DNA of 64,000 bases. It comes from Promethearchaeota archaeon. GTDB lineage: Archaea; Asgardarchaeota; Lokiarchaeia; Sigynarchaeales; SOKP01. Positions within the stretch are counted from its first letter, which is position 1; every line of letters begins with the position of its first letter. The notes under the pieces are model-generated. The model was not told where the DNA came from, searched no databases, and worked only from the letters and a program-made list of their open reading frames with translations. The translations under genes and the position numbers were made by a program. The stretch is taken from assembly GCA_019894875.1 (NCBI GenBank), contig JAGXNR010000008.1:3863-67862 (forward strand). Direction: 5' to 3'. Below, piece after piece: positions 1 through 64,000 of the stretch.

Positions 1-249
1 AGCAATAAAGAGAGATGACACTCCAAGATTTAAAAAAAAGGAAGCTTTTACATATTTACGCGAATTCCAACCAACTAAAAACACTCCCCCGACTATAATT
101 ATGCTAAATATCTCAGCAATACTATGGAATAATAAATAGCTATAGAAACTTGTTAAATATACAAAATATAGCCCTAAAAGGAAGATTGTTATTTCTATTA
201 TTTCATATTTTACTTTTCGTTTAGTTGCAAGATTATTATTTTCCAACAT
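1..249 (-). CDS. MASE3-type membrane sensor protein, N-terminal part (gene runs off the window)
   Basis: The reverse strand is open from an ATG at 249 to the window edge, giving 83 residues of the N-terminus. After a short charged start come two hydrophobic segments, about residues 18-36 and 44-63. The stretch around FHSIAEIFSIII is typical of the MASE3 membrane sensor domain, which sits in front of PAS, histidine kinase or diguanylate cyclase modules. The third membrane segment begins just before the edge. The output domain is outside the window; a histidine kinase would be the usual partner in archaea. The domain call rests on this motif alone. Confidence 0.6.
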   Translation of the reverse strand, partial: MLENNNLATKRKVKYEIIEITIFLLGLYFVYLTSFYSYLLFHSIAEIFSIIIVGGVFLVGWNSRKYVKASFFLNLGVSSLFIA

Positions 250-335
250 CTACTCTAGGTTTTTTTATTACAATTTTGTGTATAATTGTATAATAATTTA
301 TCGATAACTTTAGAGTGTTATCGTTCAAAAATCCA

Positions 336-872
336 TCAAGTTATCATAGTTTTCTCAAAAGTAGCATAAATCGCAGTCTTATGGAGGGAGTAATTAAAAT
401 TGGGTGGAGTTACCTGTTTTATCTTTCTAATTAACTGATCAATATCATTTTCATTGGATTTGAAATCTGAATCGAATTTATGCAGAAAAATTGAAAAATC
501 GATATCATTCGGGTTAGGTATTTGATGTATTACTCTATTCAAATATTCGAGAGCTTCATCATAACGATTTGTATCTTGAATGTCGATAACATATATTATT
601 TTACTTGCTCCAGCCAAAATAACCGTGAAGTCATTCATGTATCCATCACGGAATGTTTCTTGACCACCGAGATCTACAATTACATAACTCCTATTTAAGT
701 TTTTAAAATTATCCCAATCCGCACCTCTTGTAGGCCGAAGAGCGTTAAAAACCGATATTTTTTTAATTCCTTTCAAACAGGTGAGTATTGATGTTTTCCC
801 ACTATTATCTAATCCCATCAAGAGGATTTTTACTTGATTCTCCTTAGAATCATCGCTTTTTGTATCAATCAT
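336..872 (-). CDS. Arf/Rag-like small GTPase
   Basis: This is a 178-residue Ras-superfamily GTPase. The P-loop GLDNSGKT is at residues 20-27, a switch I threonine is near 48, and the G3 motif DLGGQ is at 67-71, as in Arf and Rag/Gtr proteins. The G4 motif reads HKFD (131-134) instead of NKxD; His at this place is a hallmark of the Rag/Gtr branch. A TAIYATF stretch near the C-terminus fits the Rag G5 region. There is no C-terminal roadblock domain, lipidation box or N-terminal myristoylation site. Asgard genomes carry many such GTPases. The partner and effector are unknown. ArsR lies directly upstream on the same strand, 34 bp away. Confidence 0.85.
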   Translation of the reverse strand: MIDTKSDDSKENQVKILLMGLDNSGKTSILTCLKGIKKISVFNALRPTRGADWDNFKNLNRSYVIVDLGGQETFRDGYMNDFTVILAGASKIIYVIDIQDTNRYDEALEYLNRVIHQIPNPNDIDFSIFLHKFDSDFKSNENDIDQLIRKIKQVTPPNFNYSLHKTAIYATFEKTMIT

Positions 873-906
873 GGTTTATTTAATCAAAGGGTTATTAATT
901 ATTCTT

Positions 907-1245
907 TTAAGGAGATAAGACATCTTCTATATCCTTTTTCTGTAAATCTTTTAATCTCTTTCTATTAGTATTTAAAACTATAGCGGTTATATTGTTAATT
1001 AGCTCGATAATTTCACTATTTTTAATTGTATAATAATTAACTTTGTTCTTCTTTTCAAAATCAATAAGGTTATTCTCAAAAAGCATGTTTAGGTGTTTAG
1101 AAATGGTTGATTGCGATCTACCTAATTCTTCCTGAAGTTCTGAAGAATTTAATTTACTCTTTTCTAAAAGATGCAGAATATCTAACCGAATGGGGTCTGC
1201 TAACGCCTTCAAGAACTCAACTGTAAATCTTTTTAATTCACTCAT
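907..1245 (-). CDS. ArsR-family winged-helix transcriptional regulator
   Basis: This 112-residue protein has the ArsR/SmtB fold. It starts with a helix carrying ALADPIRLDIL (residues 14-24), the typical ArsR signature, followed by a recognition helix around GRSQSTISKHL (42-52) and a beta wing ending in YYTI (71-74). No cysteine cluster of the metal-sensing type is visible, so the signal is probably not a thiophilic metal. It lies 34 bp upstream of the GTPase gene on the same strand and may share its transcript. The divergent neighbour is an AsnC-type regulator whose promoter lies between the two. Confidence 0.85.
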   Translation of the reverse strand: MSELKRFTVEFLKALADPIRLDILHLLEKSKLNSSELQEELGRSQSTISKHLNMLFENNLIDFEKKNKVNYYTIKNSEIIELINNITAIVLNTNRKRLKDLQKKDIEDVLSP

Positions 1246-1348
1246 GAAACTCCAATATTGTGTTTTGTAAGAATGTGTTTTTTTAGCTTTTTAAAGGTTA
1301 TTTTAATGGAATATTAGTTTTTTCTTATTAATACGAAAATCACAAAGA

Positions 1349-1359
1349 TTTAAATATTA
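1349..1359 (+). promoter_or_regulatory. Probable TATA box for the first AsnC-type gene
   Basis: A TTTAAATATTA stretch lies about 82-92 bases before the ATG at 1441. It has the form of an archaeal TATA box, and the palindromic element at 1386-1397 sits where a start site or operator would be expected. No transcript evidence is available. Confidence 0.4.
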
Positions 1360-1385
1360 ATGTATCGTAATATTACTATATCGCA

Positions 1386-1397
1386 ATATCGCGATAT
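1386..1397. promoter_or_regulatory. Perfect 12-bp palindrome, candidate operator
   Basis: ATATCGCGATAT is a perfect palindrome inside a run of TATCG-like units (1362-1407), just downstream of the TATA-like element and 44 bp before the AsnC-type start codon. The CpG-rich core stands out in this AT-rich sequence. Autoregulation by the AsnC-type protein, or control by the divergent ArsR protein, would fit. Binding is inferred. Confidence 0.4.
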
Positions 1398-1440
1398 GCG
1401 AATATCGATTCAGTTTTTATAAAAAAATTAGTGAAAAAAA

Positions 1441-1974
1441 ATGATAAGTGAAAAAATAGGAATTGATAGTATCGATTGCCAGATAATGGAGTTAATCCAA
1501 AAATCCCCAAATCTCACCCATACGGAAATCGCGACTCATGTAAACCGTAGTCAACCGACCGTAGGAATGCGTATTAAAAAACTTGAGAAATTAGGTGTTT
1601 TAAAGTACCAAGCAGGTATAAATATCAAAGTTGCAGATCTTTGTTTTGCCCGAGTAGAACTTCAAACAAAAAATCCAAAAAAAGCGATTGAAATTGTAAA
1701 AAGATGTCCTTCAATGATCAACGCGCTTAGGATCAGTGGATCCTCAAATTTATCCATTTTCATGGTTGGTATAGATTTCAAAGTCCTCGATAATATTGTA
1801 AATATCAACTTTCGAAATAATCCGGATGTTTTCAACGTACATATGGATATAATTGAGGATGTTGTAAACGATTTTGTTTTACCGATAGATTTAAATCTTG
1901 ATAATAACCAGTTAACGTTAACAAAGGATTGTTGTTGTTGTGGACAATGTACATGTCATCTCAATTTAATTTAA
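1441..1974 (+). CDS. AsnC/Lrp-family regulator with cysteine-rich tail
   Basis: A 177-residue AsnC/Lrp regulator: an N-terminal helix-turn-helix (residues about 8-55, with the recognition helix in NRSQPTVGMRI), then a RAM-type effector domain (about 65-140). The tail is unusual, with C164-C167, C170 and C172 packed into nine residues. A further Cys in the RAM domain (RCPSM) is shared with two paralogs in this window (10306-10860 and 14838-15413), which also end in cysteine motifs. The family normally senses amino acids. The cysteines suggest metal, redox or Fe-S sensing instead, which is an inference. An ATG start follows a GTGA-containing leader and a palindrome. Confidence 0.88.
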   Translation: MISEKIGIDSIDCQIMELIQKSPNLTHTEIATHVNRSQPTVGMRIKKLEKLGVLKYQAGINIKVADLCFARVELQTKNPKKAIEIVKRCPSMINALRISGSSNLSIFMVGIDFKVLDNIVNINFRNNPDVFNVHMDIIEDVVNDFVLPIDLNLDNNQLTLTKDCCCCGQCTCHLNLI

Positions 1975-2155
1975 CCTTCAAATATTAAATTTTATTAATT
2001 CTCCTTCTAAAATCTGTCGTTTGTAATTGAGGTAATAATTCATTAAGATCTCACATCTATATTTGTGAGTATTTGTGAGTTATTGTTGTTAACTTAGAGT
2101 TTGATTGTAGAAAATAAAATTGTTAAAAATAAAAAAATTTTAGATATAATTAATT

Positions 2156-3754
2156 TTAATTCCCCGTGCTGATCAATGGTTTCCTAGTTTTCTTCTTTAA
2201 ATAAATTACCAATCCCAAAATTAGTATGAATGTAAAGAGTAAGTGAAAACTACCAAAAGAAATACCGTTTCCCCCTGCAGCAGGCGGGATAGGGATGCTT
2301 GTATACATTATTTCTGCATCAACGCCCCATACACCGGGGGTGAAGTCATGCCACACAACATGTACATTATTGGCGTCAGCTACAATTGAAACTTCTTGGC
2401 TCATATGATCATTCCAATAACTACCATTTACTCCATCTGAAATTACGGTAGCATCAGACCATCCATCTGCTTCAGTATAATTAGCGTACATTATTTCCTC
2501 ATCAATCCCATCACCCCCACCCCAGATTCCCAAAGTATCATCTTCCCAGGCAACATGTATTGTACCGCTTGGGTCGACCGTAATAGAAGGATCTACACTT
2601 TCTCCGTTATTCCAAAAGATACTGTTATATCCATCTGAGATCACAATAGGAACAGCCCATCCAGAAGGTAAATTATAATTCGTATACATAATTTCATCAT
2701 CGCTACCCCACGCTCCATCAGTAGAATCATCCCATACCACATGAACAATGTTTGAGCTGTCAATAGCAATGTCCGAATTTTCGCTAGAACCATCATTCCA
2801 ATAAATATCATTAATCCCATCGGAGATGATTGTTGCATTAGACCAACCTAATCCTTCTTTGTAAATAGCATACATTATTTCCCAATCTAAGCCCCATACA
2901 CCGTTTGTATCATCTTCCCAGACCACATGAATATTTCCAATATTATCTGAGGCGATTGCTGGATCCCAGCTGCTGCCATCGTTCCAATAAATACTATTAT
3001 ATCCGTCAGAGATGATAGATACGTTTGTCCATCCCGTGGCTAAAGTATAACTAGTATACATTATTTCCGAATCATAACCCCACACACCATTAGAATTGTC
3101 ACCAAAAACAACATGGATTTTATCATTATTATCAATGGTGATTGCTGGTTGAGAACTATCATCATTATTCCAATAGGCGTTATTATATCCATCAGAGATG
3201 ACTGTTGCATTAGACCATCCTGTAGCTGTAGTATACTTAGCGTACATTATTTCTGAATCTATACCCCAAATCCCGTCTGTATAATCTGCCCAAACTACGT
3301 GGATATAACCTAAACTATCAATAGCAATATCAGGGATACCACTCCATTCATCGTTCCAATAGACATTATTATAACCATCAGAAATAACCTTAGCAAACGA
3401 CCAACCGATACTTGATGTATGATTAGCGTACATTACTTCAGAATCATTACCCCAAGATCCATCAGTATCGTCTGCCCATACTGCATGAAGATTACCTGAG
3501 CTATCTATAGCAATCTCAGGATAACGACTCATACCATCATTCCAAATAATATTTTGAATCCCATCAGAAATTATTGTGGCATTAGTATAATCCAAACTGC
3601 TTGTTTTGACATTGAATTCTGGTTCAATTAAGTCGTTTTCATGGGATAAATTTAGTGTATTAGCCGTAAATAACGCTAAAGAAATAATAAATACCAAAGG
3701 TACAATCAAGATATTGATTCTTATTTTTTTTTGTATCATAGAAAAAACCCTCAA
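2156..3754 (-). CDS. Secreted, membrane-anchored seven-repeat beta-propeller protein
   Basis: This 532-residue protein has an N-terminal hydrophobic signal or anchor segment (about 13-32) and a C-terminal membrane segment (about 500-520) followed by KKKTRK, so the body should lie outside the cell. Between them are seven repeats of about 60 residues. Each has a VISDG-x-N-x-x-YWND piece, an Asp-rich IAIDxxGxIHVVWxD piece and a GVWGxDSEIMYxxY piece. Seven units with Asp-box-like turns suggest a seven-bladed BNR/sialidase-like propeller. No sialidase catalytic residues could be identified, so binding or an S-layer-type role is likelier than catalysis. A close paralog lies at 16701-18254 with a matching upstream region. 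Confidence 0.75.
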   Translation of the reverse strand: MRVFSMIQKKIRINILIVPLVFIISLALFTANTLNLSHENDLIEPEFNVKTSSLDYTNATIISDGIQNIIWNDGMSRYPEIAIDSSGNLHAVWADDTDGSWGNDSEVMYANHTSSIGWSFAKVISDGYNNVYWNDEWSGIPDIAIDSLGYIHVVWADYTDGIWGIDSEIMYAKYTTATGWSNATVISDGYNNAYWNNDDSSQPAITIDNNDKIHVVFGDNSNGVWGYDSEIMYTSYTLATGWTNVSIISDGYNSIYWNDGSSWDPAIASDNIGNIHVVWEDDTNGVWGLDWEIMYAIYKEGLGWSNATIISDGINDIYWNDGSSENSDIAIDSSNIVHVVWDDSTDGAWGSDDEIMYTNYNLPSGWAVPIVISDGYNSIFWNNGESVDPSITVDPSGTIHVAWEDDTLGIWGGGDGIDEEIMYANYTEADGWSDATVISDGVNGSYWNDHMSQEVSIVADANNVHVVWHDFTPGVWGVDAEIMYTSIPIPPAAGGNGISFGSFHLLFTFILILGLVIYLKKKTRKPLISTGN

Positions 3755-4062
3755 ATGATTTTTAATGATATTATAGATGATTACCAGATATATAAAATTA
3801 ATAGTTTATTTAGAATCAAAATAATTATTGCTTATTTAATCCGGAACTCTGGGTGGATACAAAATTCAGTGATAGAGAGATGGTTTAACCGTAATTTGTA
3901 TTTTAATTTATTAACTTACGTATTTCTCGAATTAAATAAATTAAAACTCCTAAATTTCTAATAGATAATCATCGAGTAAATTTATTAAATACTAACCAAT
4001 ATTATTCAAGGTAATAACGTCAAATACAAAGATCGTTGTTATAAAACAAAAAGTGAAAAAAT
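3755..4062. other. Intergenic region between propeller gene and small membrane gene
   Basis: It holds the propeller promoter and one copy of a 13-base direct repeat (AAGGTAATAACGT, 4008-4020), whose second copy is at 4067-4079 inside the next gene. A plus-strand open frame at 3731-3961 overlaps the propeller start and is judged chance. Confidence 0.5.
3788..3800 (-). promoter_or_regulatory. TATA-like element of the first propeller gene
   Basis: The AT-only stretch ATATATAAAATTA (plus-strand reading) lies about 34-46 bases upstream of the start at 3754. The bases around it closely match the region upstream of the paralog at 18254, so the promoter appears to have been kept after duplication. 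Confidence 0.45.
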
Positions 4063-4239
4063 ATGAAAGGTAATAACGTAAATACAGGTCAAATTTTAGG
4101 AATTCTTCTTATTTATCTTGCAATCCAAACACCTATATCGGCTCTTATAAACAATTTTGACGCGTTTTCATTTTCATTGTTTATATCGCTTTTTCTTTCA
4201 GTTTTCGGAATTATCCTAATTTCTTATTCCACACTATAA
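4063..4239 (+). CDS. Small two-helix membrane protein, 58 residues
   Basis: An ATG at 4063 opens a 58-residue frame ending at TAA 4237-4239. Two hydrophobic stretches, about residues 10-30 and 37-54, are separated by NNFDAF, giving a likely hairpin in the membrane. The leader AAGTGAAAAAAT has the GTGA-type spacing seen before other genes in this window. I do not recognise the family. Bases 4067-4079 are one copy of a direct repeat whose other copy lies 59 bp upstream, so the 5' end of the gene has been locally duplicated or is a regulatory element. It has no operon partner. Confidence 0.5.
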   Translation: MKGNNVNTGQILGILLIYLAIQTPISALINNFDAFSFSLFISLFLSVFGIILISYSTL

Positions 4240-4585
4240 AAAATCAAAATCAAATTAATTTTTTTTTAATTTAATATAAGATGATACCTACAGTCATTAT
4301 AATGCTGGAATTGTCTAATGAGAAACAGGTACAACACAAAATCCTCTATCTTACGAAAACTTAAAAGAATAGGAAAGTAAAAATATTTAAAACCCAACAC
4401 TTAATTTTGTACTTACCCAGAATTCTTCCTTTTTTAACATAGGTTAATGCTATTAGGGAACAAAAGTAGAAAAGTGGGGAAAAAGACAAATTTGAATTAG
4501 ACGAATTTATGAGCGCCTTCAAGCCAATTAATAGATAGATCCAAATTATTTTACCCTGAGAGATTTTTTCAATGAGTATAATCCT
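4240..4585. other. Intergenic region without a recognised gene
   Basis: A TATA-like AAATATTTAAAA (4381-4392) is visible. Otherwise only short, AT-rich frames of fewer than 30 codons are seen. I see no tRNA or structured RNA. Confidence 0.4.
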
Positions 4586-4825
4586 CTAATCTATTGTAAT
4601 CGCTCTTGATTTGCATGCTGTAGTACACATGTGACATTTTACACAGCGATCTTCACGATCTTCTACAACAACACATTTAGGAACAGAATCCTTATTAATA
4701 ACTTCATATATTCCTCTAAAGCAAGCCTCCTCACAAGAAAATTCACGGCAATCTCGACATTTACTTACATCAATATGATGAAATTCATAACTTTCAATGT
4801 TACTCTGATCCCTTGCTTCACTCAT
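4586..4825 (-). CDS. Small ferredoxin-like protein with two cysteine clusters
   Basis: A 79-residue protein with two cysteine groups. The first is C-x2-C-x4-C-x3-C (CRDCREFSCEEAC, residues 23-35). The second, CVKCHMCTTAC near residues 61-71, is the classical C-x2-C-x2-C-x3-C 4Fe-4S pattern. It resembles ferredoxin-like electron carriers or the iron-sulfur module of larger oxidoreductases, but stands alone here. The first cluster spacing is not the standard ferredoxin one, so it may bind a different cluster or zinc. No catalytic partner is adjacent; sfsA is divergent. Confidence 0.65.
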   Translation of the reverse strand: MSEARDQSNIESYEFHHIDVSKCRDCREFSCEEACFRGIYEVINKDSVPKCVVVEDREDRCVKCHMCTTACKSRAITID

Positions 4826-4934
4826 TATAAGTAATCATAGAAAAAAATGCTTTTATCTATTTAGTTTATAGAGTATAATTCTTTTCTTAACTAAATAATA
4901 TTAAGTAGAATGAGATCAAATAATCCGTTTTTTT

Positions 4935-5603
4935 ATGACTATACAAAAATTTCCTATTTTGGAAATACCGAATCTTATGAAGGGAACATTCATAACAAGA
5001 CCAAATAGATTTGTTGGCGAAATAAAGTATAAAGGAAAAACTGAAACTGCCCATATTCATGATCCTGGCAGGTTAAAGGAACTTCTCATACAAGGGACGG
5101 AAATATTATTTACACATTCTCAAGGAAAGCTAAAGTACTATGTAAAAGCCGTAAAAAAAGGGGACGAATGGATTCTAATAGATTCAGCACTTCATTCTAA
5201 ATTGGCTATGAAAATTATGAAGCTCTTACCGGAATTTTCCAAGGTTAAAGAAATTAAAAAAGAAGTAACATTTGGGAAAAGTAGAATAGATTTTACTCTT
5301 GATAAGGTTCCTTTAGAAGTAAAAGGTTGTACTCTGGTTAGAGATGGGCTCGCATTATTCCCGGATGCTCCAACTGAAAGAGGGACCCGTCATGTTGAAG
5401 AGATTATTAAACAAAAAGGGATGATTCTAATCTTGATATTACGGAAAGCCCGGGAATTTGCTCCCAATTGGGAAACGGATCCAAAATTCGCAAAGAAATT
5501 GAGCGAAGCGAGGAAAAAAGGGATTAAAATTATCCCTGTCCAATTAAGTTTTGACGGAAAAACAATATATTATCATGGGAAAATTCCATTATCAAACTTC
5601 TAA
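4935..5603 (+). CDS. sfsA: SfsA family protein (sugar fermentation stimulation protein homolog)
   Basis: A 222-residue SfsA protein, close to the usual length. It has the N-terminal OB-like part with TAHIHDPGRLKELL and the nuclease-like core with EVKGCTLV and FPDAPTERGTRHVEE, the conserved blocks of the family. SfsA proteins share a restriction-endonuclease-like fold and bind DNA. Their physiological role is poorly defined, and the name comes from maltose metabolism effects in E. coli. The ATG at 4935 begins the conserved PNLMKGTFITRPNRF block after only a short leader. It is a single gene transcribed away from the small ferredoxin-like gene. Confidence 0.92.
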   Translation: MTIQKFPILEIPNLMKGTFITRPNRFVGEIKYKGKTETAHIHDPGRLKELLIQGTEILFTHSQGKLKYYVKAVKKGDEWILIDSALHSKLAMKIMKLLPEFSKVKEIKKEVTFGKSRIDFTLDKVPLEVKGCTLVRDGLALFPDAPTERGTRHVEEIIKQKGMILILILRKAREFAPNWETDPKFAKKLSEARKKGIKIIPVQLSFDGKTIYYHGKIPLSNF

Positions 5604-5697
5604 ATACTAATACAATTTTCCAAAATATAAAATTGAAAATAACTACTTTTAATGCATAATAGTTGAATCTAAATTTAGTCAAAAATATCTTATTGGG

Positions 5698-6489
5698 ATG
5701 ACAATCTTTTTGTTTTTAAGTATATACCTCGCCTGTGTAATAGCATTCGGTATCATCATGATTATAATATATATCAGAAAGTATAGAAAGCTTCCTGTTG
5801 ACGTTTGGAAACCAGGCGCGGCTTGGACTCGAGCTTTAATCTACTTCTCGTTTTGCAACATTGTCATCGTAACTTCTGGGACAATGGAACAATTAATGAT
5901 TCAACCGTTATTCACTATAGAGCAAATAACAAATATATCATGGGTAGTATATTGCATTTTCTGCTTTATCTATGTTTTTTTTGCATATTGGATTTTGTGG
6001 TCTCGGATGACGCTTACATTCGACCGTAAATATTATCTTGGGACGGAGGTTCTATTTGGTATCATGTGGGGATTTTGTACGGGTGGGCTACTTCTTTCAT
6101 TTTATCATTTGTGGAGCTTAACTGGTGCCTTTTGTTGGGCTAGGTATCTACTAAGTTTCGGAACTATGGGTTTATGGCAATATTTCATCCAGGATTACTT
6201 CTGGGATGTTTATGTTAGCCCAGAACACGATACACCGAAATCAATTCTCATCAAAACCCTCGTCAGCCATATCCCTAATATGATGATTTCTTTAGGTTTT
6301 CTTACTATTTGGGGTAACTATTCTATATTTATTGTAATTTTTATCATTGCATTAGTGGCATCAACAATTTTTCAGAGATTCCCCGCACCCTGGGCTAAGG
6401 AAAAATTTCATGCCCCAATGACCAAACCAGGAATTGGTGGCTTCTTACGTGGTGCGGGATATTTAGGGGATATTGACAACACTTCTTAA
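5698..6489 (+). CDS. Multipass membrane protein of unknown function
   Basis: A 263-residue protein with about six or seven hydrophobic segments (roughly 3-25, 43-62, 80-103, 117-138, 145-165, 193-212, 215-233) and a soluble C-terminus rich in Pro and Gly (FPAPWAKEKFHAP). Charged or polar residues inside the membrane part include an FIQDYFWD motif near 166. I do not recognise the family and no domain can be named. Conserved tryptophans in WKPGAAWTRA suggest an interfacial motif. It is transcribed alone, about 94 bp after sfsA; a shared transcript is possible. Confidence 0.7.
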   Translation: MTIFLFLSIYLACVIAFGIIMIIIYIRKYRKLPVDVWKPGAAWTRALIYFSFCNIVIVTSGTMEQLMIQPLFTIEQITNISWVVYCIFCFIYVFFAYWILWSRMTLTFDRKYYLGTEVLFGIMWGFCTGGLLLSFYHLWSLTGAFCWARYLLSFGTMGLWQYFIQDYFWDVYVSPEHDTPKSILIKTLVSHIPNMMISLGFLTIWGNYSIFIVIFIIALVASTIFQRFPAPWAKEKFHAPMTKPGIGGFLRGAGYLGDIDNTS

Positions 6490-6549
6490 TATCGTTATTC
6501 TTTTCTTAAGTCGTAGTAAAATCTTTTCATTCAAAGAATAAAGTAAATC

Positions 6550-6873
6550 CTATAATGATTTTATAATTAGCTCTTTCCACTCCAACAACCAGGTTTTTAA
6601 TTCATTGAAATTTTGAAAAGGAAAACCTGTTTGTAATTGCAAATCACCAACATCAATTTTTGGAGAGGTGATAAGTTTATTTATCTGATCTAGTGCCAAA
6701 TTATAATCGTTTTGCAAAACCCATGCTTTCACGCGATCAATAGTCATGTCAAAAAAATCATCCTCACATCCACAACCGGGAAAACAATTGTTTGTAGAAA
6801 GCATAAGATCCCATAATGGTGATTTAATCTTATTAGTTTCATTCGGAGTGTATGAAGTTTTCATTCTAATCAT
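6550..6873 (-). CDS. Hypothetical protein with a CxxxCxC motif
   Basis: A 107-residue soluble protein. Its one notable feature is NNCFPGCGCEDDFFD near residues 28-42, which could bind a metal with only three cysteines. The rest is predicted helical, with a KTWLLEWKELI C-terminus. No family was recognised. It is transcribed divergently from the C45 acyltransferase gene and convergently with the membrane protein gene, so it is monocistronic. The start could be the first Met or Met4. Confidence 0.55.
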   Translation of the reverse strand: MIRMKTSYTPNETNKIKSPLWDLMLSTNNCFPGCGCEDDFFDMTIDRVKAWVLQNDYNLALDQINKLITSPKIDVGDLQLQTGFPFQNFNELKTWLLEWKELIIKSL

Positions 6874-6969
6874 GTAAATGAATTGTAATTTAATAATAAT
6901 AATAATAGAATAAAAAATATGGAAAATAAATTTATTATCAAATAGTCTTTAAGAGTTAGAATCATTACA

Positions 6970-8028
6970 ATGGCTGTGCTAGAAAAATTTCCAGTTATAG
7001 ATGTAACCGGGAGTCCTGAAGAAATAGGGACACAACATGGAAAATTATTGAAAAACAGGATAAACCAAACAATTGAATTTTATAGTGATGTAACCAAGAA
7101 ATTAGATGAAGAGGGTCGGGAGCGTAATAGAAAGTATATTTTAAATTCAGCTAGAAATTTTAAAAAGATAATTCATGCTTACAATTCAGAATATTCAGTG
7201 GAAATTGAAGCAATTGCAGAAGCAGCGGATGTAGATCCTCTATGGATTTATGCCATAAATTCAAGAAGTGAAATTATGTCAAATATGGAGAATGGGACTA
7301 CTGAGTGTACTGCATTATATTTCAAAAATCCAAGGGTTCTTGGTCAAAACTGGGATTGGGCTGCAGATTTTGAAGAACTAGCCTTTGTTATGAGATTGAC
7401 CAAACCAGATGGTCACAAAATAATTCAGGTAACCGAACCGGGGATGATTGGTAAAATTGGATTTAATAATTCAGGTTTGGGAGTTTGTTTAAATTTCCTT
7501 CGTATAGAAGAAGAATTAGATGGATTACCAATTCATATTATTCTTCGTGCTCTGTTAGATAGTAAATCTATTGAAGAAGCCAAAGATTTAGCTAAGAATG
7601 TGGGTAAAGGTCAATCTGGGAATATATTAATGGGTGATAAAAACGGAAAATACCAGGATATTGAATTTGGGGGTAATGAAGTCTATATTTTAGATTCTGA
7701 AAATAATCATTTTATTCACACCAACCATTTTTTGATGAATGAAAAATTAAATTCAAAACCAGAATTATTACTTAGTTCATTTAATCGATATGAAATCGCA
7801 AGCATTTTAGCAAAAAATCACCAAACCCCGTCATTAGAGCTTATGAAAAGTATATTATTGGATGATTCTGATCCTGAATTACCAATATGTAGGAAATATA
7901 TCCCTGGTACAAGAATGGAAAAAGTTGGCACCGTATGCACAATTTTGATGGATTTGAATCAGGAAGTGATGCATATTACTAAAGGAAGTCCTCTTCATAA
8001 TCCATTCACCAAAATTTCACTTAATTAA
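6970..8028 (+). CDS. C45-family N-terminal nucleophile acyltransferase/amidohydrolase
   Basis: A 352-residue homolog of acyl-CoA:6-aminopenicillanic acid acyltransferases (peptidase family C45, Ntn hydrolases). The likely nucleophile is Cys113 in NGTTECTALYF. The following GQNWDWAADFEE and GFNNSGLGVCLNFL blocks are family hallmarks. In this family the chain cleaves itself just before the cysteine, freeing it as the N-terminal catalytic residue, and then hydrolyses or transfers acyl groups on amide substrates. The substrate cannot be read from sequence; there is no penicillin context, so an amidase or acyl-amino-acid role is likelier. No signal peptide is seen. Its 3' end overlaps the convergent zinc-ribbon gene by 12 bases. 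Confidence 0.85.
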   Translation: MAVLEKFPVIDVTGSPEEIGTQHGKLLKNRINQTIEFYSDVTKKLDEEGRERNRKYILNSARNFKKIIHAYNSEYSVEIEAIAEAADVDPLWIYAINSRSEIMSNMENGTTECTALYFKNPRVLGQNWDWAADFEELAFVMRLTKPDGHKIIQVTEPGMIGKIGFNNSGLGVCLNFLRIEEELDGLPIHIILRALLDSKSIEEAKDLAKNVGKGQSGNILMGDKNGKYQDIEFGGNEVYILDSENNHFIHTNHFLMNEKLNSKPELLLSSFNRYEIASILAKNHQTPSLELMKSILLDDSDPELPICRKYIPGTRMEKVGTVCTILMDLNQEVMHITKGSPLHNPFTKISLN

Positions 8029-8253
8029 AATTCTATAAACTAAGAAAAGCAGGTAAAATGCGCTTAAAATTGCGATTAAAAGGCCGTATTTTTTAAAATG
8101 AGTTCTGGAACTTCGCTTCCTAAAGGATGTGAATATGCTTTCATCATATTCGGTGTTACAATTAGAACAAGTAAATGTAGTAGAGGTTTGTAAGTTTTTG
8201 GTATAATTTACTTTTCCACCGCAAACTGTACATTTGAAACTAATTTTTTTCAT
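8017..8253 (-). CDS. Zinc-ribbon protein with one C-terminal membrane helix
   Basis: A 78-residue protein. The N-terminal zinc ribbon uses CTVCG (C8, C11) and CSNCN (near 29-32). A basic linker (RKRSSRTHFKKYG) leads to one hydrophobic helix near residues 57-75, so the ribbon is most likely anchored to the inner face of the membrane. Such small tail-anchored ribbons are frequent in archaea and have no assigned role. It overlaps the convergent C45 gene by 12 bases at their 3' ends. Confidence 0.65.
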   Translation of the reverse strand: MKKISFKCTVCGGKVNYTKNLQTSTTFTCSNCNTEYDESIFTSFRKRSSRTHFKKYGLLIAILSAFYLLFLVYRILIK

Positions 8254-8446
8254 ATAATTAAATTTGTGGATGCTATTTTTAATAGTTAAGTATCATAAAT
8301 CTAAAGGATCTTAAAAATATTAGAAAAAATAAGGTATAACGAAATCAATAAATCACTTCTCTATCCCCAGATTTATTGTAATATTTCTCTTAATATTATA
8401 ATTATAACGAAAATAGGAGTGATATAGTATAACAGTATTTCCAGAA

Positions 8447-8845
8447 ATGAAAGATGAGTTAACGAATTATTTATCAAGTAAGAATCTTGAGGAACATATT
8501 TCTAATATAATAGACATTGTTAATAGGCATAACCATAAGAAGCCTAACTCTACCCGTACTGGGACAAAACCGATCAAGAGGAGAGGATCTAAAGAAACGC
8601 TATACGAAAATCAATTTTTTGTAATAGTGAAAGATTTCCATACTAAAGACAAACTTGATATATGGGTATTAAAGCTAAAACGGAAAGTTTGGTTAGAGAA
8701 AGATAGTTTTTCCGAATTTAAGGAATTCATTGAATGTTATGATGGTTATTATTCAGGATTTTCAGGAGGTTTTATTTTTAAATCCATGCCTATCGAGAAA
8801 GTCTTGGAAGAAGCAATAGAACTTCTTGAGAACCTTGTAGAATAA
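8447..8845 (+). CDS. Hypothetical protein, 132 residues
   Basis: A soluble 132-residue protein with a basic linker (about 34-55, KPNSTRTGTKPIKRRGSK) between an N-terminal helix and a mixed alpha/beta domain. The pattern FFVIVKDF...DIWVLKLKRKVWLEKDSF followed by GFSGGFIF suggests a small beta sheet with a closing helix pair. I do not recognise the family. The ATG at 8447 is preceded by an AT-rich leader. It has no co-directional neighbours nearby. Confidence 0.55.
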   Translation: MKDELTNYLSSKNLEEHISNIIDIVNRHNHKKPNSTRTGTKPIKRRGSKETLYENQFFVIVKDFHTKDKLDIWVLKLKRKVWLEKDSFSEFKEFIECYDGYYSGFSGGFIFKSMPIEKVLEEAIELLENLVE

Positions 8846-9335
8846 GTCTTCTTATTATCATTATCAATTATTTCCTTAAGTTTTTCGAATGTTTCCTCAT
8901 CACTTATACTATAGAAATCTTTAGAATGTGAGAAATTTTAGTTTGAATTTTTTCTTATCTGATGCACCAAGCTAGTGTTCATGCAATTTTTCTTTTAAAC
9001 CCTAAATTATATCTTTAAGTTGAGTTTAAATTATATTGAATCATTTATTAGTTTTCTATTAGACAAAAGTCAAATTATTAAAAAGTGAGTTTCCAAAACA
9101 AAAATGGCATATCTTATGGAAAAATTGTGAAATTTAATCCTTAAAAGTGATAAATAATGAGTAAAAGAGTAGGAATAAGTTTTGGTATTATCGCAATGAT
9201 CATGACAATCTCAGCATTAGTGCTAACTGGATATACCGCATTCTTTCAAACACCCCAAACGAGTAAATTTATAATTAAATTTCCCTTCTAAAGAAATACT
9301 AGGCTATTTTCTACTAATAATATCCAATTATATAT
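8846..9335. other. Intergenic region, possible decayed small membrane-protein frame
   Basis: A short frame opens with ATG at 9158 behind an AAAGTGATAAATA leader but stops after 13 codons. A different frame from 9184 to 9291 reads as a hydrophobic helix (IIAMIMTISALVLTGYTAFF). One inserted base would join the two into a 44-residue membrane peptide, so this may be a frameshifted remnant. Nothing else is supported. Confidence 0.35.
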
Positions 9336-9509
9336 TTATCTGTTTTTTTTCATATCTTTATGTTTTTTATTTTTTTTTTTTTCTCGTCTCGCAGCACATA
9401 AGTCAGCATTAGAAAAAGGGATCGAGAAAAACCCTACTAAGTGCGGTCTCCCGAATAAGTGAGGTGGCGCATTCCTAACCTTTGGTTTATATTCTTTAGC
9501 ACGAGCCAT
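9336..9509 (-). CDS. Possible small basic protein, 57 residues, in a GC-rich block
   Basis: A reverse-strand frame from ATG 9509 to TAA at 9336-9338 encodes 57 residues. The first 40 (MARAKEYKPKVRNAPPHLFG onward) look structured and the last 17 are almost all Lys and Arg, encoded partly by an A13 run. The DNA at about 9383-9485 is clearly richer in G and C than its surroundings. A TATA-like stretch lies at about 9540-9556. The plus strand of the same block is also open for about 25 codons and can fold into a hairpin, so a small RNA is an alternative. No family was recognised. Confidence 0.3.
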   Translation of the reverse strand: MARAKEYKPKVRNAPPHLFGRPHLVGFFSIPFSNADLCAARREKKKNKKHKDMKKNR

Positions 9510-9866
9510 AGATTATTCCCAATAGAAATAAGAGCATTTCATATTTATAGATATATGCTATTTTGAAGTCAAATCTGTATAACCACGATCTAATCCTGTA
9601 GTCTTATAAAAAAATTAATTTTATTGGTATCAGGAAAATATAAAGCCCTTTTTACCCTCCTTCTTTATTTGTTTTATTTTTTTCTTTGGCGACAATATCA
9701 TAGAAGTAACAAAACTACATAAGATGATCTAATAATTATATCCCGTAATGTTCTTGATGACATCATTTTAAAAATTATCAAATTCGGTGTAAATGTGAAA
9801 GATACTTTAAGGTAAAAGATGATGATGTACTGAATATCTTTAACATTTGGTAATGAGAAAATAATA
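9510..9866. other. Intergenic region, nothing recognised
   Basis: AT-rich sequence with no frame, tRNA or repeat that I can support, apart from the possible TATA-like element for the small basic gene near 9540-9556. Confidence 0.4.
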
Positions 9867-10109
9867 TTAAAAAGGGAAAAATAACAATAGCCATGCTATT
9901 ATATCTTTAAATGTTCGTGGAGTTTCTACTTTGTGCATAGCTTGATTACGCATGAATGGTGAAACTTCAGAAGATGGTAATGGTTTCTTTATATTTCCCT
10001 CTTGGGTGGGATAGAAAGGTTTTACTTCCCGGCGTATAATTACCTTTCTTTTTTTAGCTCTTGATTTATTCTCATTTTGCATTTCAAATTTCATGATAAA
10101 TATTATCAT
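9867..10109 (-). CDS. Hypothetical small basic protein with hydrophobic C-terminus
   Basis: A frame of up to 80 residues. The true start may be Met6 or Met10. The middle is basic and proline-rich (KSRAKKRKVIIRREVKPFYP), then SSEVSPFMRNQAMHKVETPR, and the chain ends in a hydrophobic FKDIIAWLLLFFPF that could be a short tail anchor. The composition and the open frame support a real gene, but I recognise no family and no operon partner. Confidence 0.4.
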   Translation of the reverse strand: MIIFIMKFEMQNENKSRAKKRKVIIRREVKPFYPTQEGNIKKPLPSSEVSPFMRNQAMHKVETPRTFKDIIAWLLLFFPF

Positions 10110-10305
10110 TTTAATATTTAAATTTTACTCTCGCTATTTTTTCAAAAAAATCTATGGTTTGGATAGATGCGATATATATTTGTTTCCATCTTTTAATTTG
10201 GGTTGAAGAGATTTCTGTAATAAGCGGAAGATATTTTGAAGAATTTTATAAGTTGTTTAAATTATACATAAATATAAGAGAAAATATATTTAGAATGAAA
10301 ATACT

Positions 10306-10860
10306 ATGATTTCTGAAAAATTAAAGCTTGATGATATTGATAGGCAAATAATTTCACTTGTTCAGGAAAATCCTGCTCTGACACATACAGAAATTGCAAC
10401 AAAAATAAATAGGTCACAACCTACGGTTGGAATGCGAATAAAAAAGCTGGAAAAGAGTGGAATTTTACAGTTTCAACCCGGAATTAATTTTAAGAAGGTT
10501 GACATATATTTAGCAACGGTGGAATTAAAAACTAAGAATCCCAATGAAATAATGTCTATGGCGCAACACTGTCCTTTTATGCTCAATGCGTTCAAATTAA
10601 GCGGCGATCATAATATTTGTATCCTTCTCTCCAGCTCTAAGCTTAAGAAATTAGATAACATCGTAAATTACCATTTCCGAGATAATCCTCAGATACAAAA
10701 TGTCTCAATGGAAGTTGTTATTGATATTGCGAAGGATTTTATACTCCCGATTGACTTCGATTCTGAAGATCATGACCCTACATTAGAAAATGGTTGTGGA
10801 GAAAATTGTAAATTTAAGATCGCCAAAGAAAAGGGGCTACTTCAGTCGACAGAAGCATGA
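10306..10860 (+). CDS. AsnC/Lrp-family regulator, paralog 2, with CxxxC tail
   Basis: A 184-residue paralog of the regulator at 1441-1974. The helix-turn-helix is nearly identical (INRSQPTVGMRIKKLEKSG), followed by a RAM-type domain with the shared Cys (QHCPFMLNAFKLSG). The C-terminal tail carries C164-x3-C168 (GCGENC) after the conserved DFILPIDF strand, and then a helix. The conserved cysteines in all three paralogs point to a common ligand such as a metal or Fe-S cluster, which is an inference. The likely target is its own promoter, as in most Lrp proteins. The ATG at 10306 fits the paralog alignment. Confidence 0.88.
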   Translation: MISEKLKLDDIDRQIISLVQENPALTHTEIATKINRSQPTVGMRIKKLEKSGILQFQPGINFKKVDIYLATVELKTKNPNEIMSMAQHCPFMLNAFKLSGDHNICILLSSSKLKKLDNIVNYHFRDNPQIQNVSMEVVIDIAKDFILPIDFDSEDHDPTLENGCGENCKFKIAKEKGLLQSTEA

Positions 10861-10971
10861 TAATTTCTTAGATTTTTTCTTTGCTATTTTTTAAAGGTTA
10901 AAATACTCAGATAATTTCTAAAAGAAATCGAAAGGAAGAAGTAATTTAGGAATATTTTAAGATTGAATAAT

Positions 10972-12492
10972 TTAAGTGATGAATAGACTCTTTGAAGAAA
11001 AATTCGGATCCGATGTGATATAAAGTCCTAACACTCTGAGACCTTCTTCATCTCCAGGAGTAGGGATGTGTGTAGAATGCATATCGCAACCCTTGAGTTC
11101 GGAAAGTTTTTCCATGGCAACCTTCGCAGAAGGATTGAAATCTGCGCTAATACTTAAGGCTATGAGAGTTTCTTCGAGGTTTAGACTCAATTTCTTTTTA
11201 TCATAGAACTCCGATTTCATCTTACTAATCGAGCTTAATATATTTGGAGATAACAGAAGAATATTGTCAGGAATACCGGCTAATGTTTTAATAGAGTTTA
11301 GGATTAAGGCAGAAGCAGCATGCATTATTGGAGAGTTTTTTCCAGTTATAATTGTTCCATCCTTTAATTCCAATGCAGCTCCAGCAAAAATCCCCTCATT
11401 TCCTTTTCCTTTTTCTTGAGCTTCAATCGAAGCCTTGCGGGCGTATCCCACTACTTTTCGATCAATTGAGGAAAGATTTAATTCTTTCATTAGAAGTTCC
11501 GCTCTTTGTACAGTTTGTTTTTCAGCAACACCCATTGCATATTCGCAACTATATCGAAAGAATCTTCGAATCATTTCCTGTTTCGCGGCTTCTTGAACTA
11601 ACTCGTCATTAGTAATCGCAAATCCCGCCCTGTTTACGCCCATGTCTGTAGGTGATTTATATAATTCACCATGGTTCATAATCTTTATCATAATTTTCCT
11701 AACCACGGGAAAAGCGTCAACATCTCTATTATAATTTATTGCGATTTTATTATAAGCATCAAGATGGAATGGATCCACTTGATTAAAATCTCCAAGATCC
11801 GCCGTTGCTGATTCATAGGCCATATTTATAGGATGCTTTAAAGGTAAATTCCAAATTGGAAATGTTTCAAATTTCGCATAACCTGCACGTAACCCCCTCT
11901 TATGTTCATGATATACTTGATTAAGACAAGTTGCAAGTTTTCCACTACCTGGTCCAGGCGCAGTTACGATAACTATTGGTTTGACTGTTTCAATGTACGG
12001 ATTTGCACCATATCCTTCTTCACTTACAATTAGATCAAGATTAGTAGGGTATCCCTTAATTGTTTGATGAGTAAAAACCTTTATATCTCGTCGCTCTAGT
12101 TTAGTCATGAATTGCTTTACAATTGGTTGGCCGTTAAAGCGTGTCACTACAACAGCACATACATTAATATCACCATCTCGAAGGTCATCTATTAATTTCA
12201 TTGTATTAGTATCATAAGTAATCCCAAAGTCTGCTCGAATCTTTCTCCTTTCTATATCCCCAGAATAAATACAAATTATAACCTCAATCTTATCTTTAAG
12301 TCGCTCTAAAAGCTTTAACTTTACATTAGGATCGAATCCTGGTAATACTCTTGCAGCGTGAAAATCATATATTAGTTTCCCCCCAAATTCAAGATATAAT
12401 TTATTTCCAAATTGAGCTGCTCTATCTATAATGCTCTTGGATTGTTCTTTTAGATACTTTTTATTGTCAAATCCAATTTTAGTGATAGTCAT
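10972..12492 (-). CDS. DUF1846 family protein
   Basis: A 506-residue protein that matches the DUF1846 family over its full length. Features include N-terminal GFDNKKYLKEQSKSI, the phosphate-loop-like TAPGPGSGKLATCLNQ (about 180-195), KFETFPIWNLPLKHPIN, and ATADLGDFNQVDPFHL. The family is found mostly in Firmicutes and Thermotogae and is of unknown biochemical function; a nucleotide-binding P-loop-like site is suspected. Its patchy distribution makes horizontal acquisition plausible. It is monocistronic, convergent with the AsnC-type gene upstream. The start fits the family N-terminus. Confidence 0.85.
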   Translation of the reverse strand: MTITKIGFDNKKYLKEQSKSIIDRAAQFGNKLYLEFGGKLIYDFHAARVLPGFDPNVKLKLLERLKDKIEVIICIYSGDIERRKIRADFGITYDTNTMKLIDDLRDGDINVCAVVVTRFNGQPIVKQFMTKLERRDIKVFTHQTIKGYPTNLDLIVSEEGYGANPYIETVKPIVIVTAPGPGSGKLATCLNQVYHEHKRGLRAGYAKFETFPIWNLPLKHPINMAYESATADLGDFNQVDPFHLDAYNKIAINYNRDVDAFPVVRKIMIKIMNHGELYKSPTDMGVNRAGFAITNDELVQEAAKQEMIRRFFRYSCEYAMGVAEKQTVQRAELLMKELNLSSIDRKVVGYARKASIEAQEKGKGNEGIFAGAALELKDGTIITGKNSPIMHAASALILNSIKTLAGIPDNILLLSPNILSSISKMKSEFYDKKKLSLNLEETLIALSISADFNPSAKVAMEKLSELKGCDMHSTHIPTPGDEEGLRVLGLYITSDPNFSSKSLFIT

Positions 12493-12619
12493 CTAAATTC
12501 TGTAAAGTAATTTCTTCTTATATATTCTTATTATTTTATAATTCTTTTATAAATTTCCCGTATATCATATGTTCGTTTCTATTTATTAATCACACTCGAT
12601 TTATCATTTTTTAATAAAA

Positions 12620-12633
12620 AAGTGATTTCACTT
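12620..12633. promoter_or_regulatory. 14-bp inverted repeat upstream of the LRR gene
   Basis: AAGTGA-TT-TCACTT is a perfect inverted repeat about 85 bases before the LRR start and 130 bases before the divergent DUF1846 gene. It is a candidate operator. A TTTAAATTTG stretch at 12665-12674 could be the LRR TATA box. Confidence 0.3.
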
Positions 12634-12717
12634 AGATATGAGAGAAATCTTAGTGAGAGAGTACATTTAAATTTGTGAGTAATCTATAATAGTATAGGCA
12701 ATCATGAGTGTTGGTGA

Positions 12718-14090
12718 GTGATAGTGAGTGAAGAGGAAGAGAAAGAGGAAAAGGCTCAGGCTCAAGTTCAAGAATTTAGAATCAATGAATATCTCACTTT
12801 AAGGCAAGATGAAGATGGGAAAACCATAATTTACGTAGCAGGAAAACCGTTCCGGAACTGCAAGTATTTGTTAATAAACATCCCTGTTGGAGAAGCCACA
12901 AATCTCAATGAAATAGAATCTATTGACGAAGCGGCGGAGAATTTAGACAAATCGCTCGAACCTCTGAAGAGTCGAAAGCAGTTTAAATACACCATTCCCC
13001 CAGAAGTCGAGTTCTGGGGCCATTGTTCAAACCTTCAAGTCTGGTACGAGAATGGGTACAACACAAGGCTCCTTCATGCGAACCTCGCTTCCCGTTGCTA
13101 AGAGAGCTGGCAAGAGAGGGAGACCTCCAAGCTAAGAGGATTTTTAAAGAGGAAGTTGCTGAACGGTATAATAGTGGCGTCGAGAGTGTGCGAAAATTCA
13201 TTCGGAGGATGTATTACTTAAATGATCTCTCAATCGAGGAATTCTTAGGCTTGATTGAAAACGATACCGACCGTGAAGTTATCGAACAACTACGGAAATT
13301 ATACCCCCGCTTCGAAAAGAATGATATGGGAAGTTCGATGCTAAAACTGAACATAGATATAAAAAAGGGGCGAGTATCACGATTAGATCTTGGCGGGCTT
13401 GAATTCGGGCAGATTCCAGAGTGTATTCGAGATTTAACCTTGCTTGAGTTTTTAAGCGTCTTATATGATCAATTAAACTCGCTTCCGGAATGGATTGGTG
13501 AATTGAAGGCATTAAAAATCCTTAAAATAGATAATAACCCTCTTAAAACTTTGCCTGAATCAATAGGGAATTTACAAAACCTAGAGGAGTTATATGCCGA
13601 AAAATCTCAATTAGAAACGTTGCCGGATTCAATCGGGAATTTGAAATCCTTAAAAATCCTTGTATTGTATAAAAATCGACTTGAAAAGCTGCCTGACGTA
13701 ATTGGCAACTTATCTAATCTGGAAAAGTTAGACCTCCCTGAAAACAAATTAAACAATCTACCTCAATCAATTGGAAATCTGAGAAATCTAAAAGAATTAG
13801 TCCTTAGAGAAAATAAATTAACAGAATTACCCTCATCAATTGGTCGACTAAAATCATTGAAAGGGATATATTTGGGAAATAATAATCTATTTAATTTACC
13901 GTCATCAATTGGAAAACTTAATAACTTAGAAGCACTTAGTATTTCAAATAATCCTATCTATCTACTGCCAGAATCAATATATTTTTTACCAAATCTAAAA
14001 GAATTATATTTAGGTAATACTCGTATAGCAAAATACTTAAATTTTAAAGATGACTTTAAGAGCAAATTGCTAACAATATACGATTACTAA
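12718..14090 (+). pseudogene. Asgard-type leucine-rich-repeat protein, interrupted by a one-base frameshift
   Basis: Two overlapping frames form one protein of about 457 residues. The 5' part (GTG 12718 or 12724 to 13101) starts with an acidic segment, then a domain with EFWGHCSNLQVWYENGYNTR, the block typical of Asgard LRR proteins. It runs into a stop as ANLASRC. The other frame continues the expected sequence as FPLLRELAREGDLQAKRIF, and then about eight LRR units of 23 residues (LPxSIGNLxxLExLxLxxNxL) to 14090. Adding one T at about 13092-13095 joins them. It is either a sequencing/assembly error in a short T/C run or a true frameshift. LRRs mediate protein binding. Confidence 0.8.
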
Positions 14091-14114
14091 ATAAAAGAAA
14101 TAAAAAAGTAAAGA

Positions 14115-14570
14115 TTATTCAATTCTAAGATCGATAATCTTGGATTTCCTATCTAAATCTTTAATCCTTAATTTAGAGTATTTAAGCACTTTATCCATGA
14201 TGTAATCGATTATATTGGTGAAATTATTGTCTAATTCATGGTTATGAAAGCTTAAGAAATGCATTATATCTCCATATTTGAACAGCTTATCAAATCTTTG
14301 CTTAAAGGTGTTAAAATCAGCGACAGTAAAACCCGGTATATTTCCCCAAATAAATGAGCCCTCGATATGATTGGCAACATTACTTGAATCTATGTGGCTC
14401 TGGTCAAACATGCTATAGATGTCTAAATACAGCAAATTGTCAGGCCCCCATTTGACCACAGAAAAGATATTTGGCTCCAACATCATCCAAAGGAGCATGC
14501 TTACGATAGCTTCTGAAGGATTCTCTAGATCAATATCAAATTCATCTACTTTGAAATTTGATATTACCAT
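14115..14570 (-). CDS. Hypothetical protein, 151 residues
   Basis: A soluble 151-residue protein with no recognised motif. It starts MVISNFKVDEFDIDLENPSEA and contains aromatic-rich segments (IEGSFIWGNIPGFTVADFN, KYGDIMHFLSFHNHELDNN), ending in charged strands. It lies convergent to the LRR gene, 24 bp from its stop. No membrane segment or metal site is visible. Confidence 0.5.
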   Translation of the reverse strand: MVISNFKVDEFDIDLENPSEAIVSMLLWMMLEPNIFSVVKWGPDNLLYLDIYSMFDQSHIDSSNVANHIEGSFIWGNIPGFTVADFNTFKQRFDKLFKYGDIMHFLSFHNHELDNNFTNIIDYIMDKVLKYSKLRIKDLDRKSKIIDLRIE

Positions 14571-14644
14571 TCTCGGTTAGTGGGATTTTCTTTATGACAT
14601 CCAAAACAGCATCATGAGCGTCTATAAATTTATGGAGAATTAAA

Positions 14645-14845
14645 ATGACACAATCAAAAAGATTTATTATGGAGAGACTCCCTTGGAATCAACAAGACTG
14701 GGAGAAGGTAGCATTCGAGAAAAAACATGCACTCTGCTCAGATTGTTCTCATAAACAGCGTTGCGGGTATCTACTCTATTGCAACCAGAAGTTATTAACA
14801 CAACTCATAAAAGAAGGATTTACCCCGCCCACAAATTTTATTTAG
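14645..14845 (+). CDS. Small cysteine-containing protein, 66 residues
   Basis: A 66-residue protein with C31-x2-C34-x5-C40 and C46 (CSDCSHKQRCGYLLYC), a possible four-ligand metal site. It starts at the ATG at 14645 after a GGAGAATTAAA leader, a good ribosome-binding match. The last eight bases overlap the convergent AsnC-type gene. The function is unknown. The pattern resembles small zinc or Fe-S binding proteins. Confidence 0.5.
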   Translation: MTQSKRFIMERLPWNQQDWEKVAFEKKHALCSDCSHKQRCGYLLYCNQKLLTQLIKEGFTPPTNFI

Positions 14846-15413
14846 CCTCTTCTTCTTTACTAAATTTAAATTTTGGCAAATCCTCCACCATATTGCAACC
14901 AGGACCGCAAAATCTTCCGTCAAAATCCTCGATTTGAAAATCTATCGGAACCACAAAATCATGGATGCTTTCTATCAGGATATTAGTCTTTACGTTTATT
15001 ACATTGGGATCCCGTCGGAAGCACAGATCAACGAGTTTTTCAATAGTTTGTAAATCTGAAGCAGAGACGAAACAGAGAACATTAAATTCCCCTGAGATCT
15101 TAAATGCATGGTTAATAAATGGGCAATTCTCAATCTTTTTAACAATTTCTTCAACGTCTTTAGTTGAGACGTATACAATTGCAACCTTAATATCAACTTT
15201 TTTAACGTTAAAACCAACTATTTTGGTTAACAGATGTTTTCTTTCTAGCTTGATGATTCGAGCACCAACTGCAGGCTGAGATTTCTCGATTTCTTTTGCG
15301 ATATCAGAGTGAGTGATATCTGGGTTCTTTTCAATCATTTCTATTATCTTCTTATCGGATGAATCTATACCCAATAATGTCTCAAATGACTTTTTCTTCA
15401 TCTCTTCATTCAT
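14838..15413 (-). CDS. AsnC/Lrp-family regulator, paralog 3, with CxxxC tail
   Basis: A 191-residue paralog of the regulators at 1441 and 10306. The helix-turn-helix reads IEKSQPAVGARIIKLERK, and the RAM-like domain carries the shared Cys (ENCPFINHAFKISG). The tail after DFVVPIDFQIEDFDG has C169-x3-C173 (CGPGC), as in paralog 2. It is more divergent than the other two. The conserved cysteine pairs suggest a common effector. It is transcribed alone and converges on the small cysteine protein, with an eight-base overlap. Confidence 0.88.
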   Translation of the reverse strand: MNEEMKKKSFETLLGIDSSDKKIIEMIEKNPDITHSDIAKEIEKSQPAVGARIIKLERKHLLTKIVGFNVKKVDIKVAIVYVSTKDVEEIVKKIENCPFINHAFKISGEFNVLCFVSASDLQTIEKLVDLCFRRDPNVINVKTNILIESIHDFVVPIDFQIEDFDGRFCGPGCNMVEDLPKFKFSKEEEAK

Positions 15414-15587
15414 TCTAGTAAATGTAAAAAAAAAGACTTATAATATCTTCTTATTCTATTTTATAAATGAATCCCAGACTTAAAAAATTTAATATATAAA
15501 GAATCAAAGATAAGTTTATTGTTTATAAAAATACAAATCCTATTCAATTTCTAATCAGAAAAGCCTTCAAAAAACTTAAGTTCAGTA

Positions 15588-16550
15588 TTATAAAACATTT
15601 GTAAAGATATTGATAATAACAATTACTAATGTGAATCCTATGAGCCCAATCATGAATTTAATTGGGCTTCCTTGCTCTTTCTCCGGTATAACTTCACGCA
15701 CAATCACATATAGAATAACTCCCGAGATAAAAGAATAGAAGATAAACAGGAGTTCCAGATTAATAGGGATGAAAGTATTCATAAGTAACCCAATAAATAT
15801 ACCAGTGAAAGCCGCAGTTGAGAGAAAGATTTTAAATATTGGTCGATGTTCGTGTTCTGCTTCTTCATATATTTCCAAATCGGTAAATATTATATGGCGT
15901 TCAGATCTTCTAGAAACAAGTGCTCTGAAAAAAGCGTAAACAAAGAAGAGTATTCCTGATATAATTTCTATAGACAATAATCCAATTAAAATTATTCCAA
16001 TAAGGAAATGGTATATATAATCTGTAATTAATCTAAATTTATGTAAATCCATATTAATATGGTCCTGAATTTTTATTTTATAGCTATTTATTGTAGATTT
16101 CATTTCTTCTTCTTGATCATTCATGGCTGTTAGGGTTCGTGCTATATCCTTTAGAGCAACTTCATCTAACTCATCATGCTTTAATTCTCGGGTAAGAATC
16201 CTTTCCATATTATGTTGAACAGCTTCTAGCGTTTGTTCTTTCCCGAGTAATTTACGCATTTTTTTTTGAGTCCCTGATTCAACTTTTTGTAGAATTAACT
16301 TCTCAGTGATATGTATGAATACGAAGCCTATCAAAACGAATAGGTATTCAAAAAATGTCAAGTCAAAAGGAAATTCTGGTAATCTTTCACTAATTTCTGG
16401 AAGCACCACAAGGAAAAAGTAAACTACAGATATTCCAGCAATGAAGGAGCCATGTAATTTTATAATTTTATGTTCAAAATAATCCGCGAGAAAAAAGAAG
16501 CTTCCAAAAACTAAGGCAAGAACTATAATGATTATAAAGTTAACAGCCAT
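15588..16550 (-). CDS. ZIP-like multipass membrane protein with altered metal site
   Basis: A 320-residue membrane protein with about seven hydrophobic helices and a long cytoplasmic helical region between helices 3 and 4 (about 85-165, including EQTLEAVQHNMERIL). The helix layout, the GSFIAG...LVVLPE segment, DYIYHFLIGIILIG and the C-terminal FSGVILYVIVREVIPE resemble ZIP metal transporters. The usual helix-4 HN-x-x-D motif reads YHFLIGI, and no helix-5 HExxH is visible, so metal transport is doubtful. It may be a ZIP-fold protein with another substrate or a sensor. The fold call is inferred from pattern only. Confidence 0.45.
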   Translation of the reverse strand: MAVNFIIIIVLALVFGSFFFLADYFEHKIIKLHGSFIAGISVVYFFLVVLPEISERLPEFPFDLTFFEYLFVLIGFVFIHITEKLILQKVESGTQKKMRKLLGKEQTLEAVQHNMERILTRELKHDELDEVALKDIARTLTAMNDQEEEMKSTINSYKIKIQDHINMDLHKFRLITDYIYHFLIGIILIGLLSIEIISGILFFVYAFFRALVSRRSERHIIFTDLEIYEEAEHEHRPIFKIFLSTAAFTGIFIGLLMNTFIPINLELLFIFYSFISGVILYVIVREVIPEKEQGSPIKFMIGLIGFTLVIVIINIFTNVL

Positions 16551-16700
16551 AACTATTGTATTTATTTTTAGGTTTTTAAAGTTTTTAGATATGATTACTA
16601 ATTTTTATCTTTAATTATAAAATTGCATATGTGAAAAATTTAATAATCTATCCCAGAATTCTAATAGAGTTAGAATGAAGAATAAAGTAGAAAAGAATTT

Positions 16701-18254
16701 CTAAAATTTAGATTTTTTTTTCAAATAAATTACTAATCCTAAGATTACTATAAACATAAACATTAAGTGAAAGTTGCCAAAAGATATACCATTTCCACCT
16801 GCTACGGACGGAATAGAGATACTTGTGTACATAATTTCACTATCTGAACCCCATAGCCCGTCGGTATCATCCTCCCATACTACATGAATTTTGGCACTAT
16901 AATCCGAGGTGATTTTAGGATACCTACTATTACCATCATTCCAATAATTATTATTGTATCCATCTGAGATCATGGTTATATTAGACCATCCTGCAGTTGC
17001 AGTATAGTTAGCACATAATATTTCCTGATCAGCGCCCCACACACCAATAGAAGAATCGGCCCATGCTACATATATTATATTATTTGAATAAACCGTAATA
17101 GAAGGAGCGTCGCTATGCCCGTTGTTCCAATAACTATCATTATATCCATCTGAGATAACTATCGGAAGAGACCAGTCAGATTTATAAATTGTATACATAA
17201 TTTCACTATCTGAACCCCATGCACCATCAGTATTATCGCTCCACACTACATGGATATTATTCGAGTTATCTATAGCAATATCTGGAGATCCACTATTCTC
17301 ATCATTCCAATAAATGCTATTGTGCCCATCAGAGATGATTGTAGCATTAGACCACCCAGATACTTCTGTGTAGCTAACATACATTATTTCCCCGTCTGTA
17401 CCCCAAATTCCATTACTACTATCTTCCCAGACCACGTGAATATTCCCATTATTATCGGAGGTAATTTCTGGATACCAACTACTACCATCATTCCAATAAA
17501 TACTATTATATCCATCGGAGATGACTGTAGCATTTGACCACCCAGATACTTCTGAGTAGTTAACATACATGATTTCATAATCAGTTCCCCATACTCCATC
17601 AGAACCGTCATACCATACTACATGGAGATTATCACTATTATCGATTGTAATTGCAGGACTGAAACTGCCACCAGTGTTCCAATAATTATTATTATATCCA
17701 TCAGAAATAACAGTAATATTCGACCATCCTGTGTTTGCTGAATAACTAGCGTACATTATTTCAGTATCGGTTCCCCAAATTCCAAAAGTCCAATCCTGCC
17801 AAACTACATGGAGATTATCATTTTTATCTATCGCAATTTCTGGACTTTGACTGACACCAGTGTTCCAATAATTATTATTATATCCATCAGAAATTACCGT
17901 AGGCATTGACCATCCTGTGCTTGCTGAATAACTAGCATACATTATTTCAGAATCGGTTCCCCAAATTCCATCTGTATAATCTGACCAAACTACGTGGAGA
18001 TTACCTGAACTATCAATAGCAATATCAGGAACGCGACTTTGATCATTATTCCAAAAGATACCTTGAGGTCCATCAGAGATCACTGTTGCATTAGTAAAAT
18101 CCATACTGCTTGCCTTGACATTAAAATTATTATTATTATTTGAGTAGCTATTATAAGATAAATTCAGTTTATTACCTGAAAATAATGCAAATGAAATAAT
18201 AAATCCCAATAGCAAAATTAAGATACTTTTAGTTCCCAATTTAATTTTCATCAT
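16701..18254 (-). CDS. Second secreted, membrane-anchored seven-repeat beta-propeller protein
   Basis: A 517-residue paralog of the protein at 2156-3754. It has an N-terminal signal or anchor helix (about 9-27), seven repeats with TVISDGYNNNYWN / IAIDxxxxLHVVWxD / GIWGTDSEIMYASY units, a short VAGGNGISFGNFHL linker shared with the paralog, and a C-terminal membrane helix followed by KKKSKF. Both termini and the repeat number are conserved, so the whole gene was duplicated. The likely place is the cell surface. Binding to a carbohydrate or another surface protein is possible but not shown. Confidence 0.75.
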   Translation of the reverse strand: MMKIKLGTKSILILLLGFIISFALFSGNKLNLSYNSYSNNNNNFNVKASSMDFTNATVISDGPQGIFWNNDQSRVPDIAIDSSGNLHVVWSDYTDGIWGTDSEIMYASYSASTGWSMPTVISDGYNNNYWNTGVSQSPEIAIDKNDNLHVVWQDWTFGIWGTDTEIMYASYSANTGWSNITVISDGYNNNYWNTGGSFSPAITIDNSDNLHVVWYDGSDGVWGTDYEIMYVNYSEVSGWSNATVISDGYNSIYWNDGSSWYPEITSDNNGNIHVVWEDSSNGIWGTDGEIMYVSYTEVSGWSNATIISDGHNSIYWNDENSGSPDIAIDNSNNIHVVWSDNTDGAWGSDSEIMYTIYKSDWSLPIVISDGYNDSYWNNGHSDAPSITVYSNNIIYVAWADSSIGVWGADQEILCANYTATAGWSNITMISDGYNNNYWNDGNSRYPKITSDYSAKIHVVWEDDTDGLWGSDSEIMYTSISIPSVAGGNGISFGNFHLMFMFIVILGLVIYLKKKSKF

Positions 18255-18593
18255 GGATTAAATCCCCAAATGATTTTATATAATATTATAGATTATTTAT
18301 TTATATATAAAATTATTAGGTTTATTCAAAAAATAAAAAAATAGTTAAGAATTTATTACGGAAATCAATAATTTCTTATTTTTTTTAATCTTATTTTATC
18401 ATGATTGTTGATAAATTACGATAACGATATTTAGTATTATACTACTGGAAGAATTAGTCTTAGAATTAGTAGCTAAAAAACATTTGAAGTTTTCAGAAGA
18501 AGACCAACAAAATAATAAAGTGAAAAATGTAACCTTCGATGGTGAAAAGATATTCAATTCTTAATTATCACTTCAAAAGAAGATAACGCTTCA
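18255..18593. other. Intergenic region with promoter and an open frame lacking a start
   Basis: Apart from the propeller promoter, a frame without ATG runs from about 18415 to TAA 18562-18564 and reads EELVLELVAKKHLKFSEEDQ. It could be a decayed gene end or chance. Nothing else is seen. Confidence 0.35.
18302..18315 (-). promoter_or_regulatory. TATA-like element of the second propeller gene
   Basis: TATATATAAAATTA (plus-strand reading) lies about 48-61 bases before the start at 18254. Together with its flanks it aligns with the promoter region of the first propeller gene (3788-3800), which indicates shared regulation. Confidence 0.45.
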
Positions 18594-19454
18594 ATGAATA
18601 TTCGTGATAAATTGTTAAACGCAAGAAATTATAGTTTTGAGGAAACTGATTTTTCATGGCATAATAATCCTGTATTTAAATTAAAACAGATTGATGGTAA
18701 GGATAAAAAACAATCCAATTTAGAAGAACCTGAAGCATATCTCGGTTTAACGAAGGAACCTCTCATCTTTCTGAATGATTTAAAATTAGAAGAATCGAAT
18801 ATTAAGCCTGATTTTCTCATCTTCGCAAGCCGACATACTTCAAAAACTGCGCGACCTGCATTTTTAGTGCATACTACCGGCAATTGGGGTAAGGAAGCTG
18901 ATTTTGGGGGTGATTCTCACGCATTATCTTTAACTAGTGCCTTATTACTTAAAGCAGGATTTAGTTCTTTGATTGAAAAAGAGTTGCCCGTTATTTTATC
19001 AGATTTTTCATTTGATATGGAAGTTACACATCATGGACCTACTTCACTAGAAATTCCATTGATATTCATGGAATTAGGAAGTAGTAAGGAAGAATGGGAA
19101 ATTGCTGAAGCAGGTGAATCGGTGGCAACTGCTGTTATCAACACAATTTATAAATATTTAGAACTCAAGAAGAAAAAGACCCAGGAGATATGTTTAGGTT
19201 TCGGGGGAACTCATTATGCACCAAATTTTCATAGATTAATAGAAAGTAAGAATGTTGCAATATCATTCATCTGTCCAAAGTATTATATCCAAGAGTTAAA
19301 CCGTGAAATGATTTCAAAAATGATTCACAATACAACTGAAAAGGTGGATTGTTTTCTCATTGATTGGAAAGGCACCAATTCTGCAGATAAAAAATACTTA
19401 ATTCCACTATTGGAAGAGTTTAACGTTCCAATTAAAAAAACCAAGGATTTTTAA
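18594..19454 (+). CDS. dtdA: D-aminoacyl-tRNA deacylase, archaeal type
   Basis: A 286-residue DtdA (GEK1-type) enzyme. It removes D-amino acids wrongly attached to tRNA, a translation quality-control step in the cytoplasm. Family blocks are visible: FASRHTSKTARPAFLVHTTGNWG, DSHALSLTSALLLKAG, the central DMEVTHHGPTS, and FGGTHYAPNF. The His pairs in THHGPT and GTHYAP would provide the zinc site. The length matches archaeal homologs. The ATG at 18594 starts close to the conserved N-terminal region. It is monocistronic and converges on the unknown gene at 19486. Confidence 0.92.
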   Translation: MNIRDKLLNARNYSFEETDFSWHNNPVFKLKQIDGKDKKQSNLEEPEAYLGLTKEPLIFLNDLKLEESNIKPDFLIFASRHTSKTARPAFLVHTTGNWGKEADFGGDSHALSLTSALLLKAGFSSLIEKELPVILSDFSFDMEVTHHGPTSLEIPLIFMELGSSKEEWEIAEAGESVATAVINTIYKYLELKKKKTQEICLGFGGTHYAPNFHRLIESKNVAISFICPKYYIQELNREMISKMIHNTTEKVDCFLIDWKGTNSADKKYLIPLLEEFNVPIKKTKDF

Positions 19455-19485
19455 ATTCGACTTATTATGAAAAAACACTTAATTG

Positions 19486-20355
19486 CTATTTTTCTTCTGC
19501 CTTAATTTTTTCATAATATTTTACTAAATTTTTAAAGACGTAATGAGTTGGTCCATATCCTTGGGTTGCAGATTTGACTAAAACTTTCATAAGAAAATCT
19601 TGATGAGTACAATTTTCATCAGGTGTAACATTCAACTCCCTAATATTATAAAAGCTACGCCAGAATCCCGTTGGATAATCTACCAGTGGTTGAAGCACTT
19701 GATTATATTGTTTTTTTCCGTCTGAACTTAATTCGAGTTCTTTTTTCAATTCATAGAAATTATTTTTGCCCTTTTTCTTAATGCTGATTATCCCTTCCGA
19801 TTTTATTTCATTCATGATTTGATTTAATTCTGCCTTCTTGATATCGGTTATATTTAATTTTTTTAAGTTATCAAGAATCTCGGTATCAGTTTGTCCTTTA
19901 AGTTTAATTAATGTATAATTTCTTGCTATGATATTGTATTTCATGGGAACTGATTCGTGATCTATCTTGTTATATTGTATCAGATTTCCAAGAATTTGTT
20001 TAGCTGTAAAATATTTTAAAACAAGCTGATCTTCTTCAGAGAAATCTTTCTTAAATAATTCAGAGTCGAAATAAGTATTATATAAAGTCTGTAATAACGA
20101 TTTTATTGAGTGGAATCCATCAACAACAGTATTTTCAACATTTTTTAATACTTTTATTCTATAATCAATATCAGAAAGGAATTTATCTTTATCAAGAGGT
20201 ATTTGGCGGATAATGTGGGGTTTATTATATAATGGCTTTAGGTATTCATCCCATTTTTTCTTAAAACGATAAGACTGTGTTTTTGCTATATTTGAGAGCT
20301 TATGAACAACATCTAAAAGTTTTTTTAAGAATTCCTCTTCAGATACTTCTGTCAT
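19486..20355 (-). CDS. Hypothetical protein with a central winged-helix-like segment
   Basis: A 289-residue, mostly helical and charged protein. Residues about 125-215 (ILGNLIQYNKIDHESVPMKY ... IMNEIKSEGIISIKKKGKNN) look like a winged helix with a basic wing. The N-terminal region is predicted as long helices. The C-terminus ends in TQGYGPTHYVFKNLVKYYEK. I do not recognise the family; it may be lineage-specific. There are no signal or membrane segments. DNA or RNA binding is possible but unproven. Confidence 0.55.
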   Translation of the reverse strand: MTEVSEEEFLKKLLDVVHKLSNIAKTQSYRFKKKWDEYLKPLYNKPHIIRQIPLDKDKFLSDIDYRIKVLKNVENTVVDGFHSIKSLLQTLYNTYFDSELFKKDFSEEDQLVLKYFTAKQILGNLIQYNKIDHESVPMKYNIIARNYTLIKLKGQTDTEILDNLKKLNITDIKKAELNQIMNEIKSEGIISIKKKGKNNFYELKKELELSSDGKKQYNQVLQPLVDYPTGFWRSFYNIRELNVTPDENCTHQDFLMKVLVKSATQGYGPTHYVFKNLVKYYEKIKAEEK

Positions 20356-20535
20356 GTACTAAATACCTTAACCTTGTTTCTTATTTATTTTTTCAAACCT
20401 AATAATAATATTAGAATCTTTAGATTTTTAAATTTTTAAAAAATTTGTGAAACTAATAATAATAGCTTTTTTTAATAATAATGTAAAATCAAAAATATAT
20501 TTTATTTGAATAAAATTTTATTAGAGGCTTTACGA

Positions 20536-20922
20536 ATGAAAATGGATCATAATGCTGTAGGATCTAATACTGAACAAGATGCTGATAAATTTTTTATAAA
20601 CTTATTAGGATTGCAAAAGACAAGATCGTTTACGGTCTCTTCGGATTTAATGGAACAGTTTTTTGGGGTAAAAAAGGAGCAACAAATTATAAGATACGAG
20701 GATGATAATGTAAGTTTTGAAGTGTTTATAACTAACGATGACCAAAAGACACATGATATTTTTACCCATGCATGTTTGTTATTAGAGGACAGAGACTCTT
20801 TTGTAGAAAACGCTTTATCCTTAGGGTTTTCAGTAACAAAAGTTCCGAGAAAGGAGAGTGAAGGATATTATCTTTTTGTTAAGGATTCATTCAATAATTT
20901 ATATGAAATAAAAAGTAAATGA
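20536..20922 (+). CDS. VOC (glyoxalase/dioxygenase-like) superfamily protein
   Basis: Starting at the ATG at 20536, the protein has 128 residues. The ATG follows a GAGG at 20523-20526; an in-frame TTG at 20506 would add ten residues. The fold pattern is that of a single VOC module pair: MDHNAVGSNTEQDADKFFINLLGL, then VSFEVFITND...HACLLLEDRDSFVENALSLGFSV and YYLFVKDSFNNLYEIKSK. A His near the start and the final Glu are typical metal ligands. The substrate is unknown. It converges on the Nudix gene with a 12-base gap. Confidence 0.75.
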   Translation: MKMDHNAVGSNTEQDADKFFINLLGLQKTRSFTVSSDLMEQFFGVKKEQQIIRYEDDNVSFEVFITNDDQKTHDIFTHACLLLEDRDSFVENALSLGFSVTKVPRKESEGYYLFVKDSFNNLYEIKSK

Positions 20923-20934
20923 TAATCACATTAA

Positions 20935-21363
20935 TTACTCGAGACTATTTAGGATACCTGAGCATTTAATTATTTCTTTGTGATCAAATGCCAAGTCCAA
21001 AGAAGAAATTTTAGATAACGGAATCAATTCTATCGCAGCAGCATCGTCTAAAGCTTTCAGTTTTTCTTTTTTTGATTTTGGATCACATAAAAAGGCAATA
21101 GTAACATTATGTCCTCTCGGATCTCTCTTTGGTTCAGAAAAAACTCCAATAAGTTTAATGAGTTTAATATTAATATTTGTTTCTTCCTTTGCTTCACGAA
21201 TGCATGCATTTTCTACTGTCTCACCTACATCAACGAAACCGCCAGGGAGAGCATAATAATTCTGAAAAGGAGGATTTTTTCGGCGTATTAAAACAAGGTC
21301 TTTCCCATCATTCATTAAAATTACTGCATCTACAGTTAGTAAAGGCGTGACTGGATTAGGCAT
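20935..21363 (-). CDS. Nudix hydrolase, ADP-ribose pyrophosphatase-like
   Basis: A 142-residue Nudix protein. The full Nudix box is present as GGFVDVGETVENACIREAKEE (residues about 41-61), with GX5EX7REUXEEXGU spacing and all acidic ligands. The N-terminal VDAVILMNDGKDLVLIRRKNPPF and the box resemble ADP-ribose pyrophosphatase/NUDT-like enzymes that hydrolyse nucleoside diphosphates linked to another moiety. The exact substrate cannot be assigned. It is 53 bp downstream of the metallophosphoesterase gene on the same strand and may be co-transcribed. Confidence 0.9.
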   Translation of the reverse strand: MPNPVTPLLTVDAVILMNDGKDLVLIRRKNPPFQNYYALPGGFVDVGETVENACIREAKEETNINIKLIKLIGVFSEPKRDPRGHNVTIAFLCDPKSKKEKLKALDDAAAIELIPLSKISSLDLAFDHKEIIKCSGILNSLE

Positions 21364-21415
21364 GATATATGTAATCTTAAATAATTTCTATTTTTCTTTA
21401 TTTTTGTTAATTTGT

Positions 21416-22237
21416 TTATTCATCCCAAACAGATGATGCAAGCAAATGTTCAATTCTAGCTTTCCTTGGTCTAATAAAATGTGTATGATGTTCTTTACGC
21501 TCTAATAATAGATTTTTTTTTAAATTAGATGAATCAATCATATAAACTTCTTGATTCCCTTCATCAAGACTAATATGATTAAAACTAGGAGGATCATCAG
21601 CACGAACTTTTCTTGATGTTGAAGTACCACAGTAAAGAAATGTTGTACTTGATGAATCTGTCCATGATACTACATAGGAATGGGCTACATGTCTATGTCC
21701 CATAAGAACTAAATCAATTTCAAATAACTGAGTAAGTTCTAAAATCTCTCCTGCATCCCGAACGGTTGTAAATTTTTGTCCTGACATAGGGGTAGGAATT
21801 AAGTGATGGTGCAACGCTATTACTCGGTTTTCTAAATTTAAATTAAACTGACGACCTAGCCAATCCAGTTGTTCATCACCGATTCTTCCCTCGGCCATAT
21901 CGTCTCTCGCAGAGCAAATTCCAACAATCATAGTATCTTTATCCTCAAGAACTAATTTTGAGCGTCTAGGACCAAAAAGTTTTTCAAAATAAACTAAACC
22001 TGAGTTTTTCGCATCGTGGTTACCAGGCACTGCTAAAAATTTAGTTAATTCTTTTATTCTAGTAATGTAAGGTAAAAAATTCTTGTATTGAACGACTCTA
22101 CCTTTATGTACAATATCCCCTGTACAAATAACGGCATCTGGTTTTACCTCCTCAATATATTGAATTACATTTTCCATATATTCCGGGACAAACTCAGAAC
22201 CATAATGCAAATCGGAAATTTGTATTAATTCAACCAA
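21416..22237 (-). CDS. Calcineurin-like metallophosphoesterase
   Basis: A 273-residue enzyme of the Icc/CpdA-like metallophosphoesterase group. The metal-binding blocks are all present: SDLHYGSEF (near 8), CTGDIVHKG (near 38), VPGNHDAK (near 70), ALHHHLIP (near 141) and LMGHRHVAHS (near 179). It probably hydrolyses phosphodiesters such as cyclic nucleotides or phospholipid headgroups; the substrate is not evident. The start is TTG at 22237, since the family N-terminus VELIQISDLHYG follows immediately and no in-frame ATG precedes it. The Nudix gene lies downstream. Confidence 0.9.
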   Translation of the reverse strand: MVELIQISDLHYGSEFVPEYMENVIQYIEEVKPDAVICTGDIVHKGRVVQYKNFLPYITRIKELTKFLAVPGNHDAKNSGLVYFEKLFGPRRSKLVLEDKDTMIVGICSARDDMAEGRIGDEQLDWLGRQFNLNLENRVIALHHHLIPTPMSGQKFTTVRDAGEILELTQLFEIDLVLMGHRHVAHSYVVSWTDSSSTTFLYCGTSTSRKVRADDPPSFNHISLDEGNQEVYMIDSSNLKKNLLLERKEHHTHFIRPRKARIEHLLASSVWDE

Positions 22238-22370
22238 TTTTTCAGCACCATCTGATATTTTCTTTATGTGTAAAGAATAAATTTGAATTTGTTAATAAAT
22301 TTAATATTAAAATAAATAGTACTTAATGGAATTTAAGTTATATAAAATCAAAAATAAACAATAGATAGGT

Positions 22371-22547
22371 TTATCTCTCAATAATTAGAGATTGATATTG
22401 AATGTTGAGTTTTATTTGGTCTTTACGCTTAATTGCTAGAATTTCAAGGTTTTTTTCATTTCTACAATCAAAACAAATCCCATTAGCATTTATATAGCGT
22501 ATTTGTCCACATTCGGGACACCAAAACTCTTTAAAAATAGGTTTCAT
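22371..22547 (-). CDS. Small zinc-ribbon protein, 58 residues
   Basis: A reverse-strand ATG at 22545-22547 opens 58 codons to TAA 22371-22373. The protein carries CPEC (residues 10-13) and CFDC (25-28), a compact zinc ribbon, followed by a charged helix. It lies 165 bp downstream of a radical SAM gene on the same strand, and a perfect 23-bp palindrome sits in the gap. Function is unknown. It could be a regulator or, less likely, a modified peptide. Confidence 0.6.
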   Translation of the reverse strand: MKPIFKEFWCPECGQIRYINANGICFDCRNEKNLEILAIKRKDQIKLNIQYQSLIIER

Positions 22548-22668
22548 ACTAATTTTTTTCCTCTAAATTTTACATTTTTTAAATAGGGTTCTAATATATA
22601 GTTCCTCTATCATCTTTAATTATCATAAAAAAAGAATGGGTTTTAAGCTCTTTCGTCATATTATATAA

Positions 22669-22691
22669 TGTCTATATAGTCTATATAGACA
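22669..22691. promoter_or_regulatory. Perfect 23-bp palindrome (11-1-11)
   Basis: Two 11-base arms, TGTCTATATAG and its exact complement, surround a single T. The element lies between the stop of the radical SAM gene (22712) and the zinc-ribbon gene (start 22547), about 122 bp before the latter. It could be an operator for a dimeric regulator or an AU-rich transcript hairpin. Confidence 0.5.
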
Positions 22692-22711
22692 TTTATTTTA
22701 TATACTACTTC

Positions 22712-23812
22712 TTATATCTTCTTTTCTCTTCTACCAACCATATAAAGAACGCAACATCCCGGACATATTGACATTAACTTGTTTTGTAACAGATATTCTC
22801 GAAATCTCTGATATCTATCCCCATTCCAGATTTCTTCAAAGCTTTGCTCATGCAAGTTCCCCATTGTCAGATCATAAAATACATGACAAGGAGCTAAATC
22901 TCCCGTGGCAGTAATATCTAATGAATACCAAGGAGCTAAACAACTGTGATAGGTGTCGGTCATTTTATTCCAATCTGCTTTTAGATAAGCAGATAGATTT
23001 TCGTGAGAAAAAGTTGGGGGTAAAAGCATAATTGTCTTTACAAGTGTTTTCAAGTGTTTATATACTTTTTTTACTTGTTGCGCTAACTCCTTTGTATTTA
23101 TTCCATTGAAATCACTGGGAGAACGTATAAATCCCCGCCAGTATCTTTGGTTCGTGAGAGAAAATTCAGATTTAAGAAAATTTGAATAAGATTTACCCAT
23201 TTCAGCAGTTAGAAAGTTCTCCATTTGAATGGATACTCTACCAATCGCCGAAAGATTAAGGTCTTCAAGGAAGAATTGTTCAATTGAAGAGTAATTTGTA
23301 GGAGTGATTGTATAAATAATATCAATGATAGGAGTGCCTTTTCCAGTTTTTAATTTTTCTTCATAAAGGGTTTCAATACCGGCCATTGCTTTGTCATAAC
23401 TATCTTTACCTCGTTGGGCATCATTTATTTCACGAGGACCATCAATGGAGACTCTCACAGAATCAAATCCTGTTCGCACGAGCATTGAAGCATGTTCTGC
23501 TAACATTGTTCCATTTGTAGGTGTATCAATATTAGACCCCAATCCTTTAACAGTAAGAATTAATTCCTCTAATTGAGGATATAATAGAGGTTCTCCACCA
23601 AATAGGCTATATAATGGTTTACTGGAAGACAAATAATGTAAAACTGGTTTCAGTATCTTAAAATCTAAAATTTCAGGTTTTCTACCTGTTTCAGCATTAG
23701 AATAACATCCTGTTTCACCCCAATAATAACACATTTTGCAACGAAGATTGCATGCTTCTGTCAACTGAAGGACTACAGTACGAGGTAAATTACTTATCTT
23801 GGTAAGTGGCAT
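22712..23812 (-). CDS. Radical SAM/SPASM domain protein
   Basis: A 366-residue radical SAM enzyme. The cluster motif is C21-x3-C25-x2-C28 (CNLRCKMCYYWG). The barrel follows, with SLFGGEPLLYPQLEEL and DSVRVSIDGPREIND. The C-terminal part has a SPASM-like set of cysteines: CLAPWYSLDITATGDLAPCH, then SICPGCCVLY. SPASM enzymes modify peptides or proteins, or activate sulfatases. No clear precursor peptide is adjacent; the zinc-ribbon gene downstream is the only small ORF nearby. Its end is AT-rich. Its substrate is unknown. Confidence 0.88.
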   Translation of the reverse strand: MPLTKISNLPRTVVLQLTEACNLRCKMCYYWGETGCYSNAETGRKPEILDFKILKPVLHYLSSSKPLYSLFGGEPLLYPQLEELILTVKGLGSNIDTPTNGTMLAEHASMLVRTGFDSVRVSIDGPREINDAQRGKDSYDKAMAGIETLYEEKLKTGKGTPIIDIIYTITPTNYSSIEQFFLEDLNLSAIGRVSIQMENFLTAEMGKSYSNFLKSEFSLTNQRYWRGFIRSPSDFNGINTKELAQQVKKVYKHLKTLVKTIMLLPPTFSHENLSAYLKADWNKMTDTYHSCLAPWYSLDITATGDLAPCHVFYDLTMGNLHEQSFEEIWNGDRYQRFREYLLQNKLMSICPGCCVLYMVGRREKKI

Positions 23813-23891
23813 TTCATTTTACTCCATTTATCTATTGATTTCCTATAATAAAAAGAAGTTTTCTTAATAATCTCTAAAATTTATTTTAGAA

Positions 23892-26843
23892 CTAAAGGAT
23901 TTTTAGTTTCGTTAAGATATATGTCTTCACTTCATCTAAACTAAATTTTTCAATAACACCTTGCCCATAATCCTTATTCCCCCCACCTTTTCCATTATAA
24001 TGAGTTACTAAATCTTTAATGAAATCTCCAATATTAAATTTAGATTCTTGAGCAGGTTTCGAACCAATCATTCCTAATATCATTATTCCTTTTTCATTTT
24101 TATTCAGAAATATAGTGATAAGATCTTCAGAATGTTTCATTAATCTAACTGAGAAGTTTTTCAAATCATTTTGAGGTAGGTTATCAAATGTTTCTAAAAT
24201 AAGTTTATAATCTTCAAATTTTTGAGCTTTCTTAACCAAGTCTTTAATATAATCGTCACTAAAAAGGTTCTTTAACTGTTGAATCTTTCTTATTCCTTCA
24301 TTCCACTCCAGATATAACTTTTGAATTTTATTTGGTACATCGTCTTTTTTAATGTTCAAAAATTGAGAAATTTCCGAAAGTACATCACCTTCAAAGATTT
24401 CAGAAGAGGTTAAATGCAAATCACTTTCATCAATTCTACCAGTTTTGAGTGCTTTGTTTATGTTTTTCCACTTTTCGAATAATTCTGTTATACGACAAAC
24501 TAATTGTTTTCGTTCTACATTTAAAATGCCCTTCAGCTTATCCAATATTTCCATATGTTTTTCTTTTAGTTTATCTGTCGCATCTCCTGCTGTGAATGTA
24601 AGTCTTACCGTTCCGTCTTGAATCTTTTGAGATTTTGTTATGTGAATATAACCTGTTTCTGAAGTATTATTTAAATGCGTGCCCCCACAAGCCTCAACAT
24701 CGATTCCTGGAATCTCTACAATACGTAAATTTTTACCTGGAACAGCCCCACCTTGGTATATTGTCATCCCATATTTTCGCTCAGCATCTGATCGTGGTAT
24801 AAATGAGAGATTAAGATCAATTGCTTTATCAACAATTTCGTTTGCTCTCTTTTCAATTTCCATGGTTTGTTCTCTAGAAATTTGCTCATAATGAGTAATG
24901 TCAAGATGAGAGTTTTTTAGAGTTTTTCTTGCACCTGCTTGGTTTATATGATTTCCTAATATTTCTCGTGCAGCTGCATTAACAATGTGAGTTGCTGTGT
25001 GATGCTGTGAGAGTTGTGTTCGCCAATATTTATCAACCTCTACCCTAACGGTATCTCCTACTTTAAATTTTGGTTTTTCATCCAAAACGTGAATAATGAA
25101 ATTTCCCTGTTTGAATGCATCAGTGAATTTTTGACCGTTTATTGTTCCTATATCATGAACCTGACCCCCAGAGGTTGGGTAGGCAACTGATTGGTTTAAA
25201 ATTACCATATTATCAATAATCTTTAACACTTGAGCATCATTCGAAGTATCTGTATAATCAAAATAATAGAGAGATTTTGTTTCGGGTATCCCTTCTAAAT
25301 CAAGTTCAATTTCCTTCCCAGTAGCATGGATTTGTTCGGTTTTTTCATGTCTTTCTACTACAAGATTGTAGAAATTATCTGGGATCTTAACTTTCACACC
25401 ATACTTCTTGGCTGCTTCTTTAACCATGTCAGGACTTATCCCATTTGAATCATATAATTCTATAAGGGTGTTAGCAGTAATACCACCTTTTTTTAACTCT
25501 CTTTCTAGGATTTTTCCTGCTTTTTTCTTAGTAGCATAATATTTCTCCTTTTCAACATCAAGTATCTCTCTAATCTCGTCCAAATGTTCAGAGACTTCTG
25601 GAAAGATCCCTTTCAACTCCTTCGCGTGCCATTTGCATACTTCAGCCATGTCAATTGCCCAATTGAATTGATCAATAAAACCAATCGCTCTCCTAAAAAT
25701 TACTCTTAAATTATAACCACCCCCTACATTTGAAGGGAGTTTCCCATCATTAATAGCAAACAATAAACTACGTGAATGATCGGCAATAGAGTAAAGACCA
25801 GTCATTGGGATGATTTTATTTTTTAATTCTTCTGTTTCAATTTCCAGTTCATTAGCAACACGATTCCATGCTTCATCAATGTTATCAACTTCATCTATAT
25901 TTAAATAAGCGGAGTATTGAGAGAATCGATTATATAAATCTAAATCTATTTCGACTTTTGTAATCTCTCTCAATTTTTTCAATACAAACGGAAAAGTAGC
26001 TTCATACATATTAGGTGTTCCTTGCGAGAACCATGCAACACGTTCTTGGCCTAAACCCATATCAAGAACCTTCAGTTTTAGCTCTCGGGGACCATCTGGC
26101 GTTTGCTCAAACATTGTGTAAACTTGGTTAAATAACTCTACGCCCCTGCTGAAGAATTCAAGACTACATCCAAATGAACCTCCTCCCGCCCATGAATCTT
26201 CATGGATGGTTATTTCTTCTTTTGGAAGGCCGACACCCTCATGAATAAAATCATGTATATCCATGAATAGCTCTCCCTGATTCCATTCTTCTGGTGGTAC
26301 GAAGGTATGTTGACCTATCATTACAAATCCTGTACAATGTGAAGATGTCACACCTACGTTTTCGATGTCATTAAATCTCAAACAGAATTGAGGGATAACA
26401 AGTTTCTTTGCAGGAGGTTCAACTTCGCCCATTATAACATACGGTTGGAAGGCAGATATAGATGCTATTGTAAATTCTGAAGTAGGATTCCATCTCGCCA
26501 CACAAGGGTATCTTTTAATAGGTACATACCCTCTCGGTTCTAAAATTTCAACAATCTTCTTCCATACTCCTATAAATGAAAGCTTCACCTTCGAAGGATT
26601 GTTTACTGTGACTTGAAAACCTCCAGAACATATCGGGTCTCCACATACTTTTCGATCTTTATCAACCGCCCAAAAGTAAGTTCCACAGCATTCACAATGT
26701 TTCCTTAGATATCCTAGTTTTTTTAGCTCTTGAGTAGGAAAATATTTATCTGGATCTTCTGATGCGATCTTTTTAAAAGCTACTTTTAACTCTTTATCTG
26801 TTTTACAATCTTTAAGTTGAATAATAAGACGATCAGAGAGCAT
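23892..26843 (-). CDS. alaS: Alanyl-tRNA synthetase
   Basis: A 983-residue AlaRS of the archaeal type, longer than the 870-920 typical of the family. It charges tRNA-Ala and edits mischarged Ser/Gly. The N-terminus carries cysteines (CECCGTYFWAVDKDRKVCGD) as in archaeal enzymes. The catalytic core has RVAWFSQGTPNMYEATFPF and SDHSRSLLFAINDGKLPSN-like motif blocks. The editing domain has HHTATHIVNAAARE and CGGTHLNNT, which give the zinc ligands. A C-terminal helical and DHH-like part follows. Flanking radical SAM genes are co-directional, but gaps of 70-240 bp suggest independent transcripts. Confidence 0.96.
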   Translation of the reverse strand: MLSDRLIIQLKDCKTDKELKVAFKKIASEDPDKYFPTQELKKLGYLRKHCECCGTYFWAVDKDRKVCGDPICSGGFQVTVNNPSKVKLSFIGVWKKIVEILEPRGYVPIKRYPCVARWNPTSEFTIASISAFQPYVIMGEVEPPAKKLVIPQFCLRFNDIENVGVTSSHCTGFVMIGQHTFVPPEEWNQGELFMDIHDFIHEGVGLPKEEITIHEDSWAGGGSFGCSLEFFSRGVELFNQVYTMFEQTPDGPRELKLKVLDMGLGQERVAWFSQGTPNMYEATFPFVLKKLREITKVEIDLDLYNRFSQYSAYLNIDEVDNIDEAWNRVANELEIETEELKNKIIPMTGLYSIADHSRSLLFAINDGKLPSNVGGGYNLRVIFRRAIGFIDQFNWAIDMAEVCKWHAKELKGIFPEVSEHLDEIREILDVEKEKYYATKKKAGKILERELKKGGITANTLIELYDSNGISPDMVKEAAKKYGVKVKIPDNFYNLVVERHEKTEQIHATGKEIELDLEGIPETKSLYYFDYTDTSNDAQVLKIIDNMVILNQSVAYPTSGGQVHDIGTINGQKFTDAFKQGNFIIHVLDEKPKFKVGDTVRVEVDKYWRTQLSQHHTATHIVNAAAREILGNHINQAGARKTLKNSHLDITHYEQISREQTMEIEKRANEIVDKAIDLNLSFIPRSDAERKYGMTIYQGGAVPGKNLRIVEIPGIDVEACGGTHLNNTSETGYIHITKSQKIQDGTVRLTFTAGDATDKLKEKHMEILDKLKGILNVERKQLVCRITELFEKWKNINKALKTGRIDESDLHLTSSEIFEGDVLSEISQFLNIKKDDVPNKIQKLYLEWNEGIRKIQQLKNLFSDDYIKDLVKKAQKFEDYKLILETFDNLPQNDLKNFSVRLMKHSEDLITIFLNKNEKGIMILGMIGSKPAQESKFNIGDFIKDLVTHYNGKGGGNKDYGQGVIEKFSLDEVKTYILTKLKIL

Positions 26844-27083
26844 AATATGTCGATGTTAGCGATTAGTAATTATTGATGAATCTAATGATTCTCTTCCTAA
26901 AATTGTTTTGATTTTAATATTATAATTTGAATACAGAAAAAATCGTAAAGAGAATTATATTAGATACAGATTTTTATATTTCAAAGGCTAGCGAAATATT
27001 TTCATTTTTGTTTTAATCAATAAACATTCTTAAAAAGGAAGAAAAAGTCCGTAATTGGCAAGAGAAAAATCTTTGTTTATTTA

Positions 27084-28043
27084 TTATGCAAGATGGAACA
27101 ATTCTCTTGTTTTTTCTACTGTATCAGAATCGAACTTCCTAAATAAGGCGTATGCAGCAATCGGTACGATACAACCGCAATTCTTACACAATAGTGGTGA
27201 ATTTCCCATGACACAAAATTTTTGCGTCCCATCAGGATAGAAACTTTTTACTTGACCAGTTTTAAATATGCAATGTGGCACAAATTCTTTTGATAGGTAT
27301 GCTCCTAACATTTTTTTGGAATAAAAAATAAAATTTCCATATTCACGCATTACTTTTAAAATGTCTTTTATTGTCTTTCTTAATATATTATCTTTTAATA
27401 AAAGTGGGCTGTCAGGATAATCGGTATATAATAGAAAGACTAATCCAGAAGCACCATTATCGTGAGCAATCTTGGCAATATCTTCAATTTCCTTATAATT
27501 TAATGTCATGATGGTTGATGAAACGACCGGATTATTTTCCCGAATATTTTGTATGACTGTATCAAAAACCTTCGCACCTCTTATCTTATCATGGGTTTCC
27601 TTGGTGCCATCTATACTTACCCAATATTTCGGTTGTTTATATCCATTAAATCGAGGTAATTTTATAACTCCATTTGATACAACCTGAACTGAGGGGAAAA
27701 TTTTAATCGCTTCTTCAATAACATCCATTCTTAAAGTAGGTTCTCCACCTGTTAAAATAGCTATTTTTGTTCCTAATTTTCTATGGTATTTAAAAAGATT
27801 AATCCATCCTTCTTTGGATAATTCTGTTCTTTTATCTTTTAATTCCATTGTTGATGAGAAAAAATAACAATGTTTACATTTTAAGTTACATTGCCAAGTT
27901 AAATCATAATTCACATAAAATGGAACCTTCCTTACTATTGATTTCAAAAATGATGGTCCCATGGAAATAAAACTTGTGATATTTTTCACTTTAAATAATC
28001 CCATTAGTATAAAACATAAGATTTGATGCTTTAAAAAAATCAT
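27084..28043 (-). CDS. Radical SAM protein, SPASM-like C-terminus
   Basis: A 319-residue radical SAM enzyme. The motif is C52-x3-C56-x2-C59 (CNLKCKHCYFF), followed by ILTGGEPTLRMDV, WVSIDGTKETHDKIRG and a C-terminal cysteine set (HCIFKTGQ, KFCVMG, LLCKNCGC), suggesting an auxiliary cluster. It is distinct from the enzyme at 22712, being shorter and with a different C-terminus. The first about 30 residues are hydrophobic, so Met28 may be the true start. Function is unknown; peptide or cofactor modification is possible. Confidence 0.85.
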   Translation of the reverse strand: MIFLKHQILCFILMGLFKVKNITSFISMGPSFLKSIVRKVPFYVNYDLTWQCNLKCKHCYFFSSTMELKDKRTELSKEGWINLFKYHRKLGTKIAILTGGEPTLRMDVIEEAIKIFPSVQVVSNGVIKLPRFNGYKQPKYWVSIDGTKETHDKIRGAKVFDTVIQNIRENNPVVSSTIMTLNYKEIEDIAKIAHDNGASGLVFLLYTDYPDSPLLLKDNILRKTIKDILKVMREYGNFIFYSKKMLGAYLSKEFVPHCIFKTGQVKSFYPDGTQKFCVMGNSPLLCKNCGCIVPIAAYALFRKFDSDTVEKTRELFHLA

Positions 28044-28230
28044 CTTTAATTAGTAAAATAGATGTTTTAAAACTAGTTCAGGTTTAATCTTAAACAAAAT
28101 TGAGGGATTTGTGTAAAAAATTAGATTAGCTTCAGTTAGTCCATAATAAGGAGATAAAGGCAAAAGATAAAATGAATGGAACTATTATCTTATTAAATAA
28201 GACCCACAAGTGGCTTGATTAATTAAATTG

Positions 28231-28431
28231 ATGGGAACAAAGCGAGTAGATATTAAATCAGGTATGCGAGTTTTAATCGTTCTAAAGAAAAACCAACGAT
28301 CTGGTAAGTTAACCGAGGGTATAGTCAAAGATGTGCTTACAAACTCTCCTAATCACCATCATGGGATTAAAGTTAGGTTGAGGAGCGGTGAAATTGGGCG
28401 AGTGAAAGAAATAATTAGCTCTAAACAATAA
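28231..28431 (+). CDS. YwbE family protein (DUF2196)
   Basis: A 66-residue basic protein from ATG 28231; a TTG directly before it is also in frame. The pattern DIKSGMRVLIVLKKNQRSGK, GIVKDVLTNSPNHHHGIKVR and LRSGEIGRVKEI matches the small YwbE/DUF2196 family, which is found in bacteria and archaea. The predicted fold is a small beta barrel resembling KOW/SH3-like RNA-binding domains. No function is established. It lies upstream of the helicase gene on the same strand, with a 325-base gap. Confidence 0.8.
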   Translation: MGTKRVDIKSGMRVLIVLKKNQRSGKLTEGIVKDVLTNSPNHHHGIKVRLRSGEIGRVKEIISSKQ

Positions 28432-28756
28432 GCTAGTAAAATTTACTTATTTTTTAAAACTTCTAACTTGTTAAATACCAAGAGTATTTAGGCAATGTAA
28501 CTCTTTTTTACAAAATAATGGGGTTTTTTTTAGTAATTATTACTTCTAAATTTTGAGGATTTTTTCGTTGAATAATAATACATTTCGGATGCTTTCAAGA
28601 CAATTGCATCAGTTATGATTTTTTCTTCTGAGATGGGGTATTTAATTATTTTAATGATGAAACCTGCTCATAAATTTTTCCAAAATAAAAGCAGAACGAT
28701 TTATGTGAGTGTAGGTAAAGGAGAAACCCACAACAGAAAGAAAAAGTTAAATAAAA
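28432..28756. other. Leader region of the cold-shock/DEAD-box gene
   Basis: This is a 325-base gap. It contains T-rich tracts after the YwbE gene (28503-28530) that could terminate it, and a purine-rich AGGTAAAGGAGAAA at 28712-28725. A long leader would fit cold-shock type regulation by RNA structure, but I cannot show one. Confidence 0.3.
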
Positions 28757-30190
28757 ATGTTAAATAAAACACATAGAATGACCGGAACGGTCAAATGGTA
28801 TAATGAAGAGAAGGGATTTGGATTTATAACATCCGATATGAACAGTGAAGATGTTTTTTTACACCATACTGCACTGCAACAGCAAGAGGATGTACCTATC
28901 GTCACTGGCGATCGGATTACTTTCACAATCCAAAAACAAGAAAAAGGACCCGCTGCTCTTGAAGTACAAAGATTTGCAGAAAAAAAAGAATTAGGGCGAT
29001 CTGAACAAACGGGTATTGATACAAAATTTAATGATCTCGACCTAAGACCAGAATTATTACGAGCAATAAGAGATGCTGGCTATATAGAACCTACACCAAT
29101 TCAAACCCAAGCAATCCCTATCGTTTTAAAAGGGCAAGATTTGCTAGGGTGTGCTCAGACGGGAACGGGTAAAACAGCAGCGTTTGCGCTTCCGATCCTA
29201 CAGCGATTGATGAATACCCCAAGCAAGGACAGATTGAATATCATAAATAATAACAAGTACAAAATAATACGTAAAATACGGGTGTTAGTACTTTCGCCCA
29301 CAAGAGAGTTGGCAATCCAGATTGCGAATAGTTTCGGCATGTATGGAAAATATACGGGACTAAGAAACGCGGTTATCTACGGAGGAGTCAGTCAAAATCC
29401 GCAGGTTGCAAAACTAAGGCAAGGAGTAGATATTGTGGTTGCCACACCGGGTAGATTACTCGACTTGATGAGACAAGGACATGTAAAACTGAACCATGTC
29501 GAGGTGTTGGTTTTGGACGAAGGCGACAGAATGCTTGATATGGGTTTCATCCACGATATTCGTTCTATCGTCAAGATGGTGCCACAAAAGAATAGACAGA
29601 CCATGCTTTTTTCTGCTACAATACCTCGTGAAGTAATCAAATTCGCAAAAGATATTCTAGATGAACCTGTCGAAATAAATATATCTCCCGATGAACCCAC
29701 CTTGGAAATTATTAAACAGGCTGCATTTTTTATATTAAAAGAGAAAAAGCAAGCGTTGTTGGAATACTTACTCTCTGATTCAACTATTACACGAGCGTTA
29801 GTTTTTACGCGCACCAAGCACGGTGCGAATCGAGTTGTTAAGAAATTGCAAAGGAGGGGAATACGCGCCGAATCAATACATGGAAATAAATCACAATCTG
29901 CACGTCAAATTGCGCTTAAAAACTTTCGCACCGGAAAAGCTCGAGTGTTAGTAGCTACTGATGTTGCTTCTCGCGGTCTTGACATAGATAATATCTCACA
30001 TGTCATCCAGTTTGACTTACCAGATGTGCCGGAAACCTATTTGCATCGCATTGGCCGGACTGCAAGAGCCGGAGCTGGAGGGACTGCCTTTGCATTCTGC
30101 GAAAAAAATCAACACCAACAATTAAAAGAGATCGAACAGTTGATTCGAATGCGCGTGAAAATAGTAAAAAACCACCCCTACACCAATTAA
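28757..30190 (+). CDS. Cold-shock domain fused to DEAD-box RNA helicase (motif II is DEGD)
   Basis: A 477-residue fusion. Residues about 8-72 are a cold-shock domain with GTVKWYNEEKGFGFI (RNP1) and DVFLHHTAL (RNP2). A short linker leads to an RhlE/CsdA-like DEAD-box helicase: PTPIQTQAIPI (Q motif), AQTGTGKT (motif I), PTRELAIQ (Ia), LDEGD (II), FSAT (III), TDVASRGLDI (V) and HRIGRTARAG (VI). Motif II reads DEGD rather than DEAD. The protein should bind and unwind RNA and may be an RNA chaperone. Its codon usage is richer in G and C than neighbours, hinting at transfer. Met8 is an alternative start. Confidence 0.93.
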   Translation: MLNKTHRMTGTVKWYNEEKGFGFITSDMNSEDVFLHHTALQQQEDVPIVTGDRITFTIQKQEKGPAALEVQRFAEKKELGRSEQTGIDTKFNDLDLRPELLRAIRDAGYIEPTPIQTQAIPIVLKGQDLLGCAQTGTGKTAAFALPILQRLMNTPSKDRLNIINNNKYKIIRKIRVLVLSPTRELAIQIANSFGMYGKYTGLRNAVIYGGVSQNPQVAKLRQGVDIVVATPGRLLDLMRQGHVKLNHVEVLVLDEGDRMLDMGFIHDIRSIVKMVPQKNRQTMLFSATIPREVIKFAKDILDEPVEINISPDEPTLEIIKQAAFFILKEKKQALLEYLLSDSTITRALVFTRTKHGANRVVKKLQRRGIRAESIHGNKSQSARQIALKNFRTGKARVLVATDVASRGLDIDNISHVIQFDLPDVPETYLHRIGRTARAGAGGTAFAFCEKNQHQQLKEIEQLIRMRVKIVKNHPYTN

Positions 30191-30385
30191 TTTTGGTAGA
30201 GCATCCTTTATTTGTTATCGGGTAAGAAGGATTGTGATAACCAACAAAAAGCAGTGATAAAATTCATTTAATTATCTTTTTTTATATATAATCTACTTCT
30301 TGATAGAAAAAGCTTTTAAATAATTGTGTCAAACTCTACTTACAAAGAAATCGAATTTTGAATTAATTATAGAGGTAGAAATCAA

Positions 30386-30688
30386 GTGGCTCATATTTTA
30401 GTTACAGGTTGGTTGCCCCAGAGTAAAGGAAATGAAATGTTAAAAGTATATACGGCAAAAGATAAACCAGCATACCCCGATTTTATAAAAAGAGTACAGC
30501 ATTGGATGGCAATGTCTTCAGAGGGTATGATTAAAACTTATGCCGTGTATGAATGCCCAGACGATAAAATATTAGAAGGATTTAAAGCAATTGGCAGAAG
30601 ATATACTCTATATGCTCAAGTAGAGGGTTACAAATACTATCCTGAATTACTCTTCGACGCTCAAGAAATGATCAAACTATTTCTTTAA
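30386..30688 (+). CDS. Small conserved-looking protein, possibly a dimeric alpha-beta barrel
   Basis: A 100-residue protein starting at GTG 30386 after an AGAGGTAGAAATCAA leader with a good ribosome-binding match. The order strand (HILVTGWLP), helix (AYPDFIKRVQHWM), strand (IKTYAVYEC), helix (DKILEGFKAIGRR), strand (TLYAQVEGYKYYPELL) looks like a ferredoxin-like alpha-beta fold. I do not know the function. It converges on the PNPOx-like gene, and the gap between them is T-rich. Confidence 0.55.
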   Translation: MAHILVTGWLPQSKGNEMLKVYTAKDKPAYPDFIKRVQHWMAMSSEGMIKTYAVYECPDDKILEGFKAIGRRYTLYAQVEGYKYYPELLFDAQEMIKLFL

Positions 30689-30717
30689 TTTTAATTAAAA
30701 TATTCTTCTTTTTTATT
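30689..30717. terminator. T/A-rich intergenic stretch between convergent genes
   Basis: Between the stops at 30688 and 30718 the sequence is TTAATT...TTCTTCTTTTTTATTTT on the plus strand, the kind of T-tract that ends archaeal transcripts. It could serve the plus-strand gene. Confidence 0.35.
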
Positions 30718-31185
30718 TTATATTGTTAAGACCTGTAGTCGTGAATATCCTCTTTTCGCAAAATCATAATCGAGTAATTCAATTTTTTCTGGAATTATCT
30801 TTAATAATAATTTTCGCTTTCCTCGTACAATGTTTTGAACCTTCTCGAATTCTTCATCTCCTTCTCTTAAAAAAATCAATCTTTCTCTCCCTGAAGCCGT
30901 AATTTGCATACCTTGAATCTTCCCTTCTGATAAAGGAGTGTAGATTCCAATACTTATATTTGGATTTTCTTCCATATTCTTGACCTTTCTCCCAGGAGCG
31001 GGACCAACGTAAATATTAAAACTGACTTTTTCTGTATAAAAATCCATTGGCGTTGCACGTGGAATATTATTGGCACAGGTACATAAAACTAAAACTTTCC
31101 TTTTATCAAGATATTCTCGAATTTCTCTTTTCAATTCATCTTCTGGTATTTTTTCATTCGTCATTTTAGCTAACCCATATTTCAA
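30718..31185 (-). CDS. Pyridoxamine 5'-phosphate oxidase-like flavin-binding protein
   Basis: A 155-residue (or 148 from Met8) PNPOx-fold protein. The strands VLVLCTCANNIPRATPMDFY and NIYVGPAPGRKVKNMEENPNIS, then GIYTP...IQGMQITASGRERLI, are the split-barrel signature that binds FMN or F420. The archaeal members act as flavin or F420 dependent reductases or heme-degrading proteins. Because F420 biosynthesis genes lie in the same window, an F420-dependent reaction is possible but unproven. It lies 76 bp downstream of ftsZ on the opposite side of a convergent pair; it shares the strand with ftsZ. Confidence 0.8.
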   Translation of the reverse strand: MKYGLAKMTNEKIPEDELKREIREYLDKRKVLVLCTCANNIPRATPMDFYTEKVSFNIYVGPAPGRKVKNMEENPNISIGIYTPLSEGKIQGMQITASGRERLIFLREGDEEFEKVQNIVRGKRKLLLKIIPEKIELLDYDFAKRGYSRLQVLTI

Positions 31186-31261
31186 ATTTTAGTTACAAAA
31201 CAGAATGAATAAACTTAGATAAATATTGGAAAAATTAGATAAAAATAAGAAACTGAATAAA

Positions 31262-32407
31262 TTAGAATCCAAACATGTTAATTGGTGAGGACCCATCGTC
31301 TGAGTCTACAGCGGCTTGTACATAAGGAGATATAGGCCCATTTGCTAATACCATAATTTTTACCTTGGAACCCATTCCTGGTTTATTTTGAACGCCAAAT
31401 TTTAATTGAGCGCTCTCAGGAATTCCATTTGTAATAGTAGATATAACGCTATCTACTTTAGATAAAGTTAATGTATGATCGCCGGTAACAGATACTATAC
31501 ATCTCTCAACTTTACTGGTATCTGGTTCTAGCAATGGGTTGTTCAGTGCTAGTTTTGCTTTTTCTATTAAATCTGATTCATTTCCCACAGATTCAGCAAT
31601 ACCAACCAACCCCGATGGGTATTTTTCCTTTTTAACAAAAATTCTTTTCACATCAGCAAAATCTATATTTACTAATCCACAGTTGTTAATTAGGTTAACT
31701 ACTTCTCCTATATTTCTAATTAAGACTTCATCCATGATTTTAAAGCCAGTAATCATCGGGATTTTTCCAACTATGCTCAAAAGATTATCATTTGGAACAG
31801 TTATTAGAAAGTCAGAATATTTTGCTAGATTTTTAAGACCTTGGGTTGCCTTTACTGCTCGTTGAACTCCCTCTGATTTAAATGGAAGTGAACAAAAAGT
31901 TACAACTAAAGCATTATTCTTCTTTGCTTCTTCTGCAATAATTGGTGCTGCACCAGTCCCTGTTCCTCCACCTAATCCGCATGTTAAAAAGACAATATCT
32001 CCATTAAGAAGCTTACTCAATCTATCGCGATCTTCATCAGCAGCTTCACCTCCTACTAAAGGATCATTTCCTGAACCCATACCTTGACAACGATCTTTGC
32101 CGATTAAGACTTTATGTTGTGCATTTGAATAGTATAAATCATGAGCATCAGTATTAATAGTTATAGTATCAGCATTACTTATCCCGAGTTCCTCCAGTCG
32201 TGAAACAGTATTATTTCCTGCGCCCCCAACTCCAACTACCAATGATTTAATCTTTAAAACTTTCAGTAAATCTGCTAAATACTTATCATCATCACAATTT
32301 GGATTTACGTTAGGATTTTGGTTTTGATGGGCTATATCATTAAACCTTTCTCTTACAGATGTTCGAGATTTTGCTAGTTCGGCTAAATCAAAAATATCTT
32401 CAGTCAT
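31262..32407 (-). CDS. ftsZ: FtsZ family cell-division GTPase
   Basis: A 381-residue FtsZ. The GTP-binding sequence is present as GVGGAGNNTVSRLEELG and the tubulin signature GGGTGTGAAPIIAEEAK. The T7 loop contains NIDFADVK, needed for GTP hydrolysis between subunits. An N-terminal extension of about 50 residues precedes the core. The C-terminus ends DDGSSPINMFGF, a short hydrophobic tail typical for anchoring to SepF or FtsA-like partners. It forms the division ring at the inner membrane. Asgard archaea often have both FtsZ and ESCRT; no ESCRT genes are in this window. Confidence 0.95.
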   Translation of the reverse strand: MTEDIFDLAELAKSRTSVRERFNDIAHQNQNPNVNPNCDDDKYLADLLKVLKIKSLVVGVGGAGNNTVSRLEELGISNADTITINTDAHDLYYSNAQHKVLIGKDRCQGMGSGNDPLVGGEAADEDRDRLSKLLNGDIVFLTCGLGGGTGTGAAPIIAEEAKKNNALVVTFCSLPFKSEGVQRAVKATQGLKNLAKYSDFLITVPNDNLLSIVGKIPMITGFKIMDEVLIRNIGEVVNLINNCGLVNIDFADVKRIFVKKEKYPSGLVGIAESVGNESDLIEKAKLALNNPLLEPDTSKVERCIVSVTGDHTLTLSKVDSVISTITNGIPESAQLKFGVQNKPGMGSKVKIMVLANGPISPYVQAAVDSDDGSSPINMFGF

Positions 32408-32698
32408 AAATTTTCATCAATAGAATTGAGTTTTTTATAATATTCACATATTTTCTAAATAATATAAGAGAGAAATATCTGGGTAATATCTGGATTTTTC
32501 AAACTTCAATAATACTCAGAATCTACAGGAATAAGAGTAGTTTTTAAAAATAATACCTTTTTATTGAAAGTGTAATAACTACATTTTGTTTCATAATTTA
32601 AATTTTACATCTATTTTTTCATCTGAAATAATCGACAAATTGCGTTGAGAAAGATTTATAAGCCCAAATTTACATGATTATCAAGTAGGAGTAAAAAT

Positions 32699-32938
32699 AT
32701 GGAAATCGACAATACTAAAAATGGCAGCAGAGAGTCGATTGATCGCTCAGCAAGTAACGAGTTGATAAAAGTAAGAGCCATTATTACTTGTCCAAACGGA
32801 GATTACAGTAAGAAGTTTAGAAATCAATTTTTAAGAAAAGAAATTGAAATGATGATTGTTAGCTTTAAAGTTTTCGATTGGTTAACATGTACCAAATGTG
32901 GGGAACTATTAAAGTTAGATTTAGAGTTTAACATTTAA
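32699..32938 (+). CDS. Small protein with a CxxC motif
   Basis: A 79-residue protein with ITCPNGDYSKKF near residue 29 and LTCTKCGELL near residue 62, so a half or distorted zinc ribbon. The start is the ATG at 32699 after AGTAGGAGTAAAAAT, a strong ribosome-binding site. A TATA-like TTTATAAGCCC lies about 45 bp before. No family was recognised. It converges on the EndoQ gene. Confidence 0.55.
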   Translation: MEIDNTKNGSRESIDRSASNELIKVRAIITCPNGDYSKKFRNQFLRKEIEMMIVSFKVFDWLTCTKCGELLKLDLEFNI

Positions 32939-33019
32939 ATTTACTTATTAAGCTGTTAACTCCCTTTATCAATACTTATTTTTGGTTATGTATAAAACTT
33001 TAATAATTTTATTTTTATC

Positions 33020-34330
33020 TCAAATTTCAAGATTAATTTGACCATATGTACCACCGCCACCTGGAATGTATTTAATTTCATTATTTCTAAGCCCTTTTAT
33101 AAGTGAAGCGACGGTAGGATCAAATTCTACAATTTTGCTTATTGGAACATCGATTAAAATATCAAATTCTTTTCCAAGATCTTGAATAATTATGTTATAT
33201 GCATTTAAAACCGTTTTGCTAGTCGAACTTTTTATTCCTTTTACAGATCGGATAATATCTATAAGTGGTATCGCATCAATGTATTTTGGTCTATGGTCTG
33301 GGTGTTTTGGTGCATCAAATGTAGAAATACTTTCAATTCTTTCACTCACTCCTAATTTAACTTTGAAATTTTTATTGGTTTCTTCTTTACATGCTGGACA
33401 AACCATTTTATTCTTAGCAACCTGATCTATGTATTGTTTTCTTGCCATAACAGGGTCGTCAGAATAGTATAGAACAAAATTTTTTGACTTGGAATATTGG
33501 TTAAAAATAGAAATCCCCAATTTTTTTGATTTCTTGAACATAATTCTTCTACGGCATTTAAAACAAAACATATTATAATACTTACCAAGTTTCGGATTTA
33601 AGCCAACATTTAATGTTATTTTCCTATCGTCTTTTCTCATTAAAGCTAATAATAATTCCTCAAAAGAGGGATTATCAAGATCTAGCCTGTTAAATTCACG
33701 TCCTAAAGAGCGTGGATCTTGTGAATGGGCATCACTGTTACTTAAAAAAGAAACATTCTTTAAACTTCCCAATTTATCTGCCAAATCGGTATTTGCTGAA
33801 AGACCCAATTCTAAAAAATACACTTTATTGGCTGCATCTTGATAACATTCTTTAATTGTTTCAAATTTCCCTTGACGAAAGATTGCTTTAAAGGGTGTAA
33901 AAGCATGTGCAGGACCAATTATACCTCCTGAATCTGAAATGATATCAGCTAGTTCGGGAGGTGGTAAGTTGACTCTAGGTCTTCCGCCCCATTCATCAAG
34001 TATATTTTTTGAATATGATTTTAAGTTATTTTGAATTTCTTTAACAGAATTAAAATCAGGGAACAATATTACATGATGTATACTTTCCATATCTTCTACT
34101 TCAGTCTGAAGGATAAAATAAACATCTTTATACGAGTAGGAACCATCTTTTTCCTTTTTTAAATTACTCTCCATATATTTAAGCCATTCAGGTTGTAAGA
34201 TATCACCAGTGCCAAGAATATTTAGACCCTTCTTCTTACAAGTCACCAACATCGTATCTAAATTTAATGATTTTGATACTGCGATTGAATGGGGACTATG
34301 TATGTGGAGATCAGCGCTAAAAATATCCAT
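33020..34330 (-). CDS. Endonuclease Q (PHP-domain deaminated-base repair nuclease)
   Basis: A 436-residue EndoQ homolog. In archaea EndoQ nicks DNA 5' of uracil, hypoxanthine, xanthine or abasic sites. The PHP-type metal site is seen in DLHIHSPHS (residues 7-15), the GTGDILQPEW block, PAHAFTPFKAIF and SNSDAHSQ. A zinc finger is formed by CFKC and CPAC, and a helical C-terminal domain follows (YIDAIPLIDIIRS, about residue 365 on). It is the third gene of an apparent operon with a nucleotidyltransferase (59 bp upstream) and a coiled-coil protein. An inferred role in repair of deaminated bases fits a genome so rich in A and T. Confidence 0.9.
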   Translation of the reverse strand: MDIFSADLHIHSPHSIAVSKSLNLDTMLVTCKKKGLNILGTGDILQPEWLKYMESNLKKEKDGSYSYKDVYFILQTEVEDMESIHHVILFPDFNSVKEIQNNLKSYSKNILDEWGGRPRVNLPPPELADIISDSGGIIGPAHAFTPFKAIFRQGKFETIKECYQDAANKVYFLELGLSANTDLADKLGSLKNVSFLSNSDAHSQDPRSLGREFNRLDLDNPSFEELLLALMRKDDRKITLNVGLNPKLGKYYNMFCFKCRRRIMFKKSKKLGISIFNQYSKSKNFVLYYSDDPVMARKQYIDQVAKNKMVCPACKEETNKNFKVKLGVSERIESISTFDAPKHPDHRPKYIDAIPLIDIIRSVKGIKSSTSKTVLNAYNIIIQDLGKEFDILIDVPISKIVEFDPTVASLIKGLRNNEIKYIPGGGGTYGQINLEI

Positions 34331-34389
34331 CAGTTATTAAAAACCTTACTTCAATAAAAAGATTTTAATAATGCGTTAATGAATTAAGT

Positions 34390-35439
34390 TTAGTTCACAA
34401 CGAGCATTTTATCTTTTGTTTGATCAGTCAATAAAATTCGATAATATTCTAATTCATTCTTGAAAGCAACTTTTTCTAATTTTCCCTCAACTAAGACAGT
34501 TTCTCCTTCCTTAGCATGCTCACAAAAACGTGCTCGAAAAGAATTTATTTCTATAATATCAACCAAATTGATTTTTTTCAGGATTGATTCCTTGTCCAGG
34601 ATTTCTAAAACTTTAATTTTATAAGAACAAGGAGTAAAAATTGAATCTGTAGAGTCTGTAACTAAAGCTTTAGCTTTAATTCTCCCAAAATTTTTATACT
34701 GATAATCATAAAAAGTTCCTTTCCAATCATTCGGGCTCTTAATGTACCTTATAAAGAAATCGGTGCCATGGAATTTTCCTTGATGTAGTTTTCTCTGTTC
34801 ACTTCTCAAAAACTCTTTAAATGATATGTCTGATCCTCCTACCCTCCAAGTATAATGAGATTTATAGTCCTCTCGATTATACATTCTAAAATGATCAGAT
34901 TCGGTGAATATTTCTTTTAACTTCTCTTGAAATTTAAGGGATGTTTCTGTGCCATATATTATTATATCTAAATCTGAATCTTCTTTATTTAAACCAACCA
35001 TAACTGAGCCAGTAATTCCTATTGAATCTTTGGAAATATTTCCTTTATTTATAAGAAATTGACATAAATTTCTAGAGGATTCTTCATTGGTAGAAAGGAT
35101 CTCTTTTTCAAATAATTCAGTTAAACAATCCCGGGGGGTGTAAATTTTTTTAATATCATTATTAAAGACACTTTGTATTTCTATATCAAGTTCCTTTGAA
35201 TAAAAAAGATAATTAGGATACGATTTTCTTAACAATGAATAGCGTTCATCTAAATTGTATACTTTTTTATACTTGACACCATTTTTTATCCGATCTCCCT
35301 CGGGATCTGGATAAAACCTTAAAAAACAGATTTTTCTATCATTTGGGTGGAGTAACCCTTTAACATCAAAAATTAAGTTAGTATTCTTAGTTTCAATATA
35401 ATCTCCTTCAATTCCTTCATTGAATTCCATGAATTTCAC
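34390..35439 (-). CDS. Nucleotidyltransferase-domain protein
   Basis: A 349-residue protein. The central pol-beta type nucleotidyltransferase signature is GS at 144-145 followed by D156 and D158 (TGSVMVGLNKEDSDLDI). It has a N-terminal domain of about 130 residues (HPNDRKICFLRFYPDPEGDR) and a C-terminal OB-like tail (EGETVLVEGKLEKVA...YRILLTDQ). This arrangement is seen in archaeal predicted nucleotidyltransferases of unknown substrate. It sits between the coiled-coil protein (20 bp gap) and EndoQ (59 bp gap), so the three are probably one transcript with a shared, possibly DNA-repair, role. Confidence 0.8.
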   Translation of the reverse strand: MKFMEFNEGIEGDYIETKNTNLIFDVKGLLHPNDRKICFLRFYPDPEGDRIKNGVKYKKVYNLDERYSLLRKSYPNYLFYSKELDIEIQSVFNNDIKKIYTPRDCLTELFEKEILSTNEESSRNLCQFLINKGNISKDSIGITGSVMVGLNKEDSDLDIIIYGTETSLKFQEKLKEIFTESDHFRMYNREDYKSHYTWRVGGSDISFKEFLRSEQRKLHQGKFHGTDFFIRYIKSPNDWKGTFYDYQYKNFGRIKAKALVTDSTDSIFTPCSYKIKVLEILDKESILKKINLVDIIEINSFRARFCEHAKEGETVLVEGKLEKVAFKNELEYYRILLTDQTKDKMLVVN

Positions 35440-35458
35440 GGCAAAAATATAATAATTA

Positions 35459-36595
35459 TTAATATCTTGAAGGAGTTTTAGATTTTATTTTTTGTTTTGG
35501 GATTTGTTTTAACTTTCTTATTTCTTTTTCAAAATTTCTTTTTTCATTTAGAAATCTTTGTTTATCTTTCTCTAATTTTTCCCTCTCCCGTTTTATTGCA
35601 TTTTTATCAGTACTTAATTCTGATTTCTCCCTTTCTAAACGTCTGAGATCATTATTTAATTTTTTATATTTTTCTTCTAGGGAGGGAATCTTGGTAGATA
35701 TTGAGTTATATTTACTTTCTGCTCGTGGAATCTTACTTTGTAATTCTTTCATTCTTGTTTCTTGTTGTCTTTTTCTGTTTTCCAGACTTTTTACATCATT
35801 ATCTACTTTAATTTTATATTTTCTTAGATCATCCTTTTTCTTTTCAATATCTCGAGCCTTCAGGTTTAGTTCGTCTTTTTGAATTCGCAATTTTTCTTTA
35901 TTATCTTTTAATTTTCTTTTTTCCTCAGCAATCCTGTTTTTTTCATCAGTTAATTCCCTCTTTAGATTATTCACCTCTTTATTGAGAAAGTCTCTCTCCG
36001 TAGTTAAATGTTTAATTTCATTTCTTAAATCTTCTAACTTATCCTCTAAATCCTCGTTAGTCCTCTCTAGTGCTGTTTTTCTTCTCTCCATACCAGGTAT
36101 TTTTGTTTTTATGTCTTTAAATTGATCGTCCATTCTTTGTTTTTCTTGGTCTAATAAGTTTTTTTCATTTCTCACATCTTCTCTTAACTTTTCTAATTTC
36201 TTCTGAAATCTCTCTAATTCATCTCTCTTTTGATTTATCGCATCATTTTCATTTCTAATTTTATCTTTTAGTTGTTGTTCTCTTGCATCTAACTCAATTT
36301 TATGCTTTTCTATGTCATTTTTAACTTTTTTTAAGCTGTTCTGAACGATATCCCGCTTTTCACGGAGGTTCTTTAATTCAATTTCTTCATTTTTCCGTAT
36401 TTTTTCAAGGTCTTCTATGTTTTCTCTGTAATTTTCAATTTGGGCAACATGGTTTTCCCATTCACTCTTTTCTTTATTTAATAAAATTCTCTCTTTCTTT
36501 ATCTTTTTTAATAATTTCTTATCAGCAATTATCTCCCCTTCATCATCGGGGGTTTTTTCTCTAATTTGATGCTTGGGGATAGAGTTATCATTCAT
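35459..36595 (-). CDS. Long coiled-coil protein
   Basis: A 378-residue protein that is almost entirely coiled coil (about residues 25-365): charged heptads rich in Lys, Glu, Arg, Asp and Leu, with breaks at DIKTKIPGMERRK and QSKIPRAESK/ISTKIPSLEEK. No ATPase head, hinge or membrane segment is visible, so it is not an SMC protein, though it resembles SMC/Rad50 arms. It is the first gene of the operon with the nucleotidyltransferase and EndoQ. A scaffold or DNA-tethering role is an inference. The start is the first ATG, with a short unstructured N-terminus. Confidence 0.8.
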   Translation of the reverse strand: MNDNSIPKHQIREKTPDDEGEIIADKKLLKKIKKERILLNKEKSEWENHVAQIENYRENIEDLEKIRKNEEIELKNLREKRDIVQNSLKKVKNDIEKHKIELDAREQQLKDKIRNENDAINQKRDELERFQKKLEKLREDVRNEKNLLDQEKQRMDDQFKDIKTKIPGMERRKTALERTNEDLEDKLEDLRNEIKHLTTERDFLNKEVNNLKRELTDEKNRIAEEKRKLKDNKEKLRIQKDELNLKARDIEKKKDDLRKYKIKVDNDVKSLENRKRQQETRMKELQSKIPRAESKYNSISTKIPSLEEKYKKLNNDLRRLEREKSELSTDKNAIKREREKLEKDKQRFLNEKRNFEKEIRKLKQIPKQKIKSKTPSRY

Positions 36596-36801
36596 AAAAG
36601 ATCAACTATTATCTTGTTTTCTTAATAAATTCATATTAATATTAACTCTAAAGTGTTTGCAATTTATGAACAACGGCTTAAAATGATAAATTACCTCTTT
36701 TTAAATTCAAAAGTATTAAGTAAAAAAATTATCTTGGGTATAAGCCTATTATTTGAAATCATGCTAAATAAGATTGAAGCCGCAGCTCATCATATTATTC
36801 T

Positions 36802-37362
36802 TCATTCATTCTCTGGATTTTGAAACTTCGTCCATTCTTCACTTAAAAGTGTAAAATAAACGCCAGTAAATTCAATTGGATTGCCGTCTTCGTCATTTCT
36901 GAATGATATAATATTTTCTCCTACGGGGTTAAACCCAAGCCGTTTTAGTAGATCACAGGAGGGGACATTCTCCCTGGCGGTTCCCGTGTTTATTCGATCT
37001 GCTTGAAACACTTCAAAAATATGTTTGAGTACTGCTTTACATCCCTCTGTAGCATAACCACTCCCATGAAAATCAGGATGAAAGACAAATCCAAAGTCAA
37101 ATTCTGCATTTCCCCTTTTTGGCAAAGATATGAAACCGATTAATTTGTTATTTCCTTTCAATATAACCGCAAGAAAATCGTTGCCCTTAGACCACGAATT
37201 TACTATTCCTTTGTAGGCCTCTGGAGATTCTGGCCATGGTCCATGATCATACTTTGCATATTCAGATGCTTCGTATTTTAAACCTATCTCAGAAAGACCT
37301 TCCCAATCGTTAGGGGTAAAATTTCGAATAATTATCCGTTCTAGTTCAATTTTGATTAACAA
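36802..37362 (-). CDS. GNAT-family N-acetyltransferase, RimJ/RimL-like
   Basis: A 186-residue acetyltransferase. Features include ERIIIRNFTPNDWEGLSEIG, LIGFISLPKRGNAEFDFGFVFHPDFHGSGYATEG (the acetyl-CoA binding R/Q-x-x-G-x-G/A analogue is HGSGYATEG), and TARENVPSCDLLKRLGFNPVGE. These match RimJ/RimL-type N-terminal or small-molecule acetyltransferases. The substrate is not evident. No operon partner is obvious; the broken serine hydrolase lies 41 bp upstream on the same strand. Confidence 0.85.
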   Translation of the reverse strand: MLIKIELERIIIRNFTPNDWEGLSEIGLKYEASEYAKYDHGPWPESPEAYKGIVNSWSKGNDFLAVILKGNNKLIGFISLPKRGNAEFDFGFVFHPDFHGSGYATEGCKAVLKHIFEVFQADRINTGTARENVPSCDLLKRLGFNPVGENIISFRNDEDGNPIEFTGVYFTLLSEEWTKFQNPENE

Positions 37363-37403
37363 AACTCGTCCTCGGTTATTCTAGCATATATAATTTTAAT
37401 TAT

Positions 37404-37946
37404 CTAATAAAATATGTTAATAAATTTATCTATAATATACCTTGGATTTCTATACCTTCTAAGTTCAGCATTAGAAGTAACAACTATAACTAAATCCAGT
37501 TTGGGAATACCAACTATATATTGTCCCCCATATCCTGCCGCTACAAAAGCACTAAAATCTTTAATTCTTGCAATCCATACATGGTAACCATAACCATCAC
37601 CGTAATCTTTTAAAGATCCTACAATCCACTCTTTAGGGATTATCTGATTATTATCCCAAACTCCCTGATTAATATATAAAAACCCAAATTTTGCCATATC
37701 TCTCGGTCTTAATTGTAATCCATATCCCCCAATATTAATTCCTTGAGGATCTTTCATCCATTTTATATTATTAGATATCCCTATAGGTTTAAAAAGATAT
37801 TTCTCAGCAAATTCTTGAGTACTCATGTTTGAAGTTCTTGTGATAATTGCTGAGAGTAAATGAGAATTAGCAGTATTATACTGAAATTGTCCAAACATTC
37901 TATCTTTAATAGGTAAATTTAGTATAAAATCAATCCAATTTTTAAA
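37404..37946 (-). pseudogene. N-terminally truncated beta-lactamase-like serine hydrolase
   Basis: An open frame from 37946 (no start codon in the 5' part, Met at 37898) encodes the C-terminal half of a class C beta-lactamase/DD-peptidase-like protein. Family blocks are present: FQYNTANSHLLSAI (the YxN motif), EKYLFKPIGI and YGYHVWIARIKDFSAF...YGGQYIVGIPKLDLVIVVTSN. The N-terminal half with the catalytic SxxK is missing, and the frame is stopped 16 codons before the Met. Without the serine the product cannot be active. It looks like a decayed gene or a deletion remnant. Confidence 0.75.
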
Positions 37947-38207
37947 TTATGAAGATAGGCATTGTTTATTTTGATTGTATTCATTTTTTCCCAGCAATTT
38001 GATTAATTTTTTACCAAAAATTAATGTTTTTTTTTAATGAAATAAGCAAAAAATGTCTATCGGATTATTGATTTTCAAGTAAAAAATGCTTCTGGTTGCT
38101 AATTCAATTTATAAAGTTTAATTTACATTATATTAATATACTCAAAATAAAAGAATTATCAAGATTTTATTGATTATTCATTTACTTAAATAAGTGGTGT
38201 GTTTTAA
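37899..38207. other. Upstream region of the UBL locus
   Basis: The first 48 bases contain the decayed 5' end of the serine hydrolase. The rest is AT-rich, with TTTATAAAG (38108-38116) and TATATTAATATA-type (38130-38141) promoter-like elements before the UBL1 gene. I see no other feature. Confidence 0.5.
38108..38116 (+). promoter_or_regulatory. TATA-like box of UBL1
   Basis: TTTATAAAG lies 92 bases before the UBL1 ATG (38208). It matches an archaeal TATA box with a likely start about 25 bases downstream and a leader of about 65 bases. A second AT-rich candidate lies nearer, at 38130-38141. Confidence 0.4.
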
Positions 38208-38630
38208 ATGGGATTTGACAATGAATTTGATGAAGAATTAGAATTTGATGAAGATTTGGAAGATTTAGATGAAGATTTGGAAGATGAGGATTTAGAGGAT
38301 GAGAATTTGGAAGATACCCCCCCAGACATTCCTAAAAGAGATATAAATTCCAAAACTCCCGTTGAGAGGGTTACAACTGAAGGGAAAAAGATTTCAGTGT
38401 ATTTTATCTCAACCATTGGGCCTGAGAAAAAGCAAAAATTGCTTATTAACACGGGAAATCTTGTTGGGGATATTAAACAAACGGTAGCAAGCTTGTTTGC
38501 TTTGGATCCAGCTGATTTCTATTTTTCAGCACTAGGTATAACTATGGATGAACAAACCCCCTTAAAAGATTATGAAGTAGATGATGGAGATGATATACTT
38601 CTAATCCCAGCTAGTATTGCAGGTAAATAA
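38208..38630 (+). CDS. Ubiquitin-like protein UBL1 with acidic N-terminal arm
   Basis: A 140-residue protein. Residues 5-36 are a low-complexity acidic arm of Asp, Glu and Leu repeats, then a linker with Pro (about 38-58). The beta-grasp domain spans about 60-138: KKISVYFISTIGPEKK, DIKQTVASLFALDPADFYF, and LKDYEVDDGDDILLIPAS. The LKDY turn corresponds to the LSDYN of ubiquitin. It ends in IAGK, with Gly139 and one extra Lys140, not GlyGly. JAMM trimming of the Lys would expose Gly139 for activation. It is about 70% alike to UBL2 in the core. It stands alone, convergent with the membrane UBL. Confidence 0.85.
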   Translation: MGFDNEFDEELEFDEDLEDLDEDLEDEDLEDENLEDTPPDIPKRDINSKTPVERVTTEGKKISVYFISTIGPEKKQKLLINTGNLVGDIKQTVASLFALDPADFYFSALGITMDEQTPLKDYEVDDGDDILLIPASIAGK

Positions 38631-38670
38631 TTAGAAACATTAAAGTTTGTAGGATTTAGAATTTCTTTTT

Positions 38671-39465
38671 TTATTTTCTCTCTTTACTTGAGGGAATCAG
38701 AGCAATTTCATCGTCATCATCAATATCGTAGTCTTGTATTTTCTTGTCATCAGACAGTAAGATTCCCCCTGAAGATAAAAGAAAATCCCCCAATTCATAA
38801 TTAAATAGTACTCCAACTCTCTCTTTAATAATATTAATTAATTCGGTTGTGTCTACAATGATCAACTTTGTTATTTCGCCAGGTTCAACTAAAGATCTTA
38901 TGTAAACACGGATTTGGCCCTTTAGGTTAACCGTATTCTTAGGGGGAATATAAAATATCTCCTCATCAGTTTGATCTTTGTTCTTAAGCATATTGTCGAT
39001 TAATACCTTTCGCTCTTCTTTATCAAAATAGAGCATTTCTCTAATAAATAATATCTTGTCAAGCTTTGATAATCCAAGAGAGTTTATCTTTTCTAATTCT
39101 TCCTTACTAAAAACCGAAAAAATATATTTATTAATAATAGGTATATCCTCATAAGATTCACTTGAATCAAGGTATTCTTCTATTGAAGGCAAAGCCTCAA
39201 GATATTCATCGATGAAATTCTCTTCTATCTTGTTTATAGACTTAGGTTTCGGTGAATATTTCTTGTCTCTTATTTTATCGTATTGATAACCATTAGATTG
39301 GATAACTGTGTAGATTGTACTAGTAGAAAGAACCGCGACACTCCCAATTGTTAGAATAAGAAATAATGGGGTATTGTTTATACCCAATAGGAAATAACCA
39401 ATGTAAATTAGAATAAAAATTGCGTAAAGAGTAATAACGCTAAGTATTCTATATTTTTTCCTCAT
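38671..39465 (-). CDS. Membrane-anchored ubiquitin-like protein
   Basis: A 264-residue protein. Two N-terminal membrane helices (about 8-28 and 32-55) are followed by a cytoplasmic acidic helical region (about 75-172, EENFIDEYLEALPSIEEYLD) and a C-terminal beta-grasp domain (about 183-260) homologous to UBL1 and UBL2: GQIRVYIRSLVEPGE, FLLSSGGILLSDD, IQDYDIDDDDEIALIPSS. It ends SSKERK, without a C-terminal Gly, so it cannot be activated like UBL1/2. It may be a membrane receptor, decoy or regulator. It lies 83 bp downstream of the winged-helix gene on the same strand, probably the same transcript. Confidence 0.82.
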   Translation of the reverse strand: MRKKYRILSVITLYAIFILIYIGYFLLGINNTPLFLILTIGSVAVLSTSTIYTVIQSNGYQYDKIRDKKYSPKPKSINKIEENFIDEYLEALPSIEEYLDSSESYEDIPIINKYIFSVFSKEELEKINSLGLSKLDKILFIREMLYFDKEERKVLIDNMLKNKDQTDEEIFYIPPKNTVNLKGQIRVYIRSLVEPGEITKLIIVDTTELINIIKERVGVLFNYELGDFLLSSGGILLSDDKKIQDYDIDDDDEIALIPSSKERK

Positions 39466-39548
39466 AATTTTTTACTAAAGTTGTTGGTCTAATTTTCAAA
39501 TATATAATTTATCATATAAATTCCATTGGAATAATTTTGGAGTTTTAA

Positions 39549-40223
39549 TTATCTATCACCATGAATTAACTTCCTAACCTTATTATACCTCTTAAGATTT
39601 AATTTGAATAATATTCTATTTTTTTCTTTCTCAGTTTCTACTAATTTCAGATTTTCTAGAATCGAGATGTATTTTTTTATAGTTGTGTGATTTTTTTCCA
39701 TCCCATTTGCAATTTCAGTGATTTTCAATGGCTTTTCTTCTTTACTCAGAAATTCTATTATTTTTAGAACGATATCTTTATTCAAATAAAAGTAAAACTT
39801 ATCCAGCTTTGGGTTTGAATCAATTTCAAAGAAAATCCGATGGTTATTGAGTTTTTCTGACCTGACGAATTCAAATTTTTCTAAGCAAGATAGGTGCCAT
39901 AATGCTTGATTACTCCCAATCTTTAGGGTTTTCATAATATCATTAATGTTTGAGGGATTTCTTTTTATGAAATTATAAATTTCATTCCTTTTTGGATTTT
40001 CTATGATATTATTCTTCATTAATCTCGTTCCAGGGATGATTGTTTTCTTTTTTATTAATGATTTTATTATTAACTCAATTTTATTTTTGTTTAAGTTAGG
40101 GTTTAGTCTTACCCTATTATTTACGAATTCTATTATATCAGTGATCGAAAAGAATGTCTTTTTTGCTAGATATTCTTTTACTAATCCAAGAACAATAGAT
40201 TCTAAACTATCCAAGGAACTCAT
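39549..40223 (-). CDS. Two-winged-helix transcriptional regulator
   Basis: A 224-residue protein with a N-terminal helical domain and two winged helices: one at about 75-132 (IRR...NDIMKTLKIGSNQALWHLSCLEK, wing SEKLNNHRIFFEI) and one at about 155-212 (KITEIANGMEKNHTTIKKYISILENLKLV, wing KEKNRILFKL). This resembles archaeal ArsR/MarR-like tandem regulators. It is transcribed with the membrane UBL and divergently from the SNF2 gene, so it may regulate the locus. An AT-only palindrome at 40296-40316 lies between. The signal is unknown. Confidence 0.75.
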   Translation of the reverse strand: MSSLDSLESIVLGLVKEYLAKKTFFSITDIIEFVNNRVRLNPNLNKNKIELIIKSLIKKKTIIPGTRLMKNNIIENPKRNEIYNFIKRNPSNINDIMKTLKIGSNQALWHLSCLEKFEFVRSEKLNNHRIFFEIDSNPKLDKFYFYLNKDIVLKIIEFLSKEEKPLKITEIANGMEKNHTTIKKYISILENLKLVETEKEKNRILFKLNLKRYNKVRKLIHGDR

Positions 40224-40535
40224 AAGCGACTTTTGGTTTTTTGTTTCATTACTTTGTTTATATAATTAAAAACTCTCTCTACAATAATATTTTACTTATA
40301 TTATATATTAATATAATAGGTATCCATACAATTTATAATCTAATTTCTTTCACCTTCTACTATATTCTTTTGTATTCCTAAAAATGGTTCGAAAAACTTC
40401 AAAATTTTCTGTATCATTTTTAGTTTTTATTAGGTTAAATCTTATCTTTTAGGAATGAATAATGTTTTTATCGAGAAATAGTAAAAAATAAGTTTAAAGA
40501 AACATTTCAAATTCTGAAGGAGGAATGCATCATTT
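40224..40535. other. Divergent promoter region of the UBL locus
   Basis: The gap between the winged-helix and SNF2 genes has the AT palindrome (40296-40316) and other promoter-like AT stretches. Near its plus-strand end GAAGGAGGAATG forms a very strong ribosome-binding site. It leads to an ATG at 40525 whose frame ends after seven codons. Confidence 0.45.
40296..40316. promoter_or_regulatory. AT-only inverted repeat, 8-5-8
   Basis: TTATATTA and TAATATAA flank TATAT, exactly complementary. It lies 73-93 bp upstream of the winged-helix gene start, so it could be its operator or core promoter. The AT richness makes chance likely. Confidence 0.25.
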
Positions 40536-42878
40536 TTGGAGTTTATAGAAGATTTTTCTAATAATAGGAAGTTTGATCCTAAATTTCAAGTGAAACTTAA
40601 GCCAATCTTTCATAATATAGTGGAATTCTATATCTTGATAGAATTACCTAAAAACGAGTCGAATAGATGGCCAATCAAATTTTATCTAAAATTCCATAAT
40701 GAAAACTTTTTTACTCCATTGGCTGATTTGTGGAAATATGATGAATTATTTAATGAAAAGTTTGTGAGTGTTCTATTAAAAAAAAAGGAGTTTCTAAACT
40801 TGTTATTAGATTCGATAAGAATAGCAGTTAAAGTTTTTCCTTCCTTAAATCGCGCTTTAAAGAATAATTATCCTCAAAATATTGAGATGACGTCTTCCGA
40901 AATTTCTGAATTTCTTAACCATCCAATAGAATTGCTCAAGCATATTGGATTTAAGATTCAATACCCCACCAAATTAAGATTGTCACAGAAGAGAGGTTTA
41001 TCTGCTAGATTATTGATCGGATCCAAATCATATAAGGGTAAATCTGATTTTAGCTTAGATTCTCTCTTAGATTTCAGATGGGAAATTCTTTTTTTCGGGA
41101 AACCTATAGGATTAGATGAATTGAAAAGATTATTGAAATTGAATAATCCGTTGATAAAGTGGAGAAGTAATAAATGGATATTCATTAACAAGGAAGATCT
41201 ATCCTTTTTAAGATGGATTTACGATAGTAATGGATTTTCTGGTAAAATGATGACATCAGATGTAATAAAATTAGAGTTATTAGATAAATATACAGATTTA
41301 GGCTTTAGAAGAGATTATAAAATTAAATTATTAGGAAATCTTAGAACTAAAATAAAAAAAATCAAGAATAAGTTAGATTTTAAGTTACTAGAGCCCCCGA
41401 AAGGTTTCTTGGGTGAATTAAGGGATTATCAACAAGCAGGACTTTCTTGGTTAGCGATGTTATGTGATATGGGGATAGGAGTATGCTTAGGAGATGATAT
41501 GGGCCTCGGTAAGACCATACAAATTCTAGCTTATCTTTTATACCGACTAGAGAATTATCCTAATGAAGAAGGTAGCATTTTAGTGGTGTGTCCTACATCC
41601 TTATTAACTAACTGGGAGCATGAGATAATAAAATTTGCTCCTAAATTAAAAGTTCTGAAATACTATGGACATAATAGGGTGAATCTCCGTGATAAGAGAG
41701 AGGACTTTCTTATTGCTCACCAAATAATTCTAACTTCCTACGGGATCATAAGAAACGACATCGATTTCTTAAAGAATATACAATTTAGTGGTATTATAAT
41801 TGATGAGTCTACAAATATTAAGAATCCTAAATCTAAAAGAGCCAAATCCATTTACTTGTTAAAAGGAATTTTTAGAATCGCATTAAGTGGTACACCCATA
41901 GAGAACCGTCTTGAGGAATTATGGTCGCTTTTCAATTTTCTAAATCCTGGGCTATTAGGTTCATTGAATGAGTTCAAGAAAATATTTGTAAATCCTATTC
42001 AGAATTATCAAAATGCTGAAAAAATCAAGAAACTAAAATCTATTATAGATCCCTTTATACTAAGACGTTTGAAGATAGATAAAAAAGTAATTAAAGATTT
42101 ACCAGAAAAAAATGAAATTAAAATATATGTCAACTTATCTGAATCCCAAATAAGCCTATACACAAAAATTGTGGATGAAATCGTTGAAAATATCAGAGAA
42201 AATTATAATAGTGTAAAAACGCGAAATGGATTAGTACTTAAACTATTAACTAAGCTAAAACAGCTGTGCAATCACCCATTACAATATCTAAAGATTGATC
42301 CAACTAAATATGATTTTAATAAAAATCTCAAGGATTTTCTAGAACAATCTCCTAAAATAGCGAGAATTTTTGATATTGTTGAGAACATTCTTGAAAATGA
42401 CCAAAAAGTTCTAATATTTTCACAGTATAAAACGCTGGGAGATATTTTACTAATGGCTTTTACCACTAAATTTGGGAAACTAGTATCATTTTATCACGGT
42501 AGCTTGACCCCCAACCAACGTGATGGGATAGTTAAGGATTTTCAATCGCGTAAGGAGAGAAGTTCAAAAATTCTAATTGCTTCCCTAAAAGCTGGTGGTT
42601 TTGGGTTAAATTTAACCCAGGGAACTACGGTTATACACGTAGATCGGTGGTGGAATCCTAGTACGGAGTCACAAGCCACTGATAGGGCTTATCGGATTGG
42701 TCAAGATCAGAATGTTAATGTCTATAAATTTGTAGCTACAGGAACAATAGAAGAAAAGATTGATAAACTGTTGGAAGAAAAACGAAAGTTATCAAGGCAG
42801 ATTATAACTCCTACGTCTTCAATTATTTCAAGATTACCTATAGATGAGATTGAGGAACTATTTTCCCTCATGCCCTGA
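40536..42878 (+). CDS. SNF2-family DNA-dependent ATPase/helicase
   Basis: A 780-residue SWI2/SNF2 protein. The N-terminal half (about 1-290) has a SNF2-associated domain (ISEFLNHPIELLKHIGFKIQ) typical of prokaryotic members. The motor begins with LRDYQQAGLSWL and GDDMGLGKT (319-327), then DEST (motif II), SGTPIENRLEELWS, and the helicase C part KVLIFSQYKTLGD, IASLKAGGFGLNLT, RWWNPSTESQATDRAYRIGQ. It translocates on DNA and remodels nucleoprotein. No RING or ubiquitin-binding motif is visible. The start is TTG 40536 with GGAGG 13-17 bases before; an out-of-frame ATG at 40525 competes. It lies directly upstream of UBL2. Confidence 0.92.
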   Translation: MEFIEDFSNNRKFDPKFQVKLKPIFHNIVEFYILIELPKNESNRWPIKFYLKFHNENFFTPLADLWKYDELFNEKFVSVLLKKKEFLNLLLDSIRIAVKVFPSLNRALKNNYPQNIEMTSSEISEFLNHPIELLKHIGFKIQYPTKLRLSQKRGLSARLLIGSKSYKGKSDFSLDSLLDFRWEILFFGKPIGLDELKRLLKLNNPLIKWRSNKWIFINKEDLSFLRWIYDSNGFSGKMMTSDVIKLELLDKYTDLGFRRDYKIKLLGNLRTKIKKIKNKLDFKLLEPPKGFLGELRDYQQAGLSWLAMLCDMGIGVCLGDDMGLGKTIQILAYLLYRLENYPNEEGSILVVCPTSLLTNWEHEIIKFAPKLKVLKYYGHNRVNLRDKREDFLIAHQIILTSYGIIRNDIDFLKNIQFSGIIIDESTNIKNPKSKRAKSIYLLKGIFRIALSGTPIENRLEELWSLFNFLNPGLLGSLNEFKKIFVNPIQNYQNAEKIKKLKSIIDPFILRRLKIDKKVIKDLPEKNEIKIYVNLSESQISLYTKIVDEIVENIRENYNSVKTRNGLVLKLLTKLKQLCNHPLQYLKIDPTKYDFNKNLKDFLEQSPKIARIFDIVENILENDQKVLIFSQYKTLGDILLMAFTTKFGKLVSFYHGSLTPNQRDGIVKDFQSRKERSSKILIASLKAGGFGLNLTQGTTVIHVDRWWNPSTESQATDRAYRIGQDQNVNVYKFVATGTIEEKIDKLLEEKRKLSRQIITPTSSIISRLPIDEIEELFSLMP

Positions 42879-43050
42879 TAAGTAATAAGATTCTTAACCC
42901 TATTCCTTTTCTCATCTCAAATAACAAGAAAAATACTAAATTTTCATCAAAAAGCATTTTTTTAATAATTTTTCGATTTTAAAATTTTACGCATCCCAAT
43001 CCGACTATGACCTGTTATTATTATTTTACTACATTTTCATTCCAATGGGT

Positions 43051-43058
43051 TTTATAAT
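43051..43058 (+). promoter_or_regulatory. TATA-like box of the UBL2 operon
   Basis: TTTATAAT in GGGTTTTATAATACC lies 62 bases before the UBL2 ATG (43113). It fits an archaeal TATA box driving the UBL2-E1-E2-JAMM-RING operon with a leader of about 35 bases. Confidence 0.45.
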
Positions 43059-43112
43059 ACCATTTTAACTCCTTAAAGATAATAAAAAATAAAAAAATTG
43101 GAAGTGATATGT

Positions 43113-43451
43113 ATGAGTTTTGACGAATTTGATGAGGATTTAGGTGGGGAGAAACCAGTAAAATCAAAAACCCCTGCATCTAAAACCCCTTCAGCAGGAA
43201 GAAAAATGACATTGTACTTTATGAGTACAATTGGTCCAGGCGAAAAAAAGGAAAAATTAACTGTGAATGATGGAAATCGGGTTAATGATATTAAACAAAC
43301 ATTAGGAAATTTATATGGACTTGATCCTAATGATTTTCACCTTAGTTCAGGTGGAGTTACTCTAGAAGAATCTGATAAATTATCAGATTACAGTGTAAAC
43401 GATGGCGACGACATTCTTTTGATTCCCGCGAGTACTGCCGGGAAAGCTTAA
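43113..43451 (+). CDS. Ubiquitin-like protein UBL2
   Basis: A 112-residue protein from ATG 43113, preceded by GGAAGTGATATGT; the earlier TTG at 43098 would add five residues. A short acidic N-terminus (MSFDEFDEDLGGEK) and a KTP/SKTP linker lead to the beta-grasp domain (about 30-108): RKMTLYFMSTIGPGEKK, NDIKQTLGNLYGLDPNDFHL, LSDYSVNDGDDILLIPAS. The end STAGKA places Gly110 two residues before the C-terminus, so trimming of KA would give an AG terminus, not LRGG as in ubiquitin. It starts the operon with E1, E2 and JAMM and is the likely conjugated modifier. Confidence 0.85.
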   Translation: MSFDEFDEDLGGEKPVKSKTPASKTPSAGRKMTLYFMSTIGPGEKKEKLTVNDGNRVNDIKQTLGNLYGLDPNDFHLSSGGVTLEESDKLSDYSVNDGDDILLIPASTAGKA

Positions 43452-43536
43452 ATATTTTTCTTAATATATTATAAAGTAAGGTATAAAATAAGGGCATTAA
43501 GCCCTTCAACTTTTTTTATTTTTTAAATAAATATTA

Positions 43537-44772
43537 ATGGTAATAAATATGGATAAGGATTCAAAATTTTTCGGAAAAAATTTATCAGTGGAAGAGAGAA
43601 ATTTGTATGACCGTCAATTTCGTCTTGAGGGATGGTCTCAGAAATTGGTAAAAAATTCAAGGATATTAATAGCAGGTGTCGGTGGTTTAGGTTGCGAAAT
43701 TGCGAAAAATCTATCGATGCTTGGTATCGGTCATTTAGATCTTGTTGATTTGGATATTATTGAACACTCTAATTTGAATCGTCAAATTCTTTTTACAGGT
43801 GCAAAGACCGGAGAGCCTAAAGCGGTTGTTGCTGCGAGAAAACTTAAGGAAATAAATCCTAATATAATAGCTAAAGGATATCATACCACTTTAGAGCGAT
43901 TAAATCCCTCAATCTATCAAGCCGCTGATGTTATAATCGGGGGGCTTGATTCGATGAATGCACGTCTAAACTTAAATGCTCAATGTGTTAGGTTCAGAAT
44001 CCCTCTTGTTGATGGAGGTGTATCTGGATATCATGGTCATGTGTACTCAATCTTCCCTTATAAAAATGCTTGCTATGAGTGCAATCCCTTACCAGTAGTA
44101 GAGAATGATGATATGGCTGCTTGCACAGTAGTAGGAATTCCTCGAAAAAGAATTCATTGTGTTTTTAAAGGAGACATGGCATTTAAAGAAAAATTTGATA
44201 GAGATCCTATTCCTAAAAATGTAAATGATATAGAATTCATTCAAAAGGTTGCAAATAAATTAGTCCATGAACATAATTTCTTACCAGAATACACGCTAGA
44301 TGATATTGTAAAAATAATTGATAGACATGATCCGGGAATAATAACAATTAATGCCGTTATTTCGGCATTACAATCCCATGAAGCAGTGAAAATTCTCCAT
44401 TGGAAAAAAGGTCATAAAGGTCTGGGGGAACCCATTCAAAATTATATAGTTTTTAATGGAATGACTATGAAATTTTATCATATTGAAAAAAAGAGAAATA
44501 CCGCATGTTCTCAGTGTGGAAAACATGTGAGAAGAGTTTCAATAAAATTAAAACCTCATTCACCATGTGAGAATATAATAAAAATATTAACAAAAAATGG
44601 GTTTAAACCAGATCCCGATTCAGAGCCAATTCTCACCTTACTAGATTTTAATGATATCAGAATGATTGATTTAGAACAGAGTTCAATTGAGAATGGCTTA
44701 AGAAATTATGAATTTATAACCGCAGCAGGTTTCAAGGATGGGGAAATTTTTGTAACCTTAAAACTAAAATAA
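43537..44772 (+). CDS. E1-like ubiquitin-activating enzyme (Uba3-like)
   Basis: A 411-residue E1. The adenylation domain shows AGVGGLGCE (46-54, ATP loop), DLDIIEHSNLNRQ (71-83), and GLDSMNARLNLN. Zinc ligands C179 and C182 pair with C324 and C327. The catalytic cysteine is probably C196 in AACTVVGIPRKRIHC, which mirrors the CTIASMPR-HC block of eukaryotic Uba3. The C-terminal about 75 residues (ILTLLDFNDIRMIDL...AGFKDGEIFVTLKLK) look like the ubiquitin-fold domain that recruits E2 in Uba3/Uba2. It would adenylate UBL2 and pass it to the E2. It lies 85 bp after UBL2. Met5 is an alternative start. Confidence 0.92.
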   Translation: MVINMDKDSKFFGKNLSVEERNLYDRQFRLEGWSQKLVKNSRILIAGVGGLGCEIAKNLSMLGIGHLDLVDLDIIEHSNLNRQILFTGAKTGEPKAVVAARKLKEINPNIIAKGYHTTLERLNPSIYQAADVIIGGLDSMNARLNLNAQCVRFRIPLVDGGVSGYHGHVYSIFPYKNACYECNPLPVVENDDMAACTVVGIPRKRIHCVFKGDMAFKEKFDRDPIPKNVNDIEFIQKVANKLVHEHNFLPEYTLDDIVKIIDRHDPGIITINAVISALQSHEAVKILHWKKGHKGLGEPIQNYIVFNGMTMKFYHIEKKRNTACSQCGKHVRRVSIKLKPHSPCENIIKILTKNGFKPDPDSEPILTLLDFNDIRMIDLEQSSIENGLRNYEFITAAGFKDGEIFVTLKLK

Positions 44773-44846
44773 AAATTTAACCAAAAAAATCAAATAATAA
44801 AAAAAATAGAAAATTAAAAATAAAAATTATAAAAAGGTTTGATAAA

Positions 44847-45374
44847 ATGAGTATAAGAAGTAGTCGTATTTCCCAAGACTTTGCTGGATTAAAAAAGCTG
44901 TTAAAGTCAGGTACTATAATTCAATTAAAACCATTTAATCCTAAGAAGAAGAGCATAGATCATTTAGCTATGGCAATAAAAGGCCCAAAAGGTACTGTAT
45001 ATGCTGGAGGTGTGTTTAAATTAGAAATGAAATTCCCTTCCCAGTATCCTAGGCAACCACCTTTCGTTAGAATGCATACTCCAATATGGCATCCAAATTT
45101 TTGGCCAAAACCGACCGAATATAAAGGACAGAGAAATATATGTCTAGCTTTAGTAGATCCCTCGTTGATTGGTAAAAAAGGTGGATGGAGTCCATCAAAA
45201 ACAGCAGTTACAATTGTTCAAGCAATTATTGCTATGTTAAACACCCATGGTAAATTCGTAAACCCAAAAGATGTTTTTAATAAAAAAGCAGCAATCGAAA
45301 TGATGAAAAATCCAAAAGTTTTCGATAAAAAAGTTAAAACCTTAGTTAAGAAGTATGCAAATAAGCAATGGTGA
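44847..45374 (+). CDS. E2-like ubiquitin-conjugating enzyme
   Basis: A 175-residue E2 (UBC fold). The HPN motif is at residues 82-84 (TPIWHPNFWPK), and the catalytic Cys is C99 in GQRNICLALVDP. The PxxYPxxPP-type strand SQYPRQPPFVRMHTPIWHP and the GWSPSKTAVTIVQAIIAML helix after the Cys are classical UBC features. The insertion between HPN and Cys and the LVDPSLIGKKGG loop are longer than in many E2s. A basic C-terminal tail (KKVKTLVKKYANKQW) may bind DNA, RNA or acidic UBL arms. It should receive UBL2 from the E1. The gap to the E1 gene is 74 bp; JAMM starts eight bases after it. Confidence 0.93.
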   Translation: MSIRSSRISQDFAGLKKLLKSGTIIQLKPFNPKKKSIDHLAMAIKGPKGTVYAGGVFKLEMKFPSQYPRQPPFVRMHTPIWHPNFWPKPTEYKGQRNICLALVDPSLIGKKGGWSPSKTAVTIVQAIIAMLNTHGKFVNPKDVFNKKAAIEMMKNPKVFDKKVKTLVKKYANKQW

Positions 45375-45382
45375 TTTAACTC

Positions 45383-46195
45383 ATGGCAGACAAAGAATCA
45401 GCTAATAATTCAATTAAAGATGTAATTAAGAAGAAGATAAAAGAAAAAATCAAAAAGGAGTTATTAGATGAAATATGTGAAGAGCTTAAATTAGAAGAAG
45501 AAGAATTAACAGAAGAAATAGCATTGATGCTTACAAGTAAACCATCATCCAAACCAGTCATAATGCATTCTAAGGAGCCTACGGCTAAAATAGTAGAGAA
45601 AGATAACGTTGAAACTCAAATAGAACAGGAAATCCAAAAGGAAACTTACATTTCGGTGAAAGCAATTCTCAAAATCGCTAGCCATGCGCTTAAATATGCA
45701 AACTCTAAAATTCCAAAGAAAAATTGGGTGGAGGTTATTGGGCTTCTTGGTGGAAAGATGGATAAAAATAATATTCTCCATATCGAAGATGCATATCCAA
45801 TGGGTCATGGTACAGCAGTATATGCGGAAATTAAGGATTATAAGAACTATGTAAGGGCATTTCAAGATATTAAGAAACAGAAATTATTTACGTGTGGATG
45901 GTACCATTCACATCCAACATTTGGTTGCTTCATGTCTAGGGAAGATATGGGTACTCAAGAAAGGTATCAAAAACTCTGGGATAAAGCCGTTGCACTCGTT
46001 ATAGATCCTTACCTTATAGATGGAACTTCTACAGGTTTTGAGATTTATCGTGCAAATTTGAAGTCAAAAACATGGTATCCTTTGGTATATGGGATTAATG
46101 GATCATTAGATATACGTATGTTGCCAGATATTTTAGCGTTTATGAATCCTATTATTCAGGGGAAACCTATTTATTTAGAATATGATGAAGATTAA
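45383..46195 (+). CDS. Rpn11-like JAMM/MPN+ metalloprotease (deubiquitinase-like)
   Basis: A 270-residue protein. The JAMM zinc site is complete: E117 in VEVIGLLGG, H175 and H177 in GWYHSHPTFG, S185 and D188 in CFMSREDMG, close to Rpn11/CSN5 (GWYHSHPGFGC). An N-terminal charged helical arm (about 8-50, KKKIKEKIKKELLDEICEEL) may be a coiled coil for binding. The enzyme would process UBL precursors by cutting after the Ala-Gly and release UBLs from targets. It lies eight bases after E2 and 29 bases before the RING-like gene. The UBLs carry one or two residues after Gly, so a protease is needed. Confidence 0.92.
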   Translation: MADKESANNSIKDVIKKKIKEKIKKELLDEICEELKLEEEELTEEIALMLTSKPSSKPVIMHSKEPTAKIVEKDNVETQIEQEIQKETYISVKAILKIASHALKYANSKIPKKNWVEVIGLLGGKMDKNNILHIEDAYPMGHGTAVYAEIKDYKNYVRAFQDIKKQKLFTCGWYHSHPTFGCFMSREDMGTQERYQKLWDKAVALVIDPYLIDGTSTGFEIYRANLKSKTWYPLVYGINGSLDIRMLPDILAFMNPIIQGKPIYLEYDED

Positions 46196-46224
46196 ATTAA
46201 GCAATAAATGGGGGTTATTAAGCC

Positions 46225-47430
46225 GTGGTGAAAATTAAATCAATAGCGTTATTTTTAATTGCTTTTTCAACTATCGGTATAATACACGGTGCTATTCTAA
46301 ATTCTTTTAATGTATTTGTAAGTTGGTTTTTAATTGGATTATGGCTTATTTATTCTTTTAAAGTATTAAAAAATATTAAACAATATCGCGAATATCGCAG
46401 TCCACATAATACTGCTTTTTTTACCGTTGGTCCTGTTTTTGTTGGTATTTTTTATTCAATTTGGGGTAATTTTACAGGATTACTAGGTGAAAATCTATTG
46501 GTAAGTACAGATTTTTACTTAAGTTGGTGGAGCATTTTATTTGGATTTCCCTATGTACTTTATGGTTCAATTTCATTATACCGTTGTTTTAAAAAATATC
46601 ATGTAATTTATTTTGGAACAAAATCTGTAAATGCACGGAAATTTGGTTATATATTAGGTATCTCGATAGTTTTTTTCATAACTGTCTTTTGGATAAGTTT
46701 TTATTCAGTTATCGACTTCTATGATTCTCTAATAATTCCACTACATTTTTTAATAGATCTTAATCTTTTAATATTGCTTATCAGCTCTACAATAATAATA
46801 ATTATTCCCGGTGTCTTTGGATCTCACAGGAATTTGCCCCAATTAACAAGAAATTACATTTCACAACGTACAAATAGATTAAACCAATTGACATCCCCTA
46901 AAAGAGATAGAAGTCCTGATGGATTAAGAACGAATGTTCGCACTTCAAGTAGATCATCTCCAACTCCATCAGCCAGAACTGTTACCAATAGATCAAGATC
47001 AGTAAGTCAATCAACCAGATCGACACCAACATCTAAAAATCGGGCTAAAACCACCAGATCTAAAACAACTAGTCGAACCGTGAGTAGAGGGCCAACAGGA
47101 ACTCGAGTAAGGACGCAACAAAGTACCAAAAAAATAAGTAACTTTAACATATATAAACCAAAAGCAGGACGTTTATCACCAGAGGACTTTAAATGTATTT
47201 TTTGCTTTAATTTGCCAAAAATTCCTCAAGATAACGGTAGAGGAATAATATTGTGTCCAAATTGTAGATATCCTGCTCATGCAGATGAATTTAAGGATTG
47301 GTTGCAAAGTTCAAATCTCTGCTCTCGATGTAATTCCCCTATTCCAGCAAGTTATAAGAGAAATCCTAAAATAATCTCGACCAAAAATTATCTAATTGTT
47401 GTAAAGCATTTTATTGGCAATAAGAGATAA
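46225..47430 (+). CDS. Multipass membrane protein with C-terminal RING-like zinc finger (candidate E3)
   Basis: A 401-residue protein starting at GTG. It has about six membrane helices (roughly 6-24, 28-48, 66-86, 100-118, 142-162, 170-196), a very basic Ser/Thr/Arg-rich disordered linker (about 215-305), and a C-terminal zinc finger: C324, C327, C344, C347, H352, C366, C369 (DFKCIFCF, LCPNCRYPAHADEF, SNLCSRCN). The CxxC ... CxxC-x4-H-x13-CxxC plan resembles a RING with one ligand unclear. A RING at the membrane in an E1-E2-JAMM operon suggests a membrane E3 ligase; this is inferred. The linker could be phosphorylated or modified. Confidence 0.75.
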   Translation: MVKIKSIALFLIAFSTIGIIHGAILNSFNVFVSWFLIGLWLIYSFKVLKNIKQYREYRSPHNTAFFTVGPVFVGIFYSIWGNFTGLLGENLLVSTDFYLSWWSILFGFPYVLYGSISLYRCFKKYHVIYFGTKSVNARKFGYILGISIVFFITVFWISFYSVIDFYDSLIIPLHFLIDLNLLILLISSTIIIIIPGVFGSHRNLPQLTRNYISQRTNRLNQLTSPKRDRSPDGLRTNVRTSSRSSPTPSARTVTNRSRSVSQSTRSTPTSKNRAKTTRSKTTSRTVSRGPTGTRVRTQQSTKKISNFNIYKPKAGRLSPEDFKCIFCFNLPKIPQDNGRGIILCPNCRYPAHADEFKDWLQSSNLCSRCNSPIPASYKRNPKIISTKNYLIVVKHFIGNKR

Positions 47431-47435
47431 AGGGT

Positions 47436-48398
47436 TCATGAAATTTTAGGAATCGAATTTCCTAATTTTAATTTTTTTTTTAAATCCCCTATTGTAGTTT
47501 TTAACTCGGCATAAACATTATGAGGATGGATTGATTCAAAACTTTCAATCTTAAATTCAATTTCATAATCGTCTTCTAGATTTGGGAAGTTTCCTATAAT
47601 AAAGTTTTTTGCCATCTCTCTAATTACATCTTCTGAAAATAAGGGTTTTAAATGGGCACTTCTTACCAATTCAGCTTCTTCAGGTCTTTTTAACACAGAT
47701 TGTATTTTACCGCTCATAGATTCTTCTATTACATCAATGATATCTAAAACATCAAGTTTTTGACCGGTTAATTCTTTTATTTGAACGATTATGGTACCAT
47801 TAGACCTTTGATTATGTGAAGAGAAAGGAAGGATATTGATAAGCTTATTAAGATCTTCTTCAGTAACATGTATATCTTTTCTTGTTTTGATAATTTCAGC
47901 AGCATATTCCTGAGACATTTCTTTTGCACATGGGCATACTGTCATTCCTACAGCACTTGCCCCAATAAAATAAGTATATTCAATTTCTCCTGAAGATGGT
48001 CTTTTAGCCTTAACAAAAGATATAATCTCATATGATTTTTGGATGTTTCTAGTATTATTTTCCCTGACTTGAACTATAATCTTTCCCTTTAATTTCACTT
48101 CCGCTTTGGATGTATAAGGGTGTCTTTCTAACAATTTTTTAATGATTCTGTCACCTACTAGTTCAATTGTTGGGGTTGGTTTGTATATTACTTCATTTAT
48201 GACTTCTTCAATAGTTTCGGAAGTCCGAGACATGTGAATACCTCGCTGTTGGGCAGGAAGATCAATTAAAGCGGAGATTTTTGGGTAAAAAGAGTATTTC
48301 TTATTCTCTTGTACTATTTCTACTTTTTTTTCGAGCTCAACTATACCAACCTTGTCAATAGCGATGTCTATTGCTGACCCAGAATCTTGTAAATCCAT
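47436..48398 (-). CDS. mptA: GTP cyclohydrolase MptA (GTP cyclohydrolase IV)
   Basis: A 320-residue MptA/FolE2-type enzyme. It turns GTP into 7,8-dihydroneopterin 2',3'-cyclic phosphate, the first step to methanopterin. Motifs seen are DLPAQQRGIHMSRTSE, a metal-binding TVCPCAKEMSQEY and the LPFSSHNQRS block. The length matches archaeal MptA. It is convergent with the RING-like gene (five-base gap) and upstream of the F420 genes on the other strand, so it is transcribed separately. It supports tetrahydromethanopterin synthesis together with mptD, mptG and the DHPS-like gene further right. Confidence 0.92.
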   Translation of the reverse strand: MDLQDSGSAIDIAIDKVGIVELEKKVEIVQENKKYSFYPKISALIDLPAQQRGIHMSRTSETIEEVINEVIYKPTPTIELVGDRIIKKLLERHPYTSKAEVKLKGKIIVQVRENNTRNIQKSYEIISFVKAKRPSSGEIEYTYFIGASAVGMTVCPCAKEMSQEYAAEIIKTRKDIHVTEEDLNKLINILPFSSHNQRSNGTIIVQIKELTGQKLDVLDIIDVIEESMSGKIQSVLKRPEEAELVRSAHLKPLFSEDVIREMAKNFIIGNFPNLEDDYEIEFKIESFESIHPHNVYAELKTTIGDLKKKLKLGNSIPKIS

Positions 48399-48517
48399 TT
48401 TGAATTTAGGAATTTTGTATCACCAGTAATAAAAAATATTTTATTTAGTTCTAATCTTAAAAAAGATTAGATAAAATATAAAATAATTTCAAAAAATTTG
48501 AATATCTTAAGAATTCA

Positions 48518-49687
48518 ATGCCATTAAAAAGTATTTTTAGCGAGTACGCATTAATTGGAGAGGATTTAGAATTTAAGCAAGATGTTTCAATAGAAATTGA
48601 TGAAAATGGGATCATTTCAAAAATACACTATACAAATCCAGAGGATTCCGTAATAAATTTTGAAAGTAATCATTGCTATTTACTACTACCGGGTTTTATT
48701 AATTCTCATACTCATATTGGTGATAATTTTGCGAAAGAACTTGGTTTTAATAAAGAATTAACTGATATAGTAGCTCCACCATTTGGCCTTAAACATAGGT
48801 TACTTAGACAAACACCAAAAGATATTATTATTAAAGGGATTAAAAATGCTGCTTTAGAAATGCTCTCTAACGGGATTACCTGCTTTATTGATTTTAGAGA
48901 GGGTGGAGTCGAGGGTATAAATCTTATAAAAGAGGCTTTAGAAGTATCCCCAATAAAATGTTTGATCTTTGGTAGGTTTATGGATGAAAGCGAAATAGAA
49001 TTAATTTTTAATCTAGCTGATGGAGTGGGATTATCTAGTTATAAGCTCATTTCTAATTCTACTAAGACTTTTGTAGAGGAATCAAAACAAAATTATAAAA
49101 AATTAGTTGCTTGTCATTGTGCAGAGAAAAGTCGTATTCCTGATTTAATCAATAGGGTAGTTAATGACAATTTAGTTGATATTATCATTCATGGTACGAA
49201 ATTTACTAAAGAAGATTTAGTGAGGATTCAAGCAACTAAGAAATCACTTATTTTATGTCCCCGCTGTAATGGATATTTTGGGCTGGGATTTCCTCCAATT
49301 ACAGAGATATTAAAACTAGGAATTCCTATATCTTTAGGTACAGACAATTCAATGATAAATAATTCAGATTTATTTGAAGAAATGCGTTATCTATATAGAA
49401 TTTCTAGAGTACTTGGTAATTATGATAAAACGATACTATTATCATCAAAAGAACTCTTAAAAATGGTTACAGTTAACGCTGCGAAAAATTTTCATTTATG
49501 GATCGAACGTGGTTCAATTTCAGAAGGCAAATACGCAGATTTCTTTGCAATTGATCTAAAAGAGCCTAATTTTTATACACTTAACCTAAATGAAAGCAAT
49601 ATTTTTGATGTTATTGTACAAAGAACAGGAACAGCGAATATTAAAAGAACTTATATAAGAGGAGAAGTAGTTTTTGAAAGAAACTGA
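48518..49687 (+). CDS. Amidohydrolase, candidate pyrimidine deaminase of riboflavin/F420 synthesis
   Basis: A 389-residue ATZ/TRZ-type amidohydrolase. The metal site is complete: H64-x-H66 (NSHTHIGDN), H200 and E203 (ACHCAEK), H225 (IIHGTK), D276 (GTDNS). This group deaminates or dechlorinates heterocycles. Its last 14 bases overlap the RibD-type reductase (49674), which is followed by cofG and cofH. In archaea the reductase product must be deaminated to 5-amino-6-ribitylaminouracil phosphate, and the deaminase had not been identified as far as I know. The overlap and order make this enzyme a good candidate; that role is inferred. Confidence 0.85.
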   Translation: MPLKSIFSEYALIGEDLEFKQDVSIEIDENGIISKIHYTNPEDSVINFESNHCYLLLPGFINSHTHIGDNFAKELGFNKELTDIVAPPFGLKHRLLRQTPKDIIIKGIKNAALEMLSNGITCFIDFREGGVEGINLIKEALEVSPIKCLIFGRFMDESEIELIFNLADGVGLSSYKLISNSTKTFVEESKQNYKKLVACHCAEKSRIPDLINRVVNDNLVDIIIHGTKFTKEDLVRIQATKKSLILCPRCNGYFGLGFPPITEILKLGIPISLGTDNSMINNSDLFEEMRYLYRISRVLGNYDKTILLSSKELLKMVTVNAAKNFHLWIERGSISEGKYADFFAIDLKEPNFYTLNLNESNIFDVIVQRTGTANIKRTYIRGEVVFERN

Positions 49688-50345
49688 AAAACCTTATATC
49701 ATTTTAAGTTCAGCAATGACTATTGATGGGAAGATTGCCTCAAAATCAGGAGATCCTGACCTTTCGGATGATGAAGACTGGAGGGAGGTTCATAAACTTC
49801 GTACAGAAGTAGATGGGATTATGGTAGGGAAGGGAACGATTCTAAAAGATAATCCGAAATTACATATTAAATTTTATGAACATCAAGGATATCTAAGGAT
49901 TGTTGTAGATAGTAATTTAAGCATTCCAATTGATTCTAATGTCATTTCATATCAACCAGAAACATATCCTACTATTATATGTACAACTGAAAATATTCCT
50001 GTCAATAAAATTAAAAGATATGAAGAAAAAAATGTGAGAATCCTACAAGCAGGGAAAGGAAACCGTGTTAATTTAATAAAACTCATGCCTCTTCTAAAGA
50101 AATTAGGATTAAATTCTATATTATTAGAAGGCGGAGGAACCTTGAATTGGAGTTTCATAGAAAATGATTTAATTGATGAAATACGCCTATCTGTTGCACC
50201 ATGGATTATTGGCGGGAAGGATGCTACAAGTCTGGTAGAGGGAATCGGTTTTAGTAAAATGAGTAAAGCCCCTAAATTTGAGTTACTCGAAGCAAGAACT
50301 AGAAATAATTATGTCATTTTAAGATATAAAAGGAAAATGAGATGA
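49674..50345 (+). CDS. 2,5-diamino-6-ribosylaminopyrimidinone 5'-phosphate reductase (RibD C-terminal type, ArfC)
   Basis: A 223-residue NADPH-dependent reductase of the RibD C-terminal family. Motifs: YIILSSAMTIDGKIAS, EVDGIMVGKGTILKDNP, LRIVVDSN and ILLEGGGTLNWSFIE, SVAPWIIGG. In archaea it reduces the ribosylamino to the ribitylamino phosphate intermediate of riboflavin and F420. The start at 49674 is a TTG reading through the end of the amidohydrolase gene (14-base overlap), and its stop overlaps cofG by four bases, a strong sign of translational coupling. The length fits ArfC homologs. Confidence 0.9.
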   Translation: MKETEKPYIILSSAMTIDGKIASKSGDPDLSDDEDWREVHKLRTEVDGIMVGKGTILKDNPKLHIKFYEHQGYLRIVVDSNLSIPIDSNVISYQPETYPTIICTTENIPVNKIKRYEEKNVRILQAGKGNRVNLIKLMPLLKKLGLNSILLEGGGTLNWSFIENDLIDEIRLSVAPWIIGGKDATSLVEGIGFSKMSKAPKFELLEARTRNNYVILRYKRKMR

Positions 50346-51442
50346 GTCAAGAAGAGATCCAGGTTTTAAAAACCCTAACAATAGAAGAAATAAGAGATAA
50401 AGTAAAGGATATAAGGTCTCATTTACCAAAAGATGAGCGGTTTCTCATTACTTATTCAAAAAATTTTACTCTTTCATTATCAAACTACTGTCAGAATTTT
50501 TGTGGGTATTGCTTTTACAATCATAGAATTCCTAAGCCGAATGGGCAAGAAAATATAATTTTACTTGAAAATGAGCAAATGAAATCGGCAATTCAAAGGG
50601 GTATTAGTTATAATTGTAACGAAGCATTAATTATGTCTGGAGAAAGGCCAGACAGTTTTAAAGAAGTAATGGATAGATTAGAAAAGCGGGATTGCAAAGA
50701 TTTTATAGAATTTGTGAAGAGTGTTTCTAATTATTTATTGGATTTCAAAATATTACCCCATACAAATTTAGGTATCCTTACTTATGATGAATTAAAAATG
50801 CTAAAAGACTATAATGCAAGTATGGGGTTGATGTTAGAGAGTACAAGTCCTGAATTATTAAAGACTGGTGGAGTCCACGAACAATCTCCGGGAAAAATCC
50901 CAGATATACGTATAGAACACATAAATAACGCAGGAAAATTAAAGATCCCATTTACTACAGGGCTGTTAATAGGAATAGGTGAATCTTTTGAAGATAGAAT
51001 AAAGGATTTATATTTAATTAGGAAAATTCATGAAAAATATGGTCATATTCAAGAGGTTATAATTCAAAACTTTGTGGGGAAACCAGGAATTCCTTACAAA
51101 CCTAGGGAAGAAATTATAATAAAAGATTTATTACGAATTGCAGGAATAGCCAAAATAATCTTAGGTAATGAAATCGCCATCCAAGTTCCACCAAATCTGA
51201 TTTCAGGATATGAAAAGGAATTTATTGAGATGGGTGTAAATGATTTTGGTGGGATCTCACCCTTTACTATTGATTACATAAATCCCAACAAACAATGGCC
51301 TCAAATTGACGAATTAAAAAAAATTTGTGAGATTCAAGGGTATTACCTTAAAGAAAGGTTGCCAATTTATGATAAATATATTCAAAGAAAAGGTTTTTAC
51401 TCAGAAAATATTAAAAAAACGATAGATAGTATTATATATTAA
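50342..51442 (+). CDS. cofG: FO synthase subunit CofG
   Basis: A 366-residue radical SAM enzyme. The cluster motif is C50-x3-C54-x2-C57 (NYCQNFCGYCFYN). Family blocks include MSGERPDSFKEVM, TNLGILTYDELKML, GLMLESTSPELL, and GIGESFEDRI, VPPNLI. With CofH it makes 7,8-didemethyl-8-hydroxy-5-deazariboflavin (FO), the deazaflavin core of F420, from 5-amino-6-ribitylaminouracil and tyrosine. The ATG overlaps the reductase stop by four bases (ATGA-type), so it is translated from the same transcript. CofH follows 14 bases later. Confidence 0.93.
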   Translation: MSQEEIQVLKTLTIEEIRDKVKDIRSHLPKDERFLITYSKNFTLSLSNYCQNFCGYCFYNHRIPKPNGQENIILLENEQMKSAIQRGISYNCNEALIMSGERPDSFKEVMDRLEKRDCKDFIEFVKSVSNYLLDFKILPHTNLGILTYDELKMLKDYNASMGLMLESTSPELLKTGGVHEQSPGKIPDIRIEHINNAGKLKIPFTTGLLIGIGESFEDRIKDLYLIRKIHEKYGHIQEVIIQNFVGKPGIPYKPREEIIIKDLLRIAGIAKIILGNEIAIQVPPNLISGYEKEFIEMGVNDFGGISPFTIDYINPNKQWPQIDELKKICEIQGYYLKERLPIYDKYIQRKGFYSENIKKTIDSIIY

Positions 51443-51456
51443 AACCAATCACTCAC

Positions 51457-52572
51457 ATGCTTAACCAAATAAATCCAGAAATTAAGAAAATTTTGAAAAA
51501 ATCGTTAGATGAGGAGGAAATTACATCTAATGAAGCTTTAAAATTATTAAAAATTCATGGTAAGGAATTTCTTGCTTTACAAAATGTAGCAAATGAAATT
51601 TGCTTTAAAAAAAAAGATGATGTTGTGACATTTATTGTTAATCGAAACATAAATTTCACAAATGTGTGTTTTCAAGGTTGTAAATTTTGCTCATTTAGTC
51701 TACCTGCAAATCATGAAGATGCGTTCCTTCTTACTTTAGAAGAAATTAAAAGTAAAGTCATCGAAGCGAAAAACTCAAATTGTTCGGAAGTGTGTATTCA
51801 AGGGGGAATAAATCCTGATTTAAAATTCGATTATTATTTAGACATTCTCAAAGTTGTCAAAGAAATTGATAAGGACATGCATTCTCATGCCTTTTCTCCT
51901 CAAGAAATTTATTTTATATCAAAATTGTACGGTAATTCAGTGGAGGATACTCTAAAAGAATTAAAAAAAGCAGGTCTAGATTCTATTCCAGGAACAGCAG
52001 CTGAGATTTTAGTTGATGATGTTCGAAGTGTTGTATGTCCTAATAAAATTAAAACTCAACAATGGATTGAGATAATAACAACTGCACATAATTTAGGAAT
52101 TCCCACAACTTCAACAATCATGTATGGACACATAGAATCGCTTAAAAATAGAATTGAGCATTTGGAAGTGTTAAAAAATATACAAGTAGAAACAGATGGT
52201 TTTACAGAGTTAGTACCTTTACCATTTGTAAAGGAAAATCCACTTTTATCTCGACTTGAAGATTATCCTTTAAAACCGAGTTATGGAATGGCTGATTTAA
52301 AATTATTTTGTGTATCACGTTTATTTTTGAATAATTATATTGATAATATTCAATGTTCATGGCCAAAATTAGGCCCCAAATTTTCACAAGTCTCTCTGAA
52401 TTATGGTGTAAATGATTTTGGTGGTACTTTATTTGAAGAAAACATTTCTAGAAGCGCAGGAGCGGATTATGGTCAATTTCTATCTTCAGAAGAAATTATT
52501 ACAATAATAAAAACAGCAGGTAAACGCCCTGCTCTAAGAGATACTTTGTATAATATAAAAAAATATTATTAA
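51457..52572 (+). CDS. cofH: FO synthase subunit CofH
   Basis: A 371-residue radical SAM enzyme. The cluster motif is C71-x3-C75-x2-C78 (NVCFQGCKFCSF). The blocks QGGINPDLKFDYYLDIL, SHAFSPQEIYF, AGLDSIPGTAAEILVDDVR and STIMYGHIES are typical of CofH/MqnC-type enzymes. Located just after cofG, it is CofH rather than the menaquinone enzyme. It joins 5-amino-6-ribitylaminouracil with tyrosine, giving the substrate of CofG. The start codon ATG at 51457 lies 14 bases after the cofG stop. Confidence 0.93.
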   Translation: MLNQINPEIKKILKKSLDEEEITSNEALKLLKIHGKEFLALQNVANEICFKKKDDVVTFIVNRNINFTNVCFQGCKFCSFSLPANHEDAFLLTLEEIKSKVIEAKNSNCSEVCIQGGINPDLKFDYYLDILKVVKEIDKDMHSHAFSPQEIYFISKLYGNSVEDTLKELKKAGLDSIPGTAAEILVDDVRSVVCPNKIKTQQWIEIITTAHNLGIPTTSTIMYGHIESLKNRIEHLEVLKNIQVETDGFTELVPLPFVKENPLLSRLEDYPLKPSYGMADLKLFCVSRLFLNNYIDNIQCSWPKLGPKFSQVSLNYGVNDFGGTLFEENISRSAGADYGQFLSSEEIITIIKTAGKRPALRDTLYNIKKYY

Positions 52573-52574
52573 TA

Positions 52575-54440
52575 TTAAAGAGCTTGTAGATATTCTAATA
52601 TATAGCGTTGAGTTATTAGATCGGAATTAACCATACCCATTACTTTTCCTTCTTTAACAACGGGCATCGCAGAAATCTGATACTGTTCCAGTTCACGTAC
52701 AATATCCAAAACAGAAAAATCTGGAGACGCGGTAATAACTTTTTTAGTCATAATTTCTTCAAGGTTAACAACACCAACTCCCTCAGCAGTTGCTTTAGTT
52801 ATATCCCAGTCCGTTATAACTCCTACTAGTTTATCCTCAGAAAGAACCGCAATGATTCCACTATTTTTTTCAATCATCAAAGCCGCAGCATCTTGTATAC
52901 TTCTGCTAACATCAATTGTTGGTATTGTAATCATAATATCTTCTGCGGTACTTTCATTTTCCTTATCAGTTAAACGCTGAATACTGATACGTTCAGCTGC
53001 TGTGCATGGGAGCATATCAGGGTTTGCTGCTAATAAATCGACTAATTCTATCATATTATGATGAATGACATTCTCTCGATATTCTTCTCCAGCTTTTAAT
53101 CTTTGTTTTGAAAGTTCCGCAAACTCTTCAGAATGATCCTTCAACAATTTTTCCACTTTTTTGCGATCTCCTAATATTTCTTTGGGTATTTGTAGATGAT
53201 CTGGAGATTTAATGATGTGTTCTTGAGCAGCATAGATCACTCCCCCCGAATTAACTAGGTAATCATTAGCAATCATAACTCCCTTTTCTCTGTATACTAT
53301 TTGCTCCATTCTAGTTCGGGCTGCTTTTCTATTCGGATCAGGACTATAAGTATTCGCTCCTTCCACGATTAATGCCCACTTACCCATACGATCAACAGTT
53401 ATTGACGGGGATTCAGAAAGACGTACACCTAAATAATTGAACACTGGGGCTGCGGGAATCAAACAGAAAGCATTCTCAATAAGTAAATTATTACGATTAG
53501 TGGAAAATTTAGTAGGATGCTTGTAACCCTCTGTTATAATCTTCTTCTGGAAGTACATGTTAGTTACTAATCTATTTTCTTGCCATAAACTAAAAAGATC
53601 ATCTATAGGTAATCCCGATTCGTTATATAAATAACCTTCTAAATCACTTATACCAACAACTTTAGCTTCAGGAACTCTTTCTTTCAGAATACGTGCTGCA
53701 TGCGCACCAACAGCCCCAAATCCTTGAATCAAAATTTTTAGATCACTAGTTTCAGGAATTTCTAAATTGGCAAATTGCGAGAGTACTCTCAATCTAGGCA
53801 TAATGTCTAGTAATGTTTGTAGGGCAATTACAACACCCCCTGCAGCGCTTCCCTCGGTATCGATATTTACGCCTCCCATTCCAACGGGTTTAGATACAGC
53901 ACTATCTAATCCATTTTCTATTGCTATGGTCTTCATATCAGCATCATTTGTTCCTACATCTGGCCCTGGTACATAAATCTCTTTATATCTATTGATCAAC
54001 CGAGCAAAACCACGAATCACTTCCTCATGTTCCTCTGGTGAGAGATCCCGTTCAGCAACTATCCCCGCTTTCCCACCACCATATGGTAGATTAGCTGCGG
54101 CGTTTTTTAGGGTCATTCCACGAGCTAGGTTATGAATATCTGAAGGTAATATATCAGGTAGCATTCTAATACCTCCCATACTCGGTTTTCCCATACTCAA
54201 ATTATCGATAACTAAATATCCGCCAATTTCCAAAGACGATTCTTCATCCCATATACAAGCAACTAGATGCGGACCTAACTTATCAGTAACTATCCGAAGT
54301 CGAGACAATAAATGCTCATCTACATTGCTAAACTCTAAATAACATTTTCCTTTGTCCTTTTTAAGCCGATTTTTAAGGGTAGCTTCGGGTAACCGTTCTT
54401 TAATCAAATTTTCCATTTTCTTTGGAATCATTATTTCCAA
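52575..54440 (-). CDS. Glu/Leu/Phe/Val dehydrogenase fused to a CBS-domain pair
   Basis: A 621-residue fusion. Residues about 1-470 form an amino-acid dehydrogenase: the catalytic Lys in LPYGGGKAGIVAERD, PGPDVGTNDADM, and a Rossmann part with ILIQGFGAVGAHAARILKE. Residues about 490-621 are two CBS motifs (DVSRSIQDAAALMIEKNSGI...GVITDWDI and SPDFSVLDIVRELEQYQISAM...GMVNSDL). CBS pairs usually bind adenosyl nucleotides such as AMP/ATP and would make the enzyme sense energy charge. The cofactor choice (NAD or NADP) cannot be fixed. The enzyme links glutamate and 2-oxoglutarate. It lies two bases from the cofH stop, convergent. Confidence 0.9.
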   Translation of the reverse strand: MEIMIPKKMENLIKERLPEATLKNRLKKDKGKCYLEFSNVDEHLLSRLRIVTDKLGPHLVACIWDEESSLEIGGYLVIDNLSMGKPSMGGIRMLPDILPSDIHNLARGMTLKNAAANLPYGGGKAGIVAERDLSPEEHEEVIRGFARLINRYKEIYVPGPDVGTNDADMKTIAIENGLDSAVSKPVGMGGVNIDTEGSAAGGVVIALQTLLDIMPRLRVLSQFANLEIPETSDLKILIQGFGAVGAHAARILKERVPEAKVVGISDLEGYLYNESGLPIDDLFSLWQENRLVTNMYFQKKIITEGYKHPTKFSTNRNNLLIENAFCLIPAAPVFNYLGVRLSESPSITVDRMGKWALIVEGANTYSPDPNRKAARTRMEQIVYREKGVMIANDYLVNSGGVIYAAQEHIIKSPDHLQIPKEILGDRKKVEKLLKDHSEEFAELSKQRLKAGEEYRENVIHHNMIELVDLLAANPDMLPCTAAERISIQRLTDKENESTAEDIMITIPTIDVSRSIQDAAALMIEKNSGIIAVLSEDKLVGVITDWDITKATAEGVGVVNLEEIMTKKVITASPDFSVLDIVRELEQYQISAMPVVKEGKVMGMVNSDLITQRYILEYLQAL

Positions 54441-54601
54441 TCCTTTAGGGTAATGTATCTTTGCAATTTCTTTAAGATTCTATAATTAAATATATTTTCA
54501 CTTTTGTTAATTTTATGTTTAATCAAATCTAATTTTTTTTATAGGTAAAACCATTTAACTATGTAATTTAATAAATTTTAAATTAAGTAGAGGTAATATT
54601 A

Positions 54602-54889
54602 ATGACAATAACACTTATAGCAACCGTGAAAATTCAAGAAGGGAAGATGGAGGAAGCGAAGGAAGCTTTAAGAAAAATAGTACCAAAAGTTAAAGAATCC
54701 GAACCGGGAACCTTAGAATATATCCCCCATACTGTCAAGGAAGATCCTAATGTAATAATTTTTTATGAAAAATATGCTGACGAGGATGCCTTAAAGGCGC
54801 ATGGGGCAAATTTAGGTAAGAATATGAGGGAATTTGGACCCTGTTGCGTTCCAGAAAGACCAAGTATAAAAACTCTTGAAGAAGTATAA
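54602..54889 (+). CDS. Antibiotic biosynthesis monooxygenase (ABM) domain protein
   Basis: A 95-residue ABM-fold protein. The pattern ITLIATVKIQEGKMEEAKEALRK, SEPGTLEYIPHTVKEDPNVIIFYEKYADEDALKAHGAN is the classic alpha-beta barrel of small dimeric monooxygenases and stress proteins (YgiN-like). The substrate may be a quinone or other small molecule, but is unknown. The start codon is ATG, with AGAGGTAATATTA before it. It converges on the DHPS-like gene, with a T-rich tract between. Confidence 0.82.
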   Translation: MTITLIATVKIQEGKMEEAKEALRKIVPKVKESEPGTLEYIPHTVKEDPNVIIFYEKYADEDALKAHGANLGKNMREFGPCCVPERPSIKTLEEV

Positions 54890-54892
54890 TAA

Positions 54893-54910
54893 TTTTTTCT
54901 TTTTTTCTTT
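54893..54910 (+). terminator. T-rich tract after the ABM-domain gene
   Basis: The plus strand reads T6-C-T7-C-T3 right after the stop at 54889. Such T-tracts terminate transcription in archaea. It overlaps the stop codon of the convergent DHPS-like gene. Confidence 0.4.
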
Positions 54911-56466
54911 TATTCATCTTGAATATAAGGTTTACCAAGAAATAAAGACATTTCAGCTTTGTTCAGTTCTCTTCCTAAATAATTTAGATGATAAATATCT
55001 CTAGTCAAATTTTGTGTAATAATCTCCTTACTCATGGCTTCAGCATTATCTCCAATAAAGATATGGAGTAAACTGTCTTTAATTGAGTAAAAAAGAACAT
55101 AAATTTTTCTCGCTATTTGATTTATATAAATCCTAAAATATCCTTTATTATCAGGTATATAATCTTGGTTTAAGGTATTTACAAATGTTGCGTTATTTTC
55201 ATTTATTTTAGGGACTTTTTGATTTAATTTGCCCTTTGCCTTAAATAATGATAATCCTTGATTGATGGGGGGTGTTTTTTTATTCTTAGCCAGATAGTTA
55301 AGTTTTATACTGTCTTTCAACTCTCTTACTCCACCAAATAGCTTAGTGCTATGCTCAACAGTAAATAACACTCCAATACCCATCTCAACGGCAATACTTG
55401 CTAAGAGCCCATTAATTCCCACTGAATCTATATCCATCAATTCAACGACATTTGAAATACCAAAAAAGAGAGGTATTTGTTCATTAGGGGGAAGTTTATT
55501 GTATAAAAAATAGGATTCCAAAGAATTACAAATCCCAGGAGAGATAGGGCTTTCCAGTAAGGGGTCAGCAATTATTTTAGTAAATCCATGACTTTTCAAT
55601 TTTTTTGTTAATTTTTGTAATTTTTCAATACGAGTTTCAGGATTTTTAGGAAAAATTCCCTCCTTAATGTTTGTTGGGAGAATTACAATTGGTATATCTT
55701 TAGGGATATCAATAAAATCATTATAATTTCCAATATCCAAGCTAAGGATCATATCAATTCCCATATCAACTGCAATTAAAATTTCAGATCTATCCATCGA
55801 ATCTATACTCAGTAAGATGTTAAAGTTCTTTCTTAACATTTGTATAATCTCTTTAACCCTCACCGGATTTGGCTTATTTGACACACATCCTATATCAATT
55901 ATATCTGCTCCTGAATCAATATAATGTTTAGCTTTCTTTATGATGCTTTTATCACTTTTAACTGTACAATTGACAATTTCAGCGATAATAGGTGGTGGGA
56001 GATTTCTTCCTATAAGTAAATCTGATTTTTTTTCATTAACATAAAAGGTATGTACCCCTAGATTTTCCTTTGCTATGTCGTATTGTTCTTTTATTATTTG
56101 ATGATAAAGATCTTCACCAGAGTATTCGATTATTCTATTAGCGGGAATAACATTAGATAAATCTACATTCTCAATATCCTTAAATAATGCAGGGAGTTCT
56201 GATGCGAATTCAGGCCCTTTCCGTATCCTAACAGAGAATTTCTCTTCCAAGGAGGTTGAATCCCATTGTACAAAACCAGGCAGTAATACAAGATCATATC
56301 CTAAAATTGATTTATTTCCAAGAATTTCTTCTGTTAATGATTCATCTAAGAATGCGGATACAGAAATTGGAGCTTCTTCAATTTCAATGGTGTGAGTTTT
56401 AACTGATTTTACGAATTTTTTAATAATGGGATAACTTTGTTTGCCTGTAATGATAAGTATTTTAAT
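54910..56466 (-). CDS. Dihydropteroate synthase-related protein, probable AUU start
   Basis: A DHPS-like protein of methanopterin synthesis (MJ0107-type). The barrel region reads PPPIIAEIVNCTVKSDKSI, DSGADIIDIGCVSNKP, LLSIDSMDRSEI, KIIADPLLESPI, and a C-terminal domain follows. The first ordinary in-frame start is a TTG at 56250, but the frame stays open to 56466 and the extra 72 residues read KILIITGKQSYPIIKKFVKS and LVLLPGFVQWDS, the family N-terminus. The only codon there after the TAG at 56469 is ATT (56466), which overlaps the upstream TAA by one base. So initiation at AUU, coupled to termination of DUF1464, is likely. Length 518 residues. Confidence 0.85.
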   Translation of the reverse strand: MKILIITGKQSYPIIKKFVKSVKTHTIEIEEAPISVSAFLDESLTEEILGNKSILGYDLVLLPGFVQWDSTSLEEKFSVRIRKGPEFASELPALFKDIENVDLSNVIPANRIIEYSGEDLYHQIIKEQYDIAKENLGVHTFYVNEKKSDLLIGRNLPPPIIAEIVNCTVKSDKSIIKKAKHYIDSGADIIDIGCVSNKPNPVRVKEIIQMLRKNFNILLSIDSMDRSEILIAVDMGIDMILSLDIGNYNDFIDIPKDIPIVILPTNIKEGIFPKNPETRIEKLQKLTKKLKSHGFTKIIADPLLESPISPGICNSLESYFLYNKLPPNEQIPLFFGISNVVELMDIDSVGINGLLASIAVEMGIGVLFTVEHSTKLFGGVRELKDSIKLNYLAKNKKTPPINQGLSLFKAKGKLNQKVPKINENNATFVNTLNQDYIPDNKGYFRIYINQIARKIYVLFYSIKDSLLHIFIGDNAEAMSKEIITQNLTRDIYHLNYLGRELNKAEMSLFLGKPYIQDE

Positions 56467-57574
56467 CTAAATCACTCATCAATTTATTTTTATCAAATGG
56501 AATAAAAATATTATCTAAAATTGAACCTGATGCTTGTTTTATTTTTAAATTATCTATTATATGCTTAAATCTTCCCCCTAAAAGTCCATTTGCTATAAAC
56601 GTTGCACCTTGAGCAGCACGTTTAGCTATTTGACTATAAGTCTTCATAATTCTCACGGGAGCAATATCTCGCAAGCCTCTTTCGATTCTATCTTTAAGAT
56701 ATCTAAGTTCTGCACCTCTACCAGCTAACAAAACCTCCTTAACTTTTTTCTTTCCTGAAAAGGATGATGAAATTCCAAACACAGCTTTTTTGACACTAGA
56801 TATGTAAGCATTTAGAGCTGTTTTTACTTGTACGTCATTTTCAGCTAATAATGTGATTTCTTTAAGACTCAAATCAGAAAATCCCGCAATGGAAGCAACT
56901 CCACCCTTATAGATATTTTCTTTGTGGATATTTTTTATTAAATATGCCAATTCACCATCAAGACTTCCACAAGCCCTAAAACCCATAATATTGGAGCCCC
57001 CAATTCCATCAATAATTTGTCCATTTTCAATTGCTAATACCGCGGTAAAACCATATCCAATTTCAACCATTATGAAATTTGTTTCCTCCGGCTTACATTG
57101 ATATGTTTCTATCTGATCTCTGATTCCCACAACGGCAGTACATAATTTATCTGCAGTTCCCATATCAATCTTGTTAATTTTTCGATAATTAGGAACAGTA
57201 GGAAGATGTTTAACACCAGGGACGATTACAGCTTTAATCGGTTCTGCTTTAATAAGTCTTAGGATTTCACCGAGTCCTAAAAGTTTTTTCTGATCTTCTC
57301 TCTCAAATTTTAATAAAGTAAAAAAAATATCTTTCTCATTTAAATCTTTAACATCCTTTAATGGGAGACCAAAACCACTTGGGGCAACCATCAAATCAAG
57401 ATTTTTAATAGTTCTAATTAGATTTATAACTTTTTGAGGTTCTTGAACTATTTCCTTAGAGGGAACTGAAGTATCCAAGGTTATTTCATTTCCTTTTAAT
57501 GCAAAGAAGTCCCAAGACTTCGAACCAGGATCCACACCTAAAACAGAGAATTCTTGAGGATTCACTTCAATCAA
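56462..57574 (-). CDS. DUF1464 family protein (predicted butyrate-kinase-like)
   Basis: A 370-residue member of the DUF1464/COG2441 family, an actin-like ATPase fold. Seen are GVDPGSKSWDFFAL (phosphate 1), TNFIMVEIGYGFTAVLAIENG (phosphate 2), GIGGSNIMGFRACGSLDGELAYL, and KVKEVLLAGRGAELRYL (adenosine motif). The true substrate is unknown; kinase activity on butyrate is not shown. In archaea it often neighbours methanopterin genes. Here it overlaps the start of the DHPS-like gene, pointing to a role in H4MPT synthesis or its regulation. Confidence 0.85.
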   Translation of the reverse strand: MIEVNPQEFSVLGVDPGSKSWDFFALKGNEITLDTSVPSKEIVQEPQKVINLIRTIKNLDLMVAPSGFGLPLKDVKDLNEKDIFFTLLKFEREDQKKLLGLGEILRLIKAEPIKAVIVPGVKHLPTVPNYRKINKIDMGTADKLCTAVVGIRDQIETYQCKPEETNFIMVEIGYGFTAVLAIENGQIIDGIGGSNIMGFRACGSLDGELAYLIKNIHKENIYKGGVASIAGFSDLSLKEITLLAENDVQVKTALNAYISSVKKAVFGISSSFSGKKKVKEVLLAGRGAELRYLKDRIERGLRDIAPVRIMKTYSQIAKRAAQGATFIANGLLGGRFKHIIDNLKIKQASGSILDNIFIPFDKNKLMSDLD

Positions 57575-57747
57575 GTTGTTAATTAAATCTAAGGATAATA
57601 TATGATTTTAGAAAATTTAATCAATAATAAGGATATTCATTCTACTTTTAGATTTTAAGTTAAAATTATTTATATTTCGATGACTTTCTAATCATAATTC
57701 AATTAATAATAAAAAACAAATTCAATACAAAATTAGGAGTAAAAATT

Positions 57748-58278
57748 ATGGCAGTTACAGTTTTTGTATGTAAGATATGCGGGGAATCTATGATTATGGA
57801 AGGAAAACCAAGCCGCTGTCCATTTTGTGGAGCTTATAAGAAATATCTCGTAGATTTAGAAAAATATGATGACACAGGTGATTGGGATGTTGAATTAAAT
57901 GAAACTGATAAAGCTAACGTAGAAAAGGCACTAGGAGTAGAGGTTTCTAATGCACTTTTTTATAAATGCTCTGCAAAAAAAGTTAAAGAAATTGATGGTA
58001 TAAAACTTTTTAAGATTCTTGCGAAAGTTGAGAGTGAACACGCAGCGGTATGGAAGAAAATCCTAAAATTAGATGAGATTAAATGGGAACCCGCAGAGAC
58101 TTGCGAAGTTGATTATAAAGCAGATTTAAAAGATTCTCATGCTAGAGAGGAGAGAGCTATAAAGTTTTATGGCGAAGCTGCTACCACTGCAAAGAATCCC
58201 CGAGTAAAAGAAATTTTCAAAGCCTTTGTTGAGGTTGAAACGGATCATCTAAAATTATCTGAGGAAAGGCTTAAATAA
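57748..58278 (+). CDS. Rubrerythrin with N-terminal rubredoxin domain
   Basis: A 176-residue rubrerythrin in reversed order. The rubredoxin-like iron site comes first (C8, C11 in VCKICGES and C24, C27 in RCPFCGAY), then a ferritin-like helical domain with the diiron Glu/His set (VESEHAAVWKKI, HAREERAIKFYGEAA, VEVETDHLKLSEERL). It likely reduces hydrogen peroxide to water in anaerobes. A strong leader ATTAGGAGTAAAAATT precedes the ATG. The transcript probably ends at the T-tract after the stop. Confidence 0.92.
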   Translation: MAVTVFVCKICGESMIMEGKPSRCPFCGAYKKYLVDLEKYDDTGDWDVELNETDKANVEKALGVEVSNALFYKCSAKKVKEIDGIKLFKILAKVESEHAAVWKKILKLDEIKWEPAETCEVDYKADLKDSHAREERAIKFYGEAATTAKNPRVKEIFKAFVEVETDHLKLSEERLK

Positions 58279-58296
58279 TTAATATTAGTTTATATC

Positions 58297-58304
58297 TTTT
58301 TTTT
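58297..58304 (+). terminator. T8 tract after rubrerythrin
   Basis: The plus strand reads TTATATC-T8-CTTTTATTTAC between the stop at 58278 and the next ATG at 58324. It could be an archaeal intrinsic terminator, with the activase gene having its own promoter, or just leader. Confidence 0.3.
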
Positions 58305-58323
58305 CTTTTATTTACTTAGGAAT

Positions 58324-59295
58324 ATGGTTGAAACAGATCAAGGATTTATCTTTAATATTCAACGGTTTTCAACAGAGGATGGGCCGGGTATCCGAACTAC
58401 TGTGTTCTTCAAACAGTGTCCATTAAAATGTATATGGTGTCATAATCCGGAGTCAATTTTAAACAAAAGACAGCTTGAATGGTTCAAACATAAATGTATT
58501 GGATGTAATACTTGTATTGACATATGTAAATATAATGCACTCTCGTTCAACGAAAGTGGTTTAAAAATAGATAGGGATATATGTATAAGTTGTGGAGAGT
58601 GTTCGGATGAATGTCCTAGTACTGCTCTACATATGTGGGGCGAATATTGGAATTTGGATGATTTATTTTACGAAATTCAAAAAGATAAAGTATATTACAC
58701 TCAATCTAAGGGAGGCATTACTGTTTCGGGTGGTGAACCTACAATTCAATCAGATTTTATCCTTAAATTTCTGAAAATGTGTAAGGAGAATGATATTCAC
58801 AATGCTCTCGATACGTGCGGCTATGCTCAAGAACATATTTACAGAAAACTATTACCTTATGTTGATCTTGTGTTGTTTGATATCAAGGAAATTGATCTGG
58901 AAAAACATAAACAATTCACAAGCATACCAAATGATTTAATCTTACGGAATGCCATTTGGATTGCGAACTACATGAAAAATAATAACAAGTTGTTTTGGGT
59001 AAGAACCCCAATAATTCCGAATTATAACGCAACTGAAGAAAATATTAGAGGGATTGGAGAATTTATTGTATATAAGTTGGACAATACACCTGAGCGTTGG
59101 GATCTACTGGCTTTTAATAACCTATGTTCTGCAAAATATGAACGTTTAAATCTTGAGTGGCACTTAAAAAATGAAACTTTGATTCTAGAATCCCAAATGG
59201 AGTATTTTTTAGAGGTTGCACAGGATACTGGGGTTACAAATCCTAAATGGTCAGGTTTGGTTAAGGGACGGGAAAATGAAGAAGAAAATAAATAA
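58324..59295 (+). CDS. Glycyl-radical enzyme activating enzyme (radical SAM)
   Basis: A 323-residue PflA-type activase. The cluster motif is C32-x3-C36-x2-C39 (QCPLKCIWCHNP), after EDGPGIRTTVFF. An 8Fe ferredoxin insert follows (CIGCNTCIDICKY and CISCGECSDECP), as in activases of glycyl-radical enzymes other than PFL. Then ITVSGGEPTIQSDF and DTCGYAQEHIYRKL. It makes the glycyl radical on a partner enzyme, but no glycyl-radical enzyme gene is in this window. The 23-base gap to the DUF447 gene suggests co-transcription. A role in H4MPT or flavin chemistry is only a guess. Confidence 0.88.
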   Translation: MVETDQGFIFNIQRFSTEDGPGIRTTVFFKQCPLKCIWCHNPESILNKRQLEWFKHKCIGCNTCIDICKYNALSFNESGLKIDRDICISCGECSDECPSTALHMWGEYWNLDDLFYEIQKDKVYYTQSKGGITVSGGEPTIQSDFILKFLKMCKENDIHNALDTCGYAQEHIYRKLLPYVDLVLFDIKEIDLEKHKQFTSIPNDLILRNAIWIANYMKNNNKLFWVRTPIIPNYNATEENIRGIGEFIVYKLDNTPERWDLLAFNNLCSAKYERLNLEWHLKNETLILESQMEYFLEVAQDTGVTNPKWSGLVKGRENEEENK

Positions 59296-59318
59296 AAAAT
59301 GGGAGTTTAATATTTCTT

Positions 59319-60017
59319 ATGAGTTTTGATCCAATAGATTTTGGATTGAAGAAAAATTATTTGTATGAAATAATCGCCACTTCATATTCGATTACTATCG
59401 ATGGAACCGCAATCAGGCCCAATGCTTCCTGCATGGGGGTAAGATTGGTAGAAAACAATAGAATACAGATAAAACCATTTTACACTACTTCTACTTATCA
59501 AAATTTAAAAGACAATAGCATAATAACTCTAAATTTTATTGATGATGTGTATTTATATGCTCTAGCAGCATTAAAAGATCCTAATTCTCCTATAGGATTA
59601 GTTGAATTTCCAATTAAATACTATGAATTTAAACATCTAGAATCTCTAAACATGGACATCCCCTATATTAAAAATGCATGGGGCATTTTAACTTGTAAAG
59701 TTTATAAAGAGCTTCAAGAAGTTAAAAAAGACGATTTGGGAGAAAAAATTATTCCAATATTTCGTTTAGAAGTTATTTCAAGTGATTTATTTGAAGTTTC
59801 TCATAAACTTTTTAATCGAGCAGAAAATTTAGCCTTAGAGGTAATAATATTAGCGACACGCTTAAAAATCGCTAAAAATAATGAGAATGAACCTTTATTC
59901 TCAAAAATTCTTAATAATATAAGAGAATATATCAAGAATGTTAACAGATTCGGAAAAAATAAAAAAGCAATAAAGGCAATAGAAGTTGTGAATAAATATA
60001 TCAGTAATTTAATATAG
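59319..60017 (+). CDS. DUF447 family protein (flavin-binding-like, H4MPT-associated)
   Basis: A 232-residue DUF447 protein. The split-barrel pattern YEIIATSYSITIDGTAIRPNAS, GVRLVENNRIQIKPFYTTSTYQNLK and WGILTCKVYKELQE is typical. DUF447 genes occur in archaeal and methylotroph methanopterin clusters; the exact step is not established, and FMN binding is suspected. It follows the activase by 23 bases and converges on mptD, with 21 bases between the stops. Confidence 0.85.
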   Translation: MSFDPIDFGLKKNYLYEIIATSYSITIDGTAIRPNASCMGVRLVENNRIQIKPFYTTSTYQNLKDNSIITLNFIDDVYLYALAALKDPNSPIGLVEFPIKYYEFKHLESLNMDIPYIKNAWGILTCKVYKELQEVKKDDLGEKIIPIFRLEVISSDLFEVSHKLFNRAENLALEVIILATRLKIAKNNENEPLFSKILNNIREYIKNVNRFGKNKKAIKAIEVVNKYISNLI

Positions 60018-60038
60018 TAATCTTATATCCAGAAATAA

Positions 60039-60434
60039 TTATTCTACTTTACTAATTTTTTCAATAAACATAAGAGGATATTGCAATTCTTCAATCCAAT
60101 CCACTTTTGCATGAACTTCAATATCTTCATACTTAAGAATTAGCTCAGCGCGGATAATTTTTCCTGTAATCTCATCATAATTAAAAGGTGTACTTTTATT
60201 TCCAAAAATTTTATCTTTATCTAAAATGATCCGTACTGACTCTACGTAGGGTTGACAAGAGATTGCTGCTTCAATTCCTTTTTCAATTGAACCTATAATT
60301 TTATCATCTGCACTTACAGGAATCCCACTCATTATATGATAAAGCGCCCCGAGTTTAATACCTGTTTCAAAACAAGCTCTTTCTCGATTAGTTAAATCCG
60401 GTGAAAAATAAATTTTTTCAATATTGTTGGGCAT
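60039..60434 (-). CDS. mptD: Archaeal dihydroneopterin aldolase MptD
   Basis: A 131-residue MptD-type protein (MJ1585-like, DUF372). It cleaves 7,8-dihydroneopterin to 6-hydroxymethyl-dihydropterin, the pterin half of methanopterin. Conserved sequence is LTNRERACFETGIKLGALYHIMSGIPV and IGSIEKGIEAAISCQPYVESVRI. The length is normal for the family. It lies six bases after mptG on the same strand, an operon. Confidence 0.9.
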   Translation of the reverse strand: MPNNIEKIYFSPDLTNRERACFETGIKLGALYHIMSGIPVSADDKIIGSIEKGIEAAISCQPYVESVRIILDKDKIFGNKSTPFNYDEITGKIIRAELILKYEDIEVHAKVDWIEELQYPLMFIEKISKVE

Positions 60435-60440
60435 TAAAAA

Positions 60441-61451
60441 TCAATCAAAATATTCTATTTTTGCTCCAGAATTATTTGGTTTACAGATATAAATATGACC
60501 TCCACCATTTTTCTGGCTCTTTTGAACTGTTTTCAATAATTCTTCTGCATCTGAATCAGATTCTACGATACCTACTACACTAGGTCCAAAAGAAGACATC
60601 CCATAAGCTTTTAACCCATATTCTTCAAAAAAGGTTAGCAAATTCTTTACTATTTGATGTTGTAGGTTAATTTCTATTTTTTTAAAACCAATAGACTGTA
60701 TCCGTTTTAAACCGTCACCGAAACACTTTAAATCATCCTTAATAATTCCGGGAATGATCTTCATTATGATTTGATGAGAAACCTCGTTTACTTCTCGTTG
60801 AGGAATTGGGGCATAATTTTGAAAAACTCTAATTTCTTCATCTCCGTAAGCTCCTTTCTTAACATTAGGGATTACTAAAACAAATCGCCAATTATCAGGT
60901 ATATCATGTCTAGAAATTGTTATCGCAGGATTTGAAGAAGATGCGGCAGATGATGGTAAAAAACTTTCCTTCTCTTTTCCTTTCCCATAATCATGTCCCC
61001 CATCTAAAATAAAACCTCCTGTTGCAAAACCCCTCCAGCCTATTCCAGAAGTTCCCCCTCGTTCAACAAGTTGAGTCAATTCTTGAATCGAAAGCTTATT
61101 AAAACTTTTTAATTTAGTTATTGCGGTAATGATTGCTAAAGATAATTGAGTTTTTGAACCTAATCCTACATGCGAAGGAAAATATCTTTTAAGATTGAAG
61201 TGGAAATTTTTATTACTGATATTAAATTTTTTAAATACTTTTGAAGCAATCTCATTTATCACTTCAATAGATTCTTTATAATAATTATGAGCTTCAATTT
61301 TAAATTCTTCAGCACTATTCGAAGCTTCAAATACAACGTTAGGTCGATCTAACATAAGACCAATACCACCATCAATTCTCCCCGTATAACCATTTTCGTC
61401 AATTAGAGATAAGTGGATGCGGCAAGGGGTTGTTATTCTTAAAGAAGTCAT
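60441..61451 (-). CDS. mptG: Beta-ribofuranosylaminobenzene 5'-phosphate synthase
   Basis: A 336-residue beta-RFAP synthase. It condenses 4-aminobenzoate-type and PRPP to form beta-RFA-P, joining the ribose to the ring of methanopterin. The GHMP-like fold is seen in TPCRIHLSLIDENG, GIGLMLDRPNV, FPSHVGLGSKTQLSLAI, GGTSGIGWRGFATGGFI and the C-terminal SSFGPSVVGIVESD. It is followed by mptD after six bases, and with the DHPS-like gene it completes a set for H4MPT assembly. The start is the ATG at 61451. Confidence 0.92.
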   Translation of the reverse strand: MTSLRITTPCRIHLSLIDENGYTGRIDGGIGLMLDRPNVVFEASNSAEEFKIEAHNYYKESIEVINEIASKVFKKFNISNKNFHFNLKRYFPSHVGLGSKTQLSLAIITAITKLKSFNKLSIQELTQLVERGGTSGIGWRGFATGGFILDGGHDYGKGKEKESFLPSSAASSSNPAITISRHDIPDNWRFVLVIPNVKKGAYGDEEIRVFQNYAPIPQREVNEVSHQIIMKIIPGIIKDDLKCFGDGLKRIQSIGFKKIEINLQHQIVKNLLTFFEEYGLKAYGMSSFGPSVVGIVESDSDAEELLKTVQKSQKNGGGHIYICKPNNSGAKIEYFD

Positions 61452-61705
61452 ATTTTTAGTTTTTAGAAAGGAACATTCAACTATGTTTTAGAATTCTTAA
61501 AATAATTTAAATATATTAGATATGAAATCTGTACAAATTAAATTCTGATTCTTGATTCGATTTGATTTGAGATATATAAATTTGATGAATTGAATAAGGT
61601 TTTATATATTTAATTTATTATTTGTGAAAAAAACTTCACACAAAAGAACTTATTTTAATTTTTAAAAATCTTTGATTTTTTATACAAGTCAGCAAGGCGT
61701 TACAG

Positions 61706-63262
61706 ATGGAAAGAGACGATAGGCAAAAAGACCAATTTACTGAAATAGGGCTACTAATTTTCAACAATTCTCCTTATATAATATACCTTTTCAAATTAGA
61801 TGGAACGATTTTTGATTGTAATAAAAAAGCTGAAGAATGGGTAGGTTATACTCGTTCTGAATTAATAGGAAAGAACTATTTAGAATTATCAGCAATCCCC
61901 CCAGAGCTTTTACCTAAGATGATGGAGAGATTTAAGAGGATTGCGCAGGGAATAAGCCCAGAACCATTTGATATGCAAATTCACAAGAAGGATGGATCAC
62001 TAGCATGGATAAATTCTTATATTTCCTTCTTTATATTAGAAAATGAGCAGTATTTCATGGCATTAATTCAAGATATTACTGAGAAAAAGAAAAGTGAGCA
62101 GAAATTAAAAGATTCGGAAGAAAAATATAAGAATCTATCAAATGAATTTGAATTAATGTTAGACTATTTTCCGGGATTAATTTTTTCTAAAGATACGAAA
62201 AATAATTTCGTCCACGTGAATCAGAAAGTTGTCGAGAGTTATAATAGTAATCTGAAGCGTGAACAGCAATTATTAACTAAAAAAGATTTGGAAGGAAGGA
62301 GCATGTTTGATATTTTACCAAGAGATATTGCTCAAACATATTTGGATGATGATTTAAAGGTAATTAATAGTGGATTGCCAAAATTATTCATAGAAGAGTC
62401 TTGGGAAACAGAATCTGGAATAAACTGGCTTAGTACGAGTAAAATTCCTTTTAAAGATGAAAAAGGGAATATTATTGGAATAATTGGTGTTTCAACGGAT
62501 ATTACAGCCCGTAAAAATGCTGAACAAAAGTTACAAGAATCAAAAGAGCAATACCAAAGAGCTTATGAACATGAAACATTCTACAAGGATTTGTTTACTC
62601 ATGATATTAATAACATTCTTCAAAGCATCTTAACCTCTTTAGAAATAATTAATTTACAAATGGGCTCTGTTGAGGATCCACATAATATAAAACCTATACT
62701 AAAAATTATAAACGAACAAATTTATAGAGGTACCAGTTTAGTAAATAATGTATACAAATTCTCACAATTAGAAGAAGCAGAGATAAACATTCAAAAAAAA
62801 GATGTGGAAAAAACAATTTTAGAAGCTATCAACTATGTAAAGAAAAATTTCAAAAATAAGGAAATTAGTATCCAATTCGAATCTCCAAAAAAAAAAATAT
62901 ATATTCAAGCGGATGAACTTCTTAAGGATGTTTTTGAAAACATTTTGATCAATGCTGTGAAACATAATGATAATCCTAATATCGAAATCGTTATTAATAT
63001 CTCCAAGTTTCAAGAAGATGGAATCTTGTTTTGGCAAATTGAATTTATTGATAATGGAAAAGGTATTCCCGAAGCCAAAAGAAAAAGCATTTTTACAAGA
63101 GGTTTTAAGGAAGACAGAAGTGTAAGCGGCATGGGGTTGGGCTTATCCTTAGTTAAAACTATTACAGTTAAATATAACGCGAAGATTTTGGTAGAAAGTA
63201 GATTTCCTGAAGATTATTCGAAGGGTACAAATATTAAATTACTATTTCCTGAGGTGGTATGA
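61706..63262 (+). CDS. PAS-PAS sensor histidine kinase
   Basis: A 518-residue soluble kinase. Two PAS domains (about 12-128 and 145-275) are followed by a HisKA-like helix with H299 (DLFTHDINNIL) and a HATPase domain: FENILINAVKHN (N box), FIDNGKGIPEAKRKSIF (G1), GMGLGLSLVKT (G2). No membrane segment is present, so it probably senses a cytoplasmic ligand. It is the classic archaeal architecture. The response regulator starts one base after its stop. The ATG at 61706 follows CAAGGCGTTACAG. Confidence 0.93.
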   Translation: MERDDRQKDQFTEIGLLIFNNSPYIIYLFKLDGTIFDCNKKAEEWVGYTRSELIGKNYLELSAIPPELLPKMMERFKRIAQGISPEPFDMQIHKKDGSLAWINSYISFFILENEQYFMALIQDITEKKKSEQKLKDSEEKYKNLSNEFELMLDYFPGLIFSKDTKNNFVHVNQKVVESYNSNLKREQQLLTKKDLEGRSMFDILPRDIAQTYLDDDLKVINSGLPKLFIEESWETESGINWLSTSKIPFKDEKGNIIGIIGVSTDITARKNAEQKLQESKEQYQRAYEHETFYKDLFTHDINNILQSILTSLEIINLQMGSVEDPHNIKPILKIINEQIYRGTSLVNNVYKFSQLEEAEINIQKKDVEKTILEAINYVKKNFKNKEISIQFESPKKKIYIQADELLKDVFENILINAVKHNDNPNIEIVINISKFQEDGILFWQIEFIDNGKGIPEAKRKSIFTRGFKEDRSVSGMGLGLSLVKTITVKYNAKILVESRFPEDYSKGTNIKLLFPEVV

Positions 63263-63263
63263 A

Positions 63264-63650
63264 TTGGCAAGAGTATTAATAGTAGAAGATGACGATTCAC
63301 TTAGAAATATATATCGAATCGCTTTAAAATTAAGAGGTCATGACGTCATTGGAACCGCTGGTGATGGTAATGAAGCGGTTGATATGTTTAAGAATTTTTC
63401 AGATAAACCAGATATAATCCTCATGGATCATCGAATGCCGGGTAAGAATGGACTGGAAGCAACTAGAGAAATTATGAAAATGAATGGTAAATCAAAAGTT
63501 ATTTTTGCAAGCGCTGATAAATCGGTAAGAGAAGAGGCAATCTCCTTAGGAGCAAGAAGCTTTAAACCTAAACCATTTACTCTTGATAAATTATGTAATA
63601 ATATAAAGAAAGCAATGAATAGTGGATACATTAAGCTAAAAAATATGTAA
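63264..63650 (+). CDS. CheY-like response regulator
   Basis: A 128-residue receiver domain without output domain. The acidic pocket is D9, D10, the phosphoacceptor is D55 (IILMDHRMPG), S83 is in FASAD and K103 in KPKPF, all in place. It is the natural partner of the kinase, whose stop is one base before. The TTG start at 63264 follows GAGGTGG at a good distance. It probably signals by protein contact. Transcript pair with the kinase. Confidence 0.92.
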   Translation: MARVLIVEDDDSLRNIYRIALKLRGHDVIGTAGDGNEAVDMFKNFSDKPDIILMDHRMPGKNGLEATREIMKMNGKSKVIFASADKSVREEAISLGARSFKPKPFTLDKLCNNIKKAMNSGYIKLKNM

Positions 63651-63833
63651 AAAAGAAAACAATGAGAAGTTATTTCCATTGTAAAAAAAAATGATAATAA
63701 ATCATTTTTAAATTTTCTTTATGAAATTTCTCTTTTAAGATAGAATTTTGTTTTCATTGAGCAAGATATTTTAAAACCTCTTAATTTAGTATAAATGAAT
63801 ATAGATTGTAAAAATAACTTAAAGGTTTTATTT

Positions 63834-64000
63834 ATGAGTGATTTAGAAGGTTTAACCAGAAGGTTAATAAAGAAAGGTTTAAATAAAGAAGAAATTATCA
63901 TACGCCTTGTAAATGAATATTTGGATTTTAAATACATTGAAAAGGACTCCGCAGTCTCGCTTGCTGAAGCGATCTATGAGGAATGTAAAAAGAGTGATAT
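63834..64000 (+). CDS. Start of a small protein, cut by the window edge
   Basis: An ATG at 63834, preceded by TAAAGGTTTTATTT, opens a frame that is still open at 64000 (55 codons). The visible part is MSDLEGLTRRLIKKGLNKEE, then a stretch IIIRLVNEYLDFKYIEKDSA and SLAEAIYEECKKSD, all helical and charged. It may be a short helical protein following the response regulator. No domain is recognised so far. Confidence 0.5.
   Translation, partial: MSDLEGLTRRLIKKGLNKEEIIIRLVNEYLDFKYIEKDSAVSLAEAIYEECKKSD

Follow-up and report, generated by a model that had tools for sequence, protein, structure and literature searches.

The closest described relatives of the locus studied here are the operon of Caldiarchaeum subterraneum (Ub, E1, E2, srfp RING and Rpn11) and the published Asgard clusters. 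Our locus is Lokiarchaeal and lies in a window of 64,000 nt from the Promethearchaeota archaeon contig JAGXNR010000008.1, to which all positions refer. It resembles these operons in its layout and in the precursor extension on the modifier, and carries a ThiF E1 with a catalytic Cys adjoining an E2 with HPN and Cys, as well as an intact Rpn11-like JAMM protease. In contrast, its soluble modifiers carry an Ala-Gly tail throughout where those of the described operons have a di-glycine, and a multi-TM zinc protein is found where the others have a small RING protein. A tethered Gly-less ubiquitin-like protein (UBL) and a coiled-coil neighbour also set it apart, with a GG ubiquitin running in parallel in related genomes. 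From these sequence features we consider it fairly probable that the locus encodes a second, Ala-Gly-coded ubiquitin-like cascade with E1, E2, JAMM and multi-TM zinc protein, likely tagging and untagging membrane-associated proteins. The original prediction had the enzyme set right and made no mention of the coiled-coil gene, of the GG systems that related genomes have in parallel or of the Ala-Gly ending; an ORF check of the stretch recovered all of its reading frames in place.

Another Lokiarchaeal system, called C here (L078 and L079), has the same component list: an E1 of about 292 aa, E2, JAMM, a UBL and multi-TM proteins, that is, membrane-embedded proteins with a C-terminal zinc/RING-like motif. 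It differs by its E1 clade, its GG tail, the full 8-Cys motif of its membrane proteins and its small-GTPase neighbours (named by eye). The NEDD8 and SUMO cascades (UBA3, UBA2, UBC-fold E2s, CSN5) resemble the locus in that its E1 is closest to UBA2/UBA3 and in the pairing of a dedicated UBL and E1 alongside ubiquitin in one cell; unlike them, the present system is a prokaryotic operon with an Ala-Gly tail and a single-chain E1 without a partner subunit at the locus. UFM1 ends in Val-Gly, described as unique (available text of PMC7602216 and PMC12355090). A single terminal Gly preceded by a non-Gly residue is what the locus shares with UFMylation (UFM1/UBA5/UFC1), and it prompted us to consider UFM1 kinship. 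UFM1 also loses a short extension, and UFC1 is not known to have HPN. We rejected this kinship because the UBLs of the locus match Pfam ubiquitin, with no match to the Pfam UFM1 family at E ≤ 1, and because the E1 (UBA2/UBA3-like) and the E2 (with HPN) are unlike UBA5 and UFC1; the protease here is a JAMM.

The five-gene operon occupies 43113–47430, entirely on the + strand and thus co-directional as claimed, and starts with the modifier UBLb. It continues with E1 (43537–44772; Pfam ThiF, 1.7e-57), E2 (44847–45374; UQ_con, 6.9e-26) and JAMM (45383–46195; JAB, 4.1e-16). The active-site residues named in the original prediction were invariant in the stretch and the relatives compared: Cys196 of E1 as well as H-P-N and Cys99 of E2 in 47/47, and E117/H175/H177/S185/D188 of JAMM in 44/44. 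The proposed Uba3-like character of E1 was also confirmed, with 132 bits to UBA2/UBA3 against 59 bits to UBA5; the UBA3 alignment spans residues 35–356 only, and the last 55 residues resemble a C-terminal ubiquitin-fold domain by eye only. E1s of the Ala-Gly system form a clade apart from those of other systems with a support of 93/99, the bootstrap of 93 being just below the tool's mark of 95. By sequence, the closest solved relative of the JAMM is Caldiarchaeum Rpn11 (PDB 6fjv, 2e-15). CsRpn11 was reported to process pro-ubiquitin and conjugates (available text of PMC6043591 and PMC5654768), and for it the penultimate Gly was suggested to be less tolerant of change than the last one (available text of PMC6043591). 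Hence an Ala at that place would need an adapted JAMM.

Co-conservation of the membrane zinc protein with the E1/E2/JAMM core, named beforehand as the point on which the original prediction could fail, was found. The order UBLb-E1-E2-JAMM was present in all of L001–L033, as far as contigs reach, and the zinc protein followed JAMM in 28 of the 33; in the remaining five, the contig stopped before it. Among 15 distant loci whose E1s fall in the same clade (L103–L117), all five genes were called in the fetched stretch in 13, two of which had one gene cut at the contig end (E2 in L107, the zinc protein in L110). The zinc protein of L105 was cut by a 100-N run, and the UBL and zinc domain of L117 were found by separate genome searches. 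This E1 type was detected in 100/227 genomes of the phylum, at a cut-off of 1e-90 set after the gap had been seen (next values, 2.9e-83 and 6.5e-80); L119, with its E1 at 2.9e-83, groups with system B in the E1 tree. An Ala-Gly UBL occurred in 100/100 of these genomes and a long membrane zinc-protein frame in 90/100, frames being picked by eye (at least 300 aa, E up to ~1e-12; G072, G075 and G077 left out). Contig ends or N runs explain only some of the ten genomes without such a frame. Conversely, zinc-domain matches without an Ala-Gly UBL were strong in two genomes (G037 and G151) and weak, in long frames, in G072, G075 and G077 (E ~1e-7), and nine genomes had an Ala-Gly UBL without this E1 at the cut-off. 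Rows for these co-occurrence counts were copied by hand from the search tables, and L034 (Ruminococcus) was left out of counts. The Ala-Gly gene set extends to Heimdallarchaeota/Hodarchaeales. Some of its carriers are related to the lineage that has been proposed as the sister group of eukaryotes.

The last gene of the operon (46225–47430) encodes the candidate E3, a multi-TM protein of about 400 aa with four TM helices by hydropathy (4–6 in 28 Loki copies), a basic S/R/T-rich linker and a C-terminal zinc motif. This RING-like motif (residues 324–369; 47194–47331, + strand) reads Cx2C-x16-CPxC-x4-H-x2-E-x10-Cx2C, a Glu occupying the position of the eighth ligand. The original description was of a membrane RING-like protein; the RING call itself was only weakly supported by profiles. 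The best zf-RING_16 value was 0.0048 among 21 members and 0.049 for the copy of the locus, other zinc families scored alike, and no significant Pfam or PDB family match was found for the zinc domain. We weighed another reading, in which the protein serves as an anchor, substrate or receptor of zinc-ribbon or treble-clef type, and conjugation is cytosolic, carried out by E2 on its own or together with a different E3. Only seven of eight RING ligands plus a Glu, and weak, mixed Pfam and PDB matches (zinc ribbons, UBZ, IFT-A WDR19 and IFT144 fingers), speak for this reading, which we consider unlikely but still deserving of weight. Against it, the gene keeps its place after JAMM across deep lineages, and in the stretch and its relatives the six Cys and His352 are invariant (41/41), with Glu355 in 40/41. 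The structure model of the domain was poor (pLDDT 63.4) and Foldseek with this low-confidence model gave no match below E 0.1; RING structures were nevertheless among its weak matches. The similar architecture found beside the E1/E2/JAMM set of system C, where the 8-Cys motif is full, also argues against this reading, at an hhalign probability of only 52%. The membrane zinc protein remains our candidate for a likely membrane E3 of the cascade.

The soluble modifiers are UBLa (38208–38630, + strand), with an acidic N-tail and the ending IPASIAG followed by K, and UBLb (43113–43451, + strand; start best placed at ATG 43113), ending in IPASTAG followed by KA, with Ala-Gly codons at 43437–43442. 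The Pfam ubiquitin family matched UBLb (1e-5) and the membrane UBL, hereafter mUBL (2.5e-5); the value for UBLa (0.024) is weak by itself, and UBLa is 58% identical to UBLb. Neither soluble UBL has a diglycine: the tail is IPxSxAG, followed by nothing or by a short variable extension; variable residues after the Gly are expected of a cleaved precursor. Three UBL genes are present as announced, of which only two are conjugatable in principle, since the C-terminus of mUBL is a basic tail that lacks the Gly (25/25 loci). The UBLa tail was IPAS[T/I/V]AG in 25/25 loci, and an Ala-Gly tail was present in UBLb in 32/32 loci and, among the matches listed, in 120/120 UBL homologue clusters, loci and clusters counted here not being independent events. 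In a divergent set it was found in 112 of the 118 clusters listed, none of which ended in GG; the remaining six look truncated or frameshifted. Ala-Gly was retained even where the UBLs are ~50% identical. A search of the 227 genomes for GG/AG tails with a degenerate DNA pattern was uninformative, the pattern being too loose. PDB entries 8hm1–3, labelled ‘putative ubiquitin’, were profile matches, and a literature text search with these codes returned nothing relevant.

The locus might also be an ordinary Asgard ubiquitin operon of the published type, in which Ala-Gly is harmless variation and the enzymes are shared with GG-ubiquitin. Clusters of Ub, E1, E2 and RING genes are indeed already published (Clusters I–III in the available text of PMC5654768; a discrete Ub region of Lokiarchaeota in that of PMC9192718) and E1, E2 and JAMM are canonical here. 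We nonetheless regard this explanation as improbable, as the Ala is invariant and not drifting, and as the available text of these two papers makes no mention of the membrane zinc protein, mUBL or the coiled-coil protein. Moreover, related genomes have ubiquitins with a GG tail and E1s of other clades in addition to the Ala-Gly system: GG-ubiquitin was found in 11/16 Loki genomes searched (12 loci), other E1 types stood beside this one in the six genomes searched, and two of the other systems' E1s adjoin GG-ending UBLs, so that there is no need for shared enzymes. That the UBLs are sulfur carriers of SAMP/Urm1 style or non-covalent domains, without any conjugation, is very improbable: some relatives are UBL domains at the C-terminus of a large protein (HerA-like in L109, CDC48_N+VWA in L113) and mUBL lacks Gly, but SAMP/Urm1 sulfur carriers have UBL and E1 without E2, whereas an HPN/Cys99 E2, contained in the operon, and an intact JAMM accompany UBL-E1 in all compared loci to the extent that their contigs allow.

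In the separate Ala-Gly cascade that we favour, JAMM would trim short extensions where present and expose Ala-Gly. E1 would adenylate the terminal Gly and load its Cys196, and the thioester would move to Cys99 of E2, with the membrane zinc protein as the E3 recruiting E2~UBL. Since the Gly codon is the last one in some UBL genes and an intact JAMM is kept nonetheless, deconjugation is probably its main job. A membrane-embedded E3 would imply membrane or membrane-proximal substrates; action at membranes thus seems likely. The Ala-Gly tail could serve as the code separating this cascade from GG-ubiquitin. More tentatively, with the balance slightly against it, we envisage two insulated ubiquitin worlds in Asgard archaea, one GG and one Ala-Gly and older than Loki, in which the penultimate residue would sort E1 clades and the Ala-Gly branch would be membrane-bound, with an embedded E3, a tethered Gly-less UBL and a coil scaffold. 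If so, the split between ubiquitin and ubiquitin-like modifiers would predate eukaryotes. An otherwise canonical UBA2/UBA3-like, HPN-E2 cascade with an invariant Ala-Gly tail in nearly half of sampled Asgard genomes makes it directly testable whether insulated UBL pathways and membrane E3s are older than the eukaryotic cell. A further implication is that Ala-Gly modification would escape diGly-remnant proteomics on Asgard cultures.

The mUBL gene (38671–39465, − strand) encodes two N-terminal TM helices (two in 25/25 loci), a helical domain and a C-terminal ubiquitin fold. Structure search with its model (pLDDT 79.8) gave CsUb (6fno, E 1.2e-6) as best match for the fold, and among the matches listed none covered the helical domain apart from the UBL part. 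With its Gly-less tail, mUBL is predicted to be non-conjugatable and would have a tethered docking or regulatory role. It occurred in 25/28 Loki loci with enough upstream DNA, and in L115. Its expected co-conservation with the core therefore holds for the Loki-like subset; beside the core outside this subset it was not seen, which indicates that it is not essential. The winged-helix regulator gene (39549–40223, − strand; HTH_5, 1.2e-10) shares its strand with mUBL, lies upstream of it and was kept beside it in the locus comparison; the two are perhaps co-regulated. The SNF2-family ATPase (40536–42878, + strand; SNF2, 9.3e-72), originally counted as a component, was found in only 2/33 loci (L007 and L026) and was rejected as such; it is, as read from the loci compared, a lineage-specific insertion outside the system.

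Outside the interval of the original prediction lies a gene for a coiled-coil protein of 378 aa (35459–36595, − strand), which probably acts as a scaffold for the UBLs or as their partner, with generic, below cut-off coiled-coil matches in Pfam. It was present in 25/33 of the Loki loci; in L108–L116 it also adjoins UBL genes, and it was not found in L103–L107. The protein probably belongs to the system, and the unit should probably be extended to it. KTP motifs, near both of its ends (residues 14 and 373), are common to it and the UBL N-tails and were 52-fold enriched in coil and UBLs, a count drawn from related loci; they are predicted to reflect one common binding partner, or a coil acting as scaffold. 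Scanning one whole Loki chromosome for K[S/T]KTP gave 17 sites against 13 in the reversed control, and a genome-wide excess beyond the system was thus rejected. Six of the 17 sites were in UBLs or coil, three in other called ORFs and eight in none.

In the ubiquitin-like conjugation locus of the window, the two soluble modifiers (UBLa and UBLb) end in Ala-Gly, and inspection of the tails of UBLa, UBLb and the membrane UBL (mUBL) of the compared loci revealed no diglycine. UBLb carried the tail IP[A/S]STAG in 32/32 loci, 17 genes stopping at the Gly and 15 carrying one to four extra variable residues, while UBLa ended in IPAS[T/I/V]AG in 25/25 and mUBL in a basic stretch without Gly in 25/25. 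Among the homologues listed (120 of 973), IPAS[T/I]AG closed all 120, 64 of them with nothing beyond. A second set reached more divergent relatives: of its 118 newly listed clusters, 112 ended IPxS[T/S]AG followed by 0-13 residues, the other six appeared truncated or frameshifted, and a GG ending was found in 0/118. The tail stayed unchanged while the remaining UBL dropped to ~50% identity, and the penultimate Ala was as constrained as the terminal Gly. A processed modifier precursor would be expected to show this pattern, a fixed Gly with an extension that varies or is missing.

The window E1 was 69-84% identical to the E1s of 33 Lokiarchaeota MAG loci, indicating a Lokiarchaeal origin, and 91% identical to the E1 of genome G127. 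All ORFs of the original prediction lay where it had placed them and were backed by Pfam domains (ubiquitin-like, ThiF, UQ_con, JAB, SNF2 and HTH); ARAGORN detected no tRNA within the 64-kb window. Among solved proteins, the E1 was nearest to the SUMO E1 UBA2 and the NEDD8 E1 UBA3 (132 bits each, only 59 bits to UBA5), the E2 to ubiquitin E2s and the JAMM to Caldiarchaeum Rpn11 (6fjv, E 2e-15). The catalytic residues assigned earlier proved invariant in the window and the relatives compared: Cys196 of the E1 in 47/47, HPN and Cys99 of the E2 in 47/47, and the catalytic/metal residues of the JAMM in 44/44.

We compared gene order over the 33 Lokiarchaeota loci retrieved by search, a 34th match (Ruminococcus) being excluded. 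The recurring arrangement was coiled-coil gene (-), UBLa (+), mUBL (-), winged-helix regulator (-), then UBLb-E1-E2-JAMM-membrane zinc protein (+). The predicted synteny of this core thus recurs; the zinc protein was present in 28/33 loci, and the contigs of the remaining five end before reaching its place. The membrane UBL, also proposed to travel with the core, did so in 25 of the 28 loci having enough upstream DNA, but was not beside it in L025 and L027; in the single-contig chromosome L029 the upstream block lies ~100 kb from the core. SNF2, counted at first as part of the unit, occurred in 2/33 loci and does not belong to it. L029 and L072 are one chromosome with a split locus (G015, CP070831): UBL-E1-E2-JAMM-zinc protein lies near 568 kb on one strand, coiled-coil gene-UBLa-mUBL-winged helix-UBLb and a second E1 copy cut by an N run lie near 668-672 kb on the opposite strand, and a further soluble UBL at 1827 kb.

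A distant set comprised 15 loci of the same E1 type (L103-L117, 42-69% identity). All five core genes were called in 13/15; in two of these loci a contig end truncates one gene, namely the E2 of L107 and the zinc protein of L110. The L105 zinc protein is interrupted by a 100-N run, after which a different gene starts, and a domain search located no zinc domain elsewhere in that genome. The UBL and zinc domain of L117 were detected by separate searches, and L103 and L107 hold the identical gene set in a different order.

The coiled-coil gene (35459-36595, minus strand) lies outside the reported interval (38208-47430) and had been missed. It was found in 25/33 Lokiarchaeota loci; L108-L116 have it next to UBL genes, at 27-40% identity, a match that coiled-coil likeness may inflate. 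It was not found in L103-L107. Pfam returned only a generic coiled coil. This protein has a KTP motif in common with the acidic N-terminal tails of the UBLs: across the 33 loci we counted 135 in 15,566 residues of coiled-coil proteins and UBLs against 25 in 148,900 of other called ORFs, a 52-fold difference. The longer K[S/T]KTP form showed no excess beyond the system in one complete chromosome. A shared KTP binding partner, or a scaffold role of the coiled coil, may be envisaged. On the other side, MptA-, amidohydrolase- and RibD-like genes (named by eye; 47436-50345) trail the cluster in most Lokiarchaeota loci whose contig extends there, a neighbourhood probably conserved without functional link to it.

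The zinc protein (46225-47430, plus strand) had been described as a membrane RING-like protein. TM prediction gave four to six helices for 28/28 Lokiarchaeota copies; for 12 distant copies the range was three to six. The window copy has a basic Ser/Arg/Thr-rich linker. In its C-terminal motif Cx2C-CPxC-x4-H-x2-E-Cx2C, the six Cys and the His were kept in 41/41 and the Glu in 40/41; these seven ligands, with Glu as a putative eighth, would fit a RING-like layout. No significant RING profile or structure match was obtained, however: over 21 members, the best Pfam values (E 0.002-0.005) went to UBZ, zinc ribbons and zf-RING_16 alike, the best PDB match was an IFT144 finger (E 0.03), and the AlphaFold model (pLDDT 63.4) gave Foldseek matches including WDR19, RNF4, Bmi1/Ring1B and Rad18, none under E 0.1. 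At the corresponding C-terminal position, a complete eight-Cys RING-like motif is present in four multi-TM proteins next to system C, a further Lokiarchaeal conjugation set with another E1 type (hhalign probability 52%). With this layout and this parallel on one side and the weak profiles and model on the other, the zinc protein is a likely but still putative membrane E3. mUBL itself combines a pair of TM helices at its N terminus with a helical domain and a ubiquitin fold.

Across 227 genomes of the phylum, 100 had this E1 type (best E <=1e-90) and 109 the Ala-Gly UBL (E <=1e-8), the 109 including all 100. Zinc-domain frames of at least 300 aa with a clear match (E up to about 1e-12) occurred in 96 genomes, 94 with the UBL; of the 100 genomes having the E1, 90 carry such a frame. 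Three further long frames were weak matches in genomes without the UBL. G121 (C230), G123 (C22), G124 (C6) and G125 (C325) have an additional, smaller pair on contigs other than that of the E1 operon: an Ala-Gly-type UBL with a frame of 206-233 aa in which this zinc domain recurs. Over 97% of its length, the L106 UBL shows full identity to a protein named Candidatus Heimdallarchaeota EAX86_12250; several relatives carry names of Hodarchaeales, proposed as sister to eukaryotes (PMC12077186).

Diglycine systems exist in parallel. Of 16 Lokiarchaeota genomes searched, 11 yielded a separate UBL with the tail MATQAGG, at 12 places in total, GG being visible in 11/12 (the L046 frame breaks off earlier); it was not among the loci fetched from the other five. 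System B, represented by ~530-aa E1-type frames, was present in 5 of 6 genomes searched for ThiF, where small E1s of ~290 aa were seen as well. In system C (L078:6457-8794 and 8880-9905; L079), such a small E1 accompanies an E2, a JAMM and a UBL with the tail ARVIGG; small-GTPase-like genes (named by eye) adjoin this set, near the multi-TM eight-Cys proteins. G065 and G067, which group with a Heimdallarchaeota MAG, hold a second E1/E2/JAMM set whose adjacent UBL ends KGG (L122 and L121, tail IVPDQIKGG) besides the Ala-Gly system, and in L118 a UBL ending EGG adjoins yet another E1. In a midpoint-rooted tree of 49 E1-like rows, none eukaryotic, the E1s of Ala-Gly loci formed one group of 30 rows (support 93/99, 93 being just below the tool's 95 mark), separate from system B (99/99, including L119) and from system C and the second Heimdall-type E1s (100/100 each). 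To date Ala-Gly accompanies one E1 clade, and the UBLs seen beside other E1s end in GG.

Asgard ubiquitin clusters are established: Clusters I-III and a reconstituted Caldiarchaeum cascade with a GG tail were reported in PMC5654768, and a discrete Ub region in Lokiarchaeota in PMC9192718. CsRpn11 cleaves after GG and tolerates Ala at the last Gly, the penultimate position being suggested as more restricted (PMC6043591), and the Val-Gly tail of UFM1 is described as unique (PMC7602216, PMC12355090). Among the listed titles and abstract openings of mainly open-access papers, none dealt with an Ala-Gly Asgard modifier, a membrane RING-like partner or the coiled-coil gene, and passages of PMC11354881 and PMC10307638 likewise contained nothing about this cluster. 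The interest lies in the tail code, the breadth of distribution and the coexistence with GG ubiquitin.

A likely scheme, drawn from the sequences, would start with the JAMM exposing Ala-Gly where the UBL has an extension. The E1 would adenylate this end and load it on Cys196, the E2 would receive the modifier on Cys99, and the membrane zinc protein would be the E3 for substrates in or close to the membrane. The JAMM would also undo conjugation: it is intact where both UBLs stop at Gly (e.g. L001), which points to deconjugation. Ala-Gly UBLs were also observed at the end of large proteins, fused to a HerA-like ATPase (L109:11075-12814), to CDC48_N (below its cut-off) and VWA with a KSKTP linker (L113:4427-6121), or to an unassigned N-terminal part (L116:13770-14657); the first two of these natural fusions hint at a possible ATPase/unfoldase link.
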